This document shows positions 1 to 55,807 of a stretch of 55,807 bases of DNA, one piece after another. Source of the DNA: Oscillospiraceae bacterium (GTDB lineage Bacteria > Bacillota > Clostridia > Oscillospirales > Oscillospiraceae). Each line of letters begins with the position of its first letter. Position 1 is the stretch's first letter. The notes beneath the pieces were generated by a model that was not told where the DNA came from, made no database searches, and saw nothing but the letters and a program-made list of their open reading frames with translations. Location: contig JAGAMC010000043.1 of assembly GCA_017624915.1 (NCBI GenBank), forward strand, positions 1 through 55,807, written 5' to 3'. The translations under genes were made by a program, and so were the position numbers.

Positions 1-1310
1 AGGACCACCATGTCCAGCAGGTTGTCGATGCCCATACCGGTCTTGGCGGAGATGGGGCAGATAATAGTCTCGCCGCCCCACTCCTCGGGCACCAGCTCGT
101 ACTCGGTCAGCTGCTGCATGATGCGGTCGGGATTGGCGGTGGGTTTATCCATCTTGTTGATAGCAACGATGATGGGGATCTCGGCGGCCTTGGCGTGGTT
201 GATGGACTCCACAGTCTGGGGCATGATGCCGTCGTCAGCAGCCACCACGAGGATGGCCACGTCGGTGATCATGGCACCGCGGGCACGCATGGCGGTGAAC
301 GCCTCGTGGCCGGGGGTGTCAAGGAAGGTGACGGGCTTGCCGCCCACCTCGACCTGATAGGCGCCGATGTGCTGGGTGATGCCGCCGGCCTCGCCGGAGA
401 CCACGTTGGCGTTGCGGATATAGTCCAGCAGGGAGGTCTTGCCGTGGTCCACGTGGCCCATGACCACCACCACGGGGGCGCGGGTGACCAGATCCTCTTC
501 CTTGTCCTCGGACACGTCGATGAGCTTCTCCTCGATGGTGACGATGACTTCCTTTTCCACCTTGCAGCCCAGTTCCTCGGCCACGAAGGCGGCGGTGTCA
601 AAGTCGATGATCTCGGACAGAGAGGCCATCACGCCGTTTTTCATCAGGCACTTAACTACCTCGGCGCCGGTCTTCTTCATGCGGCTTGCCAGTTCGCCCA
701 CGCCGATCTCGTCAGGGATCTTGACGGTGAGGGGGGTCTTCTTGGCGATCTCAAGCTGCAGACGGCGCATACGGTCCTGCTCCTCCTGCTTGCGCTTGTT
801 GCCAAAATTGTTCTGCTGACGGCCCTTGTTGCGGTTCTGGAACTTCTGCTTGCCGCCCCGGTCCTGGTGCCGCTGGTCGGTGAAGTTTTCCAGACGCTCG
901 TCATACTTTTCGAGGTTGACATTGCCGCCCTTGCGGGTGTCCACCACTTTCTTCTCGGGCACGCGGGTGGCGGGAGCGGTGGGCTTGGCAGGCTGCTCGG
1001 CCTTGGGCTGAGCCTTGACCTCGCCGGCCCTGGGGGCGGGAGCGGACTGCCCGGCCTTGGGAGCGGCGGGTTTGGCGGGCTGCTCGGCCTGAGCGGGCTG
1101 GGGCTCGTGATACACATCGGCAAAGATGCTTTCGATGGAGTCGATCTGGTTGTGCTGGGTCACATAGTCAAAGATGATGGCCAGTTCCAGATCGGCCAGC
1201 ACCTGCATGTGGTTTTTGGGTGCGGCGGTGTACTTGGTCATGATCTCGGCGATGTCCTTGGAGTTGAGCTTGAAGTCTTTGGCTACCTCATGGACACGGT
1301 ATTTGTTCAT
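1..1310 (-). CDS. infB: Translation initiation factor IF-2 (C-terminus cut off by window edge)
   Basis: GTPase that delivers initiator tRNA to the 30S subunit and promotes subunit joining. The protein starts [13 protein letters not shown] at the ATG at 1310, with GAGGTGG upstream as ribosome site. It has an IF2_N-like segment at the start, then an Ala/Pro/Lys-rich linker (about residues 75-140), a second IF2_N domain and the G domain. G1 (GHVDHGKTS), the switch region ([10 protein letters not shown]), G3 (DTPGHEAF) and G4 (NKMDK) are all readable. About 436 residues are visible, so domains II-IV lie outside the window. It is the last visible gene of the rimP-nusA-ylxR-ylxQ-infB operon, a standard Firmicutes order. 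Recognition is certain. Confidence 0.97.
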
Positions 1311-1331
1311 CAAAAGAAGCCACCTCGATTC

Positions 1332-1889
1332 TTAGGATTTCTTAGGCTTAACGCTGCCGGTCAGTCGACGGCCGGAGGGGCCGGGTTTGACGGCGGCGGG
1401 AGTCTTTTCGGTTTTGGCAGCGGGATCGCCGCTTTCCTTTTGTTTGGGCGGCGCGGCCCAGGGCTTGCGCTTGCCCTCACGCAGGTTCTTTTCGTGCTGA
1501 CGCTGCTCCTTCTGTCGCTGGAGGGCCTTGGTCGCCTTGACGTCCAGCGCGGCAGCGGCGGCGGCATATTTTTCCGGGTCCAGAGCGGCCAGCTTTTTCA
1601 CAACGGAGTTTGCAAGCCCGATATCGGTCAGGGCCAGCATGGCCACGCTGCTGCGGCCCAGAGACAGACCCAGTTCCTCCTTGGTCTGGGGCAGGGACAG
1701 CCACAGCACGCTGCCCGCTTCACCGAAATGGGCGGCCCGGCGGCAGGTGTTGGGTGCTGCGTTGGAGGCGATCAGCACCAGCTTTGCGTGCCGGGCACGG
1801 CACACAGCGCCCACGGGCTCCTCGCCGATCTCCAGACGGCCGGCCTTTCGGGCCAGACCCAGCAGGTGCAGGATGGGATCATTGGCCAT
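1332..1889 (-). CDS. ylxQ: YlxQ-like L7Ae-family RNA-binding protein
   Basis: Small L7Ae/L30e-fold protein found in the nusA-infB operon of Firmicutes; the family binds kink-turn-like RNA and is presumed ribosome- or RNase P-associated. The start [17 protein letters not shown] matches the family N-terminus; the longer in-frame extension upstream overlaps ylxR and is not used. The L7Ae core is about residues 1-95 (LIASNAAPNT and the hydrophobic C-terminal helix are typical). The protein continues with a Lys/Pro/Ala-rich tail to residue 185, longer than the usual ~100-residue family member and likely disordered and RNA-binding. It overlaps ylxR by 11 nt, suggesting translational coupling. Confidence 0.9.
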   Translation of the reverse strand: MANDPILHLLGLARKAGRLEIGEEPVGAVCRARHAKLVLIASNAAPNTCRRAAHFGEAGSVLWLSLPQTKEELGLSLGRSSVAMLALTDIGLANSVVKKLAALDPEKYAAAAAALDVKATKALQRQKEQRQHEKNLREGKRKPWAAPPKQKESGDPAAKTEKTPAAVKPGPSGRRLTGSVKPKKS

Positions 1890-2157
1890 CTGCGGGCACC
1901 TCCTCCATCTGCTGCTCCAGGGCCTGATAGACCTCCGGGGGCAGGGCGGTGTCAAAGGCACGCTCCAGCGCCCGGGACTTGCGGGCGCGGGCAAGGCAGG
2001 CCGCGCTGGGGCAGACATAGGCGCCCCGGCCGGGCAGCTTGCCCTTGAAATCAAGGGCCACCGCGCCTTCGGGGGACTTGACCACCCGGATCAACTCTTT
2101 TTTCGGTTTCATTTCCCGGCAGCCTACGCATTGGCGCAGGGGGATCTTCTTGGGCAC
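1879..2157 (-). CDS. rnpM: YlxR/RnpM family RNA-binding protein (DUF448)
   Basis: 92-residue member of the YlxR family, described as an RNase P modulator in Bacillus subtilis. The diagnostic N-terminal motif is present ([17 protein letters not shown]), followed by [13 protein letters not shown] and a [15 protein letters not shown] helix. Length matches the family. It is the third gene of the rimP operon, 66 nt downstream of nusA, and overlaps the ylxQ start by 11 nt. The assignment rests on sequence motif plus position; the effect on RNase P is family knowledge, not visible here. Confidence 0.93.
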
Positions 2158-2223
2158 TGCGCAGCACCTCCAGTTGATGTTGCTTGGGGGCGCGGCTCAT
2201 CCGCGCCTGTGATCGGGGAGGGA

Positions 2224-3357
2224 TTATTCCTCGACCACGGTCTCGGCCTCGGCCTCGGTCTCCTCGGGAGCGGAGGCGGGCTTGATATCGATCTTCCAGC
2301 CGGTGAGTCTGGCGGCCAGGCGGGCGTTCTGGCCCTCCTTGCCGATGGCCAGAGACAGCTGGTCGTCGGGGACGATGACGCGGCAGCTCTTGCCGTCCTC
2401 CAGCACGGTGACGCTGATCACGTCGGCAGGGGACAGGGCTGCGGCGATATACTCGGCGGGATCATCGGAGTACTTGATGATGTCCATCTTTTCGCCGTTG
2501 AGGTCCTCTACAATGGTGTTCACGCGGGCACCACGGGGACCGACGCAGGCGCCGATAGGATCCACGTTGGGATCGTTGGACCAGACGGCCAGCTTGGTGC
2601 GGCTGCCGGCCTCGCGGGCGATGGACTTGACTTCCACTGTGCCGTCATAGATTTCGGGCACTTCCAGTTCAAACAGGCGCTTGACAAGACCGGGGTGGGT
2701 GCGGGAGATGAGCACCTGAGGACCGCGGGTGGCCTTGCGCACTTCCACAACATATACCTTCAGGCGGGTGCCCTCGGCATAGCTTTCGCCCTTGACCTGC
2801 TCGTTGGCGCTCAGGTAGGCGTCGGTGTACTCGCCGCCGCTGGTGATGCGCAGGGAGATGGCGCCGGTGCGGGGATCCACGCGGGTGACGATACCGGTGA
2901 GGATCTCGTGCTCCTTGGAGGTGAACTCCTCGTACATCATGCCCTGTTCCGCCTCGCGGATGCCCTGAATGATGACCTGACGGGCGGTCTGGGCGGCGAT
3001 GCGGCCAAAGTTCTTGGGCTTGATCTCCATGCGGATCACATCGCCCAGCTGGGCCCGGGGCAGGGCCACGCGGGCCTCGTCCAGGCTGATCTCCATGCCG
3101 GGATTATCCACCGTCTCCACCACGTCCTTCTTCAGGAACATGCGCACGGTGCCCTTTTCCTCATCGGTCTCGATGGACAGGTTGTCGCCCACGCCCTCGT
3201 GATCTCTGCGGTAGGCAGACAGCAGGGCCTGAGTGATCTTCTCCATCATGTAGCCGGGCTTGATGCCCTTTTCCTTTTCGATCTGGGCGATGGCGGCAAA
3301 AAACTCCTTGCCGTCCATCTCGCTGCTGGCAGCTTTTTTAGTCGTTCTCTTAGCCAC
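2224..3357 (-). CDS. nusA: Transcription termination/antitermination factor NusA
   Basis: Binds RNA polymerase and modulates pausing, termination and antitermination. At 377 residues it has the Gram-positive layout: N-terminal polymerase-binding domain (1-~130), S1 domain ([16 protein letters not shown], ~135-200), KH1 ([16 protein letters not shown], ~275-290) and KH2 ([16 protein letters not shown], ~335-350). It ends in a short acidic tail ([13 protein letters not shown]) with no proteobacterial AR repeats. The ATG at 3357 lies 14 nt after the rimP stop with a GGAGG ribosome site. Certain call. Confidence 0.97.
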
Positions 3358-3371
3358 AGTTATTTCCTCCG

Positions 3372-3830
3372 TTAGAAGTGTACATACAGGCGAACCTGCG
3401 CGAGTTCTTTTTTTTCGAATGTGGTGGGGGTGCCGGCGGCGTCGATGGTGACGCTTCCCTGCTCGTCATATGCGGTGAGCACACCGATGTGCTCCTTGCG
3501 TCCGTCCCGGGGGCGGTACAGGCGTACTTCCACTTCCGCACCCATGAACTGCTGAAAGTGTTCCGGTTTTTTCAGAACGCGGTCGGCTCCGGCGGAGGAC
3601 ACTTCCAGAGTGTAGCTTCCCTCGATGGGGTCGGCCTCGTCCAGTTTGTCGGACAGGGGGCGGGAGACGGCCTCGCAGTCCTCAATGGACACGCCGCCCT
3701 CCTTGTCGATATAGATGCGCAGGAACCAGGTGCCGGCCTCCTTGACGTATTCCACGTCCCAGAGGGAGCAGCCCGCCTGTTCCACCAGTGGTTGAGCCAG
3801 CTGGGCAGTCAGGTCGGTGACTTTTGCCAT
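3372..3830 (-). CDS. rimP: Ribosome maturation factor RimP
   Basis: Needed for 30S subunit maturation. The product starts MAKVTDLTAQLAQPLVEQAG; the ATG at 3830 follows a good AGGAGGG site, and the in-frame extension to 3881 lacks one. The N-terminal domain carries LWDVEYVKEAGTWFLRIYID, and the family signature (SIEDCEAVSRPLSDKLDE, SYTLEVSSAGADR) is clear at residues ~45-85. The C-terminal domain is an SH3-like fold. First gene of the operon. The 5' leader contains a GACCGC/GCGGTC hairpin ending near the ribosome site. Confidence 0.95.
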   Translation of the reverse strand: MAKVTDLTAQLAQPLVEQAGCSLWDVEYVKEAGTWFLRIYIDKEGGVSIEDCEAVSRPLSDKLDEADPIEGSYTLEVSSAGADRVLKKPEHFQQFMGAEVEVRLYRPRDGRKEHIGVLTAYDEQGSVTIDAAGTPTTFEKKELAQVRLYVHF

Positions 3831-3938
3831 AAGATGCCCTCCTGTCAGACCGCAAAAGGGGAGCGCGGTCGTTTTTTTCAATCAAAAAGAGCGGAGCCGA
3901 AACCCCACTCTGACCAATACTACCTTAATTACAAAAGC

Positions 3939-3967
3939 ACTATACCATAAAATAAAGCATCACGCAA
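3939..3967 (-). promoter_or_regulatory. Putative sigma-A promoter for the rimP-nusA-infB operon
   Basis: Reading the minus strand, TATAGT (3944-3939) lies 17 nt downstream of a weak -35, TTGCGT (3967-3962). The leader to the rimP ATG is about 100 nt. The -10 is good and the -35 poor, so the call is moderate. Confidence 0.45.
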
Positions 3968-4007
3968 GAGTTTTCAATGAATTTCAAATAAAAATAAGTG
4001 GGCAAAA

Positions 4008-4041
4008 GCCCCCGAAGCCGACAAAAACCGGGCTCGGGGGC
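4008..4041 (-). terminator. Rho-independent terminator of the ABC transporter operon
   Basis: A GC-rich inverted repeat (GCCCCCGA...TCGGGGGC with one mismatch inside the stem) starts 6 nt after the stop codon of the ATP-binding gene. It is followed on the minus strand by TTTT and a second T/A-rich run. Confidence 0.75.
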
Positions 4042-4046
4042 CGAAA

Positions 4047-4631
4047 TCATTTCAAAAGGGACAGGGGCGGACCGTCCAGTCGGATAACATGGTCGGCCAA
4101 ATTTGCCACTTCCTGTTCATGGCTGACCAGGATGACCGGAGCGTCAAGCTGTTTCAGAGCTGTCATCAGACGCTGCCGGCGGGCGGGGTCGATGCCAGCA
4201 AAGGGCTCGTCCAGCAGATACACATCGCCCCCCAGTGCCAGTGTGCGCACAAGGGCCAGCCGCCGGCACATACCGCCGGACAGCTGACGGGGCAGCGCGT
4301 TTTCCTCTCCGGTCAGCTCGGCCAGCGCCAGCCAGCGGGCCACCTCGCCCCGGCGCTGACGGGGCATAACATCGGTCAGCTGCTGGGCCACCGTGCGGTG
4401 GGGGAACAGGCGGTCTTCCTGAAACAAAACGGCGGCGCGGTGCGGGGCGATGCCGGAAATGCTGCCGCTGTCAGGGCGTTCCAGACCGGCCAGCAGGCGC
4501 AGTAAGGTGGTCTTGCCGCAGCCGGATGGGCCGCACAGGACGGTGACGCCATGTGCGGGCAGGGTGAGGGAGAAGTCGGCCAGAACCGCCTTGTCGCCGA
4601 AGGACAGGGAAACATGCTCCACTTTGATCAT
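4047..4631 (-). CDS. NitT/TauT-type ABC importer, ATP-binding subunit
   Basis: Cytoplasmic ATPase of a small-molecule importer. Walker [10 protein letters not shown] is at residues ~34-42, the Q-loop at FQED (~70), the ABC signature LSGGM at ~118, Walker B VYLLDEP at ~136 and the switch His at VSHEQ (~170). At 194 residues it is at the short end for the nitrate/sulfonate/taurine family (usually 240-260) and lacks the C-terminal extension. The ATG overlaps the permease stop (ATGA-type), so the two are co-translated. The substrate cannot be told from sequence. Confidence 0.88.
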
Positions 4632-5389
4632 ACCTCACCACCCCTTTCCGCAGCACCGATCAGAGCGGCGATCAGCCGCTCCAGCAGCAGGCTGAGCAGG
4701 ATGACCACCAGCGTCCAGGCGAACAGGTCGGCAGTTTCCAGATAGAACTTGGTGTTGTAGATTTGAGTGCCGATGGCCAGCTTGGGCCAGACCAGGGCCT
4801 CCGCCGCCACCCCCGACTTCCACGCAAGGCCCATAGAGGTGGTCACTGCACTGAGAAAGTAGGGCCGCACAGAGGGCAGGATCACCAGCCGCCCGGTTTT
4901 CAGCCGGGAGAAGCGGTAGGCCCGGGCAAGCTCCAGCAGCTTCGGATCGCTTTGGCGGATGCCCCGGGCCACATTGCCCCATACCACCGGCAGGACCATC
5001 AGTGCCGCAATAACGATGGGAACGCTGCCCCGGTCCGTCCATAGAAAGACCAGCAGGATGAAGGAGGCCACGGGTGTGGCCCGGATCACCTTAACGGCGG
5101 GGGACAGGATGGCGTCCGCCCAGCGGCTTGCGCAGGTGACCACCGCCAGCACCGCGCCCAGCGCCGTGCCCCAGACCATTCCCGCCAGAACCCGAAGAAG
5201 GGTCATGAGGGTGGTCTGCCAGAAAGCGGCGGTGGCGGCAAGGGCGCAAAGGCGCTCCAGCACCAACAGGGGACCGGGGAGAAACAGCTCGCTTGCCACC
5301 CACATGGCGGCCGCCTGCCAGACGGCCAGCCAGAACACCAGCGCGCCTGCGGCGCGCACAGCGCCCTTAGGGGACGTAATAGAAGTCAT
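4628..5389 (-). CDS. NitT/TauT-type ABC importer, permease subunit
   Basis: Inner-membrane permease of the BPD_transp_1 family, about 253 residues from the chosen ATG at 5389 ([15 protein letters not shown]); upstream in-frame sequence lies inside the preceding gene. Six hydrophobic segments are visible. The EAA-type cytoplasmic loop lies around [21 protein letters not shown], typical of SsuC/TauC-like permeases. The start overlaps the 3' end of the substrate-binding protein gene by 23 nt and the stop overlaps the ATPase start, so all three are one translational unit. Confidence 0.88.
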
Positions 5390-6404
5390 CGTCGGGGTTG
5401 CCGCCGCCGATGGAGGCGGGGTTGGCGGAGAACAGGATCTCATAATAGCCCTGGATGGCATCGCGCATCTGCACGCCGGTCAGATAGGTCAGGTTGCACT
5501 GGGGGATGGCCTTGGCGGCGATGGCGGCGTTGGCGGTGATGCCGAACTGGGCCACGTACTCAGCGGCCTGGGTCAGGTTGGCCTCGTCCTTCATGAAGCT
5601 GATGGAATTCTCGTAGTCGGTCAGGAACTGCTCCACCAGCTCGGGATGCTCATTCATGAACTGGTTGCGCACTACCACACAGCCCATGACCAGAGGGGAC
5701 TCGGAGATCTCGTCCCACGCGGCGCTGACGTTGATGGCCTCGCGCACGGCGCTGTCTTTGAACATCAGGGCGGTGGCGGCAGGGACGGGGAGCATGCACA
5801 CACCGTCGGTGGACTGGACCATCTTGGCGGTGACCTCCTGGGGAGTCATGAACTGAAGGTCCACATCACTGGCGGGATCAATGCCGTTCTGGGTCAGCAG
5901 GTGATTGATAATATACTCGGGGTTGGCGCCCTGACCGTTGGCATAGATGGTCTTGCCCTTGAGGGAGGCCACGTCGGTCACGCTGTTGCCCTTTTCCAGA
6001 ATGTAGAGCACGCCCAGAGTATTGGCGGCCAGAACGGTGATGCCGCCGTTTTTGTTGTAAAGGTTGGAGGCCACATTGGTGGCAATGCAGGCGATATCCG
6101 CCTCACCCTTGGCGATGGCGGGAGCCACCTCGTCGTTGCCGGCCACCACGGTGAAGTTGTAGGCGGCGGCATCGCCGGCGGCAGCGTTGTCTGCCATCAG
6201 CTTGGCAGCACCCACGCCGGTGGGGCCGGACATAACCATGACGTTCACTACGGTTTCGGGGGCGGTGATGCTTACGGAAGCATCGGGCTTGGAGGCGGAG
6301 ATGTCGCCGGAGGCGGAACTCTGGCCGGCGGCGGGCTTTTTGCAGGCGGAAAGGCTCAGTGCCATTACAAGGCACAAAAGAGCGGCAACAGAACGTTTTT
6401 TCAT
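5367..6404 (-). CDS. NMT1/SsuA-like substrate-binding lipoprotein of the ABC importer
   Basis: 345-residue extracytoplasmic binding protein with a lipoprotein signal peptide (MKKRSVAALLCLVMALSLSAC; lipobox LSAC, lipidated Cys21). A Ser/Ala-rich tether follows. The body has the type 2 periplasmic fold typical of NMT1/THI5 and sulfonate-binding proteins (GKTIYANGQGANPEYIINHLL; VVVRNQFMNEHPELVEQFL). It is 40 nt downstream of the Crp/Fnr regulator and first of the three transporter genes. The ligand is unknown; taurine, sulfonate, nitrate or pyrimidine-like ligands are all seen in the family. Confidence 0.88.
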   Translation of the reverse strand: MKKRSVAALLCLVMALSLSACKKPAAGQSSASGDISASKPDASVSITAPETVVNVMVMSGPTGVGAAKLMADNAAAGDAAAYNFTVVAGNDEVAPAIAKGEADIACIATNVASNLYNKNGGITVLAANTLGVLYILEKGNSVTDVASLKGKTIYANGQGANPEYIINHLLTQNGIDPASDVDLQFMTPQEVTAKMVQSTDGVCMLPVPAATALMFKDSAVREAINVSAAWDEISESPLVMGCVVVRNQFMNEHPELVEQFLTDYENSISFMKDEANLTQAAEYVAQFGITANAAIAAKAIPQCNLTYLTGVQMRDAIQGYYEILFSANPASIGGGNPDDDFYYVP

Positions 6405-6444
6405 GGGAAGACTTCCTTTCTTTGTTTGTGCTTTTACGGTTGGA

Positions 6445-7113
6445 TCAGAGTGCGCAGGACTCCAGCATCCCCAGGTCAGGCACCGTGATGGTGCGCCCCT
6501 TCCGGCAGATCAGGCCCTGCTCAGACAGGGAATCAAAGGCGCGGTACAGTGACGCCCGGCTGATGCCCAGACGGCGGGCAAGCTCCGTGGCGGGACAGTC
6601 CAGCCGGGGGCGCTCCGGCGTCAGGTTGGTCAGCAAATACTGAGCCAGCTTTCCGTCCGCCCCGTCGGCGGCCAGAGACCGGATCTTGCCGCTGAGAAAG
6701 CGGATGCGCCCGGACAGATAGCGGATGTAGTTGTCACGGATCCGGGGGCTTGCGTCCATCATGCGGCTGACCTGCTCCTGAGGGAACATGACCACCCGGC
6801 AGGGGGAGCAGGCGGTCAGGGTGGTGGCATAGTCCGGCCGGTCGTTGAACAGGGCGGCGGCCCCGAACAGATCGCCGGGGGACAGCACGCTGATGACAAG
6901 GGTATCCCGGGTCACCCGCACGCCGCCCGACAGCAGTACGCCCAGACAGCGGGAAAAGAGGTCGGGACGGTACAGCGTCTGTCCGGGCTGAAAGGTCTGC
7001 ACACAGCAGGCCTCGTCCAAAACAGCCGGCTCGATCTCGTCCCGGCTGCAGCCGGCAAACAGGGCGCAGCTCTCTAACCTCTCCCATTCCTGAGAGCTGA
7101 GGATGTGGTTCAT
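6445..7113 (-). CDS. Crp/Fnr-family transcriptional regulator
   Basis: 222-residue regulator: N-terminal cyclic-nucleotide-binding-like beta roll (LYRPDLFSRCLGVLLSGGVRV, LSPGDLFGAAALFND), a long dimerisation helix (~125-150), then a winged-helix HTH (CPATELARRLGISRASLYRAFDSLSEQGLI). It lacks an obvious N-terminal four-Cys iron-sulfur motif, although several Cys occur at residues 14, 18, 33 and 34. The ATG at 7113 lies just after a perfect promoter and palindrome; a longer in-frame start at 7245 would put the promoter inside the gene and is rejected. It heads the ABC importer operon and probably controls it and itself. Confidence 0.88.
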   Translation of the reverse strand: MNHILSSQEWERLESCALFAGCSRDEIEPAVLDEACCVQTFQPGQTLYRPDLFSRCLGVLLSGGVRVTRDTLVISVLSPGDLFGAAALFNDRPDYATTLTACSPCRVVMFPQEQVSRMMDASPRIRDNYIRYLSGRIRFLSGKIRSLAADGADGKLAQYLLTNLTPERPRLDCPATELARRLGISRASLYRAFDSLSEQGLICRKGRTITVPDLGMLESCAL

Positions 7114-7128
7114 ATGATCACCCGATTC

Positions 7129-7144
7129 TGTCTCATTTGAGACA
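7129..7144 (-). promoter_or_regulatory. Palindromic operator, probable Crp/Fnr binding site
   Basis: TGTCTCA-TT-TGAGACA is a perfect 7-bp inverted repeat with a 2-bp centre. It lies just downstream of the -10 box, over the expected transcription start, so a bound protein would block initiation. The size and dyad form fit Crp/Fnr-family sites (compare TGTGA-N6-TCACA), though the half-site differs. Autorepression by the adjacent regulator is inferred. Confidence 0.65.
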
Positions 7145-7149
7145 ATTGC

Positions 7150-7178
7150 ATTATAAGAGATACCGACTGAAAAGTCAA
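7150..7178 (-). promoter_or_regulatory. Sigma-A promoter of the Crp/Fnr-ABC importer operon
   Basis: On the minus strand TTGACT (7178-7173), a 17-nt spacer and a perfect TATAAT (7155-7150), followed at once by the palindromic operator. Confidence 0.85.
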
Positions 7179-7200
7179 CCGTTACTTTGGGATAAAAAGG

Positions 7201-7234
7201 AAAGCGCCGCGAAGCAAACGCTTCGCGGCGCTTT
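7201..7234 (-). terminator. Rho-independent terminator after the 2-hydroxyacid dehydrogenase gene
   Basis: Perfect 15-bp stem (AAAGCGCCGCGAAGC / GCTTCGCGGCGCTTT) with an AAAC loop, followed on the minus strand by CCTTTTTATC. It insulates the regulator promoter at 7178 from upstream transcription. Confidence 0.9.
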
Positions 7235-7244
7235 ATGCGGTGCA

Positions 7245-8186
7245 TTAAATGGCGTTGAGTTGGGTGCCCTCCAGCCAGGAGTAGAGGTTGTTGAATACGA
7301 TGTCGGCCCGCTGTTCCATGGATTCCACGCTGGCAAAGGCGATGTGGGGTGTCACAACGGTGTTGGGACAGTGGAGCAGGGGGTGGTCGGTGGGCAGGGG
7401 GGGTTCCATTTCGAACACGTCACAGGCGGCGCCGGCCAGCTCTCCGGCGGTCAGGGCCGCGGCCAGGGCGGCGGAATCCACCACTGCGCCCCGGGCGGTG
7501 TTGATGAGGATGGCGGATCGTTTCATTTTGGCAAGCTGGTCTTTGCCGATCAGACCCTTTGTCTGCTCAGTCAGCGGACAGTGTAAAGAGACAATGTCCG
7601 CGCAGGACAGCAGCTCGTCCAGACTGACCTGACGGTCGATGGCGCTGTCACACACCTGGCTGCGGCTGTATGCCAGCACGGTGCAGCCAAAGGCCTTGCA
7701 CAGGGCGGCGGTCCGCTTGCCGATGGCGCCCGCGCCCACGATGCCAACGGTCTTGCCGCACAGCAGGTTGCCCACCAGCCCGTCCTTGGTGGCACCGGCA
7801 CGGCAGCGCTGCTGGGTCTGGTCCACGTTGCGCAGCAGCTGGATCATAAAACTGATACACAGCTCTGCTACGGCCTGAGTGGCGTAGCCGGAGGCGTTGC
7901 TGACGGCGATGCCCCGGGCCTTTGCCGCCTGCACCGGGATGTGGTCCACGCCGGTAAAGGCCACGTTGATGAATTTCAGGTTGGCGGCCTGCTCCACCAC
8001 GGCCGGAGCCAGAGGCATGTTGGCCAGCATGACAACGTCCGCGTCCATGCAGCGCTCGAGCTGCACCACGGGGTCGGTGTCCTTGGCGAATGCGTGGAAA
8101 GAGTGGCCCATGGCCTTGAGGCGGTCTGCGTGCTCTTGGATGAGCCGGTCGGAAACGCCCAGCCCCTCCAGCAATACGATCTTCAT
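7245..8186 (-). CDS. D-isomer-specific 2-hydroxyacid dehydrogenase
   Basis: 313-residue NAD(P)-dependent oxidoreductase interconverting a 2-oxoacid and a D-2-hydroxyacid. The Rossmann motif VGIVGAGAIGKRT is at ~144-156. The catalytic triad is present: Arg in NTARGAVVD (~231), Glu in VFEMEPP (~260), His in TPHIAF (~279). The catalytic-domain interface (NASGYATQAVAELCISFMI) is typical of the PGDH/glycerate dehydrogenase branch; there is no ACT domain, so serine-pathway PGDH is less likely. It is monocistronic, with its own promoter (8283-8255) and terminator. The substrate is unresolved. Confidence 0.88.
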   Translation of the reverse strand: MKIVLLEGLGVSDRLIQEHADRLKAMGHSFHAFAKDTDPVVQLERCMDADVVMLANMPLAPAVVEQAANLKFINVAFTGVDHIPVQAAKARGIAVSNASGYATQAVAELCISFMIQLLRNVDQTQQRCRAGATKDGLVGNLLCGKTVGIVGAGAIGKRTAALCKAFGCTVLAYSRSQVCDSAIDRQVSLDELLSCADIVSLHCPLTEQTKGLIGKDQLAKMKRSAILINTARGAVVDSAALAAALTAGELAGAACDVFEMEPPLPTDHPLLHCPNTVVTPHIAFASVESMEQRADIVFNNLYSWLEGTQLNAI

Positions 8187-8254
8187 ATCATGTATCCTCC
8201 CTGTTCAGTGGTCTGACCGGCTGTAAAACCGGTATAAGCGTCAAAACCAAAAAC

Positions 8255-8283
8255 ATTATAACAAAAATTTTTTCACAAGACAA
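8255..8283 (-). promoter_or_regulatory. Sigma-A promoter of the 2-hydroxyacid dehydrogenase gene
   Basis: On the minus strand TTGTCT (8283-8278), a 17-nt A/T-rich spacer and a perfect TATAAT (8260-8255). The leader contains an ACCGG/CCGGT inverted repeat at about 8217-8233. Confidence 0.75.
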
Positions 8284-8307
8284 GCAGACGGCGGCGGGCA
8301 AACGGAC

Positions 8308-8336
8308 TTGCTTTTGCAGGGAGCGGGCGGTATAAT
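8308..8336 (+). promoter_or_regulatory. Sigma-A promoter of the first AraC gene
   Basis: TTGCTT (8308-8313), 17-nt spacer, perfect TATAAT (8331-8336). It is arranged back to back with the dehydrogenase promoter, the -35 boxes only 24 bp apart, so one bound protein could affect both. Confidence 0.7.
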
Positions 8337-8414
8337 CCATATATAGAAAACGTATCTTCAAACGGGCGAATCCTCCATGGGTTTTTAGAAATATGATTTT
8401 TAGGGGTGGTCTGC

Positions 8415-9224
8415 ATGGTCTTTTCCGAGACGGAGCTTCTGGAATACGGTATTTTTGATTCCGTCATCAAATATACAAAGGCAGTCAAAACGCAGCCCCA
8501 ACTGCTTTCCTTTTTTGAGATCCAGCTCTATACCGAGGACCAGAGCGGGATGGCTTATATAGATGAGCGGGCCATCGACCTGTGCCGGGGCAGACTGATC
8601 TGCGCCAAGCCGGGCCAGATGCGCAGCAGTAAGCTGCATTTCAAGTGCCTGTATGTCAGCCTGCGCACACAGGATCCGGTCCTTAAGGAGCTTCTTTACA
8701 GTCTGCCCGATGAGTGTGTGGTGGAGGATGTGCAGCCGCTGGCCAATATGTTTCATGAACTGCTGCGGCTGGATGTGGATACATTTCCGGCCGAGCGCCT
8801 GCTGCTGCACAGCAGTCTGACAAAGCTGCTGTACTGTTTGTACGAGCAGGTGGGCGGTGCAGACGGCGGCACCCCGGAACCGTATGCCCGCAGGAAAGAG
8901 ATGCTTGCGGTCCAGCAGTACATCCGCGGAAATCTGGCCGACAAGCTGGATCTGCACAGTCTGGCTGCATCTGCCAACCTGTCGGCCAGCTATTTTCATA
9001 AGCTGTTCTGCAGGTGCTTTGCCATGACCCCGCAGGAGTTTGTGCTCAGCTGCCGCATTTCGGCAGCCAAGACCATGCTGTTGGAGGATAAGAACTCCAT
9101 GGCGGAGATCGCGGCGGCCTGCGGTTTTTCCAGTCAGGCCTATTTTGATTTTCGCTTTAAACAGGTGGTGGGGGTGTCGCCCCTTCAGTACCGCAGGCAG
9201 GAATTGTCCAAACTGAGAGTCTGA
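8415..9224 (+). CDS. AraC-family transcriptional regulator (copy 1)
   Basis: 269-residue protein with an N-terminal domain of unknown ligand (residues 1-~155) and a C-terminal AraC-type double HTH. HTH1 is KLDLHSLAASANLSASYFHKLF; HTH2 is NSMAEIAAACGFSSQAYFDFRF, followed by the family end motif VVGVSPLQYRR. The ATG at 8415 was chosen because the paralogue at 37336 begins at the same MVFSETELLEYGIFD; a GTG nine bases upstream is possible. It is about 80% identical to that paralogue by eye. It is divergent from the dehydrogenase gene and upstream of mgtC, so either could be a target. Confidence 0.9.
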   Translation: MVFSETELLEYGIFDSVIKYTKAVKTQPQLLSFFEIQLYTEDQSGMAYIDERAIDLCRGRLICAKPGQMRSSKLHFKCLYVSLRTQDPVLKELLYSLPDECVVEDVQPLANMFHELLRLDVDTFPAERLLLHSSLTKLLYCLYEQVGGADGGTPEPYARRKEMLAVQQYIRGNLADKLDLHSLAASANLSASYFHKLFCRCFAMTPQEFVLSCRISAAKTMLLEDKNSMAEIAAACGFSSQAYFDFRFKQVVGVSPLQYRRQELSKLRV

Positions 9225-9344
9225 TGCAGGCGGAACAGAATAAAACGCACAGGAGAAAGACAGATGGAATTGCAACGGGAGCTGTAAGGCTGTTTTTCAT
9301 ACCGGGAGACGAAACGAAACAGGGAGTTTCGCACAAAAAAGCGG

Positions 9345-9373
9345 TTGACACAGGGCTGCTTTGAGTGTATTTT
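9345..9373 (+). promoter_or_regulatory. Sigma-A promoter of the mgtC-aldo/keto reductase operon
   Basis: Perfect TTGACA (9345-9350), 17-nt spacer, TATTTT (9368-9373). The leader can form an AACAAAG/CTTTGTT stem before the TTG start. Confidence 0.75.
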
Positions 9374-9443
9374 TAATAAAACAAAGGGGCGTGGCAGGTG
9401 TCTCTTTGTTCGTTTATTTAATTGATTTACAGGAGGGACCGTT

Positions 9444-10133
9444 TTGAATACTGTTATCAGCGTACTTGCCGGTTTTAATGTATGGTCGGTTCTGTTCCGC
9501 ATCCTGCTGGCTACCGTGATCGGCGGCTGTATCGGACTGGAGCGCGGCCACCACGGGCGTGCCGCCGGACTGCGCACCCATGTGCTGGTGTGTATCGGCT
9601 CTGCCATGGCGGTCATGGTGGGCCTTTACTCGGTGCAGACACTGGGACTGAGCGGAGATCCCCTGCGTGTCAGCGCGCAGGTCATTTCCGGCATCGGCTT
9701 TCTGGGGGCGGGCACGATCCTGACCCGGGGCCATTCTCAGGTTACCGGCCTGACCACGGCGGCCGGTCTGTGGGCCACCGCCTGCGTTGGTCTTGCGGTA
9801 GGTATCGGTTTTTATATGGGGGCGCTGGTCGCCGCAGCGGTCATGATGGCTGCCTTTACCATCTTCACCCGGCTGGAGCGGGACATTAAGCTGCTCCATT
9901 TTGTTACATATTATCTGGAACTGAATGATATCAGCCGGGTCAACGACGTATTCCGTGAACTGGAAAAGGAGGGCGCGACCCTGCAGGTTATTCGGGCCAA
10001 GAGCGGCATAGACACCCACATCGGCTTGGAGGTGACCGCCAAGACAAGCACACAGACGGAGCAGCTGCTGGAAAAGCTGAATCAGCTTGAGTATGTGGTT
10101 ATCGCCATTCCCGTGGAGCAGGATAACAGCTGA
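9444..10133 (+). CDS. mgtC: MgtC/SapB-family membrane protein
   Basis: 229-residue inner-membrane protein with an N-terminal four-to-five-helix MgtC domain: GGCIGLERGHHGRAAGLRTH is the family hallmark, plus SGIGFLGAGTIL and TTAAGLWATACVGLAVG. A soluble C-terminal ACT-like domain (~150-229) follows. MgtC proteins are linked to growth at low Mg2+ and to modulation of membrane energetics. Translation starts at TTG (9444) six bases after a perfect AGGAGGG; there is no ATG at a suitable place. It is followed 34 nt later by an aldo/keto reductase gene, so the pair is probably an operon. Confidence 0.93.
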   Translation: MNTVISVLAGFNVWSVLFRILLATVIGGCIGLERGHHGRAAGLRTHVLVCIGSAMAVMVGLYSVQTLGLSGDPLRVSAQVISGIGFLGAGTILTRGHSQVTGLTTAAGLWATACVGLAVGIGFYMGALVAAAVMMAAFTIFTRLERDIKLLHFVTYYLELNDISRVNDVFRELEKEGATLQVIRAKSGIDTHIGLEVTAKTSTQTEQLLEKLNQLEYVVIAIPVEQDNS

Positions 10134-10167
10134 GATAACCGCAAAAAGGGAAAAAGGAGGGCTTGGC

Positions 10168-11349
10168 GTGATTTACAGCACATTTCAGGACAAGAAGCTG
10201 TCTCTGCTGGGCTTTGGTACCATGCGTCTGCCGCAGACACAGAGCGGCGAAATTAATCAGGTGCAGCTGGAGCAGATGGTGGCCTGCGCCTTTGAGCATG
10301 GGGTGAACTATTTCGATACCGCATGGCCCTATCACAACGGGCTGTCCGAGGGAGCCATTGGCCGGGCGCTGAGCGCTTATGACCGGAACAGCTTCTATCT
10401 GGCGAACAAGTATCCCGGTCATCAGGTCAGCGACAGCTATGACCCGGCGGAAATCTTTGAAAAGCAGCTTGAAAAGTGCGGGGTGGACTATTTCGACTTC
10501 TACCTGCTGCACAATGTATATGAGAAGTCTATGGAGACCTATCTGGATCCCAGATGGGGCATCATTGACTATTTCAAGGAGCAGAAGCGGCTGGGCCGGA
10601 TCCGGCATCTGGGCTTTTCCTGCCACGCAAGGCCGGAAGGCCTGCGGGCCTTTCTGGACGCCCGGGGAGAGGACATGGAGTTCTGCCAGATCCAGCTGAA
10701 CTATCTGGACTGGACTTTGCAGGATGCCAAAAGTTCCTATGAGCTGCTGACACAGCGTGGGATCCCCGTGTGGGTCATGGAGCCCGTCCGGGGCGGGCGG
10801 CTGGCAAATCTGCCCGAGCGGGAGCAGGCGCGGCTGAAAGCCGCGCGGCCCGACGAATCCGCCGCCGCGTGGGCCTTCCGGTTTTTGCAGGGGCTGCCCA
10901 ATGTGAAGATGGTGCTCAGCGGCATGTCCTCGCTCTTTCAGATGCAGGACAATGTAAAGACCTTTGCGCAGCCCGCACCCCTGTCCGAATCGGAGCATGC
11001 CATGCTCATGGATATTGCCGAGGGCATGAAGGATTCCGTCCCCTGTACCGCGTGCCGTTACTGCTGTGACGGCTGTCCCATGGGGCTGGATATTCCAAAG
11101 CTGCTGTCCATGCACAACGACCTGCGCTTTGACCCCACCATTACTGTGATCATACGCATACAGGGCACGCAGGCGGACAGGCAGGCGGTATCCTGTATCG
11201 GATGCGGCAAATGCGCCCGCATCTGCCCCCAGAACATCGACATTCCGGCGGAATTGAAAAAGTTTGCCCGGGCCTGCGAGCAGCTGCCCAACTGGGAACA
11301 GATCTGCCGCGAGCGCGAGGCTGCCTCAAAAGTTGATACGAAGAAATGA
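10168..11349 (+). CDS. Aldo/keto reductase with C-terminal 4Fe-4S ferredoxin domain
   Basis: 393-residue oxidoreductase. The N-terminal TIM-barrel AKR domain has GFGTMRLP, catalytic Asp/Tyr in FDTAWPYHNG, Lys in LANKYPG and His in YLLHNVYE. A bicluster ferredoxin-like C-terminus follows (CTACRYCCDGCP at ~295 and CIGCGKCARICP at ~345). Such fusions are common in anaerobic Firmicutes; substrates are mostly unknown and electrons may come from ferredoxin rather than NADPH. Start: GTG at 10168 with AAGGAGG seven bases upstream. A longer in-frame ATG inside mgtC has no ribosome site. Confidence 0.92.
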   Translation: MIYSTFQDKKLSLLGFGTMRLPQTQSGEINQVQLEQMVACAFEHGVNYFDTAWPYHNGLSEGAIGRALSAYDRNSFYLANKYPGHQVSDSYDPAEIFEKQLEKCGVDYFDFYLLHNVYEKSMETYLDPRWGIIDYFKEQKRLGRIRHLGFSCHARPEGLRAFLDARGEDMEFCQIQLNYLDWTLQDAKSSYELLTQRGIPVWVMEPVRGGRLANLPEREQARLKAARPDESAAAWAFRFLQGLPNVKMVLSGMSSLFQMQDNVKTFAQPAPLSESEHAMLMDIAEGMKDSVPCTACRYCCDGCPMGLDIPKLLSMHNDLRFDPTITVIIRIQGTQADRQAVSCIGCGKCARICPQNIDIPAELKKFARACEQLPNWEQICREREAASKVDTKK

Positions 11350-11350
11350 A

Positions 11351-11384
11351 AAAACACCGACCTGTTTCAAACAGGTCGGTGTTT
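11351..11384. terminator. Bidirectional terminator between convergent genes
   Basis: Near-perfect hairpin (AAAACACCGACCTGTTT / AAACAGGTCGGTGTTTT) two bases after the aldo/keto reductase stop, with A-run and T-run on both sides. It serves the reductase and the converging ceramidase-like gene. Confidence 0.9.
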
Positions 11385-11399
11385 TGCGTAACTGGAGAA

Positions 11400-12746
11400 T
11401 TACTTGTACAGGGCGTTGAGCATGGCCACCAGAGAGTAGGCATAGTCCTCGGCAGTGCCCTTGGCGTTCTTGGTGACGGTCACCTCGTAGACGATGGGGT
11501 TGGCAGTGGGAGTAGAGGCAAGAATCTCGGGATAATCGTAAGAAGAGAAAGAGGGGACGTAGTGGTTCTTGCCGTTGGCCTGAGTCAGCACGAAGGTGAT
11601 CTCGAAGGGGGAGTTGTCCCTGATGTACTTGCCGGTCTCGCAGAACAGCTCGCAGGAGGCGGCAACAAAGCCAATGGACTTGCCCACGCTGATGGCGTTC
11701 AGCTCGGAGTTTCTCATCACGCTAGTGAATGACTTGTCAAGGGCGGGAGGGACCATCCGCATGGTCTTGACGGAGCCGGAGACATCGATAGACTTCAGAT
11801 TCTTCAGAGCGTCCATGATATACTGGCCAAGACGCGCACCGTAAACGGTGGTGTCCTCGGGGCAGTTTTCAAGGTCGCGGCGAGCCTTGACCAGATGGAA
11901 GGGGTTCACATCGCCGGAGGCGCCGGAGTAGTAAGCCACCAGACAGTCGCCGTCCTGAGCTTCCAGATAGTTGCGGCAGTGGCCGATGAAGTCGGCGGAG
12001 ATATACTGCTTGTGGGCGCGGCCGTAGTCGGTGGTGCAGCTGGCGGTGGTGGCGTGAGCCTGCCAGTTGAGCATCAGCACGTCCTTCTTGCCCTCCCGGA
12101 CAAAGCGGATGATCCGCAGTTCGGGATCGGCCTGGTGGGTAGCTTCCTTGAACCACCTGCCGGCATCGGAGCTCTCGAAGTTGGCGCCGTTGACGTGGCC
12201 GTTTCCGCGCCAAGTGTGACGGACCTGATTCAGATGGGGGATGTCCACAGTGCCCACCTTGGTGGTGACGGGGGACAGGTCGGCAACGGCCTCCTTGGCG
12301 GCCTTGGCGAGGCCGGCTACATAGGTCTCATAGAAGGGGGAGTCAATGCCGCAGGCGGTGCTGCTTGCGGTGTCGATGGAGGAGTGGGTGTGGGTGGCGG
12401 AGATGTTGATGTTGCTCTCGGGCACGCCGGAGGCCTTGGACATGGCGGCGCGCAGGGGGGCCACCCATTCGGTCTCGGTGCGCACCAGGTCGGTGGTGCA
12501 GATCAGGGCGGTATTGCCGTCAGAGCCGGAGATGGCCACCACAGTGGCGTACACGCGGTCATCGGGGGTCAGGGTCCCTTCACTGTCGCGGGCGCTGATG
12601 CCGCCCAGAGGGGCGGGATAGTCGGGGGTGAAGTCGAAGCGGGCAAAGCCCACCTTGATGCCCTCGTCTGCGGCGGCCACGGACAGCATGGAGCCGATGC
12701 CCAGCAGCAGGGACAGGGTCAGAAGCAGAGAGATGACTTTTTTCAT
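11400..12746 (-). CDS. Secreted neutral/alkaline ceramidase-like hydrolase
   Basis: 448-residue exported protein. Signal peptide MKKVISLLLTLSLLLGIGSMLSVAAA is followed by GFARFDFTPDYPAPLGG, the usual opening of neutral ceramidase-like domains (xGxx(D/E)ITP). ISATHTHSS (~117-125) matches the metal-binding/active-site region of the family, and LNWQAHATT and YYSGASGDVNP are further family segments. True ceramidases are ~650-750 residues with a C-terminal Ig-like domain; that domain is absent, so the substrate may not be ceramide. Start: ATG at 12746 after AGGAGG, rather than the longer in-frame start. Single gene; end shared with the terminator at 11351. Confidence 0.8.
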   Translation of the reverse strand: MKKVISLLLTLSLLLGIGSMLSVAAADEGIKVGFARFDFTPDYPAPLGGISARDSEGTLTPDDRVYATVVAISGSDGNTALICTTDLVRTETEWVAPLRAAMSKASGVPESNINISATHTHSSIDTASSTACGIDSPFYETYVAGLAKAAKEAVADLSPVTTKVGTVDIPHLNQVRHTWRGNGHVNGANFESSDAGRWFKEATHQADPELRIIRFVREGKKDVLMLNWQAHATTASCTTDYGRAHKQYISADFIGHCRNYLEAQDGDCLVAYYSGASGDVNPFHLVKARRDLENCPEDTTVYGARLGQYIMDALKNLKSIDVSGSVKTMRMVPPALDKSFTSVMRNSELNAISVGKSIGFVAASCELFCETGKYIRDNSPFEITFVLTQANGKNHYVPSFSSYDYPEILASTPTANPIVYEVTVTKNAKGTAEDYAYSLVAMLNALYK

Positions 12747-12893
12747 TTGGGAGACCTCCTTGTATAGTGTATGGATCAATTGATTGCTGACTTTGTGAGT
12801 ATCATTGTGACTCAATAAAGATATACAGAAAACCGTTTTTTCAAAAGCAGCGGTTTGGTGCCTGTGCGAAAAGGGAACTGCGGGAGAGAGGAT

Positions 12894-13643
12894 TTACAGC
12901 ATGCGGTAGCCGCCGCTGACGAAAATGGTCTGACCGGTGATCCAACTGGAGTCTTCGCCGGCAAGGAAAGCGGCAACGGAGGCCACTTCCTCGGGCTTGC
13001 CCAGACGGTGCATGGGGACCTTGTTCTCGATAGAGGCCTTGAGCTGATCGGCGGGAACAGCCAGCATCATGTCGGTCTCCACAAAGCCGGGGGCGATGCA
13101 GTTCACGCGCACGTTCTTGCGGCCCAGCTCCAGAGCCAGCACGCGGGTCAGACCCTGCAGACCGGCCTTGGTGGCGGAGTAGTTGGCCTGACCGGGATTG
13201 CCGTAGGCGGCGGTGGAGGAGATATTGATAATGCTGCCGCTCATCTGCTCGCGCATCAAGGGAACGATGTGCTTGCACAGATTGTAGGGGCCGTAGAGGT
13301 TGACCTTCATCACGCTGTCCCAGTCCTCGTCCGTCATCTTGTGGAAAATGCGGTCCTTGGTGATGCCGGCGTTATTGATCAGAATGTCAATGCGGCCGAA
13401 CTTTTCCACCACCTGATCCACGGCGGCCTTGACGGCATCGCTGTCGGTGACGTTGCACTGGATGGACAGAGTTCTGGTGCCCTCGGGGTCCAGCTCTGCA
13501 GCGGTCTGCTTGACCAGATCGAAGTTCCAGTCCAGCATGGCAAGACCCGCCACATCCTCCTCAAGGAAGCGCTTGGCCATGGCGGCGCCCAGGCCCTTGC
13601 CGGCGCCGGTGATGATTGCGTACTTTCCTGCCAGATTTTTCAT
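12894..13643 (-). CDS. SDR-family oxidoreductase (FabG-like)
   Basis: 249-residue classical short-chain dehydrogenase: cofactor motif TGAGKGLG (~12-19), NNAG (~90), catalytic Ser in INISSTAAYG (~142) and YSATK (~155-159), C-terminal FVSGGYRML. Acidic Asp in LDWNF after beta-2 suggests NAD rather than NADP. 3-oxoacyl-ACP reductase is the default annotation, but no fatty-acid genes are nearby. It is divergently transcribed from a LysR gene, the usual layout for a regulator and its target, so a catabolic SDR is as likely. Confidence 0.88.
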   Translation of the reverse strand: MKNLAGKYAIITGAGKGLGAAMAKRFLEEDVAGLAMLDWNFDLVKQTAAELDPEGTRTLSIQCNVTDSDAVKAAVDQVVEKFGRIDILINNAGITKDRIFHKMTDEDWDSVMKVNLYGPYNLCKHIVPLMREQMSGSIINISSTAAYGNPGQANYSATKAGLQGLTRVLALELGRKNVRVNCIAPGFVETDMMLAVPADQLKASIENKVPMHRLGKPEEVASVAAFLAGEDSSWITGQTIFVSGGYRML

Positions 13644-14019
13644 AATTGTTTGTGCCTTCTTTCCTGGTGTGCTGCAAAATAAGACTAATAAAAGTTTAGC
13701 ATCGGGTCAAAAATTGTGCCATTATCAAAAATAAAAGCAGGTGGATATATTTTTGTAATGGAAAGAAGGGACGAAGCCGCAAAAAAACCGAAAATTTCTG
13801 CTGCAGAAAAGGGGCGAAAAAGGCTGAACCGCTCTTGGCAGAAGACTTGCGGCGGCTGTTGCTTTTTCTGCACCGCCCTGCGCGGTCAGGTCAAAAAATT
13901 TAATGACCGGACAGTTGAGCGGTATTGAAAAATGATATATAATTGCGGTGTATTTATAAAAGACTTGTTGGAAGCGGTGCTTGCTCTGCCGCGGCATGAC
14001 TGATGGGAGGAGTTCGAAC
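13644..14019. other. Divergent SDR/LysR intergenic region
   Basis: About 375 bp without a credible gene. It holds the LysR promoter (13915-13943) and presumably the SDR promoter on the other strand, for which I see only a weak TTGACC at about 13710. I found no unambiguous T-N11-A LysR box by eye. Confidence 0.6.
13915..13943 (+). promoter_or_regulatory. Sigma-A promoter of the LysR gene
   Basis: TTGAGC (13915-13920), 17-nt spacer and perfect TATAAT (13938-13943), about 75 nt upstream of the LysR ATG. Confidence 0.75.
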
Positions 14020-14952
14020 ATGAAGCTGTCTCAGCTGGAACAGATTATAGAAGTGGCCAACACCGGCACCATATCACAGGCGGCCACGAATTTGTTCATT
14101 TCCCAGCCCAACCTGTCTCTGGCCATTAAGCGGGCGGAGGACGAGTTGGGAGCCAAGCTGTTCAACCGCAGCAGCAGCGGTATGTCACTGACTGCCAACG
14201 GCGTTGAGTTTGTGGAGCGGGCCAAGGAGATCCTGCAGCAGCTTGATGCCCTGAGCGAAGTGTCCCGCCCTGACAAGGCGCGGTTTTCGCTGGAACTGGG
14301 TGTGGCGTCCACCGGCTATCGTGTTGTGGATATCGAAGTGGCCAGAATGCTGGAAAAATATGATCAAAACCACATAAAAATCAACTTCCTTGATGCGGCC
14401 GGCATCAAGCTTCTGGACTGCGTGGCGGAGAATTGGGCAGAACTGGGCTTCTGCACCGTGTACAGCTTTGCAAAACAGATCATGATGCGGCAGATCGCCC
14501 AGCGCAAGCTGGAGTACCACTTTATCTCCAACCTGCGCATCGGCATTTATGTGGGGGTGAACAATCCGCGCTTTTCGGACAGTGATGGTGCAGTGGACTA
14601 TGAAAAGATCAAGGATACACCCATCATTCGCATCGCCCACCGGGAATTTAACAGCCATCCTCTGTATGAGCAGCTGTTTGTCAATCACGGTATCTCCCTG
14701 ACTCCCAAGCAGGAGATCATTGTGAGTAATTTCGGCATGTGCCGCAATGTGCTGAACCTGACAGACAGCTATGCCATCGGCGCTTACGTGGATGCGCCCT
14801 ACGGAGAGGACGGGTTTTATTCCGACGTGCGGTTTATTCCTTTCGTCCCCGCCACACTGCAGGCGGAATTTGGCTGTGTGCAGCGGGAAAATTCTATCCG
14901 ATCCCCTCTGGCCAACGAACTGCTGAAAAACGTCAAACGCAGATTTTTATAA
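14020..14952 (+). CDS. LysR-family transcriptional regulator
   Basis: 310-residue regulator: N-terminal winged HTH (MKLSQLEQIIEVANTGTISQAATNLFISQPNLSLAIKRAE read in the first 40 residues, with the classic ISQPNLSLAIK recognition helix), then a periplasmic-binding-fold effector domain (~90-300). Start: ATG at 14020 with GGGAGG nine bases upstream. It is divergent from the SDR gene and likely controls it. The effector is unknown. Confidence 0.92.
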   Translation: MKLSQLEQIIEVANTGTISQAATNLFISQPNLSLAIKRAEDELGAKLFNRSSSGMSLTANGVEFVERAKEILQQLDALSEVSRPDKARFSLELGVASTGYRVVDIEVARMLEKYDQNHIKINFLDAAGIKLLDCVAENWAELGFCTVYSFAKQIMMRQIAQRKLEYHFISNLRIGIYVGVNNPRFSDSDGAVDYEKIKDTPIIRIAHREFNSHPLYEQLFVNHGISLTPKQEIIVSNFGMCRNVLNLTDSYAIGAYVDAPYGEDGFYSDVRFIPFVPATLQAEFGCVQRENSIRSPLANELLKNVKRRFL

Positions 14953-14960
14953 AGTGAAAC

Positions 14961-14989
14961 GCACCGACTATACCGTCGGTGCATTTTTT
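14961..14989 (+). terminator. Rho-independent terminator of the LysR gene
   Basis: GCACCGAC-TATACC-GTCGGTGC stem-loop followed by ATTTTTT, 8 nt after the stop codon. Confidence 0.9.
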
Positions 14990-15085
14990 ATGAGCGTTAC
15001 GATTGGTGCATGCAAATATGCAACAGGTGCTGTTTTCCTTCTGTTGGTGGAAAGTCTTTTTAACACCAAAAGGAGGAAACAAGGT

Positions 15086-16780
15086 ATGAGCAAAGAAGCG
15101 GTTGGGCAAATGGGGGCCAAAATCGGCAGCAGCGAGTATTGGTACAGAGTGAACCGCAGCACCCTGCTGGGCAATGTGATGGGCTCCAACACAAACTATC
15201 AGACGACCCTGCGCGCACTGGGAACAAAGGCGGCCGAGGCGATCGAGGAAATTTACAGGGATCTGGAGAAGCTGGGCACGCGGATCCGATTTCTTCCCTC
15301 CGGGGACCGAAACGCCCTTGCAAAACAGGTGGAGGGATTGTATGATATTTGTAAAATGGGCGGTGTGATCGCGTGGCGTAACAACGAGTGCGTACAGGGA
15401 TTGACCCTGAGCTGCATGTCCCCCTGGACAAGAAGCTTTCTGGATGAACGCGGCATCGAAACGGCCATTTCCATCATCAAAAAGTCCCCCTACTCCGGCA
15501 GCGAGGCGATAAATTTGCTGCGGGAGGCCGCCAAATGGAGCGTTTCCTCCGCCGCCGGGTGGGATCCGAAAAAGCGGGTCTTTCTGGAGGCGGTGGAGCA
15601 GGGCAAGGGCAGTCGGTTTCTGCTGGACGTGGCGGAGGAATATGAAAATCAAAACAGCCGTCCCCGTTACGAGGGCAGCTGCGGCCACACCGTGGCCGGC
15701 CGTTCTTATATGGCCTATATGGAGGCCAAGGTCTTTGGCACGCAGGTGTCCACCTTTGGCGATCCCAATTATGATCCGCTGCTGCGGGAGGCCCTGAGCT
15801 CGGTAGCCGGGCAGCTGGAGCGGGATCTGGACAGCGCTATCCGGGAAAATGATTACATCACCGACGAGACGGCCGACAAGCTGAAAGCGGTGGTAAGCGA
15901 TCTGGACCACTGCCGGGTCGGAACCGGTTTGCTGAACAGCAAGATCGAAAAGCTGGCGTGGTTTGTTGGGGGAGATCCGGACAAGATATGCAGGCTGCAG
16001 CAGGCATTGAATAAGTTGGGCTACGGTCTTACTGAGGATGGCGTGTTTGGCGCAAAAACGCTGAATGCACTAAACGACTTCCACGGTGAACTCACGCGGG
16101 GGACGTTCCCTACGCTTGCTTGGGTTGATCCGATCCAAAGTAAAATGACGGGTATTCATTATAAGAGAATCGAATCAAATGGGATAGAGTATGCTTCTCT
16201 TTATGATACTTCCCTAAGAAGCAATAATATAAAACACGGAAAAAACGTAGGAGTTACAGTTTTTCGCGCAGATGTTAAGGAGCCTCTTGGTACACATATA
16301 AACACCGTTGAGGGCAAAAGCATAAAAAATGGGCTATATAAGCCCTCGTCTGAATTGCAGAAATACGCCATCAACAAACTCAACCACAAGACCATTGATG
16401 ATCGCACCTATAGAATTCTAAAGGATTTTGATCAGCACGCCAAAAAGATTCGTATTGCCGGCAAGGTGATGGCGGTTACCGGTACCGCTTTAGATGTTCT
16501 GGAAATCGTGCAAACGATCCACATAGACACACACGATGCAGACAGGAAGCTTGGTAAAACAACTTATTCCACACTTGCAAGTATTGGAGGCAGTTGGTCG
16601 CTTGGTGCCCTCGGCGCCAAAGGCGGGGCTATGCTGGGCGCATCCATTGGCACGGCCATCCTGCCAGGAGTGGGAACGGCTATCGGTGGTGCGGTAGGCA
16701 GTTTGGTCCTCGGAATAGCCGGTTCTTACAGCGGCGGCAAACTGGGTGAATATGTGATTGATATTACAATGACGGAGTGA
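15086..16780 (+). CDS. Polymorphic-toxin-like protein: unknown N-terminal domain, peptidoglycan-binding module, glycine-rich hydrophobic C-terminus
   Basis: 564-residue protein from the ATG at 15086 (AGGAGG ribosome site). Residues 1-~295 are not recognised and there is no signal peptide. Residues ~298-333 form a PG_binding_1 repeat (LQQALNKLGYGLTEDGVFGA). Residues ~340-490 are polar. Residues ~500-558 are a glycine-zipper-like hydrophobic stretch (GALGAKGGAMLGASIG, VGTAIGGAVGSLVLGIAG) like the membrane-active tips of some secreted toxins. Base composition drops from GC-rich to AT-rich at about 16100, inside the gene, as expected when a toxin tip is exchanged. Two paralogous small genes follow at once, in the usual place of immunity genes. 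The toxin role is inferred from architecture. Confidence 0.6.
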   Translation: MSKEAVGQMGAKIGSSEYWYRVNRSTLLGNVMGSNTNYQTTLRALGTKAAEAIEEIYRDLEKLGTRIRFLPSGDRNALAKQVEGLYDICKMGGVIAWRNNECVQGLTLSCMSPWTRSFLDERGIETAISIIKKSPYSGSEAINLLREAAKWSVSSAAGWDPKKRVFLEAVEQGKGSRFLLDVAEEYENQNSRPRYEGSCGHTVAGRSYMAYMEAKVFGTQVSTFGDPNYDPLLREALSSVAGQLERDLDSAIRENDYITDETADKLKAVVSDLDHCRVGTGLLNSKIEKLAWFVGGDPDKICRLQQALNKLGYGLTEDGVFGAKTLNALNDFHGELTRGTFPTLAWVDPIQSKMTGIHYKRIESNGIEYASLYDTSLRSNNIKHGKNVGVTVFRADVKEPLGTHINTVEGKSIKNGLYKPSSELQKYAINKLNHKTIDDRTYRILKDFDQHAKKIRIAGKVMAVTGTALDVLEIVQTIHIDTHDADRKLGKTTYSTLASIGGSWSLGALGAKGGAMLGASIGTAILPGVGTAIGGAVGSLVLGIAGSYSGGKLGEYVIDITMTE

Positions 16781-16785
16781 TTTTT

Positions 16786-17400
16786 ATGTTTTTTAAAAAG
16801 TGGTTCACTTCTGAGCCGTTTGAGCCGGACCTAACTCGGGTCAGGCTTTATAATGGTGATTACTACAGAATATCCGGCGAGGTACCTCCCGCACATCGCA
16901 TTTATACCCTGTGTGAGTGGGATGAGGGCTGGGATCCTGATTTTGCGAGGTTAGCCATGGATTGTGCGCTGACTATGATGGATGACTATCCCGTTGTGAT
17001 CAATCACCTCTGCTCTCATTTTGTTGGAAAAAGTGTGCGCGAATACCCGGAAATCCAACAGTATTTGATGGATATTCCGTGGCTGAAAGGAACGCGGGGA
17101 GAAGATGTTGTTACCTTGAGCCATGGCCCGGATCGCGGTCTCGCGGGGGCATTTGAGCCGGATGATGATGCATATCAACTGGATTTTTATGGGTTCAAGC
17201 AGATTCCTTGCGAGGCGACAGAGAGAGGTACGCTGCAACCTGTGATTGAAGTCCATTTTGGTCATTTTAACGATTGTCTGCTGATTACCACATTGGAGGA
17301 AATCGAAAAAATAGCAGATAAGATTCGTCCGATATGCGAAAAATACGGAAAAGCTTTAGTTCTGCAAGAATCCCGTGCGCATGAAAATAAAAATCGATAG
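16786..17400 (+). CDS. Putative immunity protein (copy 1)
   Basis: 204-residue soluble acidic protein starting MFFKKWFTSEPFEPDLTRV. The ATG at 16786 is 5 nt after the toxin stop, with GGAG overlapping that stop; a GTG at 16777 would overlap it. No family is recognised. It shares most of its length with the product at 17516, including conserved WDEGWDPDF, DDYPVV.N and the C-terminal IRPICEKYGKALV.QE. The position directly after a toxin-like gene, the small size and the tandem paralogue point to immunity. Low-GC like the toxin tip and unlike the region upstream of 16000. Confidence 0.6.
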   Translation: MFFKKWFTSEPFEPDLTRVRLYNGDYYRISGEVPPAHRIYTLCEWDEGWDPDFARLAMDCALTMMDDYPVVINHLCSHFVGKSVREYPEIQQYLMDIPWLKGTRGEDVVTLSHGPDRGLAGAFEPDDDAYQLDFYGFKQIPCEATERGTLQPVIEVHFGHFNDCLLITTLEEIEKIADKIRPICEKYGKALVLQESRAHENKNR

Positions 17401-17450
17401 AGGTTGTACGCTATTGTTGTCAGAACAGAGTATTTCGTCGGATAATCTTT

Positions 17451-17510
17451 GGCTCTTACAGCGGAAGTAAACTGGGTGAATATGTAATTGACATTACAAT
17501 GACGGAGTGA
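17451..17510 (+). pseudogene. Remnant of a second toxin C-terminus
   Basis: The 60 bases before the second immunity gene translate in frame to GSYSGSKLGEYVIDITMTE and a stop, matching the last 19 residues of the 15086 toxin with one substitution (GSYSGGKLGEY...). Nucleotide similarity continues through the ribosome site into the second immunity gene. This is the scar of a duplicated toxin-tip/immunity cassette whose toxin part is lost. Confidence 0.85.
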
Positions 17511-17515
17511 TTATT

Positions 17516-18127
17516 ATGTTTTTTAAAAAGTGGTTTACTTCTGCGCCATTTGAGCCGGATCTGACTCGAGTTGTTCTTTATAATGGCGATTACTACGGTG
17601 TATTCGATGATTCCATGCCCGTTTATACATTGCGTGACTGGGACGAGAGTTGGGATCCGGACTTTCATGAGTTGGCAATTGATTGTGCATTGGCCATTTT
17701 GGATGACTACCCTATAGTGGTCAACTGTTTGCACCCGGGATTCGTGGGAAAGGACGTACACGATGAGGAGACTGTGGAAAAATACCTCCGGAGCAGTAGG
17801 GGGCTGGATTTTGGTGCACTGTCCAACAGTGCCATCACGCTGACCAATGGACCGGACCGTGATTTAGTTGCGTCATTTGACCATGACGATGATTGGTTTC
17901 AGATGTGTTTTTATGCCTACAAGCAACTGCCGACCGGAGATGCGCAGGCGGGCAGACCTTTTGTTCCTGACGTTGAACTCTATTTTAAGCATTTGCACAC
18001 CTGCCTGACCATCAAAACAAGGAACAGTATCGATGTCTGTGCAGAGAAAATCCGTCCAGTATGTGAAAAATACGGAAAAACATTGGTCATTCAGGAGTTG
18101 CCTCCCAAAACGCGGGATAAAGAGTAA
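17516..18127 (+). CDS. Putative immunity protein (copy 2)
   Basis: 203-residue paralogue of the product at 16786, starting MFFKKWFTSAPFEPDLTRV with the same start context (GGAG then ATG). N- and C-termini are highly similar, while the middle (residues ~70-140) has diverged, as expected when immunity variants track different toxin tips. It is preceded by a relic of a toxin C-terminus (17451-17510). Followed by a strong terminator at 18147. Function inferred from context only. Confidence 0.6.
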   Translation: MFFKKWFTSAPFEPDLTRVVLYNGDYYGVFDDSMPVYTLRDWDESWDPDFHELAIDCALAILDDYPIVVNCLHPGFVGKDVHDEETVEKYLRSSRGLDFGALSNSAITLTNGPDRDLVASFDHDDDWFQMCFYAYKQLPTGDAQAGRPFVPDVELYFKHLHTCLTIKTRNSIDVCAEKIRPVCEKYGKTLVIQELPPKTRDKE

Positions 18128-18146
18128 TTTGAATCGTAATATGAGA

Positions 18147-18176
18147 AAACGGCGGAAGGATGACCTTCCGCCGTTT
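18147..18176. terminator. Bidirectional terminator
   Basis: AAACGGCGGAAGG-ATGA-CCTTCCGCCGTTT, a perfect 13-bp stem with A and T runs, between the convergent immunity and lipoprotein genes. Confidence 0.92.
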
Positions 18177-18189
18177 TTGCGCTATAGAA

Positions 18190-19566
18190 TCAGTAGGTAA
18201 TAACAAGTTTTGGTTCATCAATCGTTTTATTGCCTGACATGAAACTGAGCTTTACCTCAAGCTCAGAAATATCGGAAATGTTTGTGATCTTATTCTTTTC
18301 AAGAGAAGAAGCGTAAAGGTCAATTTCCATAACAGCACATCCGCCGTTATCAATCTCAACGCTCGTAAGATAATAATCTATCATAAAGCCGTTTATGGAC
18401 AAAGAATTATATACATCGTAGACCCGAATTGTTTTGCCACTGTTATTTTCAACTAAAAAAAGCGCATAGAGGTCGTCGTTATAGTTTGAGCCGGACTCGA
18501 ATACCCCTTTGGAGACAATGCGAATCCCGTTGGCATTATAAGTCTCTGCACCGCTTGAATCAAATTGTTCACCGTCAGATATCTTTACAGAAAGAACAGC
18601 CGGGTCTGCAACTGCAGTCCCATTCTGGTCTTCCATGGTGAGGGTGAAGTCAACAGATGCAATATCCTGAATGCCCAAGCCATCCCAATAGGTTTTATTG
18701 AGTACGGAATAAAGCTCGATGGTAGCAATGCACGTCTTTCCCGGATTGACCGCACCGGAATACCAAGGGGAGGTGCAGCAAACCAACCCATTGACAGCGA
18801 TGTCATCGGTTATGATATAAACCATCTCAGAAGAAGTGTTCATTATTTCCAACAGAAGCATTGGCTCGCCATATTCATTTTCAACCAGAGTTTCGGAAAG
18901 AACGCTGATCCCATCCTGATCATATAGCTTATCCGCGGAAAAGAATTCGGTGGAATAATAAAATGCTTTTTGGGCACTGGGGTTTGTAATTGAGTCCTGA
19001 AAATATTCCTTATCATAATCAAAGGAGTTTGCAATCGACGTTTTTATCTGCCGAGGTCCGGTATATGTGCGGTTGTAATCATTATCTTCAATGCTGAAAC
19101 CAACTTCAATGTCGGCAATCTCGTTGATGCCATACAGCATCAGATCATCATAAGAAAAGCGTACGGCATCATAGGCCTTCTTGCCTGCTGCGACATCACA
19201 GAACATATACCCGTCCGGGGTCATATAACCGTTGATTGAGTTGCAATTGTATCCCGAAGAGCCACAGACAAACGACAGGTCTTTGCCGCTGTTATTTTCA
19301 ATAAGAAGTTCAAGGTCCACATTATAGTCATCGTAGGTCAAACCGATGGCAGTGATTTTTACGTTGTTTTCATCAACAAGCACAGTTTCGGCTATTTGTG
19401 CAACCTTGTTAAACGTCCCGAAGGCGGTGGAGGCATTTTCTGCATTGTTTTCTGTGATCGAGTTCGTATCAGTGCCTGAGATTGTGCCGCTGCTGGCAGG
19501 GGTGCTGCAGGCTGTCATCAATACCACTACAAGCAAGGTCAATGTGAGGGGTGACAATCTTTTCAT
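18190..19566 (-). CDS. Putative lipoprotein with repeated beta-rich domains
   Basis: 458-residue exported protein. Lipobox LMTAC gives lipidated Cys20, followed by a Ser/Thr/Asn-rich linker to ~50. The body contains three related segments of ~120 residues, each with an ENNSGK-type turn (LLIENNSGKDLSF, LEIMNTSSEMVYI, FLVENNSGKTIRV) and an NGF/NGY/NGL strand. They resemble DUF4352/DUF5067-like immunoglobulin-fold repeats of Firmicutes lipoproteins. AT-richer than its surroundings. Convergent with the toxin/immunity operon; a role in that system cannot be shown. No enzymatic motif seen. Confidence 0.75.
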   Translation of the reverse strand: MKRLSPLTLTLLVVVLMTACSTPASSGTISGTDTNSITENNAENASTAFGTFNKVAQIAETVLVDENNVKITAIGLTYDDYNVDLELLIENNSGKDLSFVCGSSGYNCNSINGYMTPDGYMFCDVAAGKKAYDAVRFSYDDLMLYGINEIADIEVGFSIEDNDYNRTYTGPRQIKTSIANSFDYDKEYFQDSITNPSAQKAFYYSTEFFSADKLYDQDGISVLSETLVENEYGEPMLLLEIMNTSSEMVYIITDDIAVNGLVCCTSPWYSGAVNPGKTCIATIELYSVLNKTYWDGLGIQDIASVDFTLTMEDQNGTAVADPAVLSVKISDGEQFDSSGAETYNANGIRIVSKGVFESGSNYNDDLYALFLVENNSGKTIRVYDVYNSLSINGFMIDYYLTSVEIDNGGCAVMEIDLYASSLEKNKITNISDISELEVKLSFMSGNKTIDEPKLVITY

Positions 19567-19842
19567 AGCATTTCTCCTTGGCTCATGTTATTGTTTTAGT
19601 GGAGGGATAAAATCATATTACTTTACAATATTAATAAAATCTATTGACAAACCCCACAAAAAGGAAATCGAAGCCCTGGACTCAAAATTATATCCTCCGG
19701 AAATTCAGTTGAAAACTTAACGTTTTCAAGGGAGTTCTGGCGCAGCGGGTGGGATGATGCCGCGCCGCTCACCATCTCAGGCTTCGAATCCCACCCGGAT
19801 AAAAAAGAACTGCCCCACCTTGCGGTGGAGCAGTTCTTTTTA
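19567..19842. other. Intergenic region with inverted tRNA-like ends
   Basis: No gene. At 19739-19756 the 18 bases TGGCGCAGCGGGTGGGAT repeat exactly those at 19843-19860 (minus-strand tRNA 3' end). At about 19779-19800 a plus-strand T-loop-like TTCGAATCCCACCCGG precedes the terminator. The result is two opposed tRNA 3'-end fragments around one bidirectional terminator. Neither is a complete tRNA. Confidence 0.55.
19803..19840. terminator. Bidirectional terminator next to tRNA-Ser fragment A
   Basis: AAAGAACTGCCCCACC-TTGC-GGTGGAGCAGTTCTTT, a long stem with A/T runs on both sides. On the minus strand it directly follows the CCA end of the tRNA fragment. Confidence 0.88.
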
Positions 19843-20043
19843 TGGCGCAGCGGGTGGGATTCGAACCCACGTGCGGTTGCCCGCAAACTGATTTCGAGGG
19901 AGGGTTAAAGTCTCATGTCGCCACACCAAGTTGTTTAAAGTCCATTGAAATGCGTTGTTTCAGCGAAAATTGACACTTCTTGGTATGACGCGAAGAAGTA
20001 TTCACATAGCGTTCAACTGAGTGTGGGCACCATTTGGGCACCA
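19843..20043 (-). repeat. Attachment-site-like repeat A: tRNA-Ser 3' fragment plus integrase arm-type repeats
   Basis: Minus-strand 19898-19843 reads as the 3' half of a type II tRNA: anticodon loop CTCGAAA (anticodon CGA, Ser), variable arm TGCGG-GCAA-CCGCA, T-arm GTGGGTTCGAATCCCAC and CCA end. The 5' half is absent: no matching acceptor or anticodon 5' strand follows. At +51 from the loop is AATGCGTTGTTT, and at +126 two direct copies of TGGGCACCA (20024, 20035), 11 bp apart as in integrase arm sites. Copies B and C keep the same spacing. This is the standard signature of integration into a tRNA gene. Confidence 0.75.
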
Positions 20044-20083
20044 CGCCCCCGGAGCGTATGTGTGAACAGGTCCGGGGGCGTGG
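20041..20083. terminator. GC-rich hairpin downstream of the fumarase operon
   Basis: CCACGCCCCCGGA / TCCGGGGGCGTGG 13-bp perfect inverted repeat with a 17-nt loop, 21 bp beyond the minus-strand operon end. A T-run (TTTT) follows only on the plus strand; on the minus strand it probably acts as a 3'-end stabilising or weak termination structure. Confidence 0.55.
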
Positions 20084-20104
20084 TTTTGCGCGGCGTGAAT
20101 GAGA

Positions 20105-20668
20105 TTACTTGTCGTTGCGGGACTCCAGATAGGCCTGTCGGCCGGACTCGTACAGGTTGTTGCCCTCGCAGTCGATGATGACAAACAGGGGCATTTCCTC
20201 CACGTACAGCTCACGCAGAGCCTCGGCGCCCAGATCCTCGTAGGCGATCATCTTTGCGCTCTTGATGCACTTGGCCAGCAGTGCGCCGGCGCCGCCAATA
20301 GCGCCGAAGTATACGCCGGAATACTGCTTCATAGCGTCTACGACCTCGGGTAGGCGGGCACCCTTGCCAATCATGCCCCGGGCACCTACGCTCATGAGGG
20401 TGGGTGCATAGGCGTCCATGCGGCCGCTGGTGGTGGGACCGGCGGAACCAATGACCTGTCCTGGCTTGGCAGGGGTAGGGCCGACGTAATAGATGGTGGC
20501 ATCCTTGGGATCAAAAGGCAGGGGTTCGCCCTTGGCAAGGCTCTCGCACATGCGCTTGTGGCCAGCATCGCGGGAGGTGTAGATGGTGCCAGTCAGATAA
20601 ACGGTGTCGCCCGCTTTCAAGGTGCGGGCCAGTTCCTCGGTCAGAGGAAGCGTGATATGCTTTTCCAT
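20105..20668 (-). CDS. Class I fumarate hydratase, beta (C-terminal) subunit
   Basis: 187-residue subunit of the oxygen-sensitive 4Fe-4S fumarase/tartrate dehydratase family (malate to fumarate + water). Family segments: TGTIYTSRDAGHKRM (~27-41), GPTTSGRMDAY (~78-87), GKGA and GGAGALLAKCI (~125-135), YVEEMPLFVIID near the C-terminus. The ATG overlaps the alpha-subunit stop (TAATG). Last gene of the operon starting at mdh. L-tartrate dehydratase is the alternative, but the neighbouring malate dehydrogenase and fumarate-reductase-like genes favour fumarase. Confidence 0.93.
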   Translation of the reverse strand: MEKHITLPLTEELARTLKAGDTVYLTGTIYTSRDAGHKRMCESLAKGEPLPFDPKDATIYYVGPTPAKPGQVIGSAGPTTSGRMDAYAPTLMSVGARGMIGKGARLPEVVDAMKQYSGVYFGAIGGAGALLAKCIKSAKMIAYEDLGAEALRELYVEEMPLFVIIDCEGNNLYESGRQAYLESRNDK

Positions 20669-21510
20669 TACAGCACCTCCGTCTTATGCCGGGTCACATG
20701 GCAGTTGATGTTGATGGCACAGGGCATGCCGGCAATGTGGGTGGGCAGAGTCTCGATATTCAGGCCGATAGCGGTGGTACGGCCGCCAAAGCCCTGAGGG
20801 CCGATGCCCAGAGCGTTGATCTTATCCAGCATCTCTTTTTCCAGATCAGCGTAGAAGGGGTCAGGATGGTGGGTGTCCAGGGGGCGCATGATGGCCTTTT
20901 TGGCCAACAGAGCGGCCTTGTCAAAGGTGCCGCCAATGCCCACGCCCACCACGATGGGGGGGCAGGGATTGGGACCGGCAGCCTCCACTGTCTCGATAAT
21001 AAAGTCCTTGATGCCTTGCAGTCCAGCGGAGGGCTTGAACATACGGATGGCACTCATGTTCTCACTGCCGAAGCCCTTGGGGCCCAGAGTGACCTTCACC
21101 TGGTCACCGGGGACGATCTCGGTATACAGCATGGCGGGGGTGTTGTCACCGGTGTTGCCCCGGCGCACGGGATCGGCCACCACGGACTTGCGCAGATAGC
21201 CGTTGGTATAGCCCCGGCGCACGCCCTCGTCCACAGCTTCGCGCAGGTCGCCACCCACGAAGTGGACGTCCTGTCCGATCTCCAAAAAGACACAGGCCAT
21301 GCCGGTGTCCTGACAGATGGGGACGTTTTCCCGGTCGGCGATGTTGTAGTTCTCGATAATATTATCCAGAACGCCACAGGCAATCTGACCGTCCTCGCAG
21401 GCACGGCAGGTCTCGATGGCACACTTTACATCGCCGGGCAGGTGGGTGTTGGCCTCGATACACAGCCGTTCCACCACATCGGTGAGCTGGTTGACGTTGA
21501 TCTCACGCAT
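20668..21510 (-). CDS. Class I fumarate hydratase, alpha (N-terminal, 4Fe-4S) subunit
   Basis: 280-residue catalytic iron-sulfur subunit. Three Cys in family positions can bind the cluster: VPICQDTGMACVF (~66), GPNPCPPIVVGVGIGG (~190) and the C-terminal NINCHVTRH (~270). VRRGNTGDNTPA and LGPKGFGSENMS are typical substrate and core segments. Its stop overlaps the beta-subunit start by one base; 14 nt after the flavoprotein gene. Oxygen-labile enzyme consistent with a strict anaerobe. Confidence 0.93.
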   Translation of the reverse strand: MREINVNQLTDVVERLCIEANTHLPGDVKCAIETCRACEDGQIACGVLDNIIENYNIADRENVPICQDTGMACVFLEIGQDVHFVGGDLREAVDEGVRRGYTNGYLRKSVVADPVRRGNTGDNTPAMLYTEIVPGDQVKVTLGPKGFGSENMSAIRMFKPSAGLQGIKDFIIETVEAAGPNPCPPIVVGVGIGGTFDKAALLAKKAIMRPLDTHHPDPFYADLEKEMLDKINALGIGPQGFGGRTTAIGLNIETLPTHIAGMPCAININCHVTRHKTEVL

Positions 21511-21524
21511 GATTTCAGACCTCC

Positions 21525-23126
21525 TTACCGCTCGTGTCGGGCGTAGTTGGGCAGCAACAGGGGAGACACGCCCGCCTGCGCCACGCCCGCATCATTCAGC
21601 ATGGCGGCATATTCCTCAATGTGGTTAAGATTGGCGGTGCCCAGTGTGACTTCGCGCGCCTTGGCTGCAGCGGCCTTGCCGGCATTGCGGCCAAAGACGA
21701 TGATGTCCAGCAGGCTGTTGCCCATGAGGCGGTTACGACCATGGATGCCGCCCACGGCCTCACCGGCCACCAGCAGGTTGGGAATGGCCTTGGTAAAGCC
21801 CTCACCGCCAATTTCCAGGCCGCCGTTCTGATAGTGCAGGGTGGGGAAGACCAGAATGGGCTGCTTGCGCATATCGATGCCGTAGTTCAGGTACATGCGC
21901 AGCATGGCGGGGATGCGCCGTTCGATAGTACCCTCGCCGCCGATCATCTCGATCATGGGGGTGTCCAGCCACACACCGCTGCCCAGGGGGGTGGTCACAC
22001 CCTTGCCACGGGTGGTGCATTCCCGGATGATGGAGGCAGCGGATACATCGCGAGTCTCCAGCGGGTGCATAAAGGCTTCGCCCTCGCAGTTGACCAGCAT
22101 AGCGCCCAGAGAGCGTACCTTCTCGGTCACCAGTGCGCCAAACAGCTGAGAGGGGTAGGCTACGCCGGTGGGGTGATACTGGATGGTGTCCTGATACAGC
22201 AGGGGAGCACCTGCGCGATAGCCCAGAATCAGACCGTCGGCAGTGGCACCATAGTGGTTGGAGGTGGGGAAATTCTGGTAGTGCAGGCGGCCTGCGCCGC
22301 CGGTGGCGATGATGACAGTCTTGGCCCGGGCGATGAAGTAATCATCGGTCTCCATGTTCAGCAGCACCGCGCCGGCCACCTGACCCTTTTCGTCCTTGAG
22401 CAGTTCCACGGCGGAGGTGAACTCCACCACGGGGATGCCCCGGTTGATGACCTCGTCACGCAGGGTGCGCATGATCTCCGCACCGGAGTAGTCCTTGCAG
22501 GCATGCATGCGCTTACGGGAGGTGCCGCCACCATGGGTGGTGACCATGTTTCCGTCTGTATCCTTGTCAAACATGACGCCCAGCTGATTCAGCCACTGAA
22601 TGGCATCGGGAGCTTCCATGACCAAACGGCGCAGCAGCTCGGGACGGGCGGCGAAGTGACCACCGCCGAAAGCGTCCAGGTAGTGCTGGACGGGGGAGTC
22701 GTTGGCCTTGTCGGCGGCCTGAATGCCGCCCTCGGCCATCATGGTGTTGGCATCACCAATGCGCAGCTTGGTGACCATCATCACGTTGGCGCCGGCCTCA
22801 TGGGCCTCAATGGCGGCGGAAGAACCGGCACCGCCGCCGCCGATGACCAGCACATCCACATCGTAATCGATCTTGTTAAGGTCGATGTGGCTGCCCAGCA
22901 GACGGCTGTTGGAGTGGAGCAGGTCGGTCAGCTCCACGGGGGCTTTCTGGCCCTTGTTGGGGCCGATCTTGATTTCTTTAAAGCCTTCAGCCCGGTAGTC
23001 GGGGTGGTAGGCCTTGAGCAGTTCGTCTTTCTCTTCTGCGGTCATGCGGCGGGGCTCCATGCCCATGCGGGCATCGCGGGTGGCCTCCACCTTCTTGATG
23101 GATTCAAGCATATCCGGTGTAAACAT
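21525..23126 (-). CDS. Soluble fumarate reductase/succinate dehydrogenase-type flavoprotein (FrdA-like)
   Basis: 533-residue FAD protein of the SdhA/FrdA/AspOx superfamily. It begins with an unusual ~85-residue N-terminal extension, then the Rossmann motif VLVIGGGGAGSSAA (~93-104). MMAEGGIQAA (~129-138), the active-site stretch DTIQYHPTG and GGIHGRNRLMGNSLLDIIVFGR fit fumarate/succinate chemistry. The His that carries covalent FAD in SdhA/FrdA is replaced (IGDANTMMAEGG, Asn127), so FAD is probably non-covalent as in L-aspartate oxidase. No membrane anchor gene is nearby. Its iron-sulfur partner lies just upstream, then Flox/Hdr genes, suggesting electrons from NADH/Hdr. Confidence 0.85.
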   Translation of the reverse strand: MFTPDMLESIKKVEATRDARMGMEPRRMTAEEKDELLKAYHPDYRAEGFKEIKIGPNKGQKAPVELTDLLHSNSRLLGSHIDLNKIDYDVDVLVIGGGGAGSSAAIEAHEAGANVMMVTKLRIGDANTMMAEGGIQAADKANDSPVQHYLDAFGGGHFAARPELLRRLVMEAPDAIQWLNQLGVMFDKDTDGNMVTTHGGGTSRKRMHACKDYSGAEIMRTLRDEVINRGIPVVEFTSAVELLKDEKGQVAGAVLLNMETDDYFIARAKTVIIATGGAGRLHYQNFPTSNHYGATADGLILGYRAGAPLLYQDTIQYHPTGVAYPSQLFGALVTEKVRSLGAMLVNCEGEAFMHPLETRDVSAASIIRECTTRGKGVTTPLGSGVWLDTPMIEMIGGEGTIERRIPAMLRMYLNYGIDMRKQPILVFPTLHYQNGGLEIGGEGFTKAIPNLLVAGEAVGGIHGRNRLMGNSLLDIIVFGRNAGKAAAAKAREVTLGTANLNHIEEYAAMLNDAGVAQAGVSPLLLPNYARHER

Positions 23127-23138
23127 GGGTTCCCCTCC

Positions 23139-23813
23139 TTACTTCTCAATGTCCCGGTGGTTGTAGAGCTCCTGCATCTCGGTGATGGGCTTTTGCATGA
23201 CGGCCTCGATGAGCTCGTCGTAGGCGCCGGAGTTGATTTCGTTCACCCGGTTTTCCAGATGCTCAGACTTGGGTGCGATGTACTTGCCGGTCAGGCGGCG
23301 GGCCAGCAGACCCACCATGGGGTGGGAGATGCCGGCGGGGCAGCGCACGGAGCAGCAGCCGCAGCCCACGCAGTCGAAAGATTCCTCGGCGCACTTCTCC
23401 AACTCGCCGCGCTGAGCGTAAGCGATGTACTGCATGACATTCAGACCCTGAGTGCAGGCCTTGGTGCAGGCGTTGCAGCCGATGCAGGCATACAACTCGG
23501 GATAGAGCTCCATCATCACACGCTGGTCGGCCTTGATCTCGTTGATATCATAGGTGCGCTTATCGGTGGGGAAGAAGGGGATGGAGGCCACATACATGCC
23601 CTCCTGTACCTGAGTCTGACAGGCAAGGCAGGTTTTCAACTCGTTCTGTCCCTTGATGCGGTAGATGGTGGCGCAGGCGCCGCAGAAGCCGTGGCGGCAG
23701 CCGCAGCCACGCTTGAGAGTATAACCGGCATATTCCATAGCTGTCATGATGGTCAAATCACCGGGGACGGAATACTTTTTGCCGAAAAAGTAGACATTTA
23801 CCATGTTTTCCAT
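23139..23813 (-). CDS. Iron-sulfur subunit, FrdB/TfrB-like (2Fe-2S plus two 4Fe-4S sites)
   Basis: 224-residue electron-transfer protein. The N-terminal plant-type ferredoxin domain has RGCGCRHGFCGACA...TCLAC (~36-67). The C-terminal alpha-helical ferredoxin domain has CIGCNACTKACTQG (~110) and CVGCGCCSVRCPAG (~148). This is the FrdB/SdhB layout, but with TfrB-like clusters and no fused HdrB-type CCG domain. It sits 12 nt upstream of the FrdA-like gene and 15 nt downstream of floxA, and presumably links the flavoprotein to the Flox/Hdr complex. Confidence 0.88.
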   Translation of the reverse strand: MENMVNVYFFGKKYSVPGDLTIMTAMEYAGYTLKRGCGCRHGFCGACATIYRIKGQNELKTCLACQTQVQEGMYVASIPFFPTDKRTYDINEIKADQRVMMELYPELYACIGCNACTKACTQGLNVMQYIAYAQRGELEKCAEESFDCVGCGCCSVRCPAGISHPMVGLLARRLTGKYIAPKSEHLENRVNEINSGAYDELIEAVMQKPITEMQELYNHRDIEK

Positions 23814-23828
23814 GTTGGCTTTACCTCC

Positions 23829-24695
23829 TTAATATTCGTTGGGCAGCTCGTCCACCTGATCAAAGCGGAACACGGGGCCATCTTTGCAGACGTACTTGGT
23901 GCCGATGTTGCACCGTCCGCACTTGCCTACGCCGCACTTCATGCGCAACTCCAGGGTGGTGTAGACCTGCTCCTTGGAAAAGCCCATCTCCTGCAAAGCC
24001 TGCAGGCAGAACTTGATCATAATGGGCGGGCCGCACAAAATGGCGGTCTTGTCAGTGGTAAAGCCGATCTCTTTCAGGTAGTTGGGGACAAAGCCCACAT
24101 GGCCGTCCCACCCCGCCTGCTCCCGGTCAATGGTCAGGTAGATATTCACGCCGGGGACCTTGGACCAAACCTCTTCGATCTCCTTGCGCTGGACCAGATC
24201 GTCTGCAGAGCGGGAACCGTAAAGAATGTCGATGGAGCCGTAATTATCACGGTTGTCCAGCACATAGTTGATCACGCTGCGCAGGGGCGCAAGGGCGATG
24301 CCGCCGGCGATGAACAGCAGATTCTGGCCCTTGAGCTCGGTTTCTACAGGGAAGTTGTTGCCGTAGGGGCCGCGGACCATAATCTCGTCGCCCGGCTGCA
24401 GAGAGTGCAGGTGCTCGGTGAGCTGGCCGCAGCGCTTGATGGAGAACTCCTGGTACTCCTTGTTGGTGGGAGAAGAGGTGATGGAGAACATGGCCTCGCC
24501 CACACCGGGGGCGCACACCATGGCGCACTGGCCGGGCATATGCTCAAAGAGCTTGCCGCCGCCGGGGGCGTTGACCCGGAAGGTTTTGACATCGGGGGTC
24601 TCGGTACGGATGTCGGTGATGATGCCCACCTGAGGGATCAGGGTGTCCCGCATAAAGCCGGGGTTGTATTTACATTCGTGCATCGGCTCAGACAC
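23829..24695 (-). CDS. floxA: FloxA-like FAD/NAD(P)-binding oxidoreductase subunit
   Basis: 288-residue ferredoxin-NADP reductase-fold protein. FAD-binding beta barrel with MFSITSSPTNKEYQEFSIKR (~70-90), NAD-binding domain with LLFIAGGIALAPLRSVI (~129-145) and LCGPPIMIKF (~225). The C-terminal 2Fe-2S motif (LRMKCGVGKCGRCNIGTKYVC) is as in HydG/AsrB/dihydroorotate reductase-type subunits. The GTG at 24695 follows AAGGAGGA by 6 nt and was chosen over in-frame ATGs at 24776 and 24683. In Desulfovibrio FloxABCD, FloxA is the NADH-oxidising subunit; gene order here is the same. Confidence 0.85.
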   Translation of the reverse strand: MSEPMHECKYNPGFMRDTLIPQVGIITDIRTETPDVKTFRVNAPGGGKLFEHMPGQCAMVCAPGVGEAMFSITSSPTNKEYQEFSIKRCGQLTEHLHSLQPGDEIMVRGPYGNNFPVETELKGQNLLFIAGGIALAPLRSVINYVLDNRDNYGSIDILYGSRSADDLVQRKEIEEVWSKVPGVNIYLTIDREQAGWDGHVGFVPNYLKEIGFTTDKTAILCGPPIMIKFCLQALQEMGFSKEQVYTTLELRMKCGVGKCGRCNIGTKYVCKDGPVFRFDQVDELPNEY

Positions 24696-24697
24696 GC

Positions 24698-25720
24698 TTA
24701 ATCCTCCTTTCCAAAGGCCTTGATGACCTTGACGATATTCAGATGGCTGGGACACTTGTCCACGCAGCGGCCGCAACCTACGCAGGAGAACACTCCATCG
24801 TTGTTGGCGGGGAAATAGGCCAGCTTGTGCATGAAACGCTGACGGAAGCGCTGCATCTGGCTGGTGCGGTTGTTGCCGTGGGCCATCATGGTGAAGTCGG
24901 AGTACATGCAGCTGTCCCAGCAGCGATAGCGCTGTACGCCGCTGCCTGTGTCATAGTCCTTGATGTCATAGCACTGGCAGGTAGGACACACGAAGGTACA
25001 GGTGCCGCAGGCCAGACACGGCTTGTAAAGCTGTTCCCAGATGGGAGAATCGAAGCGGGTGTCCGCGGCCTGTGCCCCCCAACCCTCCAGAGAAAGGTCG
25101 GCATAGGGGAGTTTTTTGACGATGGCGCGGATGGCGGTTTTCACCTGCTCCACGGTGCTTTCATCTGCGGGTTCAAACAGATCGTGCAGAAAATCTGTCA
25201 AGGCAAATCCCTTATCGGTCTTTGCGTCCCAGTAGAGCCACTGGTCGACCATCCAGGTGACTACGTCCCCTTCGGGGGCGGCGGGGTCAATGCCGAAGAC
25301 GGTACAGAAACAGGAGGTCTCAGGCCGTCCGCAGGCAAGAGCCACAATGGTGCCATGGGTGCGGCGGGCAGCGTAATAGCTGTCCACCGGCTCGGAAAGG
25401 AAAACCTTGTCCAGCACGGCGATACCCTGCACATCGCAGGCTTTCATGCCGAAGACTACGAAAGGCTTGTCACACAGCTCCTCGGGGGTGACAGACAGTT
25501 TGCCGTCTTCCCGGTGGCAGGAGTACAGTGTTTCGCTCTGGGGGAAGAATACATCCTTGGGAGACTTGACGGTTTTCAGGGTGTCCAGGTCCACCTGAGC
25601 ATCTTTCTGCCACAGAGCAAAATCGGTCTGGCCTGCGCTGCGTACCGGCAGGAACAGATCCTGAGATTGAGCGATGCGCTCGTACAGGGCGGGCAGGTCG
25701 GCCGTTTTGATCTTAAGCAT
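24698..25720 (-). CDS. floxB: FloxB-like 4Fe-4S dicluster subunit (AsrA/HydB type)
   Basis: 340-residue iron-sulfur protein resembling anaerobic sulfite reductase subunit A and hydrogenase beta subunits. The N-terminal ~220 residues have the AsrA-like region (FGMKACDVQGIAVLD; CGRPETSCFC). Two C-terminal 4Fe-4S motifs follow: CLACGTCTFVCPTCQC (~240) and CVGCGRCVDKCPSHLN (~320). Its stop is 2 nt from the floxA GTG and its start overlaps floxC by 8 nt. Expected to pass electrons between FloxA and FloxC/D-Hdr. Confidence 0.85.
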   Translation of the reverse strand: MLKIKTADLPALYERIAQSQDLFLPVRSAGQTDFALWQKDAQVDLDTLKTVKSPKDVFFPQSETLYSCHREDGKLSVTPEELCDKPFVVFGMKACDVQGIAVLDKVFLSEPVDSYYAARRTHGTIVALACGRPETSCFCTVFGIDPAAPEGDVVTWMVDQWLYWDAKTDKGFALTDFLHDLFEPADESTVEQVKTAIRAIVKKLPYADLSLEGWGAQAADTRFDSPIWEQLYKPCLACGTCTFVCPTCQCYDIKDYDTGSGVQRYRCWDSCMYSDFTMMAHGNNRTSQMQRFRQRFMHKLAYFPANNDGVFSCVGCGRCVDKCPSHLNIVKVIKAFGKED

Positions 25721-26690
25721 GGGTCAGCCCTCCTTCCGCCACGATGGAGGGCTCGGCGTCCTCCTGGGTAAAGCTGGTCAGGGGCGCCTTGGCCTGCGCA
25801 TCCACACCGGCCTGATACTCGCCGTACAGGCTGTTGATGTCCTTAATAAACTTGCGGTTGAACAGATGCAGAGGGATGCCCTGAGGACAGACCCGGCTGC
25901 ACTCGCCGCAGTCGGTACACCGTCCGGCTACGTGGAAGGCACGGATGATGTGGAACATCTTTTCCTCGAAAGATGTGGTGTTGGCCTTCTGGGTGGAGTC
26001 AAACTTGGTGGAATCGAACACGCACTTGCGGCAGGAACAGGCGGGACACACGTTCCGGCAGGCGTTGCAGCGGATGCACTTGGAAAGCTCGCTCTGGAAG
26101 AAGGCAAACTTCTCTTCCGGGCTCATGGCCTCGATGGCGGCTACCTGGGCAAAACGGTCGGAATCTGCGGTATCAGCGGATTCGCCGATCTGCTCGTCAC
26201 ACACCATGTGCTCCTTGCCCTTGCAAACGTGGCAGCGCTCCAGCATGGCGTCCTTATAGGACACGGTAGTCTGGCCGTAGAGGGTATCTACGGTCAGAGT
26301 GTCCGCGCAGTCGGGGTAGCCGGCGCCCTGAATGTCCAGAATGCCGTCAGCATCGATCTTATTTACGGACAGCTTGCCCTTGCAGCCCACGCCGATGATG
26401 TGGGCTTTTTCACGGTCCACCCGGTGCTCTTTCATCAACTGGACAAAGCTGTAGCTGTCGCAGGGCTTGAGGAAAACGAGAGTCTTGCCCTCCAGCTTGG
26501 CGGCTTCGATCATGTACTTGCTCAGGTTAGCGCCGCAGAAGCCGTTGTAGACAAAGTCTTTCAAAGCTTCAGCGCTGTCAAAGAAAGCGGGTTCCGGGTC
26601 ATAGATATGCTCGCCCTGCTTCCAGCCCAGCACACGCTGAACTTCACCGCTTTCCAGCAGGGCTTTTGCCCGCGTGATCAGTTCTTGCAT
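25713..26690 (-). CDS. floxC: FloxC-like 4Fe-4S subunit
   Basis: 325-residue iron-sulfur protein related to FrhB/FdhB and Flox subunits. The N-terminal segment has NGFCGANLSKYMIEAAKLEGK and FLKPCDSYSFVQLM. HVCKGKEH follows, then two clusters: CIRCNACRNVCPACSCRKC (~210) and CTDCGECSRVCPQGIP (~265). It overlaps both neighbours (floxB by 8 nt, mvhD-like by 13 nt). Position third in hdr-floxDCBA order supports the FloxC name; family boundaries with F420-reducing hydrogenase beta subunits are blurred. Confidence 0.8.
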   Translation of the reverse strand: MQELITRAKALLESGEVQRVLGWKQGEHIYDPEPAFFDSAEALKDFVYNGFCGANLSKYMIEAAKLEGKTLVFLKPCDSYSFVQLMKEHRVDREKAHIIGVGCKGKLSVNKIDADGILDIQGAGYPDCADTLTVDTLYGQTTVSYKDAMLERCHVCKGKEHMVCDEQIGESADTADSDRFAQVAAIEAMSPEEKFAFFQSELSKCIRCNACRNVCPACSCRKCVFDSTKFDSTQKANTTSFEEKMFHIIRAFHVAGRCTDCGECSRVCPQGIPLHLFNRKFIKDINSLYGEYQAGVDAQAKAPLTSFTQEDAEPSIVAEGGLTHA

Positions 26691-27124
26691 CTCAGATCCC
26701 CCAATCGCACGTTTTTGCCCAGAGAGCGGATCTTGGCCACGAAGCTGTTCATGGTCTCAGAGAACTTCACGCCCTCGGCGGCAGACACCCACTCCACGCG
26801 GGTGCGGCCGTTTTCCACGCCGATAAAGTCCAACATGGAGAACAGCAGGGTCATTCTCCTCCGGGCATAGTAGTTGCCGGTAGAGTAATGGCAGTCGCCG
26901 GGATGGCAGCCGCACAGGATCACGCCGTCCGCACCCTTTTCAAAGGCACGCAGGATGAACATGGGGTTGACCCGGCAGGAACAGGGAACACGGATGATCT
27001 TCACATCCGCGGGGTAGCTCAGACGGCTGGAACCGGCCAGATCGGCGCCCGCGTAACTGCACCAATTGCAGCAGAAAGCCACGATTACGGGGCGGAACTC
27101 TTCGTTATTCTGATTTACCGGCAT
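26678..27124 (-). CDS. floxD: FloxD/MvhD-like iron-sulfur subunit linking to HdrA
   Basis: 148-residue protein of the MvhD family, which carries one 2Fe-2S cluster and docks electron-input modules onto HdrA. Conserved Cys: AFCCNWCSYAGADLAG (~15-30), RVPCSCRVNP (~47) and LCGCHPGDCHYSTGN (~70-84). Start: ATG at 27124 preceded by GGAGGTGG and overlapping the hdrA end by 10 nt; an in-frame upstream extension lies wholly within hdrA and is rejected. Its presence shows that the Hdr complex here takes electrons from Flox, not from a hydrogenase. Confidence 0.88.
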   Translation of the reverse strand: MPVNQNNEEFRPVIVAFCCNWCSYAGADLAGSSRLSYPADVKIIRVPCSCRVNPMFILRAFEKGADGVILCGCHPGDCHYSTGNYYARRRMTLLFSMLDFIGVENGRTRVEWVSAAEGVKFSETMNSFVAKIRSLGKNVRLGDLRCKN

Positions 27125-29112
27125 ATGGCATCCACCTCCGCAATGATTTGTCTGTTGGAGAAGCCCTGCAGGTCCATGGCACCGCTGGGGCAGGCCACGG
27201 TACAGGCACCGCAGCCCTGACACAGAGCGCTGTTGACGCTGGCTACACGGCGCTCCTCCCGGATGCCATGGTCATTGACCAAGCGTACCTCGTAGGTGAT
27301 GGCTCCGTAGGGACACACGTTGGCGCAGGTGGAGCAGCCGTTGCACAGCAGCTCATCCGCCTGGGCGGTGCAGGGGTTGGTTTTCAGTTTGTCCTTGGCC
27401 AGCAGGCCGATGACCTTGACGGCGGCAGCGCCGGCCTGAGCCACGGTCTCGGGAATGTCCTTGGGACCCTGGCACACGCCGGACAGGAACACGCCTGCCG
27501 TGGGGGACTCCACCGGGCGCAGTTTGGGGTGAGCCTCGGTGAGGAAGTTGTTGGTGTCGATGCTGGCGGTGAGCATGGTGGCGATCTTACGCGCGTCGGG
27601 GTTGGGCTCAATGGCGGTAGCCAGCACCACCATGTCGGCCTTTTTCAGGATCTGCTTGTTGTCCAGCAGGTCCACACCCTGTACCAGCAGGGAACCGTCG
27701 GGCTGGGGAGCCACCTTACCCACCTGGCCCTTGACGTAGTTGACACCGTAATCCTCCACCGCACGGCGGTAGAACTCATCAAAGTTCTTACCGGGGGTAC
27801 GCACGTCGATGTAGAATACGGTCACATTCACGTCAGGGTACTTGTCCCGGATGAGCATGGCGTGCTTGGCGGTATACATGCAGCAGATCTTGGAGCAGTA
27901 GGGCTTGCCGCGATCATCAGAGCAGCGGCTGCCCACGCACTGGATGAACACGATCTCCTTGGGGGCCTTGCCGTCAGACAGACGTTCCAAATGGCCCTTG
28001 GTGGGGCCGGCGGCGTTCATGATGCGTTCCAGTTCCAGAGAGGTAATGACATCCTTGCTCTGGCCGTAGGCATATTCGCCGTACTTGTCCAGCTTGATGG
28101 TGTCAAAGCCGGTGGCTACCACGATGGCACCGTAAGTTTCGGTAATGATCTCGTCCTGCTGCTTGTAGTCGATGGCGCCGGCCTGACACACGGCGGCGCA
28201 TACGCCGCACTTGCCGGTTTTGAACTTGATGCAGCTTTCCGTATCAATGACGGGGACGTTGGGGATGGCCTGGGCAAAGGGGGTGTAGATGGCGGAGCGG
28301 GTGTTCAGACCACGGTTAAACTCGTTGGCTGTCTTACGGGAGGGACACTTCTCCTGACACACGCCACAGCCGGTGCACTTGGTCATGTCCACCATGCGGG
28401 CTTTTTTGCGGATGTCCACGGTGAAGTTGCCTACAAAGCCGGAGACCTTTTCCACTTCACTGTATGTATGGATGGTGATGTTTTCGTGGGCGGCGGCCTC
28501 CACCATCTTAGGGGTCAGGATACAGGCCGAGCAGTCCAGGGTGGGGAAGGTCTTGTCCAACTGGGACATTCTGCCGCCGATGGAGGGGGTCTTTTCCACA
28601 ATATCCACCTTGTAGCCCGCATCGGCGATGTCGATGGCGGTCTGGATGCCGGCGATACCGCCGCCGATGACCAGCGCGCGCTTGGTTACGGCGCTTTCAC
28701 CCGCCTGCAGGGGGGTGTTCAGATGGACTTTGGCCACCGCGGCGCGCATGAGGATGACGGCCTTTTCGGTGGCTTCCTCCATGTCCTTGTGGATCCAGGA
28801 GCAGTGTTCGCGCAGGTTGGCGATCTCCACCATATAGGGGTTCAAGCCGCAACGCTCAGCGGCCTTGCGGAAGGTGGCCTCGTGCATACGGGGAGAGCAG
28901 GAACACACCACAATGCCAGTCAGCCCCTTTTCCGCAATGGCGGCGGCGATGCGGGACTGGCCCGCTTCGGAACACATGTAGGGGTAATCCTCTGCGTGGC
29001 AGACGCCCGGCTCTTTCAGAGCCATTTTCGCCACTTTCTTTACATCTACCGTTGCTGCAATATTGCTTCCGCAATGGCAGACAAAAACACCGATTTTCTG
29101 CAAAACGCTCAC
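27115..29112 (-). CDS. hdrA: Heterodisulfide reductase-type HdrA, electron-bifurcating FAD subunit
   Basis: 665-residue flavo-iron-sulfur protein. The N-terminal domain has GVFVCHCGSNIA and CSCSPRMHEATFR; the thioredoxin-reductase-like FAD domain has VIGGGIAGIQTAIDIA (~148-163) and PSIGGRMSQLDKTFPTLDCS. Ferredoxin inserts are CTGCGVCQEKCP (~243) and FKTGKCGVCAAVCQ; C-terminal ferredoxins are CNGCSTCANVCP (~590) and CQGCGACTVACPSG (~633). HdrA is the site of flavin-based electron bifurcation in methanogens and, by inference, in Hdr-Flox bacteria. Tightly overlaps hdrC and floxD. Confidence 0.95.
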   Translation of the reverse strand: MSVLQKIGVFVCHCGSNIAATVDVKKVAKMALKEPGVCHAEDYPYMCSEAGQSRIAAAIAEKGLTGIVVCSCSPRMHEATFRKAAERCGLNPYMVEIANLREHCSWIHKDMEEATEKAVILMRAAVAKVHLNTPLQAGESAVTKRALVIGGGIAGIQTAIDIADAGYKVDIVEKTPSIGGRMSQLDKTFPTLDCSACILTPKMVEAAAHENITIHTYSEVEKVSGFVGNFTVDIRKKARMVDMTKCTGCGVCQEKCPSRKTANEFNRGLNTRSAIYTPFAQAIPNVPVIDTESCIKFKTGKCGVCAAVCQAGAIDYKQQDEIITETYGAIVVATGFDTIKLDKYGEYAYGQSKDVITSLELERIMNAAGPTKGHLERLSDGKAPKEIVFIQCVGSRCSDDRGKPYCSKICCMYTAKHAMLIRDKYPDVNVTVFYIDVRTPGKNFDEFYRRAVEDYGVNYVKGQVGKVAPQPDGSLLVQGVDLLDNKQILKKADMVVLATAIEPNPDARKIATMLTASIDTNNFLTEAHPKLRPVESPTAGVFLSGVCQGPKDIPETVAQAGAAAVKVIGLLAKDKLKTNPCTAQADELLCNGCSTCANVCPYGAITYEVRLVNDHGIREERRVASVNSALCQGCGACTVACPSGAMDLQGFSNRQIIAEVDAICR

Positions 29113-29489
29113 CTCCGGTACTTTCTGAACGCGCTCATCAACAGCTGCTGAGGTGTTTCTTCGTCCAGCAGAGCGGGCACCTCATCGGGGGAGAGGTATT
29201 CCTGTCCACGCTGACGCAATACCAGCTGACGGGCTGCATCGATGAGTTTGCCGGGCTTTACCCCACGGGGACAGCGTTCCACGCAGGCGAAACAGCTCAG
29301 ACACTTGTAAAGGGACTTGGAGGCGGTCAGTGCCTCGATGTCGTCGCGCTGGATATAGGACACAAACTGATGGGGCTTGATGTCCATTTCGTTGAAGGAG
29401 GGGCAGGAGGCAGAGCACTTGCCGCACTTCATACACTTGAGCGGGTTGACACCGCTGATCTCGGCGATCAGCTCAGACTGCTTGCTCAT
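29109..29489 (-). CDS. hdrC: HdrC-like iron-sulfur subunit
   Basis: 126-residue ferredoxin-type subunit with two 4Fe-4S motifs, CMKCGKCSASCPSF (~19) and CLSCFACVERCPRG (~63). Length is typical of bacterial HdrC. Overlaps hdrB by 4 nt and hdrA by 4 nt. Connects HdrA to the catalytic HdrB. Confidence 0.93.
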   Translation of the reverse strand: MSKQSELIAEISGVNPLKCMKCGKCSASCPSFNEMDIKPHQFVSYIQRDDIEALTASKSLYKCLSCFACVERCPRGVKPGKLIDAARQLVLRQRGQEYLSPDEVPALLDEETPQQLLMSAFRKYRR

Positions 29490-30271
29490 TTGTCATCCTC
29501 CTTTATGCCAAGAGCCTCAGCCAGCAGCTCGGTGAAGTAGACCACCGGCAGCTTACCGCTCTTGGAAAGATTATATTTGCACAGGGGGCAGGCGGTGACC
29601 AGGCACTCGGCCTCGAAGCCCTTTGCGCTGTCTGCGATACGATCACACAGGCTGCCGGCAAGCTCCGGCTCTTTCAAGGAAACGTATCCGCCGCAACACT
29701 CGTTGCGGTAGGGGTAGATCACGGGTTCGGCACCCAGTGCGCGGATAAAGTCCTCCAGAATGGTGGGGTCTTCCGGATCGTCAAAGGCAAGAATGCCACT
29801 GGGACGCAGGAGCAGGCAGCCGTAGTAAGCGCCGATCTTGCGACCGGACAGAGGCTTGACCACCTTCTTTTTCAGTTCGTCAAAGCCCACCCGGTCCCGC
29901 AGTACCTCCAGATAGTGCAGAACCTTTGTCTCACCCTTGTAGGGCTCGTCCAAAGCCATATAGTTGTTGGCCCGGGTCTGAATGTCGGGTACATTGGCCA
30001 TGTCATTATTGACCCGCTTGAGCACATGGTAGCAGGCGGAGCACACAGCGACCAGATCCTGACCATGCTCCTTTGCATCGTTCAGTGCTCGGACAGAGGG
30101 GAGCTTGCTGGCGATCTCATCGCTGCCCAGCGGGTAGACACCGCCGCAGCACTGCCAGTCATTCAGCTCATCCAGATGGAAACCAAGTACTTCGGCACAC
30201 TCTCTGGCCCAACGGTCAAGGTCTTTGGCCTTGTTGCGCAAAGTGCAGCCGGGATAGTAGCTGTAATTCAT
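29486..30271 (-). CDS. hdrB: HdrB-like subunit with two CCG domains
   Basis: 261-residue protein starting MNYSYYPGCTLRNKAKDLD. Two complete cysteine-rich CCG modules: WQCCGGVYPL...CSACYHVL (~47-85) and NECCGGYVSL...CPLCKYNL (~190-240). In methanogens these bind the non-cubane 4Fe-4S clusters that reduce CoM-S-S-CoB; bacteria make neither thiol, so the disulfide or other acceptor here is unknown. First hdr gene, 56 nt after mdh. In Desulfovibrio the suggested acceptor is DsrC, for which there is no gene in this window; fumarate via the FrdA/B-like pair is the contextual candidate. Confidence 0.92.
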   Translation of the reverse strand: MNYSYYPGCTLRNKAKDLDRWARECAEVLGFHLDELNDWQCCGGVYPLGSDEIASKLPSVRALNDAKEHGQDLVAVCSACYHVLKRVNNDMANVPDIQTRANNYMALDEPYKGETKVLHYLEVLRDRVGFDELKKKVVKPLSGRKIGAYYGCLLLRPSGILAFDDPEDPTILEDFIRALGAEPVIYPYRNECCGGYVSLKEPELAGSLCDRIADSAKGFEAECLVTACPLCKYNLSKSGKLPVVYFTELLAEALGIKEDDK

Positions 30272-30327
30272 TCCCTTTTCCTCCTCAAAGTTGGGTGCTT
30301 ATATTATACATCATAAATATAGGGGCA

Positions 30328-31275
30328 TCAAATATCCAGACCGGCGATGACCTGCTTCAGAGCGTTGGCGCTGGCCTGCAGTTTGGTAATTTCGTCATCT
30401 GTCAGGGTTACCGGAAGCTTTCCCTGTATGCCGTTGGGACCAATCAGGGTCAGCGTGCTCAGACATACATCTTCAATGCCATATTCGCCGTGCATCATGG
30501 ACGACACGGTGGCAACGGAATCATAAGCGGCTACGAGTGCAGTGCAGATTTTCTTCACAGAGGCGGACACAGCGTAGAAGGTAGCACCCTTCTTGGCGAT
30601 GATCTCACCGCCGGACTTCTGGACGTAACGCAGAGTTTCCTCGGCGTTAAAGGGGGCTTCGACCGTGCCGCGGCGAATCATGAGTTCCTCGAAGTCTCTG
30701 AGCTTGCAGCCCGATACATCGGCGCAGGACCAGGGGATAAAGGAGGTATCGCCGTGCTCTCCGAACACATAGGCGTGAATGTTCTGTTGGGCAACCTTCA
30801 GATGATCGGCCAAATCAAAGCGCAGGCGGGAGGTATCCAGAATCGTGCCGGAGCCGATGATCTGGTTTTCGGGCAGACCGGAAATTTTTGTGAATACATA
30901 GGTAAGGATATCTACGGGGTTGCTGACGATAATGTACAGTGCATCGGGAGCGGCAGAAACAATTTTCGGAGTGATCGCCTTAAGGATATTTACATTGGTT
31001 TGAGCCAGTTCGATACGGCTCTGGCCGGGCTTGCGGCCGATGCCGGAGGTAATGATGACGATATCCGAGCCGGTCGCATCAGCGTAATTGCCGACAATGA
31101 CGGATATTGGATCCCGGAAGCTGGTGCCCTGAACGATGTCCATAACCTCACCTTCCGCTTTGTCCCGGTTTATGTCGATCAGGACGATTTCGGAAGCGAT
31201 ATCCTCAAGGGACAGGGTGTATGCAATGGTAGCGCCTACATTTCCGGCTCCGACAATGGTTACTTTTCTGTTCAT
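30328..31275 (-). CDS. mdh: Malate dehydrogenase (L-lactate/malate dehydrogenase family)
   Basis: 315-residue NAD-dependent enzyme: VTIVGAGNVGATIAY (~5-19), catalytic Asp/Arg in ILDTSRLR (~146), catalytic His174 in GEHGDTSF. The scaffold is LDH-like, but the specificity loop reads SGIGRKPGQSR with Arg81 where lactate dehydrogenases have Gln, which is the residue that selects oxaloacetate. Hence malate dehydrogenase. Start: ATG at 31275 with AAAGGAG upstream; the in-frame extension to 31371 would swallow the promoter. First gene of the operon ending in fumarase; supplies malate for the reductive branch. Confidence 0.85.
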   Translation of the reverse strand: MNRKVTIVGAGNVGATIAYTLSLEDIASEIVLIDINRDKAEGEVMDIVQGTSFRDPISVIVGNYADATGSDIVIITSGIGRKPGQSRIELAQTNVNILKAITPKIVSAAPDALYIIVSNPVDILTYVFTKISGLPENQIIGSGTILDTSRLRFDLADHLKVAQQNIHAYVFGEHGDTSFIPWSCADVSGCKLRDFEELMIRRGTVEAPFNAEETLRYVQKSGGEIIAKKGATFYAVSASVKKICTALVAAYDSVATVSSMMHGEYGIEDVCLSTLTLIGPNGIQGKLPVTLTDDEITKLQASANALKQVIAGLDI

Positions 31276-31342
31276 GGATGTGCTCCTTTCATGCGCTGCA
31301 GGGGAATAAAGACTGCGATGGTTATTTTTAACGCACATAAAA

Positions 31343-31371
31343 ATTATAGTTATTTTTTTAACGAAAAACAA
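31343..31371 (-). promoter_or_regulatory. Sigma-A promoter of the mdh-hdr-flox-frd-fum operon
   Basis: On the minus strand TTGTTT (31371-31366), 17-nt spacer and perfect TATAAT (31348-31343). The spacer holds GTTA-N6-TAAC (31349-31362), one mismatch from the core of Rex operators (GTTAA-N4-TTAAC); a second GTTATTTTTAAC lies at 31321-31332. No other strong promoter is seen inside the operon. Confidence 0.7.
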
Positions 31372-31415
31372 GGTGGTTTTCTGAGGTTAGCTGCTTAAAA
31401 CTGTGTCGAAAAAGG

Positions 31416-31449
31416 GGGCGTTTTTGTGCATTGTACATAAAAAACGCCC
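31416..31449. terminator. Inverted repeat between mdh promoter and repeat B
   Basis: GGGCGTTTTTGTG / CATAAAAAACGCCC stem-loop. It has the look of a terminator with the T/A run inside the stem; which transcript it ends is unclear. Confidence 0.45.
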
Positions 31450-31487
31450 GAAGCACCGGTGCGGCTGGCAGTTATAGTTGTATAAAG

Positions 31488-31521
31488 AAAAACCTTGGGA
31501 ACGTAGTGTTCCCGGGAGTTT
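31488..31521 (-). terminator. Terminator-like hairpin after tRNA fragment B
   Basis: CCTTGGGAAC-GTAGT-GTTCCCGGGAG stem followed on the minus strand by TTTTTC, placed like the terminators after fragments A and C. Confidence 0.55.
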
Positions 31522-31522
31522 C

Positions 31523-31642
31523 GCGACGCAGTGGGTGGGATTCGAACTCACGTGCGGTTGCCCGCAAACTGATTTCGAGGGATGGTTAAAGACTCATATT
31601 GCCACACTAAGTTATTTAAAGTCAATTAAAATGCGTTGTTTC
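31523..31642 (-). repeat. Attachment-site-like repeat B: tRNA-Ser 3' fragment
   Basis: Minus-strand 31579-31523 carries the same CTCGAAATCAGT loop/stem, TGCGG-GCAA-CCGCA variable arm and T-loop as copy A, but with a T-stem mismatch (GTGAG/CCCAC) and no CCA end, so it is more decayed. AATGCGTTGTTT again lies at +51 from the loop. The TGGGCACCA arm repeats expected at +126 are missing. It bounds the metabolic operon on the left and the recombinase/S-layer region on the right. Confidence 0.65.
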
Positions 31643-31734
31643 GGTGCTGTATTGCGGCCCGATAATCTTTCGTCTATAGATGTGCGTATTTCAAAGATTC
31701 AGTTCTTCTTATCGTGTATCTTAAAAACAAATTG

Positions 31735-31763
31735 TTGACAATCGAATATTTACGATTTATAAT
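31735..31763 (+). promoter_or_regulatory. Consensus sigma-A promoter without an obvious gene
   Basis: Perfect TTGACA (31735-31740), 17-nt spacer, perfect TATAAT (31758-31763). Only an 11-codon ORF (ATG 31782) follows before the terminator at 32042. Confidence 0.8.
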
Positions 31764-31802
31764 CAGCTCGTGCACAAGAAAATGAAAAAAAGAAGGGCGA
31801 TG

Positions 31803-32039
31803 TTACTTCTCGGTTAGTGTGTTTTGTATCAGCTTTTGGTACAGCAATTTAAACGAAAGGAAAGCGAAAGTCGCGGCAGGTAAAGCCGCATAAAAAGTCA
31901 AAACCAGCATAATCCAACAGCTTACATTTGAAATGAAATTATCTCTGCAGGTGTTGCTTCCATACGGTTTAGGTGCAGATGAATTCTCTGAATTTTGAGG
32001 GGACTTATATTTTTGCACGGTAACTGTAGGACTGGGCAT
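31803..32039 (-). CDS. Possible small membrane protein (uncertain)
   Basis: 78 codons from ATG 32039 encode a polar Ser/Pro/Asn-rich N-terminus and one strong hydrophobic helix (CWIMLVLTFYAALPAATFAF, ~43-62) ending in TLTEK. There is no convincing ribosome site, and the terminator hairpin 32042-32083 is immediately upstream, so it may not be translated in the present arrangement. It lies just outside the left inverted repeat and would be the gene reached if the recombinase-bearing segment inverted. No homology recognised. Confidence 0.3.
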   Translation of the reverse strand: MPSPTVTVQKYKSPQNSENSSAPKPYGSNTCRDNFISNVSCWIMLVLTFYAALPAATFAFLSFKLLYQKLIQNTLTEK

Positions 32040-32041
32040 AG

Positions 32042-32083
32042 AAAAACCTGTCGCAGAGCGTTTACGCTCTGCGACAGGTTTTT
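32042..32083. terminator. Perfect 19-bp bidirectional terminator
   Basis: AAAAACCTGTCGCAGAGCG-TTTA-CGCTCTGCGACAGGTTTTT. Its core GCAGAG...CTCTGC is the same as the arms of the neighbouring recombination-site-like repeat at 32106, with 8 instead of 7 bases between arms. Confidence 0.9.
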
Positions 32084-32105
32084 GCAATTTTATACTGTTT
32101 TTTTC

Positions 32106-32124
32106 GCAGAGTTCAACCCTCTGC
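32106..32124. repeat. Left inverted repeat flanking the recombinase gene (core-site-like)
   Basis: GCAGAG-TTCAACC-CTCTGC: 6-bp inverted arms around a 7-bp centre, the usual form of a tyrosine recombinase core site. Bases 32108-32124 are the exact reverse complement of 33568-33584 (17 of 17). Confidence 0.75.
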
Positions 32125-32220
32125 AAAAATTCTCACTGATACACACCGAATCCCTTGTCCCCCTAGCAAATTTATTTTGATCGCCGCGTGTTTGACAACT
32201 GCACGAGACTGCGGAGATAT

Positions 32221-33333
32221 TCACAAGCCAACCGCTGACAGCTTTTTCATATTGTTGCGTTTAAGGTCAAGGGAAGCATGCACATATCGTTCCAGTGTGA
32301 TGGTGGTGGTAGAGTGGCCTAGTATTTCACTCAACGATTTGATTTCAAACCCTACCTCAACACATCTGGTGGCAAATGTGTGCCGCAATGTGTGAAAATG
32401 AACCTTCTCAAGTCCGCATTCCCTTGTATACCGCTCCATCCGATACTGGAGAGTACGAGGCTCCATATACACCCCGGAGCCGGTCAGCACAAAAGCCGTA
32501 GGCTGTCCTGGATCCATTCTGGCACAAAGCTCTGTCGTAAAATCTGTCATCGGGATCATGCGCATGGAACTGTCGCTCTTTGGCGTACCAATTACGACCC
32601 TCGTCTTGTGACCAGTACCGGTCTCTGTCTGCCGCAGCCGCTGCATTGTTGCTGTAATTTTGATCGTTGCGCTCTTTAAACAAATATTCTCCCACCTGAG
32701 TGCGCACAATTCCCCGATTCTCATTCCTGTAAACAGGGCCAGCAATACCCCGAATTTGCATGCATCTATATCACCAAGCAGGTATTGGATAAATCGACGC
32801 TGCTCCTCCATAGAGAGCACTCGCATCTCCTTTTTCTGCTCTTTTGGATAGGTGATCTCCACCGCGGGGAAAGTCCCGGGAAATTGTTTTGCTGCATACT
32901 TCAGAATGGAGCGCAGTACGACCAAAATGTCTTTGACACTCTTGCATGCCATCCCTTCGTCCAGCAATTCCCGTGAAAACCTCTGGATCAATCCGGATGT
33001 GATGTCTTGAGGATAATATCCGCCCAATTTCGACTTAATATGCCGTTCAAGAATGGTAGTATACTTGATATAGGTGGATTCCTTCAGTCTGCTTCTGTTG
33101 GTTCCGAGCCAGGCGTCACAGTAAACACAAAATCGATCCCGCCGAGTCTTGGGGGGTATCTGTTTCCCGTTTACGATTGCCGCCTTGCACTCTGTTACCT
33201 TTTCTTTGGCCTCCTTGTAGGTCTTGCCATAGCAGAATCCATATTTTATTTTCCCGGACAACTCGTGGCCTTTGATATATCGGGCTTCCCAGCGCCCGTC
33301 TTTTCGCTTGAAAATGTTTTCCCCTTTTGCCAC
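32221..33333 (-). CDS. Tyrosine recombinase (phage integrase family)
   Basis: 370-residue site-specific recombinase. N-terminal arm-binding AP2-like domain (KDGRWEARYIKG, ~10-60), SAM-like core-binding domain (~65-165) and catalytic domain: Arg in TGMRIGELCALRW (~204), HTLRHTFATRCVE (His-x-x-Arg, ~319-322), LGHSTTTITLERYVH with Tyr nucleophile (~351). Full length with all catalytic residues, so probably active. GTG start at 33333 with AAGGAGGAAG upstream. It is enclosed by 17-bp inverted repeats rather than facing a direct-repeat att site, which suggests DNA inversion; an element-mobility role remains possible. Confidence 0.9.
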   Translation of the reverse strand: MAKGENIFKRKDGRWEARYIKGHELSGKIKYGFCYGKTYKEAKEKVTECKAAIVNGKQIPPKTRRDRFCVYCDAWLGTNRSRLKESTYIKYTTILERHIKSKLGGYYPQDITSGLIQRFSRELLDEGMACKSVKDILVVLRSILKYAAKQFPGTFPAVEITYPKEQKKEMRVLSMEEQRRFIQYLLGDIDACKFGVLLALFTGMRIGELCALRWENICLKSATIKITATMQRLRQTETGTGHKTRVVIGTPKSDSSMRMIPMTDFTTELCARMDPGQPTAFVLTGSGVYMEPRTLQYRMERYTRECGLEKVHFHTLRHTFATRCVEVGFEIKSLSEILGHSTTTITLERYVHASLDLKRNNMKKLSAVGL

Positions 33334-33507
33334 TTTCGCTTCCTCCTTGTGTAATCCTGATCTTAAGATCGCTTCCTAATGGTTCTTTTTGACTGCTCAT
33401 TTGACTGCGCATTGCTGTCGTTATCACTGCATGTCTGTGGATTTTGTGTATATCCGGTAAATTACGACCATGTATTTTTTGCATCCCGTCATTTTTTTCT
33501 GAACCTA
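33334..33507. other. Upstream region of the recombinase gene
   Basis: No gene. Contains a perfect 12-bp palindrome GATCTTAAGATC (33359-33370) 26 bp upstream of the recombinase GTG. I see no strong minus-strand promoter. The rightward promoter starts at 33508. Confidence 0.5.
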
Positions 33508-33536
33508 TTGATTTCTGAGCGTTTTTGTGCTACACT
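33508..33536 (+). promoter_or_regulatory. Outward promoter inside the inverted-repeat-bounded segment
   Basis: TTGATT (33508-33513), 17-nt spacer, TACACT (33531-33536). It reads right across the right inverted repeat (33568-33584) toward the SLH surface-protein gene at 33822. No better promoter is seen between the repeat and that gene. Confidence 0.65.
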
Positions 33537-33567
33537 TCATTTAATTAAATTGCCTTTTTCGCCTATC

Positions 33568-33584
33568 GCAGAGGGTTGAACTCT
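33568..33584. repeat. Right inverted repeat flanking the recombinase gene
   Basis: GCAGAGGGTTGAACTCT, exact reverse complement of 32108-32124; centre GGTTGAA is the inverse of the left TTCAACC, so recombination between the two would invert about 1.46 kb. A short ORF (ATG 33585, 70 codons, stop 33797) begins at its edge and is probably not coding. Confidence 0.75.
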
Positions 33585-33821
33585 ATGAAAGAAATACAGG
33601 AGCATGTAATTTTACCTGCGCAAATTATCATTCCTCCTCGTGCAAAAAGTATGCGGGATGGCGGCTTGGGTTGGGAATGTAAGAAAAAGAAAAGGTTGCC
33701 TGATTACCATATACAGCAAGGTATTCAGGAACTGACCCGTCAGGGTAATCCGGAACAACTGCGTCCCAACAACGCGCGGTCGTGTCCGATACCATAAAAT
33801 ATAAAGAGAGAGGGAAGACAA

Positions 33822-36800
33822 ATGAGAAACCTGAAGCGCGCTCTTAGCCTGGCTCTGGCTTGCGTCATGCTCCTGGGCATGATGGTCATGGGTACCAGCG
33901 CTAGCACCTTCAACGATGCTGACAGCATCGTCAACAAAGAGGCCGTGGAGATCGCTGCTGGTCTGGGTCTGTTTGCCGGCACTGACGGCAACTTCATGCC
34001 CACCGGTACCGTGACCCGCGCCCAGATGGCCACCATCATCGTCAAGATGCTGTATGGCTCCGATTTCAATGCCGATTCCTACAAGGGCATGAACACTTTC
34101 AGCGACACCGCTGCTTTCGAGGGCGGCTGGGCTGAGGGCTACATCAACGCCTGCGTGGCCCGCAACGTCGTTTCCGGTTACGGTGACGGCACCTTCAAGC
34201 CCGGCAACCCCGTCACCACCGCTGAGGCCATCACCATGATCATCAACGCCCTGAAGGTTGATGCCGGTGAGGGTACCTGGCCCATGACTGTTATGGCCAA
34301 GGCAGAGGAGATGAAGCTGTTCGGCGAGCTGTCCCCCAAGCCCCAGACCAATGTTGCTCTGACCCGCGATGCTCTGGCTGTTATCTGCGTTGAGGGTCTG
34401 CAGTACAGCCCCAAGGGCACCAAGGGCTACGCTGTGGCTGGTATTGATACCGTGTTTGAGGATTACCTTGAGGCTTGGATCGCGGCCGGTCAAGAAGCTT
34501 CCAAGATTTCTTCCGCCGCTCAGGACACCCTTGCCACCACAGTCTTCGATCTGAAGACTGTTGAGGGTTTTGTTACCGGCAACCAGACCACCGGCAAGGC
34601 GGCTACCGTCATCAACGAGGATGTGGCTTTTGATATCGAGACGGATCTGAGCATGATCGGTCACTATGTCACCGTCTACTACGCTGAGGAGTACACCAGC
34701 GAGGAGAAGCCGGGTGTTGCTTATGCCGTTGTTGATCAGTCCACTGTGATCACGGTCGATAAGCCCATCTCTACCGCCAAGGACTACAAGGCTGCCTTTG
34801 GAAATAACTACGATGTGGCTGAGAACGGGTTCCTGTTTGACGGAACGTATCTTCCTACCCCGAAGAGCGACGATGATTTGATCATCTCTGGTTATACCAA
34901 GGGAGCCGCGGCTCTGCCCGGTACCTACATCATTGCCAATGGCAAGATTGTGGCCTATATTGATCAGGTTGAGCAGTACGCCTCCTTTGTTGTGGATGTG
35001 AACACCAGCACCACAAACGGCGGTGTGCTCATCAACGGTGCCAACGGCGGAAAGTATATTCCCAATGTGGAAGGCAATGACATGGTGGTGGAGTATGCCG
35101 GTATCGCAACCGGGGACTATATCACCTACACCGTGGCGCAGGGCGTATATGTCCTGTCTCCCGTTAGCACCGTCAGCGGCCCCGTTACCAAGTCCTCCAC
35201 CACGAAAATCAATGGTGCGACCTACTCTGTGCTGACGGTCGACGGAAAGCAGATCGTTGCTTACGGCGGCGATGCCACCGGACTGGGCAGAAAGCTGAAT
35301 AATGATGTTCTTTCCATCCAGTATGGTCAGAACTATGACCTGTACGTTGCTGCCGACGGTCGCTACCTGGGCTTCAAGGCTGCTGTGGCCAGCGCCGACC
35401 TGTCCCAGACTGCTTATATCCTTGGCGTATTTGATGTGTCTGAGCAGGATAGCTATGGTAAGAAGACCATTAACTACAAGGCTCGTGGTGTGGACATGGA
35501 GGGTAAGGAGGTCATGATCCTTCTGGCCAAAGTGACCGACGCGGATAAGAATGGGGCCTATACCGAGGGCGAGGATATCCTTGGTGATGAGTCCGTCGTC
35601 AAGACTGGCGTGGCCGCCGGCTTCTATACCGCGGAAAACAGCACCAACAAGAATGACAAGAAAGCTGGCATCCAGGTTCTGAAGCCTTATACCGAGACCT
35701 GCACCGCCGCAGGCGACACCTTTGTTACCACCAATACCAGCACCGATGGCAAGACGTCCTACACCGGGTCCGCCGGACTGGTCACTGCCGACGGCAAGTA
35801 TACTTACGCCTCTGACAACACCAAGTTCATCGTGATTGAGGGTGATGCGGACACTGCTGGCCCGCTGGAAGTGGCGGTGCAGCTGAAGAGCATTCCTTCC
35901 ATGAAGCTGTCCACCAAGTATCCCATGCTGGTCACCCGTACTGCCAACGGTGCAAAGAATGCTCTGGAGGTCATGATCATTCAGGGCGATATGGATGATA
36001 TTCTGGGCAACACCAGCACCTATGTCACCTACATTACCGAGGAGCAGCTTGATGATATCAGCACCACCGCAGACGGCACGGCCTACACGGTCTATAAGGC
36101 TGATACTACCGAGACCACTGAACTGGTAGTATCTGAGCCCATTACCGTTCCCGGCTTCTACAAGGTGGTCTCCAATTCCGACGGCACCAACGCGGTTACC
36201 AGGCTGACCGGGGAGAAGGACGCTGCCACTAAGTCCCTGATGTATACCAACCTGAGCTTTGGCGGTATGCACACTTCTACCCGCATGTTTGCCGGGAACA
36301 CTGAGAAGACCCTGGGTGCGCATACCACCAAGAGCCTCAAGGTGGTGGACCTGCGCACTGACAGCGAAATCGAACTGTCCGGCGTTCCCAAGATCTCCTC
36401 TCTGGAGCAGCTGAACCTGCTGTATGACGGTAACCCTGAGATGGTTGTCATTTTCGATCTGTATGTGACTGATGCCAGCACCGATGCTGCCAATGGCATG
36501 TACATCACCAAGGCCCACCGCACCACCCCCGGCCTGGGTACCATCGTTTACGCCGCCGCAGCCCCCGAAGCTAACGGCGGCACCCAGACGCTGAGCGTTG
36601 TGCGCAGCAACAGTCTGGCTATGGGCGAGCCCATCAGTGTTGCCTACGAGACCAGCGACGCTCAGGAGATCGGCTTCTATGAGTTCTGTGTCAATGGCGA
36701 CGGTCAGCTGGCTCTTGTGAAGCTGGGCTTCAAGGGTCTGAACGACGCTGTCACCGGGTATCGTGGTACCATGGCCATCCACAACACCATCGTTTCTTTT

Positions 36801-37055
36801 GACGATGATATTCTGACCACCACCAGCAAGACTGACGCGGCCTGCGATGACAGTGCCAATGAGGCCATGTCTGTTGTCAGCATCACCGATGCCACCCGCA
36901 TCTTCAATGCTGACGGCGAGGAGGTCGGCACAGAGGTCCTGGTGAAGGGAGCGGTCATCAACTATTACTGTTCCACCGCGACCCACAAGGATGATGCCGC
37001 GGTTTCTGACAACACCGTGGAACTGATCTTTGTGACTGAGGTTTGCGCAGACTGA
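33822..37055 (+). CDS. Large secreted protein with N-terminal SLH domains (S-layer-like)
   Basis: 1077-residue exported protein. Signal peptide MRNLKRALSLALACVMLLGMMVMGTSA. SLH repeat 1 is about 30-80 (GLGLFAGTDGNFMPTGTVTR), SLH 2 about 92-145 (FSDTAAFEGGWAEGYINACV; GYGDGTFKPGNPVTTAE) and a weaker third is about 150-195. These anchor it to cell-wall polymers. The remaining ~870 residues are Thr/Asp/Ala-rich beta-type sequence without recognised domains or LPXTG. Codon use is strongly biased (for example nearly all Leu as CTG), suggesting very high expression, as for a main S-layer protein. A leader of ~280 nt runs from the promoter in the invertible segment. Monocistronic, with strong terminators. 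Confidence 0.88.
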   Translation: MRNLKRALSLALACVMLLGMMVMGTSASTFNDADSIVNKEAVEIAAGLGLFAGTDGNFMPTGTVTRAQMATIIVKMLYGSDFNADSYKGMNTFSDTAAFEGGWAEGYINACVARNVVSGYGDGTFKPGNPVTTAEAITMIINALKVDAGEGTWPMTVMAKAEEMKLFGELSPKPQTNVALTRDALAVICVEGLQYSPKGTKGYAVAGIDTVFEDYLEAWIAAGQEASKISSAAQDTLATTVFDLKTVEGFVTGNQTTGKAATVINEDVAFDIETDLSMIGHYVTVYYAEEYTSEEKPGVAYAVVDQSTVITVDKPISTAKDYKAAFGNNYDVAENGFLFDGTYLPTPKSDDDLIISGYTKGAAALPGTYIIANGKIVAYIDQVEQYASFVVDVNTSTTNGGVLINGANGGKYIPNVEGNDMVVEYAGIATGDYITYTVAQGVYVLSPVSTVSGPVTKSSTTKINGATYSVLTVDGKQIVAYGGDATGLGRKLNNDVLSIQYGQNYDLYVAADGRYLGFKAAVASADLSQTAYILGVFDVSEQDSYGKKTINYKARGVDMEGKEVMILLAKVTDADKNGAYTEGEDILGDESVVKTGVAAGFYTAENSTNKNDKKAGIQVLKPYTETCTAAGDTFVTTNTSTDGKTSYTGSAGLVTADGKYTYASDNTKFIVIEGDADTAGPLEVAVQLKSIPSMKLSTKYPMLVTRTANGAKNALEVMIIQGDMDDILGNTSTYVTYITEEQLDDISTTADGTAYTVYKADTTETTELVVSEPITVPGFYKVVSNSDGTNAVTRLTGEKDAATKSLMYTNLSFGGMHTSTRMFAGNTEKTLGAHTTKSLKVVDLRTDSEIELSGVPKISSLEQLNLLYDGNPEMVVIFDLYVTDASTDAANGMYITKAHRTTPGLGTIVYAAAAPEANGGTQTLSVVRSNSLAMGEPISVAYETSDAQEIGFYEFCVNGDGQLALVKLGFKGLNDAVTGYRGTMAIHNTIVSFDDDILTTTSKTDAACDDSANEAMSVVSITDATRIFNADGEEVGTEVLVKGAVINYYCSTATHKDDAAVSDNTVELIFVTEVCAD

Positions 37056-37205
37056 TATTCGAGTATCCGAAACGCACAGGAGATATTCCTGAGCACATCT
37101 GAACAGGGTGTAACAGAACACGCATGCAGATAGGCACCCCACAAGTTTGCTTTTCTCAATCTTCTTCTGTTGGGTCATTGCTGCAGCATTCCTGCAGCGG
37201 TGACC

Positions 37206-37236
37206 TGCCGGGGGTGGCCTGTTGGCCCCCCCGGCA
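37206..37236 (+). terminator. GC-rich hairpin in the S-layer gene 3' region
   Basis: TGCCGGGGG...CCCCCCCGGCA stem-loop about 150 nt after the stop codon, without a T-run; may stabilise the mRNA 3' end. Confidence 0.5.
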
Positions 37237-37255
37237 CCTCCTTTAAGTACAGGTG

Positions 37256-37297
37256 GTCCTTGAAAGAAGGGGAAAACACCTTCTTTCAAGGACTTTT
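37256..37297 (+). terminator. Rho-independent terminator of the S-layer gene
   Basis: GTCCTTGAAAGAAGG / CCTTCTTTCAAGGAC, perfect 15-bp stem followed by TTTTATA. Confidence 0.9.
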
Positions 37298-37335
37298 ATA
37301 GCCTGTTTTCAGAAAAATAATTTCAAGGAGAGCGT

Positions 37336-38145
37336 ATGGTTTTTTCTGAAACAGAACTTTTGGAGTATGGCATTTTTGACTCTAAAGCGGGGTTCTACAA
37401 AGTAAACAGGACCGAACCCAAACGTCTTTCTTTTTTTGAGATTCAGTTCTATACCGAAGATCAGAGCGGATCAGCCTATATAGATGAGCAGGCCGTGCGT
37501 CTGTGTAGGGGCAGACTGATCTGCGCCAAGCCGGGGCAGATACGAAGCAGCAAACTGCACTTCAGGTGTCTGTATGTCAGTTTGCGCACGAAGGACCCTG
37601 TTTTAAAAGAACTGCTTTATAGTCTGCCGGACGTGTGTGTCGTGGAGGAGGTGCAGCCTATAGCTGACCTGTTCCTTGAGCTGCTGCAGCCTGACATAGA
37701 TGTCTTTCCCGCCGAACGCCTGCTGCTGCAAAGCGCCCTGACAAGACTGCTGTACCGTCTATATGAGCAGGTAGGAGGAGCAAACGGCGAAAACCCGGAG
37801 CTGTATCCATGCAGAAAAGAGATGCTTGCTGTTCAGCAGTATATCCGCGGAAATCTGACGGATAAGCTTGATCTGCAGAGTCTGGCTGCATCTGTCAACC
37901 TGTCTGCCAGCTACTTTCATAAACTGTTCTGCCGGTGTTTTGCCATGACACCCCAGACGTTTGTGCTTGATTGCCGTATTTCGGCGGCTAAAACCATGCT
38001 GCTGGAGGAAAAGAGTTCTGTGGCAGAGATTGCGGCTGCCTGCGGTTTTTCCAGCCAGGCTTACTTTAATTTTCGATTTAAGCAGGTAGTGGGGCTGTCG
38101 CCCCTTCAGTACCGCAGAGAGGAGCGCTCCAAACGACAGATTTAA
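37336..38145 (+). CDS. AraC-family transcriptional regulator (copy 2)
   Basis: 269-residue paralogue of the product at 8415, about 80% identical by eye and colinear throughout. The least conserved stretch is residues 16-30 (KAGFYKVNRTEPKR versus VIKYTKAVKTQPQ). The DNA-binding half (KLDLQSLAASVNLSASYFHKLF, SSVAEIAAACGFSSQAYFNF) is nearly the same, so the two may share operators. AAGGAGAG precedes the ATG. Lies between the S-layer gene and the fibre cluster and may regulate either. Confidence 0.9.
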   Translation: MVFSETELLEYGIFDSKAGFYKVNRTEPKRLSFFEIQFYTEDQSGSAYIDEQAVRLCRGRLICAKPGQIRSSKLHFRCLYVSLRTKDPVLKELLYSLPDVCVVEEVQPIADLFLELLQPDIDVFPAERLLLQSALTRLLYRLYEQVGGANGENPELYPCRKEMLAVQQYIRGNLTDKLDLQSLAASVNLSASYFHKLFCRCFAMTPQTFVLDCRISAAKTMLLEEKSSVAEIAAACGFSSQAYFNFRFKQVVGLSPLQYRREERSKRQI

Positions 38146-38553
38146 AGCAAAATATGGCAGGGCCTGTGGCGCAAGCGCCTGCAAAAACATTGGCAAGATT
38201 CCGTTCCAGTTCAGTGCTGTTAAATATAACAAGGGAAATCTGTTCAAATCAGGGGCCCCTGATTTGTGCTCTATCAAAGATAGAGCACAATACCTCCTGA
38301 AAGCAGATAGCCTGTAAGTAATTATTCGGACATTTTACCAGGCGCGGTTCGAGTAGCAATGCGCTGGAATGGGATTTTGTGAAAAGAAGATGGGGCTGTT
38401 GGCTTGTCCTTCCTGTGTAATGGGAAGTAATCCGAAATGCGAACACGCTCCGACACCGGAACGGGTGGGGTGGCCTAAAAGTTGTTTAGCGCCAGGAGCT
38501 GCAACCGGAAGAAATATGCCGCGATGAAAGGCTGAAAATAAAGGAGAAAGCAT
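38146..38553. other. Intergenic region with two tight hairpins and a tiny ORF
   Basis: About 400 bp. Holds a perfect 22-bp palindrome at 38245-38266 (arms CAAATCAGGGG / CCCCTGATTTG) followed at once by a 10-bp stem GTGCTCTATC-AAA-GATAGAGCAC (38266-38288), and a GGCGCAAGCGCC palindrome near 38168. A 52-codon Cys-containing ORF (38369-38527) has no ribosome site and is not called. No known riboswitch motif recognised. Confidence 0.5.
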
Positions 38554-39243
38554 GTGAGCCGACATCCAAACCTTATAGGGTCGCGCTTTGGAAAGCTTGT
38601 TGTGACAGGGCAGGCCGAATCGGATGCAAGCGGACACCGCAGATGGCTTTGCCAGTGTGATTGTGGCGGAACAACAACGACATCTACGGGCAATCTGACC
38701 TGCGGACATACTCTGAGCTGTGGCTGTAACCGCAGTAGGGATCTGACTGGCCGACGCTTTGGAAAGCTGAGCGTCGTGGAACGGTCGGACCGCTACAGTA
38801 TCAGGGGTGAACGCAAATGTCGCCTGTGGATGTGCCGCTGTGATTGTGGCCGGATCACTTATGTGTCGACGGATTCGCTTACGGCCTCAGGCGAGCGCAG
38901 TTGTCTGGCCTGTGCGGCAAAATATAATTCTGCAAAGGCGCGGGCGGGGGCTGGATATGTGGACGGAACGCAGCTCAGCCGAATTCGGAATATGAAGCCG
39001 GGTGCAGCCAATACCAGCGGTGCCCGGGGCGTTTATTATGACAAGAAGCAGAACCGCTGGCGCGCAAGGCTCAAGTTTAAAGGAAAAATCATGAACTTCG
39101 GTTCTTACGATAAATTTGAGGATGCTGTCGCTGCCCGTAAAGCGGCTGAGAGAGAATACTTCGGCGAATTTCTCGAAAAACATGATCCTGGTTCTACGGC
39201 CACACAAGAAACTGCTGAACAAGAGGACAGCGCCAAGCTGTGA
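38554..39243 (+). CDS. AP2-domain protein with two zinc-ribbon-like repeats
   Basis: 229-residue protein. Two similar Cys-rich units: WLCQCDCGGTTTTSTGNLTC...SCGC (~31-58) and WMCRCDCGRITYVSTDSLTA...CLAC (~92-120), each preceded by GRRFGKL-type text. The C-terminal bacterial AP2/ERF-like DNA-binding domain is at ~152-200 (GARGVYYDKKQNRWRARLKF, FGSYDKFEDAVAARKAAE). In phages such modules usually accompany an HNH nuclease, but no HNH motif is present, so a DNA-binding regulator is more likely. GTG start at 38554 after AAGGAG. Upstream of, and on the same strand as, sipW and the fibre genes. Confidence 0.75.
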   Translation: MSRHPNLIGSRFGKLVVTGQAESDASGHRRWLCQCDCGGTTTTSTGNLTCGHTLSCGCNRSRDLTGRRFGKLSVVERSDRYSIRGERKCRLWMCRCDCGRITYVSTDSLTASGERSCLACAAKYNSAKARAGAGYVDGTQLSRIRNMKPGAANTSGARGVYYDKKQNRWRARLKFKGKIMNFGSYDKFEDAVAARKAAEREYFGEFLEKHDPGSTATQETAEQEDSAKL

Positions 39244-39326
39244 TGAACTTGAGATTTACATATGGATATCCTTCCTCACAAAAAACTCATTATGCCGCGG
39301 ATGATGGCAAACAAAGGAGAACAGTA

Positions 39327-39884
39327 ATGATCAAGACTGGAAAACGAATTTGGAATTACATAACCACTGTTTTGGTGGCAGTAGTGGCAATTCTGGCACT
39401 TCTGTTGGTCGGGGCCAGACTGGTCGGGCTACAGGTGTTTACTGTTCTGTCTGGTTCCATGGAGCCGACCTATCATGTAGGTTCATTGATTTATGTAAAA
39501 AAGGTGGATGCTGTGAAACTGGAAACGGGAGACGTGATCACCTTCCTGCTGGATGAGGATACAGTAGCCACCCACCGCGTTGTGGAGGTCGTTCCTGATG
39601 AGACTGACCCCTCTGTGATCCGCTTTCGCACCAAGGGAGATGCCAACAACGCCGAGGACGGGAGCCTTGTCCACTATAAAAATGTGATCGGTACCCCGAT
39701 CTTCAGCATTCCCAAGTTGGGCTATGTAGCCAACTACATACAAAACCCACCCGGCACCTATGTGGCACTGTCTGCCGGGGCCATTCTGCTCCTGCTGGTG
39801 TTTTTGCCGGATCTGTTCTCCGACGAAAAAGAAAAGCAGGAAGCAGGCGCGACGAGTGCTAAGCCGGAGGACGATACCCCGTAA
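39327..39884 (+). CDS. sipW: SipW-type (ER-type) signal peptidase I
   Basis: 185-residue membrane protease. N-terminal TM helix (~12-32), catalytic Ser in FTVLSGSMEPTYHVG (~39-53), and the ER-type His signature in TVATHRVVEV (~81-90) in place of the bacterial Lys. A second TM segment is near the C-terminus (~145-165), then a charged tail. SipW releases TasA/camelysin-type proteins in Bacillus. Five such clients are encoded just downstream. Start: ATG at 39327 after AAAGGAG; the in-frame ATG at 39240 overlaps the preceding gene and is rejected. Confidence 0.93.
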   Translation: MIKTGKRIWNYITTVLVAVVAILALLLVGARLVGLQVFTVLSGSMEPTYHVGSLIYVKKVDAVKLETGDVITFLLDEDTVATHRVVEVVPDETDPSVIRFRTKGDANNAEDGSLVHYKNVIGTPIFSIPKLGYVANYIQNPPGTYVALSAGAILLLLVFLPDLFSDEKEKQEAGATSAKPEDDTP

Positions 39885-39941
39885 TGATAAGGGCAATGCC
39901 GCAAGGCTCCCTATATAAATAATTTTTTAGGAGGTTTTCAA

Positions 39942-40592
39942 ATGAAAACAAGAAGCAAAGCGTTGCTCCTGTCACTGTGTGCGGTATTGCTTGTCGCCGC
40001 CTCGGTGCTGGGCACCATGGCGTATCTGACCGATTCCGAGGCGGTCACCAATACATTTACGGTTGGACAGGTGCACCTGACTTTGGACGAAGCGGACGTT
40101 AAGCCGGACGGAACAAAGGACGGCGATGAGCGTGTTCAGGAAAACACGTATCACCTGATCCCCGGACGTACCTACATCAAAGATCCGACGATTTATGTCA
40201 GCGATGACAGCGAGGACTGCTATTTGTTCGTGAAGGTGGAGAACGGCATTGCGGCTATCGAAACCAAAGAAACGGGCAAGACCATCGCTGACCAGATGAC
40301 AGAATTGAATTGGGTCAAAGTCGACGGCGTTAATGATCTCTATGTTCTCGTCAATGGCAGCGAGAATCCTTATGCGGTATCCAAGGGCGCTAATGTCGTA
40401 GTTTTCGAGAACTTCACCATTGACGGCGATAAGGTTGTCAATGTGCCCGATGGCGAGACCGTTCCCGAGGGTAAGGTCGATCTTTCTGCGTATGCGAGTG
40501 CCACGGTAAAAGTCACCGCCTATGCTGTTCAGGCTGCCGGATTTGAGAATCAGACCCCCAAGCAGATATGGGAATCCACCTTTGGAAAGTAA
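39942..40592 (+). CDS. SipW-dependent secreted protein 1 (TasA/camelysin-like)
   Basis: 216-residue protein with the SipW-type signal sequence: hydrophobic h-region, then LGTMAYLTDSEAVTNTFTVG (~24-43), the sequence found at the cleavage zone of TasA/CalY family proteins. The mature part is a single beta-rich domain with EDCYLFVKVENG and TVKVTAYAVQAAG, typical of fibre or biofilm-matrix subunits. 57 nt after sipW with AGGAGG. Probably processed by the adjacent SipW; assembly into fibres is inferred from the family. Confidence 0.85.
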   Translation: MKTRSKALLLSLCAVLLVAASVLGTMAYLTDSEAVTNTFTVGQVHLTLDEADVKPDGTKDGDERVQENTYHLIPGRTYIKDPTIYVSDDSEDCYLFVKVENGIAAIETKETGKTIADQMTELNWVKVDGVNDLYVLVNGSENPYAVSKGANVVVFENFTIDGDKVVNVPDGETVPEGKVDLSAYASATVKVTAYAVQAAGFENQTPKQIWESTFGK

Positions 40593-40621
40593 TTCCTTTG
40601 TTTTCACCAGATGCGAACGTT

Positions 40622-40680
40622 CGTGTTCCTCCATCTGTTGAAATAATCCCTTGCAAAATACGAAAGAAAGGAGGAACACG
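40622..40680 (+). promoter_or_regulatory. Hairpin masking the ribosome site of SipW-dependent protein 2
   Basis: CGTGTTCCTCC (40622-40632) is the exact reverse complement of GGAGGAACACG (40670-40680), which contains the Shine-Dalgarno 3 nt before the ATG. The 11-bp stem with a 37-nt loop would hide the ribosome site. Confidence 0.65.
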
Positions 40681-40682
40681 AC

Positions 40683-41357
40683 ATGAAAAAGAAAGCAATG
40701 GCGCTGGTTTTGGCGCTGGGGCTGGTAACGGTGGGCATCGTCGGCGGCACCATGGCATGGCTGACGGCGGAAGCTACGGAAGTCAAAAATGTCTTTACGG
40801 ACTCTGACATCAACATTACATTGACCGAGAGCGACACTAACCCGAACGAAGAGGGGGTTCAGCACGACTACAAGATGATTCCCGGCTGGACGATTGCGAA
40901 AGACCCGAAGGTGACCGTGGATAAGAATAGTGAGGACTGCTTTGTCTTTGTGAAAATCGATAAGTCTTTCAATTATGATGACTATCTGGAAAACTATGCG
41001 GTTGACAGCGCATGGACGGCATTGGTTGATAGCGATACCAAGGACAATGTGGGTGTTGACGGCGTTTATTACCAGATGGTAAAGGGACTAACTGCTGATT
41101 GGAACGACTACGTTCTGGCGGGAGAAGGAACCGGCGAAAATGCCAACGGTTATGTCACTGTGAAGGACGAGGTCACCAAAAAGATGATGGATGAATTGAA
41201 GGCTGAGACCTATCCTACACTGACTTTCACTGCCTATGCCACTCAGCTGAAGAAAAACAACACCACGGAGTTCAGCGCTTATGAAGCGTGGGTGAACGTC
41301 TACAACAATTCTGCTAACCCCACCACTGGCGGCAACACCGAGACTCCCACAACCTAA
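40683..41357 (+). CDS. SipW-dependent secreted protein 2 (TasA/camelysin-like)
   Basis: 224-residue homologue of protein 1: VGGTMAWLTAEATEVKNVFT at the SipW processing zone (~20-39), DCFVFVKIDKSFNYDDY and TLTFTAYATQLKKNNT in the mature domain, Thr/Pro-rich tail (NPTTGGNTETPTT). Likely a second subunit of the same fibre. Its ribosome site lies in an 11-bp stem (40622-40680), so its level may be tuned separately from its neighbours. Confidence 0.85.
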   Translation: MKKKAMALVLALGLVTVGIVGGTMAWLTAEATEVKNVFTDSDINITLTESDTNPNEEGVQHDYKMIPGWTIAKDPKVTVDKNSEDCFVFVKIDKSFNYDDYLENYAVDSAWTALVDSDTKDNVGVDGVYYQMVKGLTADWNDYVLAGEGTGENANGYVTVKDEVTKKMMDELKAETYPTLTFTAYATQLKKNNTTEFSAYEAWVNVYNNSANPTTGGNTETPTT

Positions 41358-41364
41358 CCCCGCC

Positions 41365-41407
41365 TTGCGGATATCCGCAAAAGATTATTTCTCCGCAGAA
41401 ATAATCT
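41365..41407 (+). other. Two stem-loops between SipW-dependent genes 2 and 3
   Basis: A 16-bp palindrome TTGCGGATATCCGCAA (41365-41380) and a perfect 11-bp stem AGATTATTTCT-CCGC-AGAAATAATCT (41382-41407). Neither has a T-run, so they look like processing or stability elements rather than full terminators. Confidence 0.55.
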
Positions 41408-41481
41408 AATACCACTCCGTATGCAAGTACGAAAAATGCTTACATACAACAAACCAAATTCCTAAAGAAAGGAAGATTATC

Positions 41482-42282
41482 ATGAAGAAGAAAATCGTTT
41501 CTTTGTGCCTCGTGGTCGCTCTGGCTGCTACCGCAGTCATTGGCGGCACCCTGGCTTACTTCACAGACACCGATGGCGCAACCAACACCTTCACTATGGG
41601 CGGCGTCAAAATTGATCTGCTCGAGAAAGCATACAACGAAAAGGGAGAACTTGTCGATTTTACTTCCGGAAAACTGATGCCTGGCGTGGAAAATAAGCAG
41701 GATAAGATCGTCTCCATCAAGAACACTGGTGACAGCGATGCTTACGTCTGGTACGAATGGTTTATTCCTGCTGCGCTGGACTCTAAGGACGGTTCCACTG
41801 GCCTCAATAACATCCTGCACGTGAATAGCTACGGCTACACTTGGGATAAGTATTTCGAGAACGCCAAGTATACTGCTCCTGACGGTACTGATCCTGTTAG
41901 CAGCGTGGAGCAGACTTGGGACCACGATCCCGAGGACGAGCTGAAAAAGACGGTTGGCCCTGAGGGCTATTTTGAACAGGTTACCCTGGACGATGGTATT
42001 CTTTACAACAAGTATGTTGTTCTGTATCACGGCGTTCTTGCTCCCAATACTGAAACTACCCCTGCTATGAATGGTGTCTACCTGGACAAGGACCTGGATA
42101 TGGATGTTGACGCTGAGGGCAATACTACTTATACCTGCTTCAACAAAACTGTCGACTACGATTTCAGCAAGGACATTAACATTGTTGTTAATGCCTATGC
42201 TATCCAGGCTGAGTTGGCTGATGTGGACAATGATGGTGACGTCGATGTCTATGATGCTTACCAGACTTACGCTGCCAACTAA
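41482..42282 (+). CDS. SipW-dependent secreted protein 3 (TasA-like) with C-terminal dockerin-like loop
   Basis: 266-residue protein, closest of the set to TasA: IGGTLAYFTDTDGATNTFTM (~21-40), then GGVKIDLLEKAYNEKG, and VSIKNTGDSDAYVWYEWFIP in the core. The last residues contain DVDNDGDVDVYDAYQ, a Ca-binding loop of the dockerin type I form (single copy). Highly biased codons suggest strong expression. Probable major fibre subunit. Confidence 0.87.
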   Translation: MKKKIVSLCLVVALAATAVIGGTLAYFTDTDGATNTFTMGGVKIDLLEKAYNEKGELVDFTSGKLMPGVENKQDKIVSIKNTGDSDAYVWYEWFIPAALDSKDGSTGLNNILHVNSYGYTWDKYFENAKYTAPDGTDPVSSVEQTWDHDPEDELKKTVGPEGYFEQVTLDDGILYNKYVVLYHGVLAPNTETTPAMNGVYLDKDLDMDVDAEGNTTYTCFNKTVDYDFSKDINIVVNAYAIQAELADVDNDGDVDVYDAYQTYAAN

Positions 42283-42314
42283 TTAGTAGGAATATAAACA
42301 TGGCATCTCACAGT

Positions 42315-42386
42315 CCTGCCCCCCTCGGGGGGCAGGGCATACAAGGACATCCAACGCATTGACATTGGGTGTCCTTGTATGCCCTG
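42315..42386 (+). other. Two overlapping hairpins between SipW-dependent genes 3 and 4
   Basis: CCTGCCCCCC-TC-GGGGGGCAGG (42315-42336) and a long stem CAGGGCATACAAGGACA / TGTCCTTGTATGCCCTG (42333-42386). They share 42333-42336, so the two compete at their bases. No T-run follows; partial terminator or RNA-stability element. Confidence 0.6.
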
Positions 42387-42437
42387 CAAGAGCAGACATG
42401 AATTTATAAGAAACTCCTAAAAGAAAGGAATGTGCAT

Positions 42438-43070
42438 ATGAAAAAGAAGACACTATCAATCACTGTCATCGCCATCTGCATAGCGATCTTAGGCTACAGC
42501 ACACTGGCCTATTTCACCGATGAGTCGCCAGTGGTACATAATGTGGTTACCTCTGGCGGCATCAATGTGGAGATCGTGGAGAAGCAAGCCGACGGTAGTC
42601 TCTTCCCTGAAGGGGGAGTAAGTGGTGTCATGCCCGGAGGAGAGATCAGTAAGATCGTTACCGTGGCCAATCAGGAGAACTCCGACCAGTCCTGGGTTCG
42701 TGTCTGGGTCAATATCGCCATCAGCGAGCCCGGAACCCCAATCCTGAATCCCACCATCAAAAACCTGCCCCTGACCACTACCAACGCGGCGGGCGAGGAA
42801 ATCAATGTAGTGACGCTTGACATCAATGGTGAGGATTGGGTACGGGGTGAGGACTACTATTATTACTACAAAACACCTGTCGATCCGAGCGAGGTCACAG
42901 AACCTCTCTTTGAGACGGTCAAGTTTGCCCCGGAGATGGGTAACGAGTATCAGAACTGCAAAGTAATGATCGACATTCACGCTGAGGCCGTACAGACGGC
43001 CAACAACGGGGACAATGTCATGGATGCGGCCGGATGGCCCAATGAGCACCAGGAGGTGAGTGACAGATGA
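42438..43070 (+). CDS. SipW-dependent secreted protein 4
   Basis: 210-residue protein with the processing-zone sequence LGYSTLAYFTDESPVVHNVV (~18-37), followed by GGINVEIVEKQADGS and GVMPGGEISKIVTVANQENS, the usual TasA-family core. Start taken at ATG 42438, 8 nt after AAAGGA; a GTG at 42432 is in frame. Overlaps the adhesin gene by 4 nt (ATGA), so the two are translationally coupled and may act together at the cell surface. Confidence 0.82.
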   Translation: MKKKTLSITVIAICIAILGYSTLAYFTDESPVVHNVVTSGGINVEIVEKQADGSLFPEGGVSGVMPGGEISKIVTVANQENSDQSWVRVWVNIAISEPGTPILNPTIKNLPLTTTNAAGEEINVVTLDINGEDWVRGEDYYYYYKTPVDPSEVTEPLFETVKFAPEMGNEYQNCKVMIDIHAEAVQTANNGDNVMDAAGWPNEHQEVSDR

Positions 43071-46000
43071 AGAAAGAAATCAGCAGATTCCACTCCATAG
43101 TTCTTTGCTTTTCGATACTGCTGTCTCTTTGTACACCTATTTCAGCAGTGGTGTCCGAGGAGGATTTTTTGAATCAATTTGAAGAGATCGATCAAATTGG
43201 ATATTTCAAAAATGACAGTGTTGAGCTGTACTACAACCCGGTTCAGGAGCCGGATAAAAAGGTTTTACTGACTCAATCGGCAATGCCGGAATCCTTCACT
43301 GTGCAGTATCGCTTTACGCAGGAGGATGGGGTGACCCAGTGGTACATTATCGACAGTGAAAACTGGCTGGAGATATCGGAGGATGGGGCATATCCCGGCT
43401 ATGTCTCTGTGGATGACGTGACCTTCACCGAGCCCGGCAGTGTCTGCATAACGGATATAAACGGAACGCCGGTATCGGAACTGGTATTGACTATGTATGA
43501 GAAAACCGCTCTGGTTGCACAAGGGGACGGAGACGTTGCCTGGCAGATCCTGGCTGATGATATCTGGGTCAACATTCAGGGGGCGAACGACGCGCGGATT
43601 ACAGTCAATTATGGTCTGGTAGCGAGCCTTCTGGATGGAGATGGCGCAGCATGGCTTCGCTGCACCACTGTTTCCTCGGGGAAACGCGCATTCAGTGAGC
43701 CGATCAGAGTTGTGATTCAACCGGAGGCTGTTGCGCTGGCCATGATGGAGGAGATGCCCATCCCGCTTACTGCCGGTGTGGCTGACCCGACTGAACAGGC
43801 GGCGTCTCTGGATGCGGGCGAGACACATAGCATTATAATCGAATATGTGTTTGCAGACGGCACACAGGCGGCAAACACCTGGACTGCAACGGTGGCTGCG
43901 GGCAGCAGCTATTCAGGCACAGTAACCAGTCCTGATGTTTTGGGGTATGAGCCGGATCGGTCTGAGGTGTCGCTGCAATATGACGCAGTGGAACAGGATG
44001 AAACTATTACAGTCACATATAAGCCGGCGCAGGTGGAATATACCGTTATCCATTATCAGCAGAATCTGGATGACGATGGGTACACTGTGGCAGAACGGGA
44101 GACAAAAACAGGGTACACAGAGTCTGAGGTTGGAGCAGGACTGGCCAAAGAGTATGAGGGCTTCTATGCTCTGCTGTATGTGACCGATACAAAAATTGCG
44201 GCGGACGGCTCCACTGAAGTGGAGATCTATTATGACCGTTTTTACTACCTGATGAGCTTTGGCTTGGATGGCGGGTACGGCGTGGAGCCCATCTATGCCC
44301 GGTATGGGGCGCCGCTGGAAATTGGGGAGCCGACAAAGGAAGGCTTCCAGTTCGGCGGATGGGAAGACGCCGATTCAGGTGAAGTATATGGGATAGACGA
44401 GTTCCCTTATCAAACCATGCCCGCGCAGAATACTACATTTGTTGCGCAGTGGACGGGAACCGAAGTCACATTTGATGTTGTGTACTGGTATGAAAATGCG
44501 GATGATAACAGCTTTTCTCAGGCGGGTGTCCAGTACGATGTAAGCGCAGTTGCCGGAAGCGTGGTGGACGGAGCGACCTATTCCGATTATGCCTTCCAGG
44601 GGCGGGACGATGAACACTTTAGCTATGCCTTTGCCGACAGCAATGTTACCGTCAGCGGTGATGGCTCTACTGTTGTCAATGTGTATTTCAGACGGAATAT
44701 TTACACACTGACCTTTGTTATGGGCGGCTGGGCAGCAAGCTGCTCGGTTGCGGAACACCGCCATGTGCTGGATGAAAACAGCGAAGACAGCTGCTATGGG
44801 TTCAACTGTCAAATTGAAGAGCATGACCATGAAACCAGTGGCTGTGAGCTTGCCTGTTCGCACGCAGTGCATGACATTACCTGCTGGGGAATGACAGAGG
44901 ATAATAAAACGGAGAAACCGGATAAGCTCCCAGTGGAAAATCCGGTGAGTGGAACGGTATACCAGTACAGCTATTGGGGCACACACCATTATCTCTTTTT
45001 GAATGGCAAATGGTATTGCCAAAACAACTATTTGGGGGATAGGGAGTCGATTTCCCTGTCGTGTTCCCATGCTCACTCTGCCGCCTGCTACAATTGCGGT
45101 AAAGTGAACCACGTTCACAGCATTGATGCAGGGTGCTACGGCCTGACCTGCGGGAAACAGGAGCACTATCACGAGAACAGCACCTGCTATCTGGTCGTTA
45201 CGAAAAAATACGATGCGGATATTACTGACATCTGGGCAAACGACCCGGTTGATGCAGTCATTGAAGCAGGATATGTTTTTCAGTCCAGTGTGACGGATGA
45301 TTACTACTCTTTTTTGCAGAAAATGCCGGGGCAGGATATCGCCATGACCAAGTATGATATGGGTAGCACGACGAAATATATTTATTACTACCTTGAGGTG
45401 CTTCCTGGGAAAGACTATTCGGGGGTAGAGACACGAGAAGCAACGAAGAATGGTACGACAAAGACATACTATCTGTACAAAACCCTGAATCCTCAGCTAA
45501 GCTCCGGTGCTTATCTGACCTATGAGGAAGACTATTTCCCCATAACTGGCTTTACGCAAAGAGACAGCGATGTTCCGAACTTTGATAGTAATAAAAAGGC
45601 CTACCTCTACTATACCCGGAACAGCTACACTCTGACATTCAGCAATAACGGCTCGAGCGTTGAGGGGAAGGGCGGTACGTACTTGTATGAAGCGGATATT
45701 TCTGGCGCGTATTTCGTGCCCGAGTATCCGGATACGCTGGAGCCAAACGCCTATGTGTTTGACGGATGGTACACATCACCCTTCTTTGGTGACACCAAAT
45801 TTGAGTTTACGACTACGGATGAGGAAGGGAAAACCGTCAATACCACCATGCCCGCCAACGATCTGACTCTTTACGCACGCTGGGCGGCAAAGGAACACAA
45901 TGTCCGCCTGTTCCCCACAAAGGACGACATGGAGGCAAAGACAAATCAAATCGGTGATACACAGATCGTTGCGCACAGAAGCACCGCTGTCAAACCGAAT

Positions 46001-47662
46001 GACCCGGTTAACGGAGCCTATACGTTCGTGGGTTGGTTCTACATGGACGGGGAGACGGAGAAAGCATTTGATTTTTCCATGCCGGTTACCAAAGACCTTG
46101 ACCTCTATGCCAAGTGGAGTTCAAACACACTGATGCAGTACACCATTCGCTATGCTGTGGAGAACACGGATGGAACATTAACCTACATTGCAGGTGATTC
46201 CACCGGATCTGCTTTGGCCGGCACCACAAAGACCTTTGACGCCAAGGCGGGCGACCAACTGTTCCCCGACTATCAGTCTGGCTACTTCCCTGTTACCAGC
46301 AGCCACTCTCTGGTTATTGACATCAACGACCAGTTGAGAAACGAGTATACGTTCCTCTATGTCCAGAAAGATAAAGTTCCTTACACGGTAAAGTACCTGG
46401 AAAAGGGAACGGAGCAGGTGCTTCATGAAGAAAAAACGCAAGAGACTGCCAACGCGGTGATTACGGAGAACTTTGAACCGGTGTCCGGGTATATGCCGGA
46501 TGCTTATCAGAAACGCCTGGTGCTGTCTGGAAACGCCGAAGAGAATGTTATTATCTTCTGGTATGTGGCGGACAATGAGCATGCCCCGGTTCAAATCATA
46601 CACTATATCCAGAATTCGGTGGGGGACGGTTATTCCCAGTACCAGTCGTCTACCGACCTGAACGGTGTGATTGGAGCGCAGTACAGCACGAGCGTGCTCT
46701 CTATCCCTGGCTTCGCGTTTTCCCGGGCAACCGCAAATAAGAGCGCTGTGGAGCAAACTGGCGGAAACGTGACAGGGACGGTTGAGAACTCCGGGTTGAT
46801 TCTGGAAATCTATTATGACCGTGTTGAGTATCCCTACGAGTTCAGATTCCTGGAGCAGGGGACCAATAAGGTGCTGGCAGACCCTGTGACGGGAACTGCA
46901 CGCTATGGCGCACAGGTAACGCAGAGTGCCAAACCAGTTGCGGGCTATACCAGCAGTGATGACGCACTGGAACTGACCGTGCAGATTGAGGACGGTGGAA
47001 CTGCGCAAAAGAATGTCCGCATATTCTACTACACAGAACAGAGCGTTACCATCAAGTATATTGCGGTGGGGCCCGAGGGAAAGAACTTTGGTTACGTCTC
47101 CCGCGCGGAAGAAACGGTCAAAGTTCGCAATGGAAACGCATTGGGAGCTGTGGCCACCGCTGAGAAGGGGTACCGTTTTGTGGGCTGGTACCCCGATCAG
47201 AACTGCACGAAGAAGGTGGGGGACGAAACGGCCTTTATCCCAGGAAAAAACGGGGAACTCTATCAGGCGGCGACTTATTACGCCAAGTTTGAACGCGCAC
47301 TTGCCGACCTGACCATTACTAAAACCGGTGCTCAGCCCATCGATGAGAACCAGAGCTTTATTTTCACAGTCAAAGGCGAGGGCATCGAACTGGACGTGGT
47401 GATCGCCGGAAATGGCAAAGTGACCATCAAGGACCTGCCCATCGGCACCTATACCGTGACAGAAAATCCCGACTGGAGCTGGCGGTATGATCCTGAGAAT
47501 GACGAGGACGAGCAGGAAATCACTCTGACAGCAAATGGTGAGAATACAGTGAGTTTCAGCAACACGCGGGAGAAAGTCCGCTGGCTCTCCGGGGACAGTT
47601 ACTGCGAAAACCGGTTTAATAAAGTGCTGCGCCGGAGAAAAAGAAAAAAGGAGGCCGTTTAA
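43067..47662 (+). CDS. Giant multidomain adhesin with MucBP/InlB-B-like repeats and a Cys/His-rich insert
   Basis: 1531-residue exported protein. Signal peptide ~1-28 (FHSIVLCFSILLSLCTPISA). MucBP-like units occur at ~324-395 (YTVIHYQQNLDDDGYTVAE), ~1105-1170 and ~1180-1260. InlB B-repeat/Flg_new units occur at ~396-470 (EGFQFGGWEDADSGEVY), ~853-940 (VFDGWYTSPFFGDTKFEF) and ~945-1021. Between them at ~558-708 lies a Cys/His-rich insert (EHDHETSGCELACSHAVHD; CSHAHSAACYNCGKVNHVH). A SpaA/Cna-B-like domain is at ~1411-1504. It ends in LRRRKRKKEAV with no TM or LPXTG. Likely a host- or mucin-binding tip protein; retention at the surface is unexplained. Confidence 0.82.
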   Translation: MKKEISRFHSIVLCFSILLSLCTPISAVVSEEDFLNQFEEIDQIGYFKNDSVELYYNPVQEPDKKVLLTQSAMPESFTVQYRFTQEDGVTQWYIIDSENWLEISEDGAYPGYVSVDDVTFTEPGSVCITDINGTPVSELVLTMYEKTALVAQGDGDVAWQILADDIWVNIQGANDARITVNYGLVASLLDGDGAAWLRCTTVSSGKRAFSEPIRVVIQPEAVALAMMEEMPIPLTAGVADPTEQAASLDAGETHSIIIEYVFADGTQAANTWTATVAAGSSYSGTVTSPDVLGYEPDRSEVSLQYDAVEQDETITVTYKPAQVEYTVIHYQQNLDDDGYTVAERETKTGYTESEVGAGLAKEYEGFYALLYVTDTKIAADGSTEVEIYYDRFYYLMSFGLDGGYGVEPIYARYGAPLEIGEPTKEGFQFGGWEDADSGEVYGIDEFPYQTMPAQNTTFVAQWTGTEVTFDVVYWYENADDNSFSQAGVQYDVSAVAGSVVDGATYSDYAFQGRDDEHFSYAFADSNVTVSGDGSTVVNVYFRRNIYTLTFVMGGWAASCSVAEHRHVLDENSEDSCYGFNCQIEEHDHETSGCELACSHAVHDITCWGMTEDNKTEKPDKLPVENPVSGTVYQYSYWGTHHYLFLNGKWYCQNNYLGDRESISLSCSHAHSAACYNCGKVNHVHSIDAGCYGLTCGKQEHYHENSTCYLVVTKKYDADITDIWANDPVDAVIEAGYVFQSSVTDDYYSFLQKMPGQDIAMTKYDMGSTTKYIYYYLEVLPGKDYSGVETREATKNGTTKTYYLYKTLNPQLSSGAYLTYEEDYFPITGFTQRDSDVPNFDSNKKAYLYYTRNSYTLTFSNNGSSVEGKGGTYLYEADISGAYFVPEYPDTLEPNAYVFDGWYTSPFFGDTKFEFTTTDEEGKTVNTTMPANDLTLYARWAAKEHNVRLFPTKDDMEAKTNQIGDTQIVAHRSTAVKPNDPVNGAYTFVGWFYMDGETEKAFDFSMPVTKDLDLYAKWSSNTLMQYTIRYAVENTDGTLTYIAGDSTGSALAGTTKTFDAKAGDQLFPDYQSGYFPVTSSHSLVIDINDQLRNEYTFLYVQKDKVPYTVKYLEKGTEQVLHEEKTQETANAVITENFEPVSGYMPDAYQKRLVLSGNAEENVIIFWYVADNEHAPVQIIHYIQNSVGDGYSQYQSSTDLNGVIGAQYSTSVLSIPGFAFSRATANKSAVEQTGGNVTGTVENSGLILEIYYDRVEYPYEFRFLEQGTNKVLADPVTGTARYGAQVTQSAKPVAGYTSSDDALELTVQIEDGGTAQKNVRIFYYTEQSVTIKYIAVGPEGKNFGYVSRAEETVKVRNGNALGAVATAEKGYRFVGWYPDQNCTKKVGDETAFIPGKNGELYQAATYYAKFERALADLTITKTGAQPIDENQSFIFTVKGEGIELDVVIAGNGKVTIKDLPIGTYTVTENPDWSWRYDPENDEDEQEITLTANGENTVSFSNTREKVRWLSGDSYCENRFNKVLRRRKRKKEAV

Positions 47663-48253
47663 ATGTATAAAGGAAAACGTCTCCAGGCTACAAAGTACGG
47701 TACAGGGCGCAACGGCAAAAAAGCAGCTGTGCTGCTTTCATCTGCTGTTGTATTCCTTGCTTTGGCTGTGGGTACCTCGGTGGCCTTTATCGTTGCCGGT
47801 ACCAGACCGATTACAAACATATTCACTCCATCGAAAGTCTCTTGCCAGGTGAACGAGAAATTTGATGGCGTGGAAAAGCGCGAGGTGACCATTGCAAACA
47901 CTGGGGACACGCAGGCGTATATTCGTGCTGCCATCGTGGTGACCTGGAAGGACGCGGCCGGAAATATCTATGCCGGAAAGCCCGAGGAGGGTGCAGACAA
48001 GGATTATACGATCACGCTGAATGCCACCGATTGGGTAAAGGGCAGCGATGGGTTCTATTACCACAAAAAGCCCATTGATGCGGATCAAAGCACGGCTGTC
48101 CTGGTTGAACACTGCGCCCCGATAGAGGGGAAAACTCCGGACGGTTATAGCCTGAATGTTGAGATCCTCGGATCCGCCATTCAGAGTGTGCCTGCTACCA
48201 CAGTGGAAGACAGCTGGGGTGTGACGGTAACAGACGGTGAGATCAGCAAGTGA
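47663..48253 (+). CDS. SipW-dependent-type secreted protein 5
   Basis: 196-residue protein starting immediately after the adhesin stop. N-terminal basic region, hydrophobic segment (~20-45: AAVLLSSAVVFLALAVGTSV) and VAFIVAGTRPITNIFTPSKV in place of the usual AYFTD motif. The core has VTIANTGDTQAYIRAAIVVTW as in TasA-like domains. A more diverged member that may form the fibre base or a linker. Very weak ribosome site (GAGG), likely coupled to the adhesin. Confidence 0.78.
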   Translation: MYKGKRLQATKYGTGRNGKKAAVLLSSAVVFLALAVGTSVAFIVAGTRPITNIFTPSKVSCQVNEKFDGVEKREVTIANTGDTQAYIRAAIVVTWKDAAGNIYAGKPEEGADKDYTITLNATDWVKGSDGFYYHKKPIDADQSTAVLVEHCAPIEGKTPDGYSLNVEILGSAIQSVPATTVEDSWGVTVTDGEISK

Positions 48254-48264
48254 GGAGGGCGAAC

Positions 48265-49590
48265 ATGAAACGAATTTTTAAGAACGCATCCGCCCTGACC
48301 CTTGTGCTGATGATGCTCATGAGCCTGTTGGTTACAACGGGCTTTGCCGCCGACTCCACCATCACTTATACGGGAGTGAAAAGCGGCTTTTCCTTCGGGG
48401 CGGGAAGTGAGTACACAGACACGGATTTGTTTAACAATTTCAAGGGGGTCATGCCGGGGGATCGCCTGACCCAGACCATCCGAGTGAAGAACGAGGCTCG
48501 GGATTGCGACTATATCAAGCTCTATATACGGGCAGAGACTCATGACGAGCAGAACAATCCGTTGAGTCAAAAAGTTTTGGAAAACGGTGAAACTGCGGCC
48601 ACAATGAAGGAGTTTCTCTCTAAATTATACATGAAAGTTTACTGCGAGTCAAACTTGATTTATGAGGCGTCTCCGAATGAACTGGATGGCCTGGCGGAAA
48701 ATGTATTCCTGGGCAAATTTCGAAGAGGGCAATCTGCGACCCTGACGGTTGAACTTGATGTACCGCTGGATTTAGAAAACCGGTATGCCAACCGGGTGGG
48801 AGAAGTGGACTGGGTCTTTACCGCAGAAGCGTTCGATATGCCCAGCGGCCCCCCCACCAGTAAAACTACACTCACTGTACACAAAGTTTGGGCGGACGGA
48901 GCAGATGCCGAGCGGCCGGAAAGCGTGGAGGTAACGCTTTTGCGCAATGGTCAGACCTATGCAAAGGCCACGCTGAACACGGACAATCAGTGGACACACA
49001 CATGGGGGAAACTGGACAAACGGTATCAATGGACGGTTACTGAGAATGTGCCCGAAGGGTACACAGCAACTTGCTCTGTTTCCGGCACGACTACGGTGAT
49101 CACCAACACGAAGGAAAGCAAGCCGGACGAGCCGGAGAAGCCTGATATACCGGATATTCCTGATGTGCCCGATGTGCCGGATACCCCGGAAACGCCCGAC
49201 GTACCCACCGAGCCGGTAAGCCTGACGGTGCGGAAAGTCTGGGCGGGGGATGAAGCGGCGCGGAAAACCCGGCCGGAGACGGTTGGGGTTACCCTGTATA
49301 ACGGGGAAGAGCCTGTGGAGACGGTCATACTTGGCGAGCATAACGAATGGACATACACTTGGGATATGCTGGATGGAAACGGTGCATGGAGCGTGATGGA
49401 GGACAATATCCCTCGTGGGTATGTTCCGTCATACCATGCGGACGGAGCTGTGGTCACCATCACCAACACGGCAACGCTGATCCAGACCGGTCAGGTCAAC
49501 TGGCCTGTACCTGTGCTTGGCACAGCGGGCTTGGTGCTGATCGGACTGGGCATGTACCTCATACTTGGGAAAAAGAAATCCCATGAGTAA
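48265..49590 (+). CDS. Cna-B domain surface protein with LIQTG sorting signal
   Basis: 441-residue exported protein. Signal peptide (~1-30, ending TTGFAA) and an N-terminal ~170-residue domain (VMPGDRLTQTIRVKN as in pilus-associated proteins). Cna-B repeat 1 is at ~200-280 (TLTVHKVWADG...VTENVPEGYTA), then a Pro-rich spacer of PDxPD repeats, then Cna-B repeat 2 (~315-395). The C-terminal sorting signal is LIQTGQVNWPVPVLG, a TM helix and KKKSHE. It would be covalently attached by the sortase encoded next, whose start overlaps this stop. Start: ATG 48265 after GAGGAGGG. Confidence 0.87.
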   Translation: MKRIFKNASALTLVLMMLMSLLVTTGFAADSTITYTGVKSGFSFGAGSEYTDTDLFNNFKGVMPGDRLTQTIRVKNEARDCDYIKLYIRAETHDEQNNPLSQKVLENGETAATMKEFLSKLYMKVYCESNLIYEASPNELDGLAENVFLGKFRRGQSATLTVELDVPLDLENRYANRVGEVDWVFTAEAFDMPSGPPTSKTTLTVHKVWADGADAERPESVEVTLLRNGQTYAKATLNTDNQWTHTWGKLDKRYQWTVTENVPEGYTATCSVSGTTTVITNTKESKPDEPEKPDIPDIPDVPDVPDTPETPDVPTEPVSLTVRKVWAGDEAARKTRPETVGVTLYNGEEPVETVILGEHNEWTYTWDMLDGNGAWSVMEDNIPRGYVPSYHADGAVVTITNTATLIQTGQVNWPVPVLGTAGLVLIGLGMYLILGKKKSHE

Positions 49591-50182
49591 GAAAAAAGGC
49601 GTGGCCATTTTGGCTACGGGTGTTCTCCTTGTGCTTTTGTCACTGACTGTCTTCCTGTACAATCAAGTGCAGGATCAGAGAGCGGGACAGCTGGCGCAGA
49701 CGAAGCTGGAAGCGCTTCAAACAGCGATGAACTACAGCGTGGGGCTGACCCTTGAGCAACAGCAAATTCCCTCATCATCCATACCTCAGAACGCCATTGA
49801 GCTGGATGGAGAGCGCTATATCGGCTATCTGTCCATACCGGCACTGGAGCTGGAGCTTCCGGTCATGTCGGACTGGGACTACGAAAAACTGAAGTCAGCG
49901 CCCTGTCGTCAGTTTGGTTCTGCAAAGACAAATGACCTTGTGATTGCGGCGCACAACTATAAAAAGCACTTCGCCCGGTTGACCACCTTGAAACAGGGCG
50001 AGGGGGTGTTGTTTTGTGAAGTTGACGGGACAGTCCATAGTTACACTGTAGAGCGGGTCGACACCTTGAAGCCCACCGAAGTGGATCGGGTAAAAAACAG
50101 CGAAAGAGATCTGGTGCTGTATACCTGTACATATGGCGGTAAGGCGCGTACGGCAGTTTTTTGCGGAAGAACAAACAGGTGA
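49583..50182 (+). CDS. Sortase
   Basis: 199-residue membrane-anchored transpeptidase. N-terminal TM helix (~5-25), catalytic His in VIAAHNYKKHF (~115), catalytic Cys in LVLYTCTYGG (~177) and Arg in ARTAVFCGR (~188). Overlaps the LIQTG protein gene by 8 nt, so it is probably dedicated to that substrate and to building this surface structure. Class assignment (B/D/E-like) is not safe by eye. Confidence 0.9.
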   Translation: MSKKKGVAILATGVLLVLLSLTVFLYNQVQDQRAGQLAQTKLEALQTAMNYSVGLTLEQQQIPSSSIPQNAIELDGERYIGYLSIPALELELPVMSDWDYEKLKSAPCRQFGSAKTNDLVIAAHNYKKHFARLTTLKQGEGVLFCEVDGTVHSYTVERVDTLKPTEVDRVKNSERDLVLYTCTYGGKARTAVFCGRTNR

Positions 50183-50733
50183 AGATTCATTAAGACCACG
50201 GGAAATGAGCGGACCTGACACGGGGAGGAGCCGGTGGAAGAAAAGCATACAATGTGTTTTGCTGCGAGCAACGGCACAGAAATTGATGTGGATTTGTGCG
50301 GCTTTTGCACTCAGGCAAGTAATTTGATCTGACCAGTTGATTGTGTATATTACGAGAACGGTTTCAAAGGAACATCTTGTTTTAGGCAGAAAAGGTCACA
50401 ATGTCTCGCTGCGGATTGAGGAGCTGCTAAGGTGCGTCGAACACGAACCGTGCATACAACTGACACGACAAATCGAAACAAGGGATTTTGTAATACGTGC
50501 TCTTGGTTTTGCTGTCTGTTGGATAAGAAAATTGAACCGGATAGCTGAATATTTGAACGATATATTATTTCCCTGTACAAAGCCCGAGGCGGAAAACCGT
50601 CTCGGGCTAATTTTGTTTATGGAGGGACTATCTATGGCAGCTATCCTGATCCTTGTTAAATGATGCTATGGCTTGGACATTGCGGACAGAGAAGCATTGT
50701 GGATTCCGGCTTAAACGAAACCCTATATTAGAT
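50183..50733. other. Intergenic stretch after the fibre cluster
   Basis: No credible gene. Contains the cluster terminator (50581-50608). A 108-codon reading frame at 50337-50663 runs through that hairpin and is rejected. A nine-codon ORF with a GGAGGG site (ATG 50634) precedes repeat C; significance unknown. Confidence 0.6.
50581..50608 (+). terminator. Terminator of the fibre/sortase cluster
   Basis: AGCCCGAGGCGG-AAAA-CCGTCTCGGGCT with one mismatch, followed by AATTTTGTTT. Confidence 0.8.
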
Positions 50734-50768
50734 AAAACCCTTGGAAACCTGATGTTCCCAAGGGTTTT
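50734..50768 (-). terminator. Terminator after tRNA fragment C
   Basis: AAAACCCTTGG / CCCAAGGGTTTT stem; on the minus strand it directly follows the CCA end of fragment C. Confidence 0.75.
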
Positions 50769-50769
50769 A

Positions 50770-50970
50770 TGGTTCGGCCGGTGGGATTCGAACCCACGTG
50801 CGGTTGTCCGCAAACTGATTTCGAGAGAGGGGAAGAGACCTGTTTCTTCATATTAGGCTATTTTAAGTTATTTGAAATGCGTTGTTTCAATAAAAACCGA
50901 TACTTCTTGTTATACCACAAAGAAATATTCATATAGCGTCACGCTGGGTGTGGGCACCATTTGGGCACCA
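50770..50970 (-). repeat. Attachment-site-like repeat C: tRNA-Ser 3' fragment plus arm-type repeats
   Basis: Minus-strand 50825-50770: CTCGAAA loop, variable arm TGCGG-ACAA-CCGCA, T-arm GTGGGTTCGAATCCCAC and CCA end; the acceptor strand (CGGCCGA) differs from copy A (CCGCTGC). AATGCGTTGTTT lies at +51 and two TGGGCACCA direct repeats at +126 (50951, 50962), the same spacing as copy A. No 5' tRNA half. Confidence 0.75.
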
Positions 50971-51086
50971 CGAAGAACAAAACTTTACAGGTGACAAAAC
51001 GGTTACTTATGTGCGGATACCGTTCTCGCCAAATGCTTTTTTATAGTATGTACTGAAAGGGTGTTCCTGCAACAAAACGGCGTTTT
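50971..51086. other. Short intergenic region right of repeat C
   Basis: Nothing recognised; converges on the end of the SGNH-like gene. Confidence 0.4.
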
Positions 51087-51674
51087 TTATTGCTCGCAGC
51101 AAAACAGCATTCGAACGAGGTCATACACAGGGCGCTTGTTTTTCAGGGGATGTACAAAGCCCATGGAGTACACAAAAGACACTGCATCCCTGGTCCCTTG
51201 CGGATTCCACACCCGTTTGCCGGCGATATCGCCATATTCGCATTGTTCGGACTCGGCTATGTATTTCAAGTGCAAGTTCATTTCTGCGATTTGCGGATTC
51301 TCGTCATAGTTTCTCAGTGAGACCACAGCAATGCGGCATTTTTTGTTTCCGCTCCGGATGTACGCAATCAATTCGCGGTATTTTTTATCAAACACATCGG
51401 GATCCCCGGCGAAAAACTCCGTATCTGCATCTCCGATATGAAGCAGCACGGTTTCCGGAACAAGTGGAGCTACACAGCATCCATACATCTCTGCAGCCTC
51501 TGTTACCGACAGACCGTCGATGCTGCGATTATACATGTTTGCCTCAACCGCGAAGGCCTGACGCAGTTCTCCGATGGGGATATTTTTGGCCTCACTGCCA
51601 CCGAAAATAACTATGCCTCTCTGCTCAGCCAGTTCGTTTAGCCGTGTATACCGATTTATCTCTACTGCCGTCAT
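51087..51674 (-). CDS. SGNH/GDSL-hydrolase-like protein
   Basis: 195-residue cytoplasmic protein. GIVIFGGSEAKNIPIGELRQ (~20-39) resembles block I of SGNH esterases, but the nucleophile context is GGS rather than GDS. LLHIGDADTEFF (~77) recalls block III, and the C-terminal region has no clear DxxH. A degenerate or non-hydrolytic member is therefore possible. Four nt downstream of a SemiSWEET-like gene, probably one operon, divergent from the two-component system at 52202. Confidence 0.55.
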   Translation of the reverse strand: MTAVEINRYTRLNELAEQRGIVIFGGSEAKNIPIGELRQAFAVEANMYNRSIDGLSVTEAAEMYGCCVAPLVPETVLLHIGDADTEFFAGDPDVFDKKYRELIAYIRSGNKKCRIAVVSLRNYDENPQIAEMNLHLKYIAESEQCEYGDIAGKRVWNPQGTRDAVSFVYSMGFVHPLKNKRPVYDLVRMLFCCEQ

Positions 51675-51677
51675 GTG

Positions 51678-51965
51678 TTATACCTCCTTCTCCTGCGCAT
51701 GCTGTTTGTCCAATGATGCATTCCGAAAATAAATGACCACATTGATCGAAACGATGGTCAGGTTCAGAATATAGGCGGCCAGCACATAGTTGACCTGCCC
51801 GGAAACAAGTTTCGCGGAAATGCCCGCGATATAGCCTGTAATAATGAGAAGGATAAAGGGTAGGCTTGTCCCCTTTGCCGTTCTTGCGCGGTGTGCCTTG
51901 ATGACGTTCAATGGCCAGGAAAAACCGAAGCACACCAACATTACTGTTTCCAAAATAGAGCCCAT
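51678..51965 (-). CDS. PQ-loop/SemiSWEET-like small membrane transporter
   Basis: About 95 residues with three TM helices: ILETVMLVCFGFSWPLNVIKAHRARTAKGTSLPF (first 35 residues, with a PQ-loop-like WPLNV motif), a second helix (LLIITGYIAGISAKLV) and a third (YVLAAYILNLTIVSINVVIYF). This size and topology match bacterial SemiSWEET sugar transporters, though the proline-glutamine is replaced. Start is ambiguous: ATG 51965, or TTG/GTG codons 6-9 nt upstream closer to AAAGGAG. Confidence 0.7.
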   Translation of the reverse strand: MGSILETVMLVCFGFSWPLNVIKAHRARTAKGTSLPFILLIITGYIAGISAKLVSGQVNYVLAAYILNLTIVSINVVIYFRNASLDKQHAQEKEV

Positions 51966-52115
51966 AATCAACACATCTCCTTTGTTATTTGTTTGGCTGC
52001 GCAGTTAAGATAGCACCCGGAGACATGCAAGGCAATTTTATGAAGAATAGAAATGCGAATTTCCGCCCTGATTTGCTTTTTTTACTTTCAAAAGCCCTTT
52101 CGAAAGGCGAGAAAA

Positions 52116-52144
52116 TTGAAAATGACACTGTTTCATGTTAAAAT
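52116..52144 (+). promoter_or_regulatory. Sigma-A promoter of the two-component system
   Basis: TTGAAA (52116-52121), 17-nt spacer, TAAAAT (52139-52144). Confidence 0.65.
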
Positions 52145-52201
52145 GGCTCAAATTGAAGCGGTATAGCATCAAGTTGAATCGATACGAAGGAGGAAAAGCA
52201 G

Positions 52202-53833
52202 ATGGCAGCCGGAAAACGCCCACCCCCAAAACACAGCTCACTAAAAAGCGTACAGCAGATGTTCGTTCGCACGCAGCTTGTGCTGATCATCTCGCTGGCA
52301 CTGATCCTCGGCATCGCGGGAACACTCATCAATATCCATTTTGAAACGGAAAAGCGTGACCAAAATCTGCAAAACATAGCCCAAGCCATTGCGCGCTCAC
52401 CGCTTTTGACCGCCAAAGGGCCGACAAGCACGGAGGAGCAGGAACTTCTGTTTGAATATCTTGATGTGCTGAAGGAAACATTAGATGACATTGATGTTAT
52501 CTCCGTGGTAACTGTGGACGGCGTTCGCATGTACCATTCCAACCACGCATTGATCGGCACAGAGTATGACGGAAATCTGCCGCAATTTGAAGAACATACT
52601 GACGGGTACTATGCCGTGAATGAAACCGGACCTTCCGGAAGTCAGCGACGCGCATATGCAGCCATATATCATGAAGATGGCAGTTATGCAGGCGTGGCCA
52701 TGGCGATCATGCTGATGAAGAACATCAAAACTGAGATATTGCAGATGCTGTACATCTTCCTGATTATTACCATTGCGGCAATTCTCGTCGAACTGATTAT
52801 TGCGGGAGAACTGTCCGGCCAAGTAAAAAAGAGTCTGATGGGCTATGAGCCGGATGTATTCACCGCGATGTATAAAATGCGAGATAATATTCTGGAAACG
52901 CTGGAAGAAGGCATCCTTGCCGTAAATGAGCAGGGTGTTATACAATTTGCCAACGAGTCTGCCGTTCGCATGCTTTGTGATGACCCGCAGGCGGATGTTA
53001 TTGGGCGGACTGTGGATGTGCTGGGTGATGAGATCCTCGCACAAACGGTCAGATACGGTGACAGAGAACGGAACATTAACCTTGCCAAGGCGGATATCAT
53101 CCTTGATCGGGTTCCGATAAAAGATGAGGAGCGCACTATCGGTACCATTGTGGTCCTTCATAACAGGGCAGAATATACAAAACTGATGGAGGACCTTTCA
53201 GGTACACGCTACCTTGTGGATTCCATGCGGGCCAATAACCATGACTTTACCAACAAACTTCATGTAATTCTTGGACTGATTCAAATGGAAATGTACGAGG
53301 AAGCAAGTACCTACATCCAGAACATTACCATGGTGCAAAGGGAAACAATCAGCAAGGTGATGAACGCCGTCAGCGAACCTGCGGTAGCGGCACTGCTGAT
53401 TGGTAAGATTGCCAGAGCATCCGAACTGAATATTAATTTTGTGCTGCGTGACGGATGTCGCTATTCTCCGACAGATATGGCCTTGCCCTCGGAAATGCTG
53501 ATCACGGTGATCGGGAATCTGCTTGACAATGCGTTTGAAGCCATGAACGAGAATACGGATTATAAGGTGCGCCATGAGTTAATGTTCGGTATCTACTCCA
53601 AATCTGATGCGGTGCTGATCACTGTCGATGATACGGGACATGGAATCAAACCCGAACACCTGGCGCGCATCTTCGAAAAGGGATATTCAACCAAGAGCGA
53701 CAACAGAGGTACGGGGCTGTATCAGGTAAAAGCGATGGTGGAGAATTTCGGCGGAAAAATTATCGTGGAGTCTCAGGAGTATGTGGGCAGTTCGTTCACG
53801 GTAAGTTTCACGAAGGAGCAGCAGGATGTATAA
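52202..53833 (+). CDS. DcuS/CitA-type sensor histidine kinase
   Basis: 543-residue membrane kinase. TM1 ~25-45, extracytoplasmic PAS-like sensor domain ~50-180 (DVISVVTVDGVRMYHSNHALIG matches the C4-dicarboxylate/citrate sensor core), TM2 ~183-205, cytoplasmic PAS ~225-330 (GILAVNEQGVIQFANESAVRML). A SpoOB-type dimerisation helix carries the phosphoacceptor His (RANNHDFTNKLHVILGL, ~347) and an HATPase_c domain has N-box GNLLDNAFEA and G-boxes DTGHGI and RGTGLYQV. Family members sense fumarate, malate, succinate or citrate. AGGAGG ribosome site. Overlaps its response-regulator gene by 8 nt. Confidence 0.92.
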   Translation: MAAGKRPPPKHSSLKSVQQMFVRTQLVLIISLALILGIAGTLINIHFETEKRDQNLQNIAQAIARSPLLTAKGPTSTEEQELLFEYLDVLKETLDDIDVISVVTVDGVRMYHSNHALIGTEYDGNLPQFEEHTDGYYAVNETGPSGSQRRAYAAIYHEDGSYAGVAMAIMLMKNIKTEILQMLYIFLIITIAAILVELIIAGELSGQVKKSLMGYEPDVFTAMYKMRDNILETLEEGILAVNEQGVIQFANESAVRMLCDDPQADVIGRTVDVLGDEILAQTVRYGDRERNINLAKADIILDRVPIKDEERTIGTIVVLHNRAEYTKLMEDLSGTRYLVDSMRANNHDFTNKLHVILGLIQMEMYEEASTYIQNITMVQRETISKVMNAVSEPAVAALLIGKIARASELNINFVLRDGCRYSPTDMALPSEMLITVIGNLLDNAFEAMNENTDYKVRHELMFGIYSKSDAVLITVDDTGHGIKPEHLARIFEKGYSTKSDNRGTGLYQVKAMVENFGGKIIVESQEYVGSSFTVSFTKEQQDV

Positions 53834-54497
53834 GGTTTTAATTGTAGAAGACGACCCTATGGTCGCGATGATAAACGAGCAGTATATAAAGAGAAATAAG
53901 AGCTTCGAGCTTGTGGGTAAATGCAAAGACGGAGCGAGTGCCTTGGCTTTTCTTGAAAATAACCATGTGGATCTGATCGTTCTCGATGTCTATATGCCGC
54001 TTATGGATGGCTTTGAAACACTGCGGCAGATCCGAAGCAAACAAATCGCCGTAGATGTTATCATGGTAACGGCAGCAAACGACCGGGGTTCTTTCGAAGA
54101 AGCGCTACATCTGGGGATTGTAGATTACCTTGTGAAACCGTTTACCTTTGACCGCTTTCATATGGCGCTTGAAAAATACATTGCGCAGAACAACGCATTT
54201 AAAGATCTGGACACCCTTAGTCAAACGAGCATTGACCATATTATCGAAAACACACGCTCAAAAAGCGAAGCACTTTTCCCCAAAGGTATTCAAGGTAAAA
54301 CGGTACAACTCATCTTAACCACGCTGAAAAATGCGGACGGGGTGTGGCTGACAGGCGATGAGATCGCAAAAAAAGTCGGTCTTACTGGCGTAACGGTACG
54401 GCGATATATGAACTATCTCGCTGAATCGGGTCGGGTGATCGGAGAAATGAATTACGAGACCGGAGGCAGACCCTGTATGCGGTATAGGACAGAATAA
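53826..54497 (+). CDS. DcuR/CitB-type response regulator
   Basis: 223-residue regulator. Receiver domain ~1-120 with phospho-acceptor Asp in LIVLDVYMPL (~54), Thr in IMVTAAN and Lys in YLVKPF (~105). The C-terminal helix-turn-helix (WLTGDEIAKKVGLTGVTVRRYMNYLAESG, ~176-204) is typical of the CitB/DcuR/MalR group. In relatives it activates C4-dicarboxylate or citrate transport and fermentation genes. No such transporter is adjacent; the fumarase/fumarate-reductase-like operon 23 kb away is a possible target. Confidence 0.92.
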   Translation: MYKVLIVEDDPMVAMINEQYIKRNKSFELVGKCKDGASALAFLENNHVDLIVLDVYMPLMDGFETLRQIRSKQIAVDVIMVTAANDRGSFEEALHLGIVDYLVKPFTFDRFHMALEKYIAQNNAFKDLDTLSQTSIDHIIENTRSKSEALFPKGIQGKTVQLILTTLKNADGVWLTGDEIAKKVGLTGVTVRRYMNYLAESGRVIGEMNYETGGRPCMRYRTE

Positions 54498-54594
54498 AAA
54501 GCCCGCCCAATTGACATAGGCGGGGCAACGTGATAAACTTTGCGGCAGGGAATATACCCAGAAAAATAAATATTGCTCCGGCTTTTGTGGCAAA

Positions 54595-54823
54595 TACGCG
54601 ACCCTGCTTTTAAGTGGGACACGTATTCTTGTTCGCTGAACAAGGGAATCAGGTTAGAACCCTGAACACGACCGGGGAGCAAGTTATGCTCTCAATTCGT
54701 GCTGTAAGTATGGAGCGCAGCTTTTTCTGCGAAAGCAGGTCACTGGTCGGGGAAGGCCCGGCCGGGAAGGCGAAGCGTGCGCGTTGACGGAACTCGTCTG
54801 AACATATGAGTCAGAAGACCTAC
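54595..54823 (+). ncRNA. Cobalamin riboswitch
   Basis: Conserved pieces in the right order: GGGAATCAGGTTAGAACCCTG (54644-54664, the family GGGAA-x-CxGGTG-GAAxCC block, here with one change), GCTGTAAGTATGGAG (54711-54725), GGTCACTGG (54738-54746, the GCCACTG-type box) and GAGTCAGAAGACCT (54809-54822, the AGTCAGGAGACCTGCC-type 3' block). Three terminator-like hairpins follow before the coding region, so control is probably by transcription termination. Boundaries are approximate. Confidence 0.85.
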
Positions 54824-54831
54824 AAAGGATC

Positions 54832-54857
54832 ACACTCTCAACACAGGGAGTGTTTTC
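54832..54857 (+). terminator. First terminator-like hairpin after the riboswitch
   Basis: ACACTC...GGAGTGT short stem followed by TTTTC; weakest of the three. Confidence 0.45.
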
Positions 54858-54866
54858 ACGCCTATA

Positions 54867-54899
54867 AAGCGGCAGTATCTTGATACTGCCGCTTGTTTT
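54867..54899 (+). terminator. Second terminator after the riboswitch
   Basis: AAGCGGCAGTATC-TT-GATACTGCCGCTT perfect 13-bp stem followed by GTTTTG. Confidence 0.85.
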
Positions 54900-54910
54900 G
54901 TCTATGACAA

Positions 54911-54942
54911 AAGCGGATGCATGTTGCATCCGCTTTTTCTTT
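54911..54942 (+). terminator. Third terminator after the riboswitch
   Basis: AAGCGGATGCA-TGT-TGCATCCGCTT perfect 11-bp stem followed by TTTCTTTT. Confidence 0.85.
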
Positions 54943-55015
54943 TGAAAGCCGGTTGTCCCTGCTTCACGCCACACATTGGCGATTACATATTGAGTTTTTT
55001 TAAGGAGGCTTTATT

Positions 55016-55807
55016 ATGAAAAAGAGACTTTGCTTTTGGCTACTGGCATTGATTATGCTGTGGGGACTGGTTCCTTCTGCTGTCTTTGCGGCAGAAGAAA
55101 CCCCGGTTCCTTTCACGGCCAGAAATGGCGAAGAGATGCTGCCCGTTTCCAAGTCCGAGACCCCCTATACCTATACCGTGGTTACGGAATACGATGAGAG
55201 CTGGAATCCGGTCAAGACCGAGGAGCGCACCGTTGATTTTTATGTGATCAGACCGGACGCAGAAGTCAGCGAGGTCACCCTGGACTTCGGGGAAGAGGAA
55301 CGCATCGCCTACACCTACGATGCCAATGGCAATTATCTCGGTGCCTGCGGTGACTACGGGGACGGCACCACCGGGCAGACCACCGCGAAAGTCGCCGATC
55401 TGACCGCCTGCGTCCGGGTACAGAGCCCCTATGATGCAAACTGGCAATCTGAATTTCTGTACGCTGTGGCGTTCGACTTGCCTTCGCCCGCGCCGTCCGC
55501 ACCCTTTACGGCCTTGGCCGGGGAAACACAGCTGCCTGTCTCCAAGTCCGAAACGCCCTATACCTATACCGTGGTCACGGAATACGATGAGAACTGGAAC
55601 CCGGTGAAAACTGAGGAGCGCAGTGTAGACCTGTATGTGATTTGCCCGGATGTGGAAGTCAGTGAGGTCACCCTGGACTTCGGAGAAGAGGAGCGCATCG
55701 CCTACACCTACGATGGGAGCGGCAATTATCTTGGCGCCTGCGGCGACTACGGGGACGGAACCACCGGTCAGACCACGGCAAAGGTCACCGATCTCACCTC
55801 CTTCGTC
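55016..55807 (+). CDS. Secreted repeat protein under cobalamin riboswitch control (3' end outside window)
   Basis: At least 264 residues, open to the window edge. Signal peptide MKKRLCFWLLALIMLWGLVPSAVFA. After it come two near-identical units of 131 residues (starting at 55109 and 55502), each with LPVSKSETPYTYTVVTEYDE, VSEVTLDFGEEERIAYTYD and NYLGACGDYGDGTTGQTTAK. The repeat is not recognised; DUF4430-like cobalamin-binding modules occur in other riboswitch-linked surface proteins but are not seen in the visible part. Riboswitch control suggests a role in corrinoid capture or a B12-sparing process. AAGGAGG precedes the ATG. Confidence 0.8.
   Translation, partial: MKKRLCFWLLALIMLWGLVPSAVFAAEETPVPFTARNGEEMLPVSKSETPYTYTVVTEYDESWNPVKTEERTVDFYVIRPDAEVSEVTLDFGEEERIAYTYDANGNYLGACGDYGDGTTGQTTAKVADLTACVRVQSPYDANWQSEFLYAVAFDLPSPAPSAPFTALAGETQLPVSKSETPYTYTVVTEYDENWNPVKTEERSVDLYVICPDVEVSEVTLDFGEEERIAYTYDGSGNYLGACGDYGDGTTGQTTAKVTDLTSFV
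55109..55807 (+). repeat. Tandem 393-bp coding repeat
   Basis: Unit 1 is 55109-55501; unit 2 starts at 55502 and is cut by the window end. The units are highly similar in DNA as well as protein, suggesting recent duplication or gene conversion. Confidence 0.85.

Follow-up and report, generated by a model that had tools for sequence, protein, structure and literature searches.

In Salmonella, the H segment holds the gene for a serine invertase, Hin, between inverted sites and carries an outward promoter at its edge. PMC5903667 names Hin as the example of a recombinase inside its segment. In other switches, a tyrosine recombinase flips a control segment lying before surface genes: RecV with the flagellar and cwpV switches of C. 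difficile, and FimB and FimE with fimS of E. coli (PMC5903667; see also PMC5386303 and PMC2784873). At 154–230 bp for the C. difficile segments and 314 bp for that of fim (lengths from PMC5903667), they are too short for a recombinase gene. Judging from parts of a 2025 survey (PMC11892184), the nearest published item is inverton group 139 of hCom2 with its invertase group 35, which may partly be the same family as the one described below. In those parts, 32 of its 33 invertons come from Clostridia, nearly all have a nearby tyrosine recombinase of invertase group 35, and the authors count the repeat motif as previously unpublished; the same parts make no mention, for group 139, of an enzyme inside the segment, matched centres, arm sites, or terminators. 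The string GCAGAG is absent from the survey's main text.

We analyzed a 55,807-nucleotide stretch of DNA from an Oscillospiraceae bacterium (assembly GCA_017624915.1, contig JAGAMC010000043.1; hereafter, the window), in which a sequence-only reading had proposed a self-encoded invertible segment with an outward promoter. Family anatomy, centres matched within each pair of sites, opposite orientations, and a conserved promoter all support this proposal. With a probability of about 0.83, an integrase of the mobile-element type has here been turned into a self-contained promoter-inversion switch, now apparently ON toward an SLH protein gene.

Like the H segment, the locus has a recombinase gene inside the segment, an outward edge promoter, and inverted sites; unlike it, it has a tyrosine recombinase (PF00589), palindromic sites with a 7-bp centre, arm-type repeats, and an OFF-side terminator. 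With the RecV and fim switches it shares a tyrosine recombinase and a control segment before surface genes, but the segment is 1.46 kb long and contains the recombinase gene. Its likeness to Tn916/Tn1549-type integrases lies in the best solved relatives of the enzyme, named Int protein, and may extend to the N-terminal arm-binding domain that PMC8138268 describes for this subgroup. In contrast to those elements, the segment has no conjugation or excision gene among its scanned ORFs, and its sites are inverted around the gene rather than being the ends of an excising element. Promoter inversion as such is known; the variant here would be that an integrase-type tyrosine recombinase is encoded within the segment that it flips, together with arm sites, centres particular to each element, and a terminator on the OFF side. 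Searches of mostly open-access literature returned no account, for Clostridia, of a promoter-bearing segment that encodes its own tyrosine recombinase.

Results

Sites and recombinase

The left recombination site lies at 32098–32124 (+ strand), with the core GCAGAG-TTCAACC-CTCTGC at 32106–32124 and the 7-bp centre TTCAACC at 32112–32118. The right site lies at 33568–33594 (− strand), with its core at 33568–33586 and the centre, inverted, at 33574–33580. Over 27 nt, the two form an inverted repeat with 89% complementarity, and their cores agree exactly over 17 bp and with two mismatches over 19. When up to three mismatches were allowed, the 19-bp core matched twice in the window and never in 100 shuffles; a 16-base core with at most one mismatch occurred at no third place in the 1.71-Mb assembly. 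The inverted sites were thereby confirmed around the recombinase gene, and so was the gene itself: an intact ORF of 370 aa with a GTG start (32221–33333, − strand) that matches PF00589 and PF14659 and is the sole Pfam-supported ORF among those scanned in the segment.

Residues R205, K252, H314, R317, H340, and Y350 are invariant in nine aligned sequences, the window's included, and we take them to be the full catalytic set. The best solved relatives (6en0, 6emy, and 6emz) are presumably the Tn1549 integrase. A search with 69 residues of the N-terminal domain found no meaningful solved structure (best E, 0.54). This domain is weakly AP2-like in two family members (E, 0.15 and 0.64) and in one control integrase (E, 0.04), and the same scan found no AP2 likeness in the window's enzyme.

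A family of related cassettes

The window's own genome contains a second copy (C21) that is 76% identical. Further relatives were gathered from the genus, the order, and public genomes, the last of which gave at least 560 confirmed relatives, 80 of them kept. Inverted repeats surround the gene in 77 of the 99 distinct members with enough flank (window included) vs. none of 21 other integrases. These controls, two from the order and the rest from the genus, came from 24 of the loci L013–L037, three of which had too little flank. The repeat threshold was 15; the best control scored 13, and L092 and L118, at 14, were counted as lacking repeats. Twenty-one of the 22 members without repeats at this threshold were searched further out, which brought up a matching pair in L072 and L167. 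In a quick tree, the repeat-bearing rows clustered, yet 19 changes were needed and controls fell among them (with long-branch warnings), so the tree does not show a single origin.

Genome samples from the order (394) and the class (391), which overlap and both include the window's own genome, contained the enzyme at E 1e-100 in 25 and 5 cases, respectively; its distribution is therefore patchy. A phage search with the recombinase matched 1846 of 50,697 records, all below 60% identity, with 44% the best among the matches listed. Near-identical copies occur in five genera, all in one orientation (L102, L103, L104, L107, and L108), beside an ORF that looks like an rRNA methylase gene of the erm(B) type; when plasmid records were searched with the L102 copy, none covered 80% of the query. 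This group was kept in the 68-element promoter set and both centre comparisons and dropped from the repeat recurrence, arm motif, terminator, 77-element promoter, ORF, and contig-end counts.

To characterize neighbours, 40 hand-picked proteins near cassette ends were compared with Pfam, and nine had no match. Many, not all, have surface functions. They include an SLH protein (L056), an LPXTG protein with SpaA domains (L055), and large DUF7601 or VWA proteins (C11, L077, and L080, with L050 just below the cut-off). S26 signal peptidases (G057, L047, and L079; weak in L062) adjoin proteins that, judged by eye, have SipW-type signal peptides. Polysaccharide-synthesis sugar transferases (L049, L067, and L089) lie behind a TetR gene in L049 and L067, and SpoVT (G058) stands ahead of what by eye is a polysaccharide locus. 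Among nonsurface neighbours are helicases (L070 and L075), a penicillinase repressor (L059), and a phospholipase-D-like protein (L087). In two loci, the cassette adjoins a second tyrosine-recombinase-like gene of a different type, PF02899 (L039, 5220–6083; L091, 4765–5646).

Outward promoter, SLH gene, and terminator

The proposed outward promoter, TTGATT-17-TACACT with an extended −10 (TGcTACACT), lies at 33508–33536 (+ strand), 31 bp from the right repeat. Its place as first read was confirmed and its position is conserved in the family, but by consensus alone it is weak: it has 8 of 12 consensus matches, falls below the threshold of our promoter scan and hence went unlisted, and is equaled by 7 of 50 shuffles of its region. 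Its support is therefore conservation. The nearest two relatives, C21 and G024, have the same hexamers. Among 77 distinct elements, read outward from the 5′ side of the recombinase gene, the best promoter-like site ends no more than 45 bp from the repeat in 68 and has a 17-bp spacer in 69. Promoter scores in these 77 average 11.1 outward vs. 8.1 inward, the inward mean being that of elements with a candidate only (nine have none). In the 68-element set, which scores absences as −1, the inward mean is 7.1; shuffles there average 7.8. The segment thus resembles an inverton in its flanking inverted repeats and, as far as sequence can tell, in an outward promoter inside it.

The SLH-domain (S-layer-type) protein gene read at 33822 was confirmed (33822–37055, + strand; 1077 aa, PF00395) and is the proposed target. 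Before it, a 73-aa ORF without a Pfam match occupies 33576–33797. In agreement with the earlier reading that no other good promoter precedes the gene, the scan lists no other promoter-like site on the + strand across 33537–33822. Elsewhere in this genome, an SLH paralogue (C1) that is 62% identical over 644 residues lacks a recombination site but is preceded by a promoter-like site that begins 114 bp upstream. For the window copy, none lies between repeat and start; because a third paralogue (C24, 45%) likewise has none in the same scan, such an absence is weak evidence.

Further same-strand surface genes follow at 37336–50182 (+ strand; ORF list and Pfam). The 33822–50182 cluster comprises, besides the SLH protein, an AraC-type regulator, an AP2-like protein (below the cut-off), a SipW-like signal peptidase, at least two proteins with SipW-type signal peptides, a 1531-aa repeat protein, a Cna_B protein, and a sortase. 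An ∼110-bp direct repeat occurs three times in the window (19846–19959, 31500–31640, and 50780–50886), the outer copies being 91% and 79% identical to the middle one, and is confined to this contig in the assembly. It begins with what we take to be a likeness to the 3′ half of a serine tRNA, and ARAGORN, run on the window, called no tRNA there. These repeats may be attachment-site remnants, in which case the surface cluster (31.6–50.8 kb), whose left edge the switch occupies, may form an island. A cobalamin riboswitch (Rfam RF00174) lies at 54595–54841.

On the side away from the SLH gene, a bidirectional intrinsic terminator, the proposed OFF-side stop, lies just outside the left repeat at 32042–32083, and the hairpin does contain the GCAGAG/CTCTGC arms described for it. 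Such one-sided placement recurs: an intrinsic terminator lies within 200 bp outside exactly one end in 41 of 70 elements (both ends, 2; neither, 27), compared with 32 of 600 random 200-bp windows. The terminator is on the promoter side in 27 of the 41, which would be OFF, and on the other side in 14, which would be ON. By a scripted count that omits one tie and five elements with short flank, the longest outward ORF is on the terminator-free side in 27 of 35 elements and on the terminator side in 8; five of these eight (L047, L062, L073, L079, and L164) look like long antisense ORFs but are still counted as misses. In the window, the terminator lies beyond the left repeat and the SLH gene beyond the right one, so that the present state reads as ON.

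The sequence-only reading had the flipped promoter aimed at a small ORF at 32039–31803. We consider this unlikely, as the −10 would end ∼73 bp before the 32042–32083 hairpin, which is placed like the one-sided terminators of the other elements; the flipped state would probably be plain OFF. The small ORF (31803–32126) has no Pfam match. Within 31735–32083, a perfect consensus promoter (TTGACA-17-TATAAT, + strand) lies upstream of the same hairpin, with no ORF of at least 60 aa wholly between the two; a small RNA ending at the hairpin is possible.

In the mechanism that we propose, the recombinase would recombine the two end sites and so flip the segment together with its own gene. As the segment now lies, the right-edge promoter would read through the right site and transcribe the SLH gene (ON); once inverted, it would point left and run into the 32042–32083 terminator (OFF). 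We infer that the enzyme is catalytically active and binds the arm repeats, that the segment inverts in this strain, and that the switch controls the SLH gene. The segment might also invert with its main role elsewhere, for example in the whole downstream surface cluster or the recombinase itself. We regard this as unlikely: the same-strand cluster does run on to 50182 and neighbouring genes vary among family members, but the SLH gene is the first ORF of at least 100 aa on the promoter side, and its strand offers no further promoter-like site between repeat and start.

Arm-type repeats

Two tandem copies of GCAGTCAAA with a 12-bp period lie upstream of the recombinase gene at 33388–33411 (− strand). 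A similar stretch just downstream of its stop (32191–32214, − strand) is one base off the counted motif and hence degenerate in the window copy. Across the 5′ regions of 77 elements, G[CT][ACG]GTCA occurs 91 times on the recombinase strand vs. twice on the other and is present in 60 of the 77. The 3′ regions have 66 occurrences vs. 1, with the motif on either strand in 58 of 77 elements. Neighbouring pairs in the 5′ region keep the 12-bp period in 30 of 31 cases, and the motif is rare inside the recombinase genes (20 and 32 in 85 kb). These repeats resemble the arm sites recognized by the N-terminal domain of some integrases, a domain described for the Tn916 integrase group in PMC8138268, and the window's enzyme would bind them. 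Being integrase-like, and with arm-type repeats near the ends of its segment, this enzyme probably assembles like an integrase with two DNA-binding domains.

For the recombinase's own promoter, a TTG-based search of the inward strand in the 77 elements gave nothing above shuffles. A TATAAT lies ∼18–22 bp after the arm repeats in some relatives, although shuffled controls also often reach 4–5 of 6. Self-repression of the recombinase stays an idea.

Divergence of the sites raises the question of whether the family inverts while the window copy no longer does. The right site has the outer arm ATAGAG where the left has GCAGAG, and the 3′ arm stretch has its one-base departure, both as expected of a decayed or locked switch. 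Against this, the two sites still agree in their centre, the recombinase ORF is unbroken and retains its conserved residues, and arm differences of like kind occur in L067 and L076, both with matched centres; we find a locked copy quite unlikely.

Site centres

The family sites follow the consensus TTTCGCAGAG-N7-CTCTGCGAAA. A search by arms only located sites at both ends of 58 of 89 loci; in 57 of the 58, the 7-bp centre was identical and inverted, and in none was it identical in direct orientation. Between elements, 3306 cross pairs included 30 with identical centres, of which at least 20 came from the five near-identical copies. The repeat-based set, in which agreement is partly by construction, gave agreement in 64 of 65 pairs and 53 distinct centres. 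Matching within an element is expected if its two sites recombine with each other. Even within one genome centres differ, as in the window copy (TTCAACC) vs. C21 (TTCGGCA), and the four copies in G006 have three centres.

Some loci have tandem sites. At L038 (the C21 copy of G000, ∼3313–3424), two same-orientation sites lie 83 bp apart on the 5′ side, with a hairpin and T-run between them by eye; the choice of site could keep or remove a terminator. Tandem sites also occur in L054, L057, L058, L060, and L087, among others.

Opposite orientations among relatives

Homologous loci of relatives occur in both orientations. In G006, C24 and C49 share a flank up to the repeat (80% over 1.27 kb), and the segment between the repeats is reversed; L056 and L057, whose flanks are 94% identical over 3.8 kb, likewise have the segment in opposite orientations, with the break at the repeat. 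In three further sets, the same operon lies at the opposite cassette end, with the change at or near the repeat: L062 vs. L064; L153–L155 vs. L164; and L159, L162, and L163 vs. L171. Other homologous sets have one orientation (L078 and L086; the five L102-type copies). Among the regions compared, no opposite-orientation pair has both flanks conserved, and re-insertion in the other orientation might have given the same picture; the opposite orientations are strong but not absolute evidence for inversion. In a hand table of 49 contig ends less than 6 kb from elements, 13 lie under 250 bp outside a repeat, which could fit mixed orientations in the sampled populations or be a repeat or assembly artefact.

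That the cassette is instead a small transposable or integrative element, with terminal inverted repeats and a recombinase that moves it without regulatory inversion, is very unlikely: its integrase-like enzyme, its patchy presence in the order, its place beside unrelated genes in different genomes, and homology on one flank only, which leaves room for two-way insertion, speak for it, but in several groups the same operon has the cassette at its head in both orientations, the centres match within pairs and differ between elements, the edge promoter is conserved, and the terminators are one-sided.

Discussion

Beyond the switch at this locus, a broader reading, for which the odds seem to us about even, is that the window copy belongs to a large family of portable self-flipping cassettes, mostly of gut Clostridia. 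In these, an integrase and its arm sites would have been turned from moving DNA to flipping their own gene and a promoter, and each copy would be marked by an individual 7-bp crossover tag that is renewed at its two ends in concert. The cassettes would stand before S-layer, SipW-dependent fibre, adhesin, or capsule operons, with a backstop terminator on the other side. Such tags would prevent recombination between different copies that share a genome. New here are the arm-type repeats at both ends and the crossover tag of each element.

If this holds, surface phase variation of uncultured gut Clostridia would become readable from single assemblies, because enzyme, sites, promoter, and OFF-side terminator form a recognizable cassette within ∼1.6 kb. 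The element-specific centres would amount to a natural set of possibly noncrossing recombination sites for one enzyme family. The family is, moreover, a candidate example of how gene regulation can recruit an integrase.
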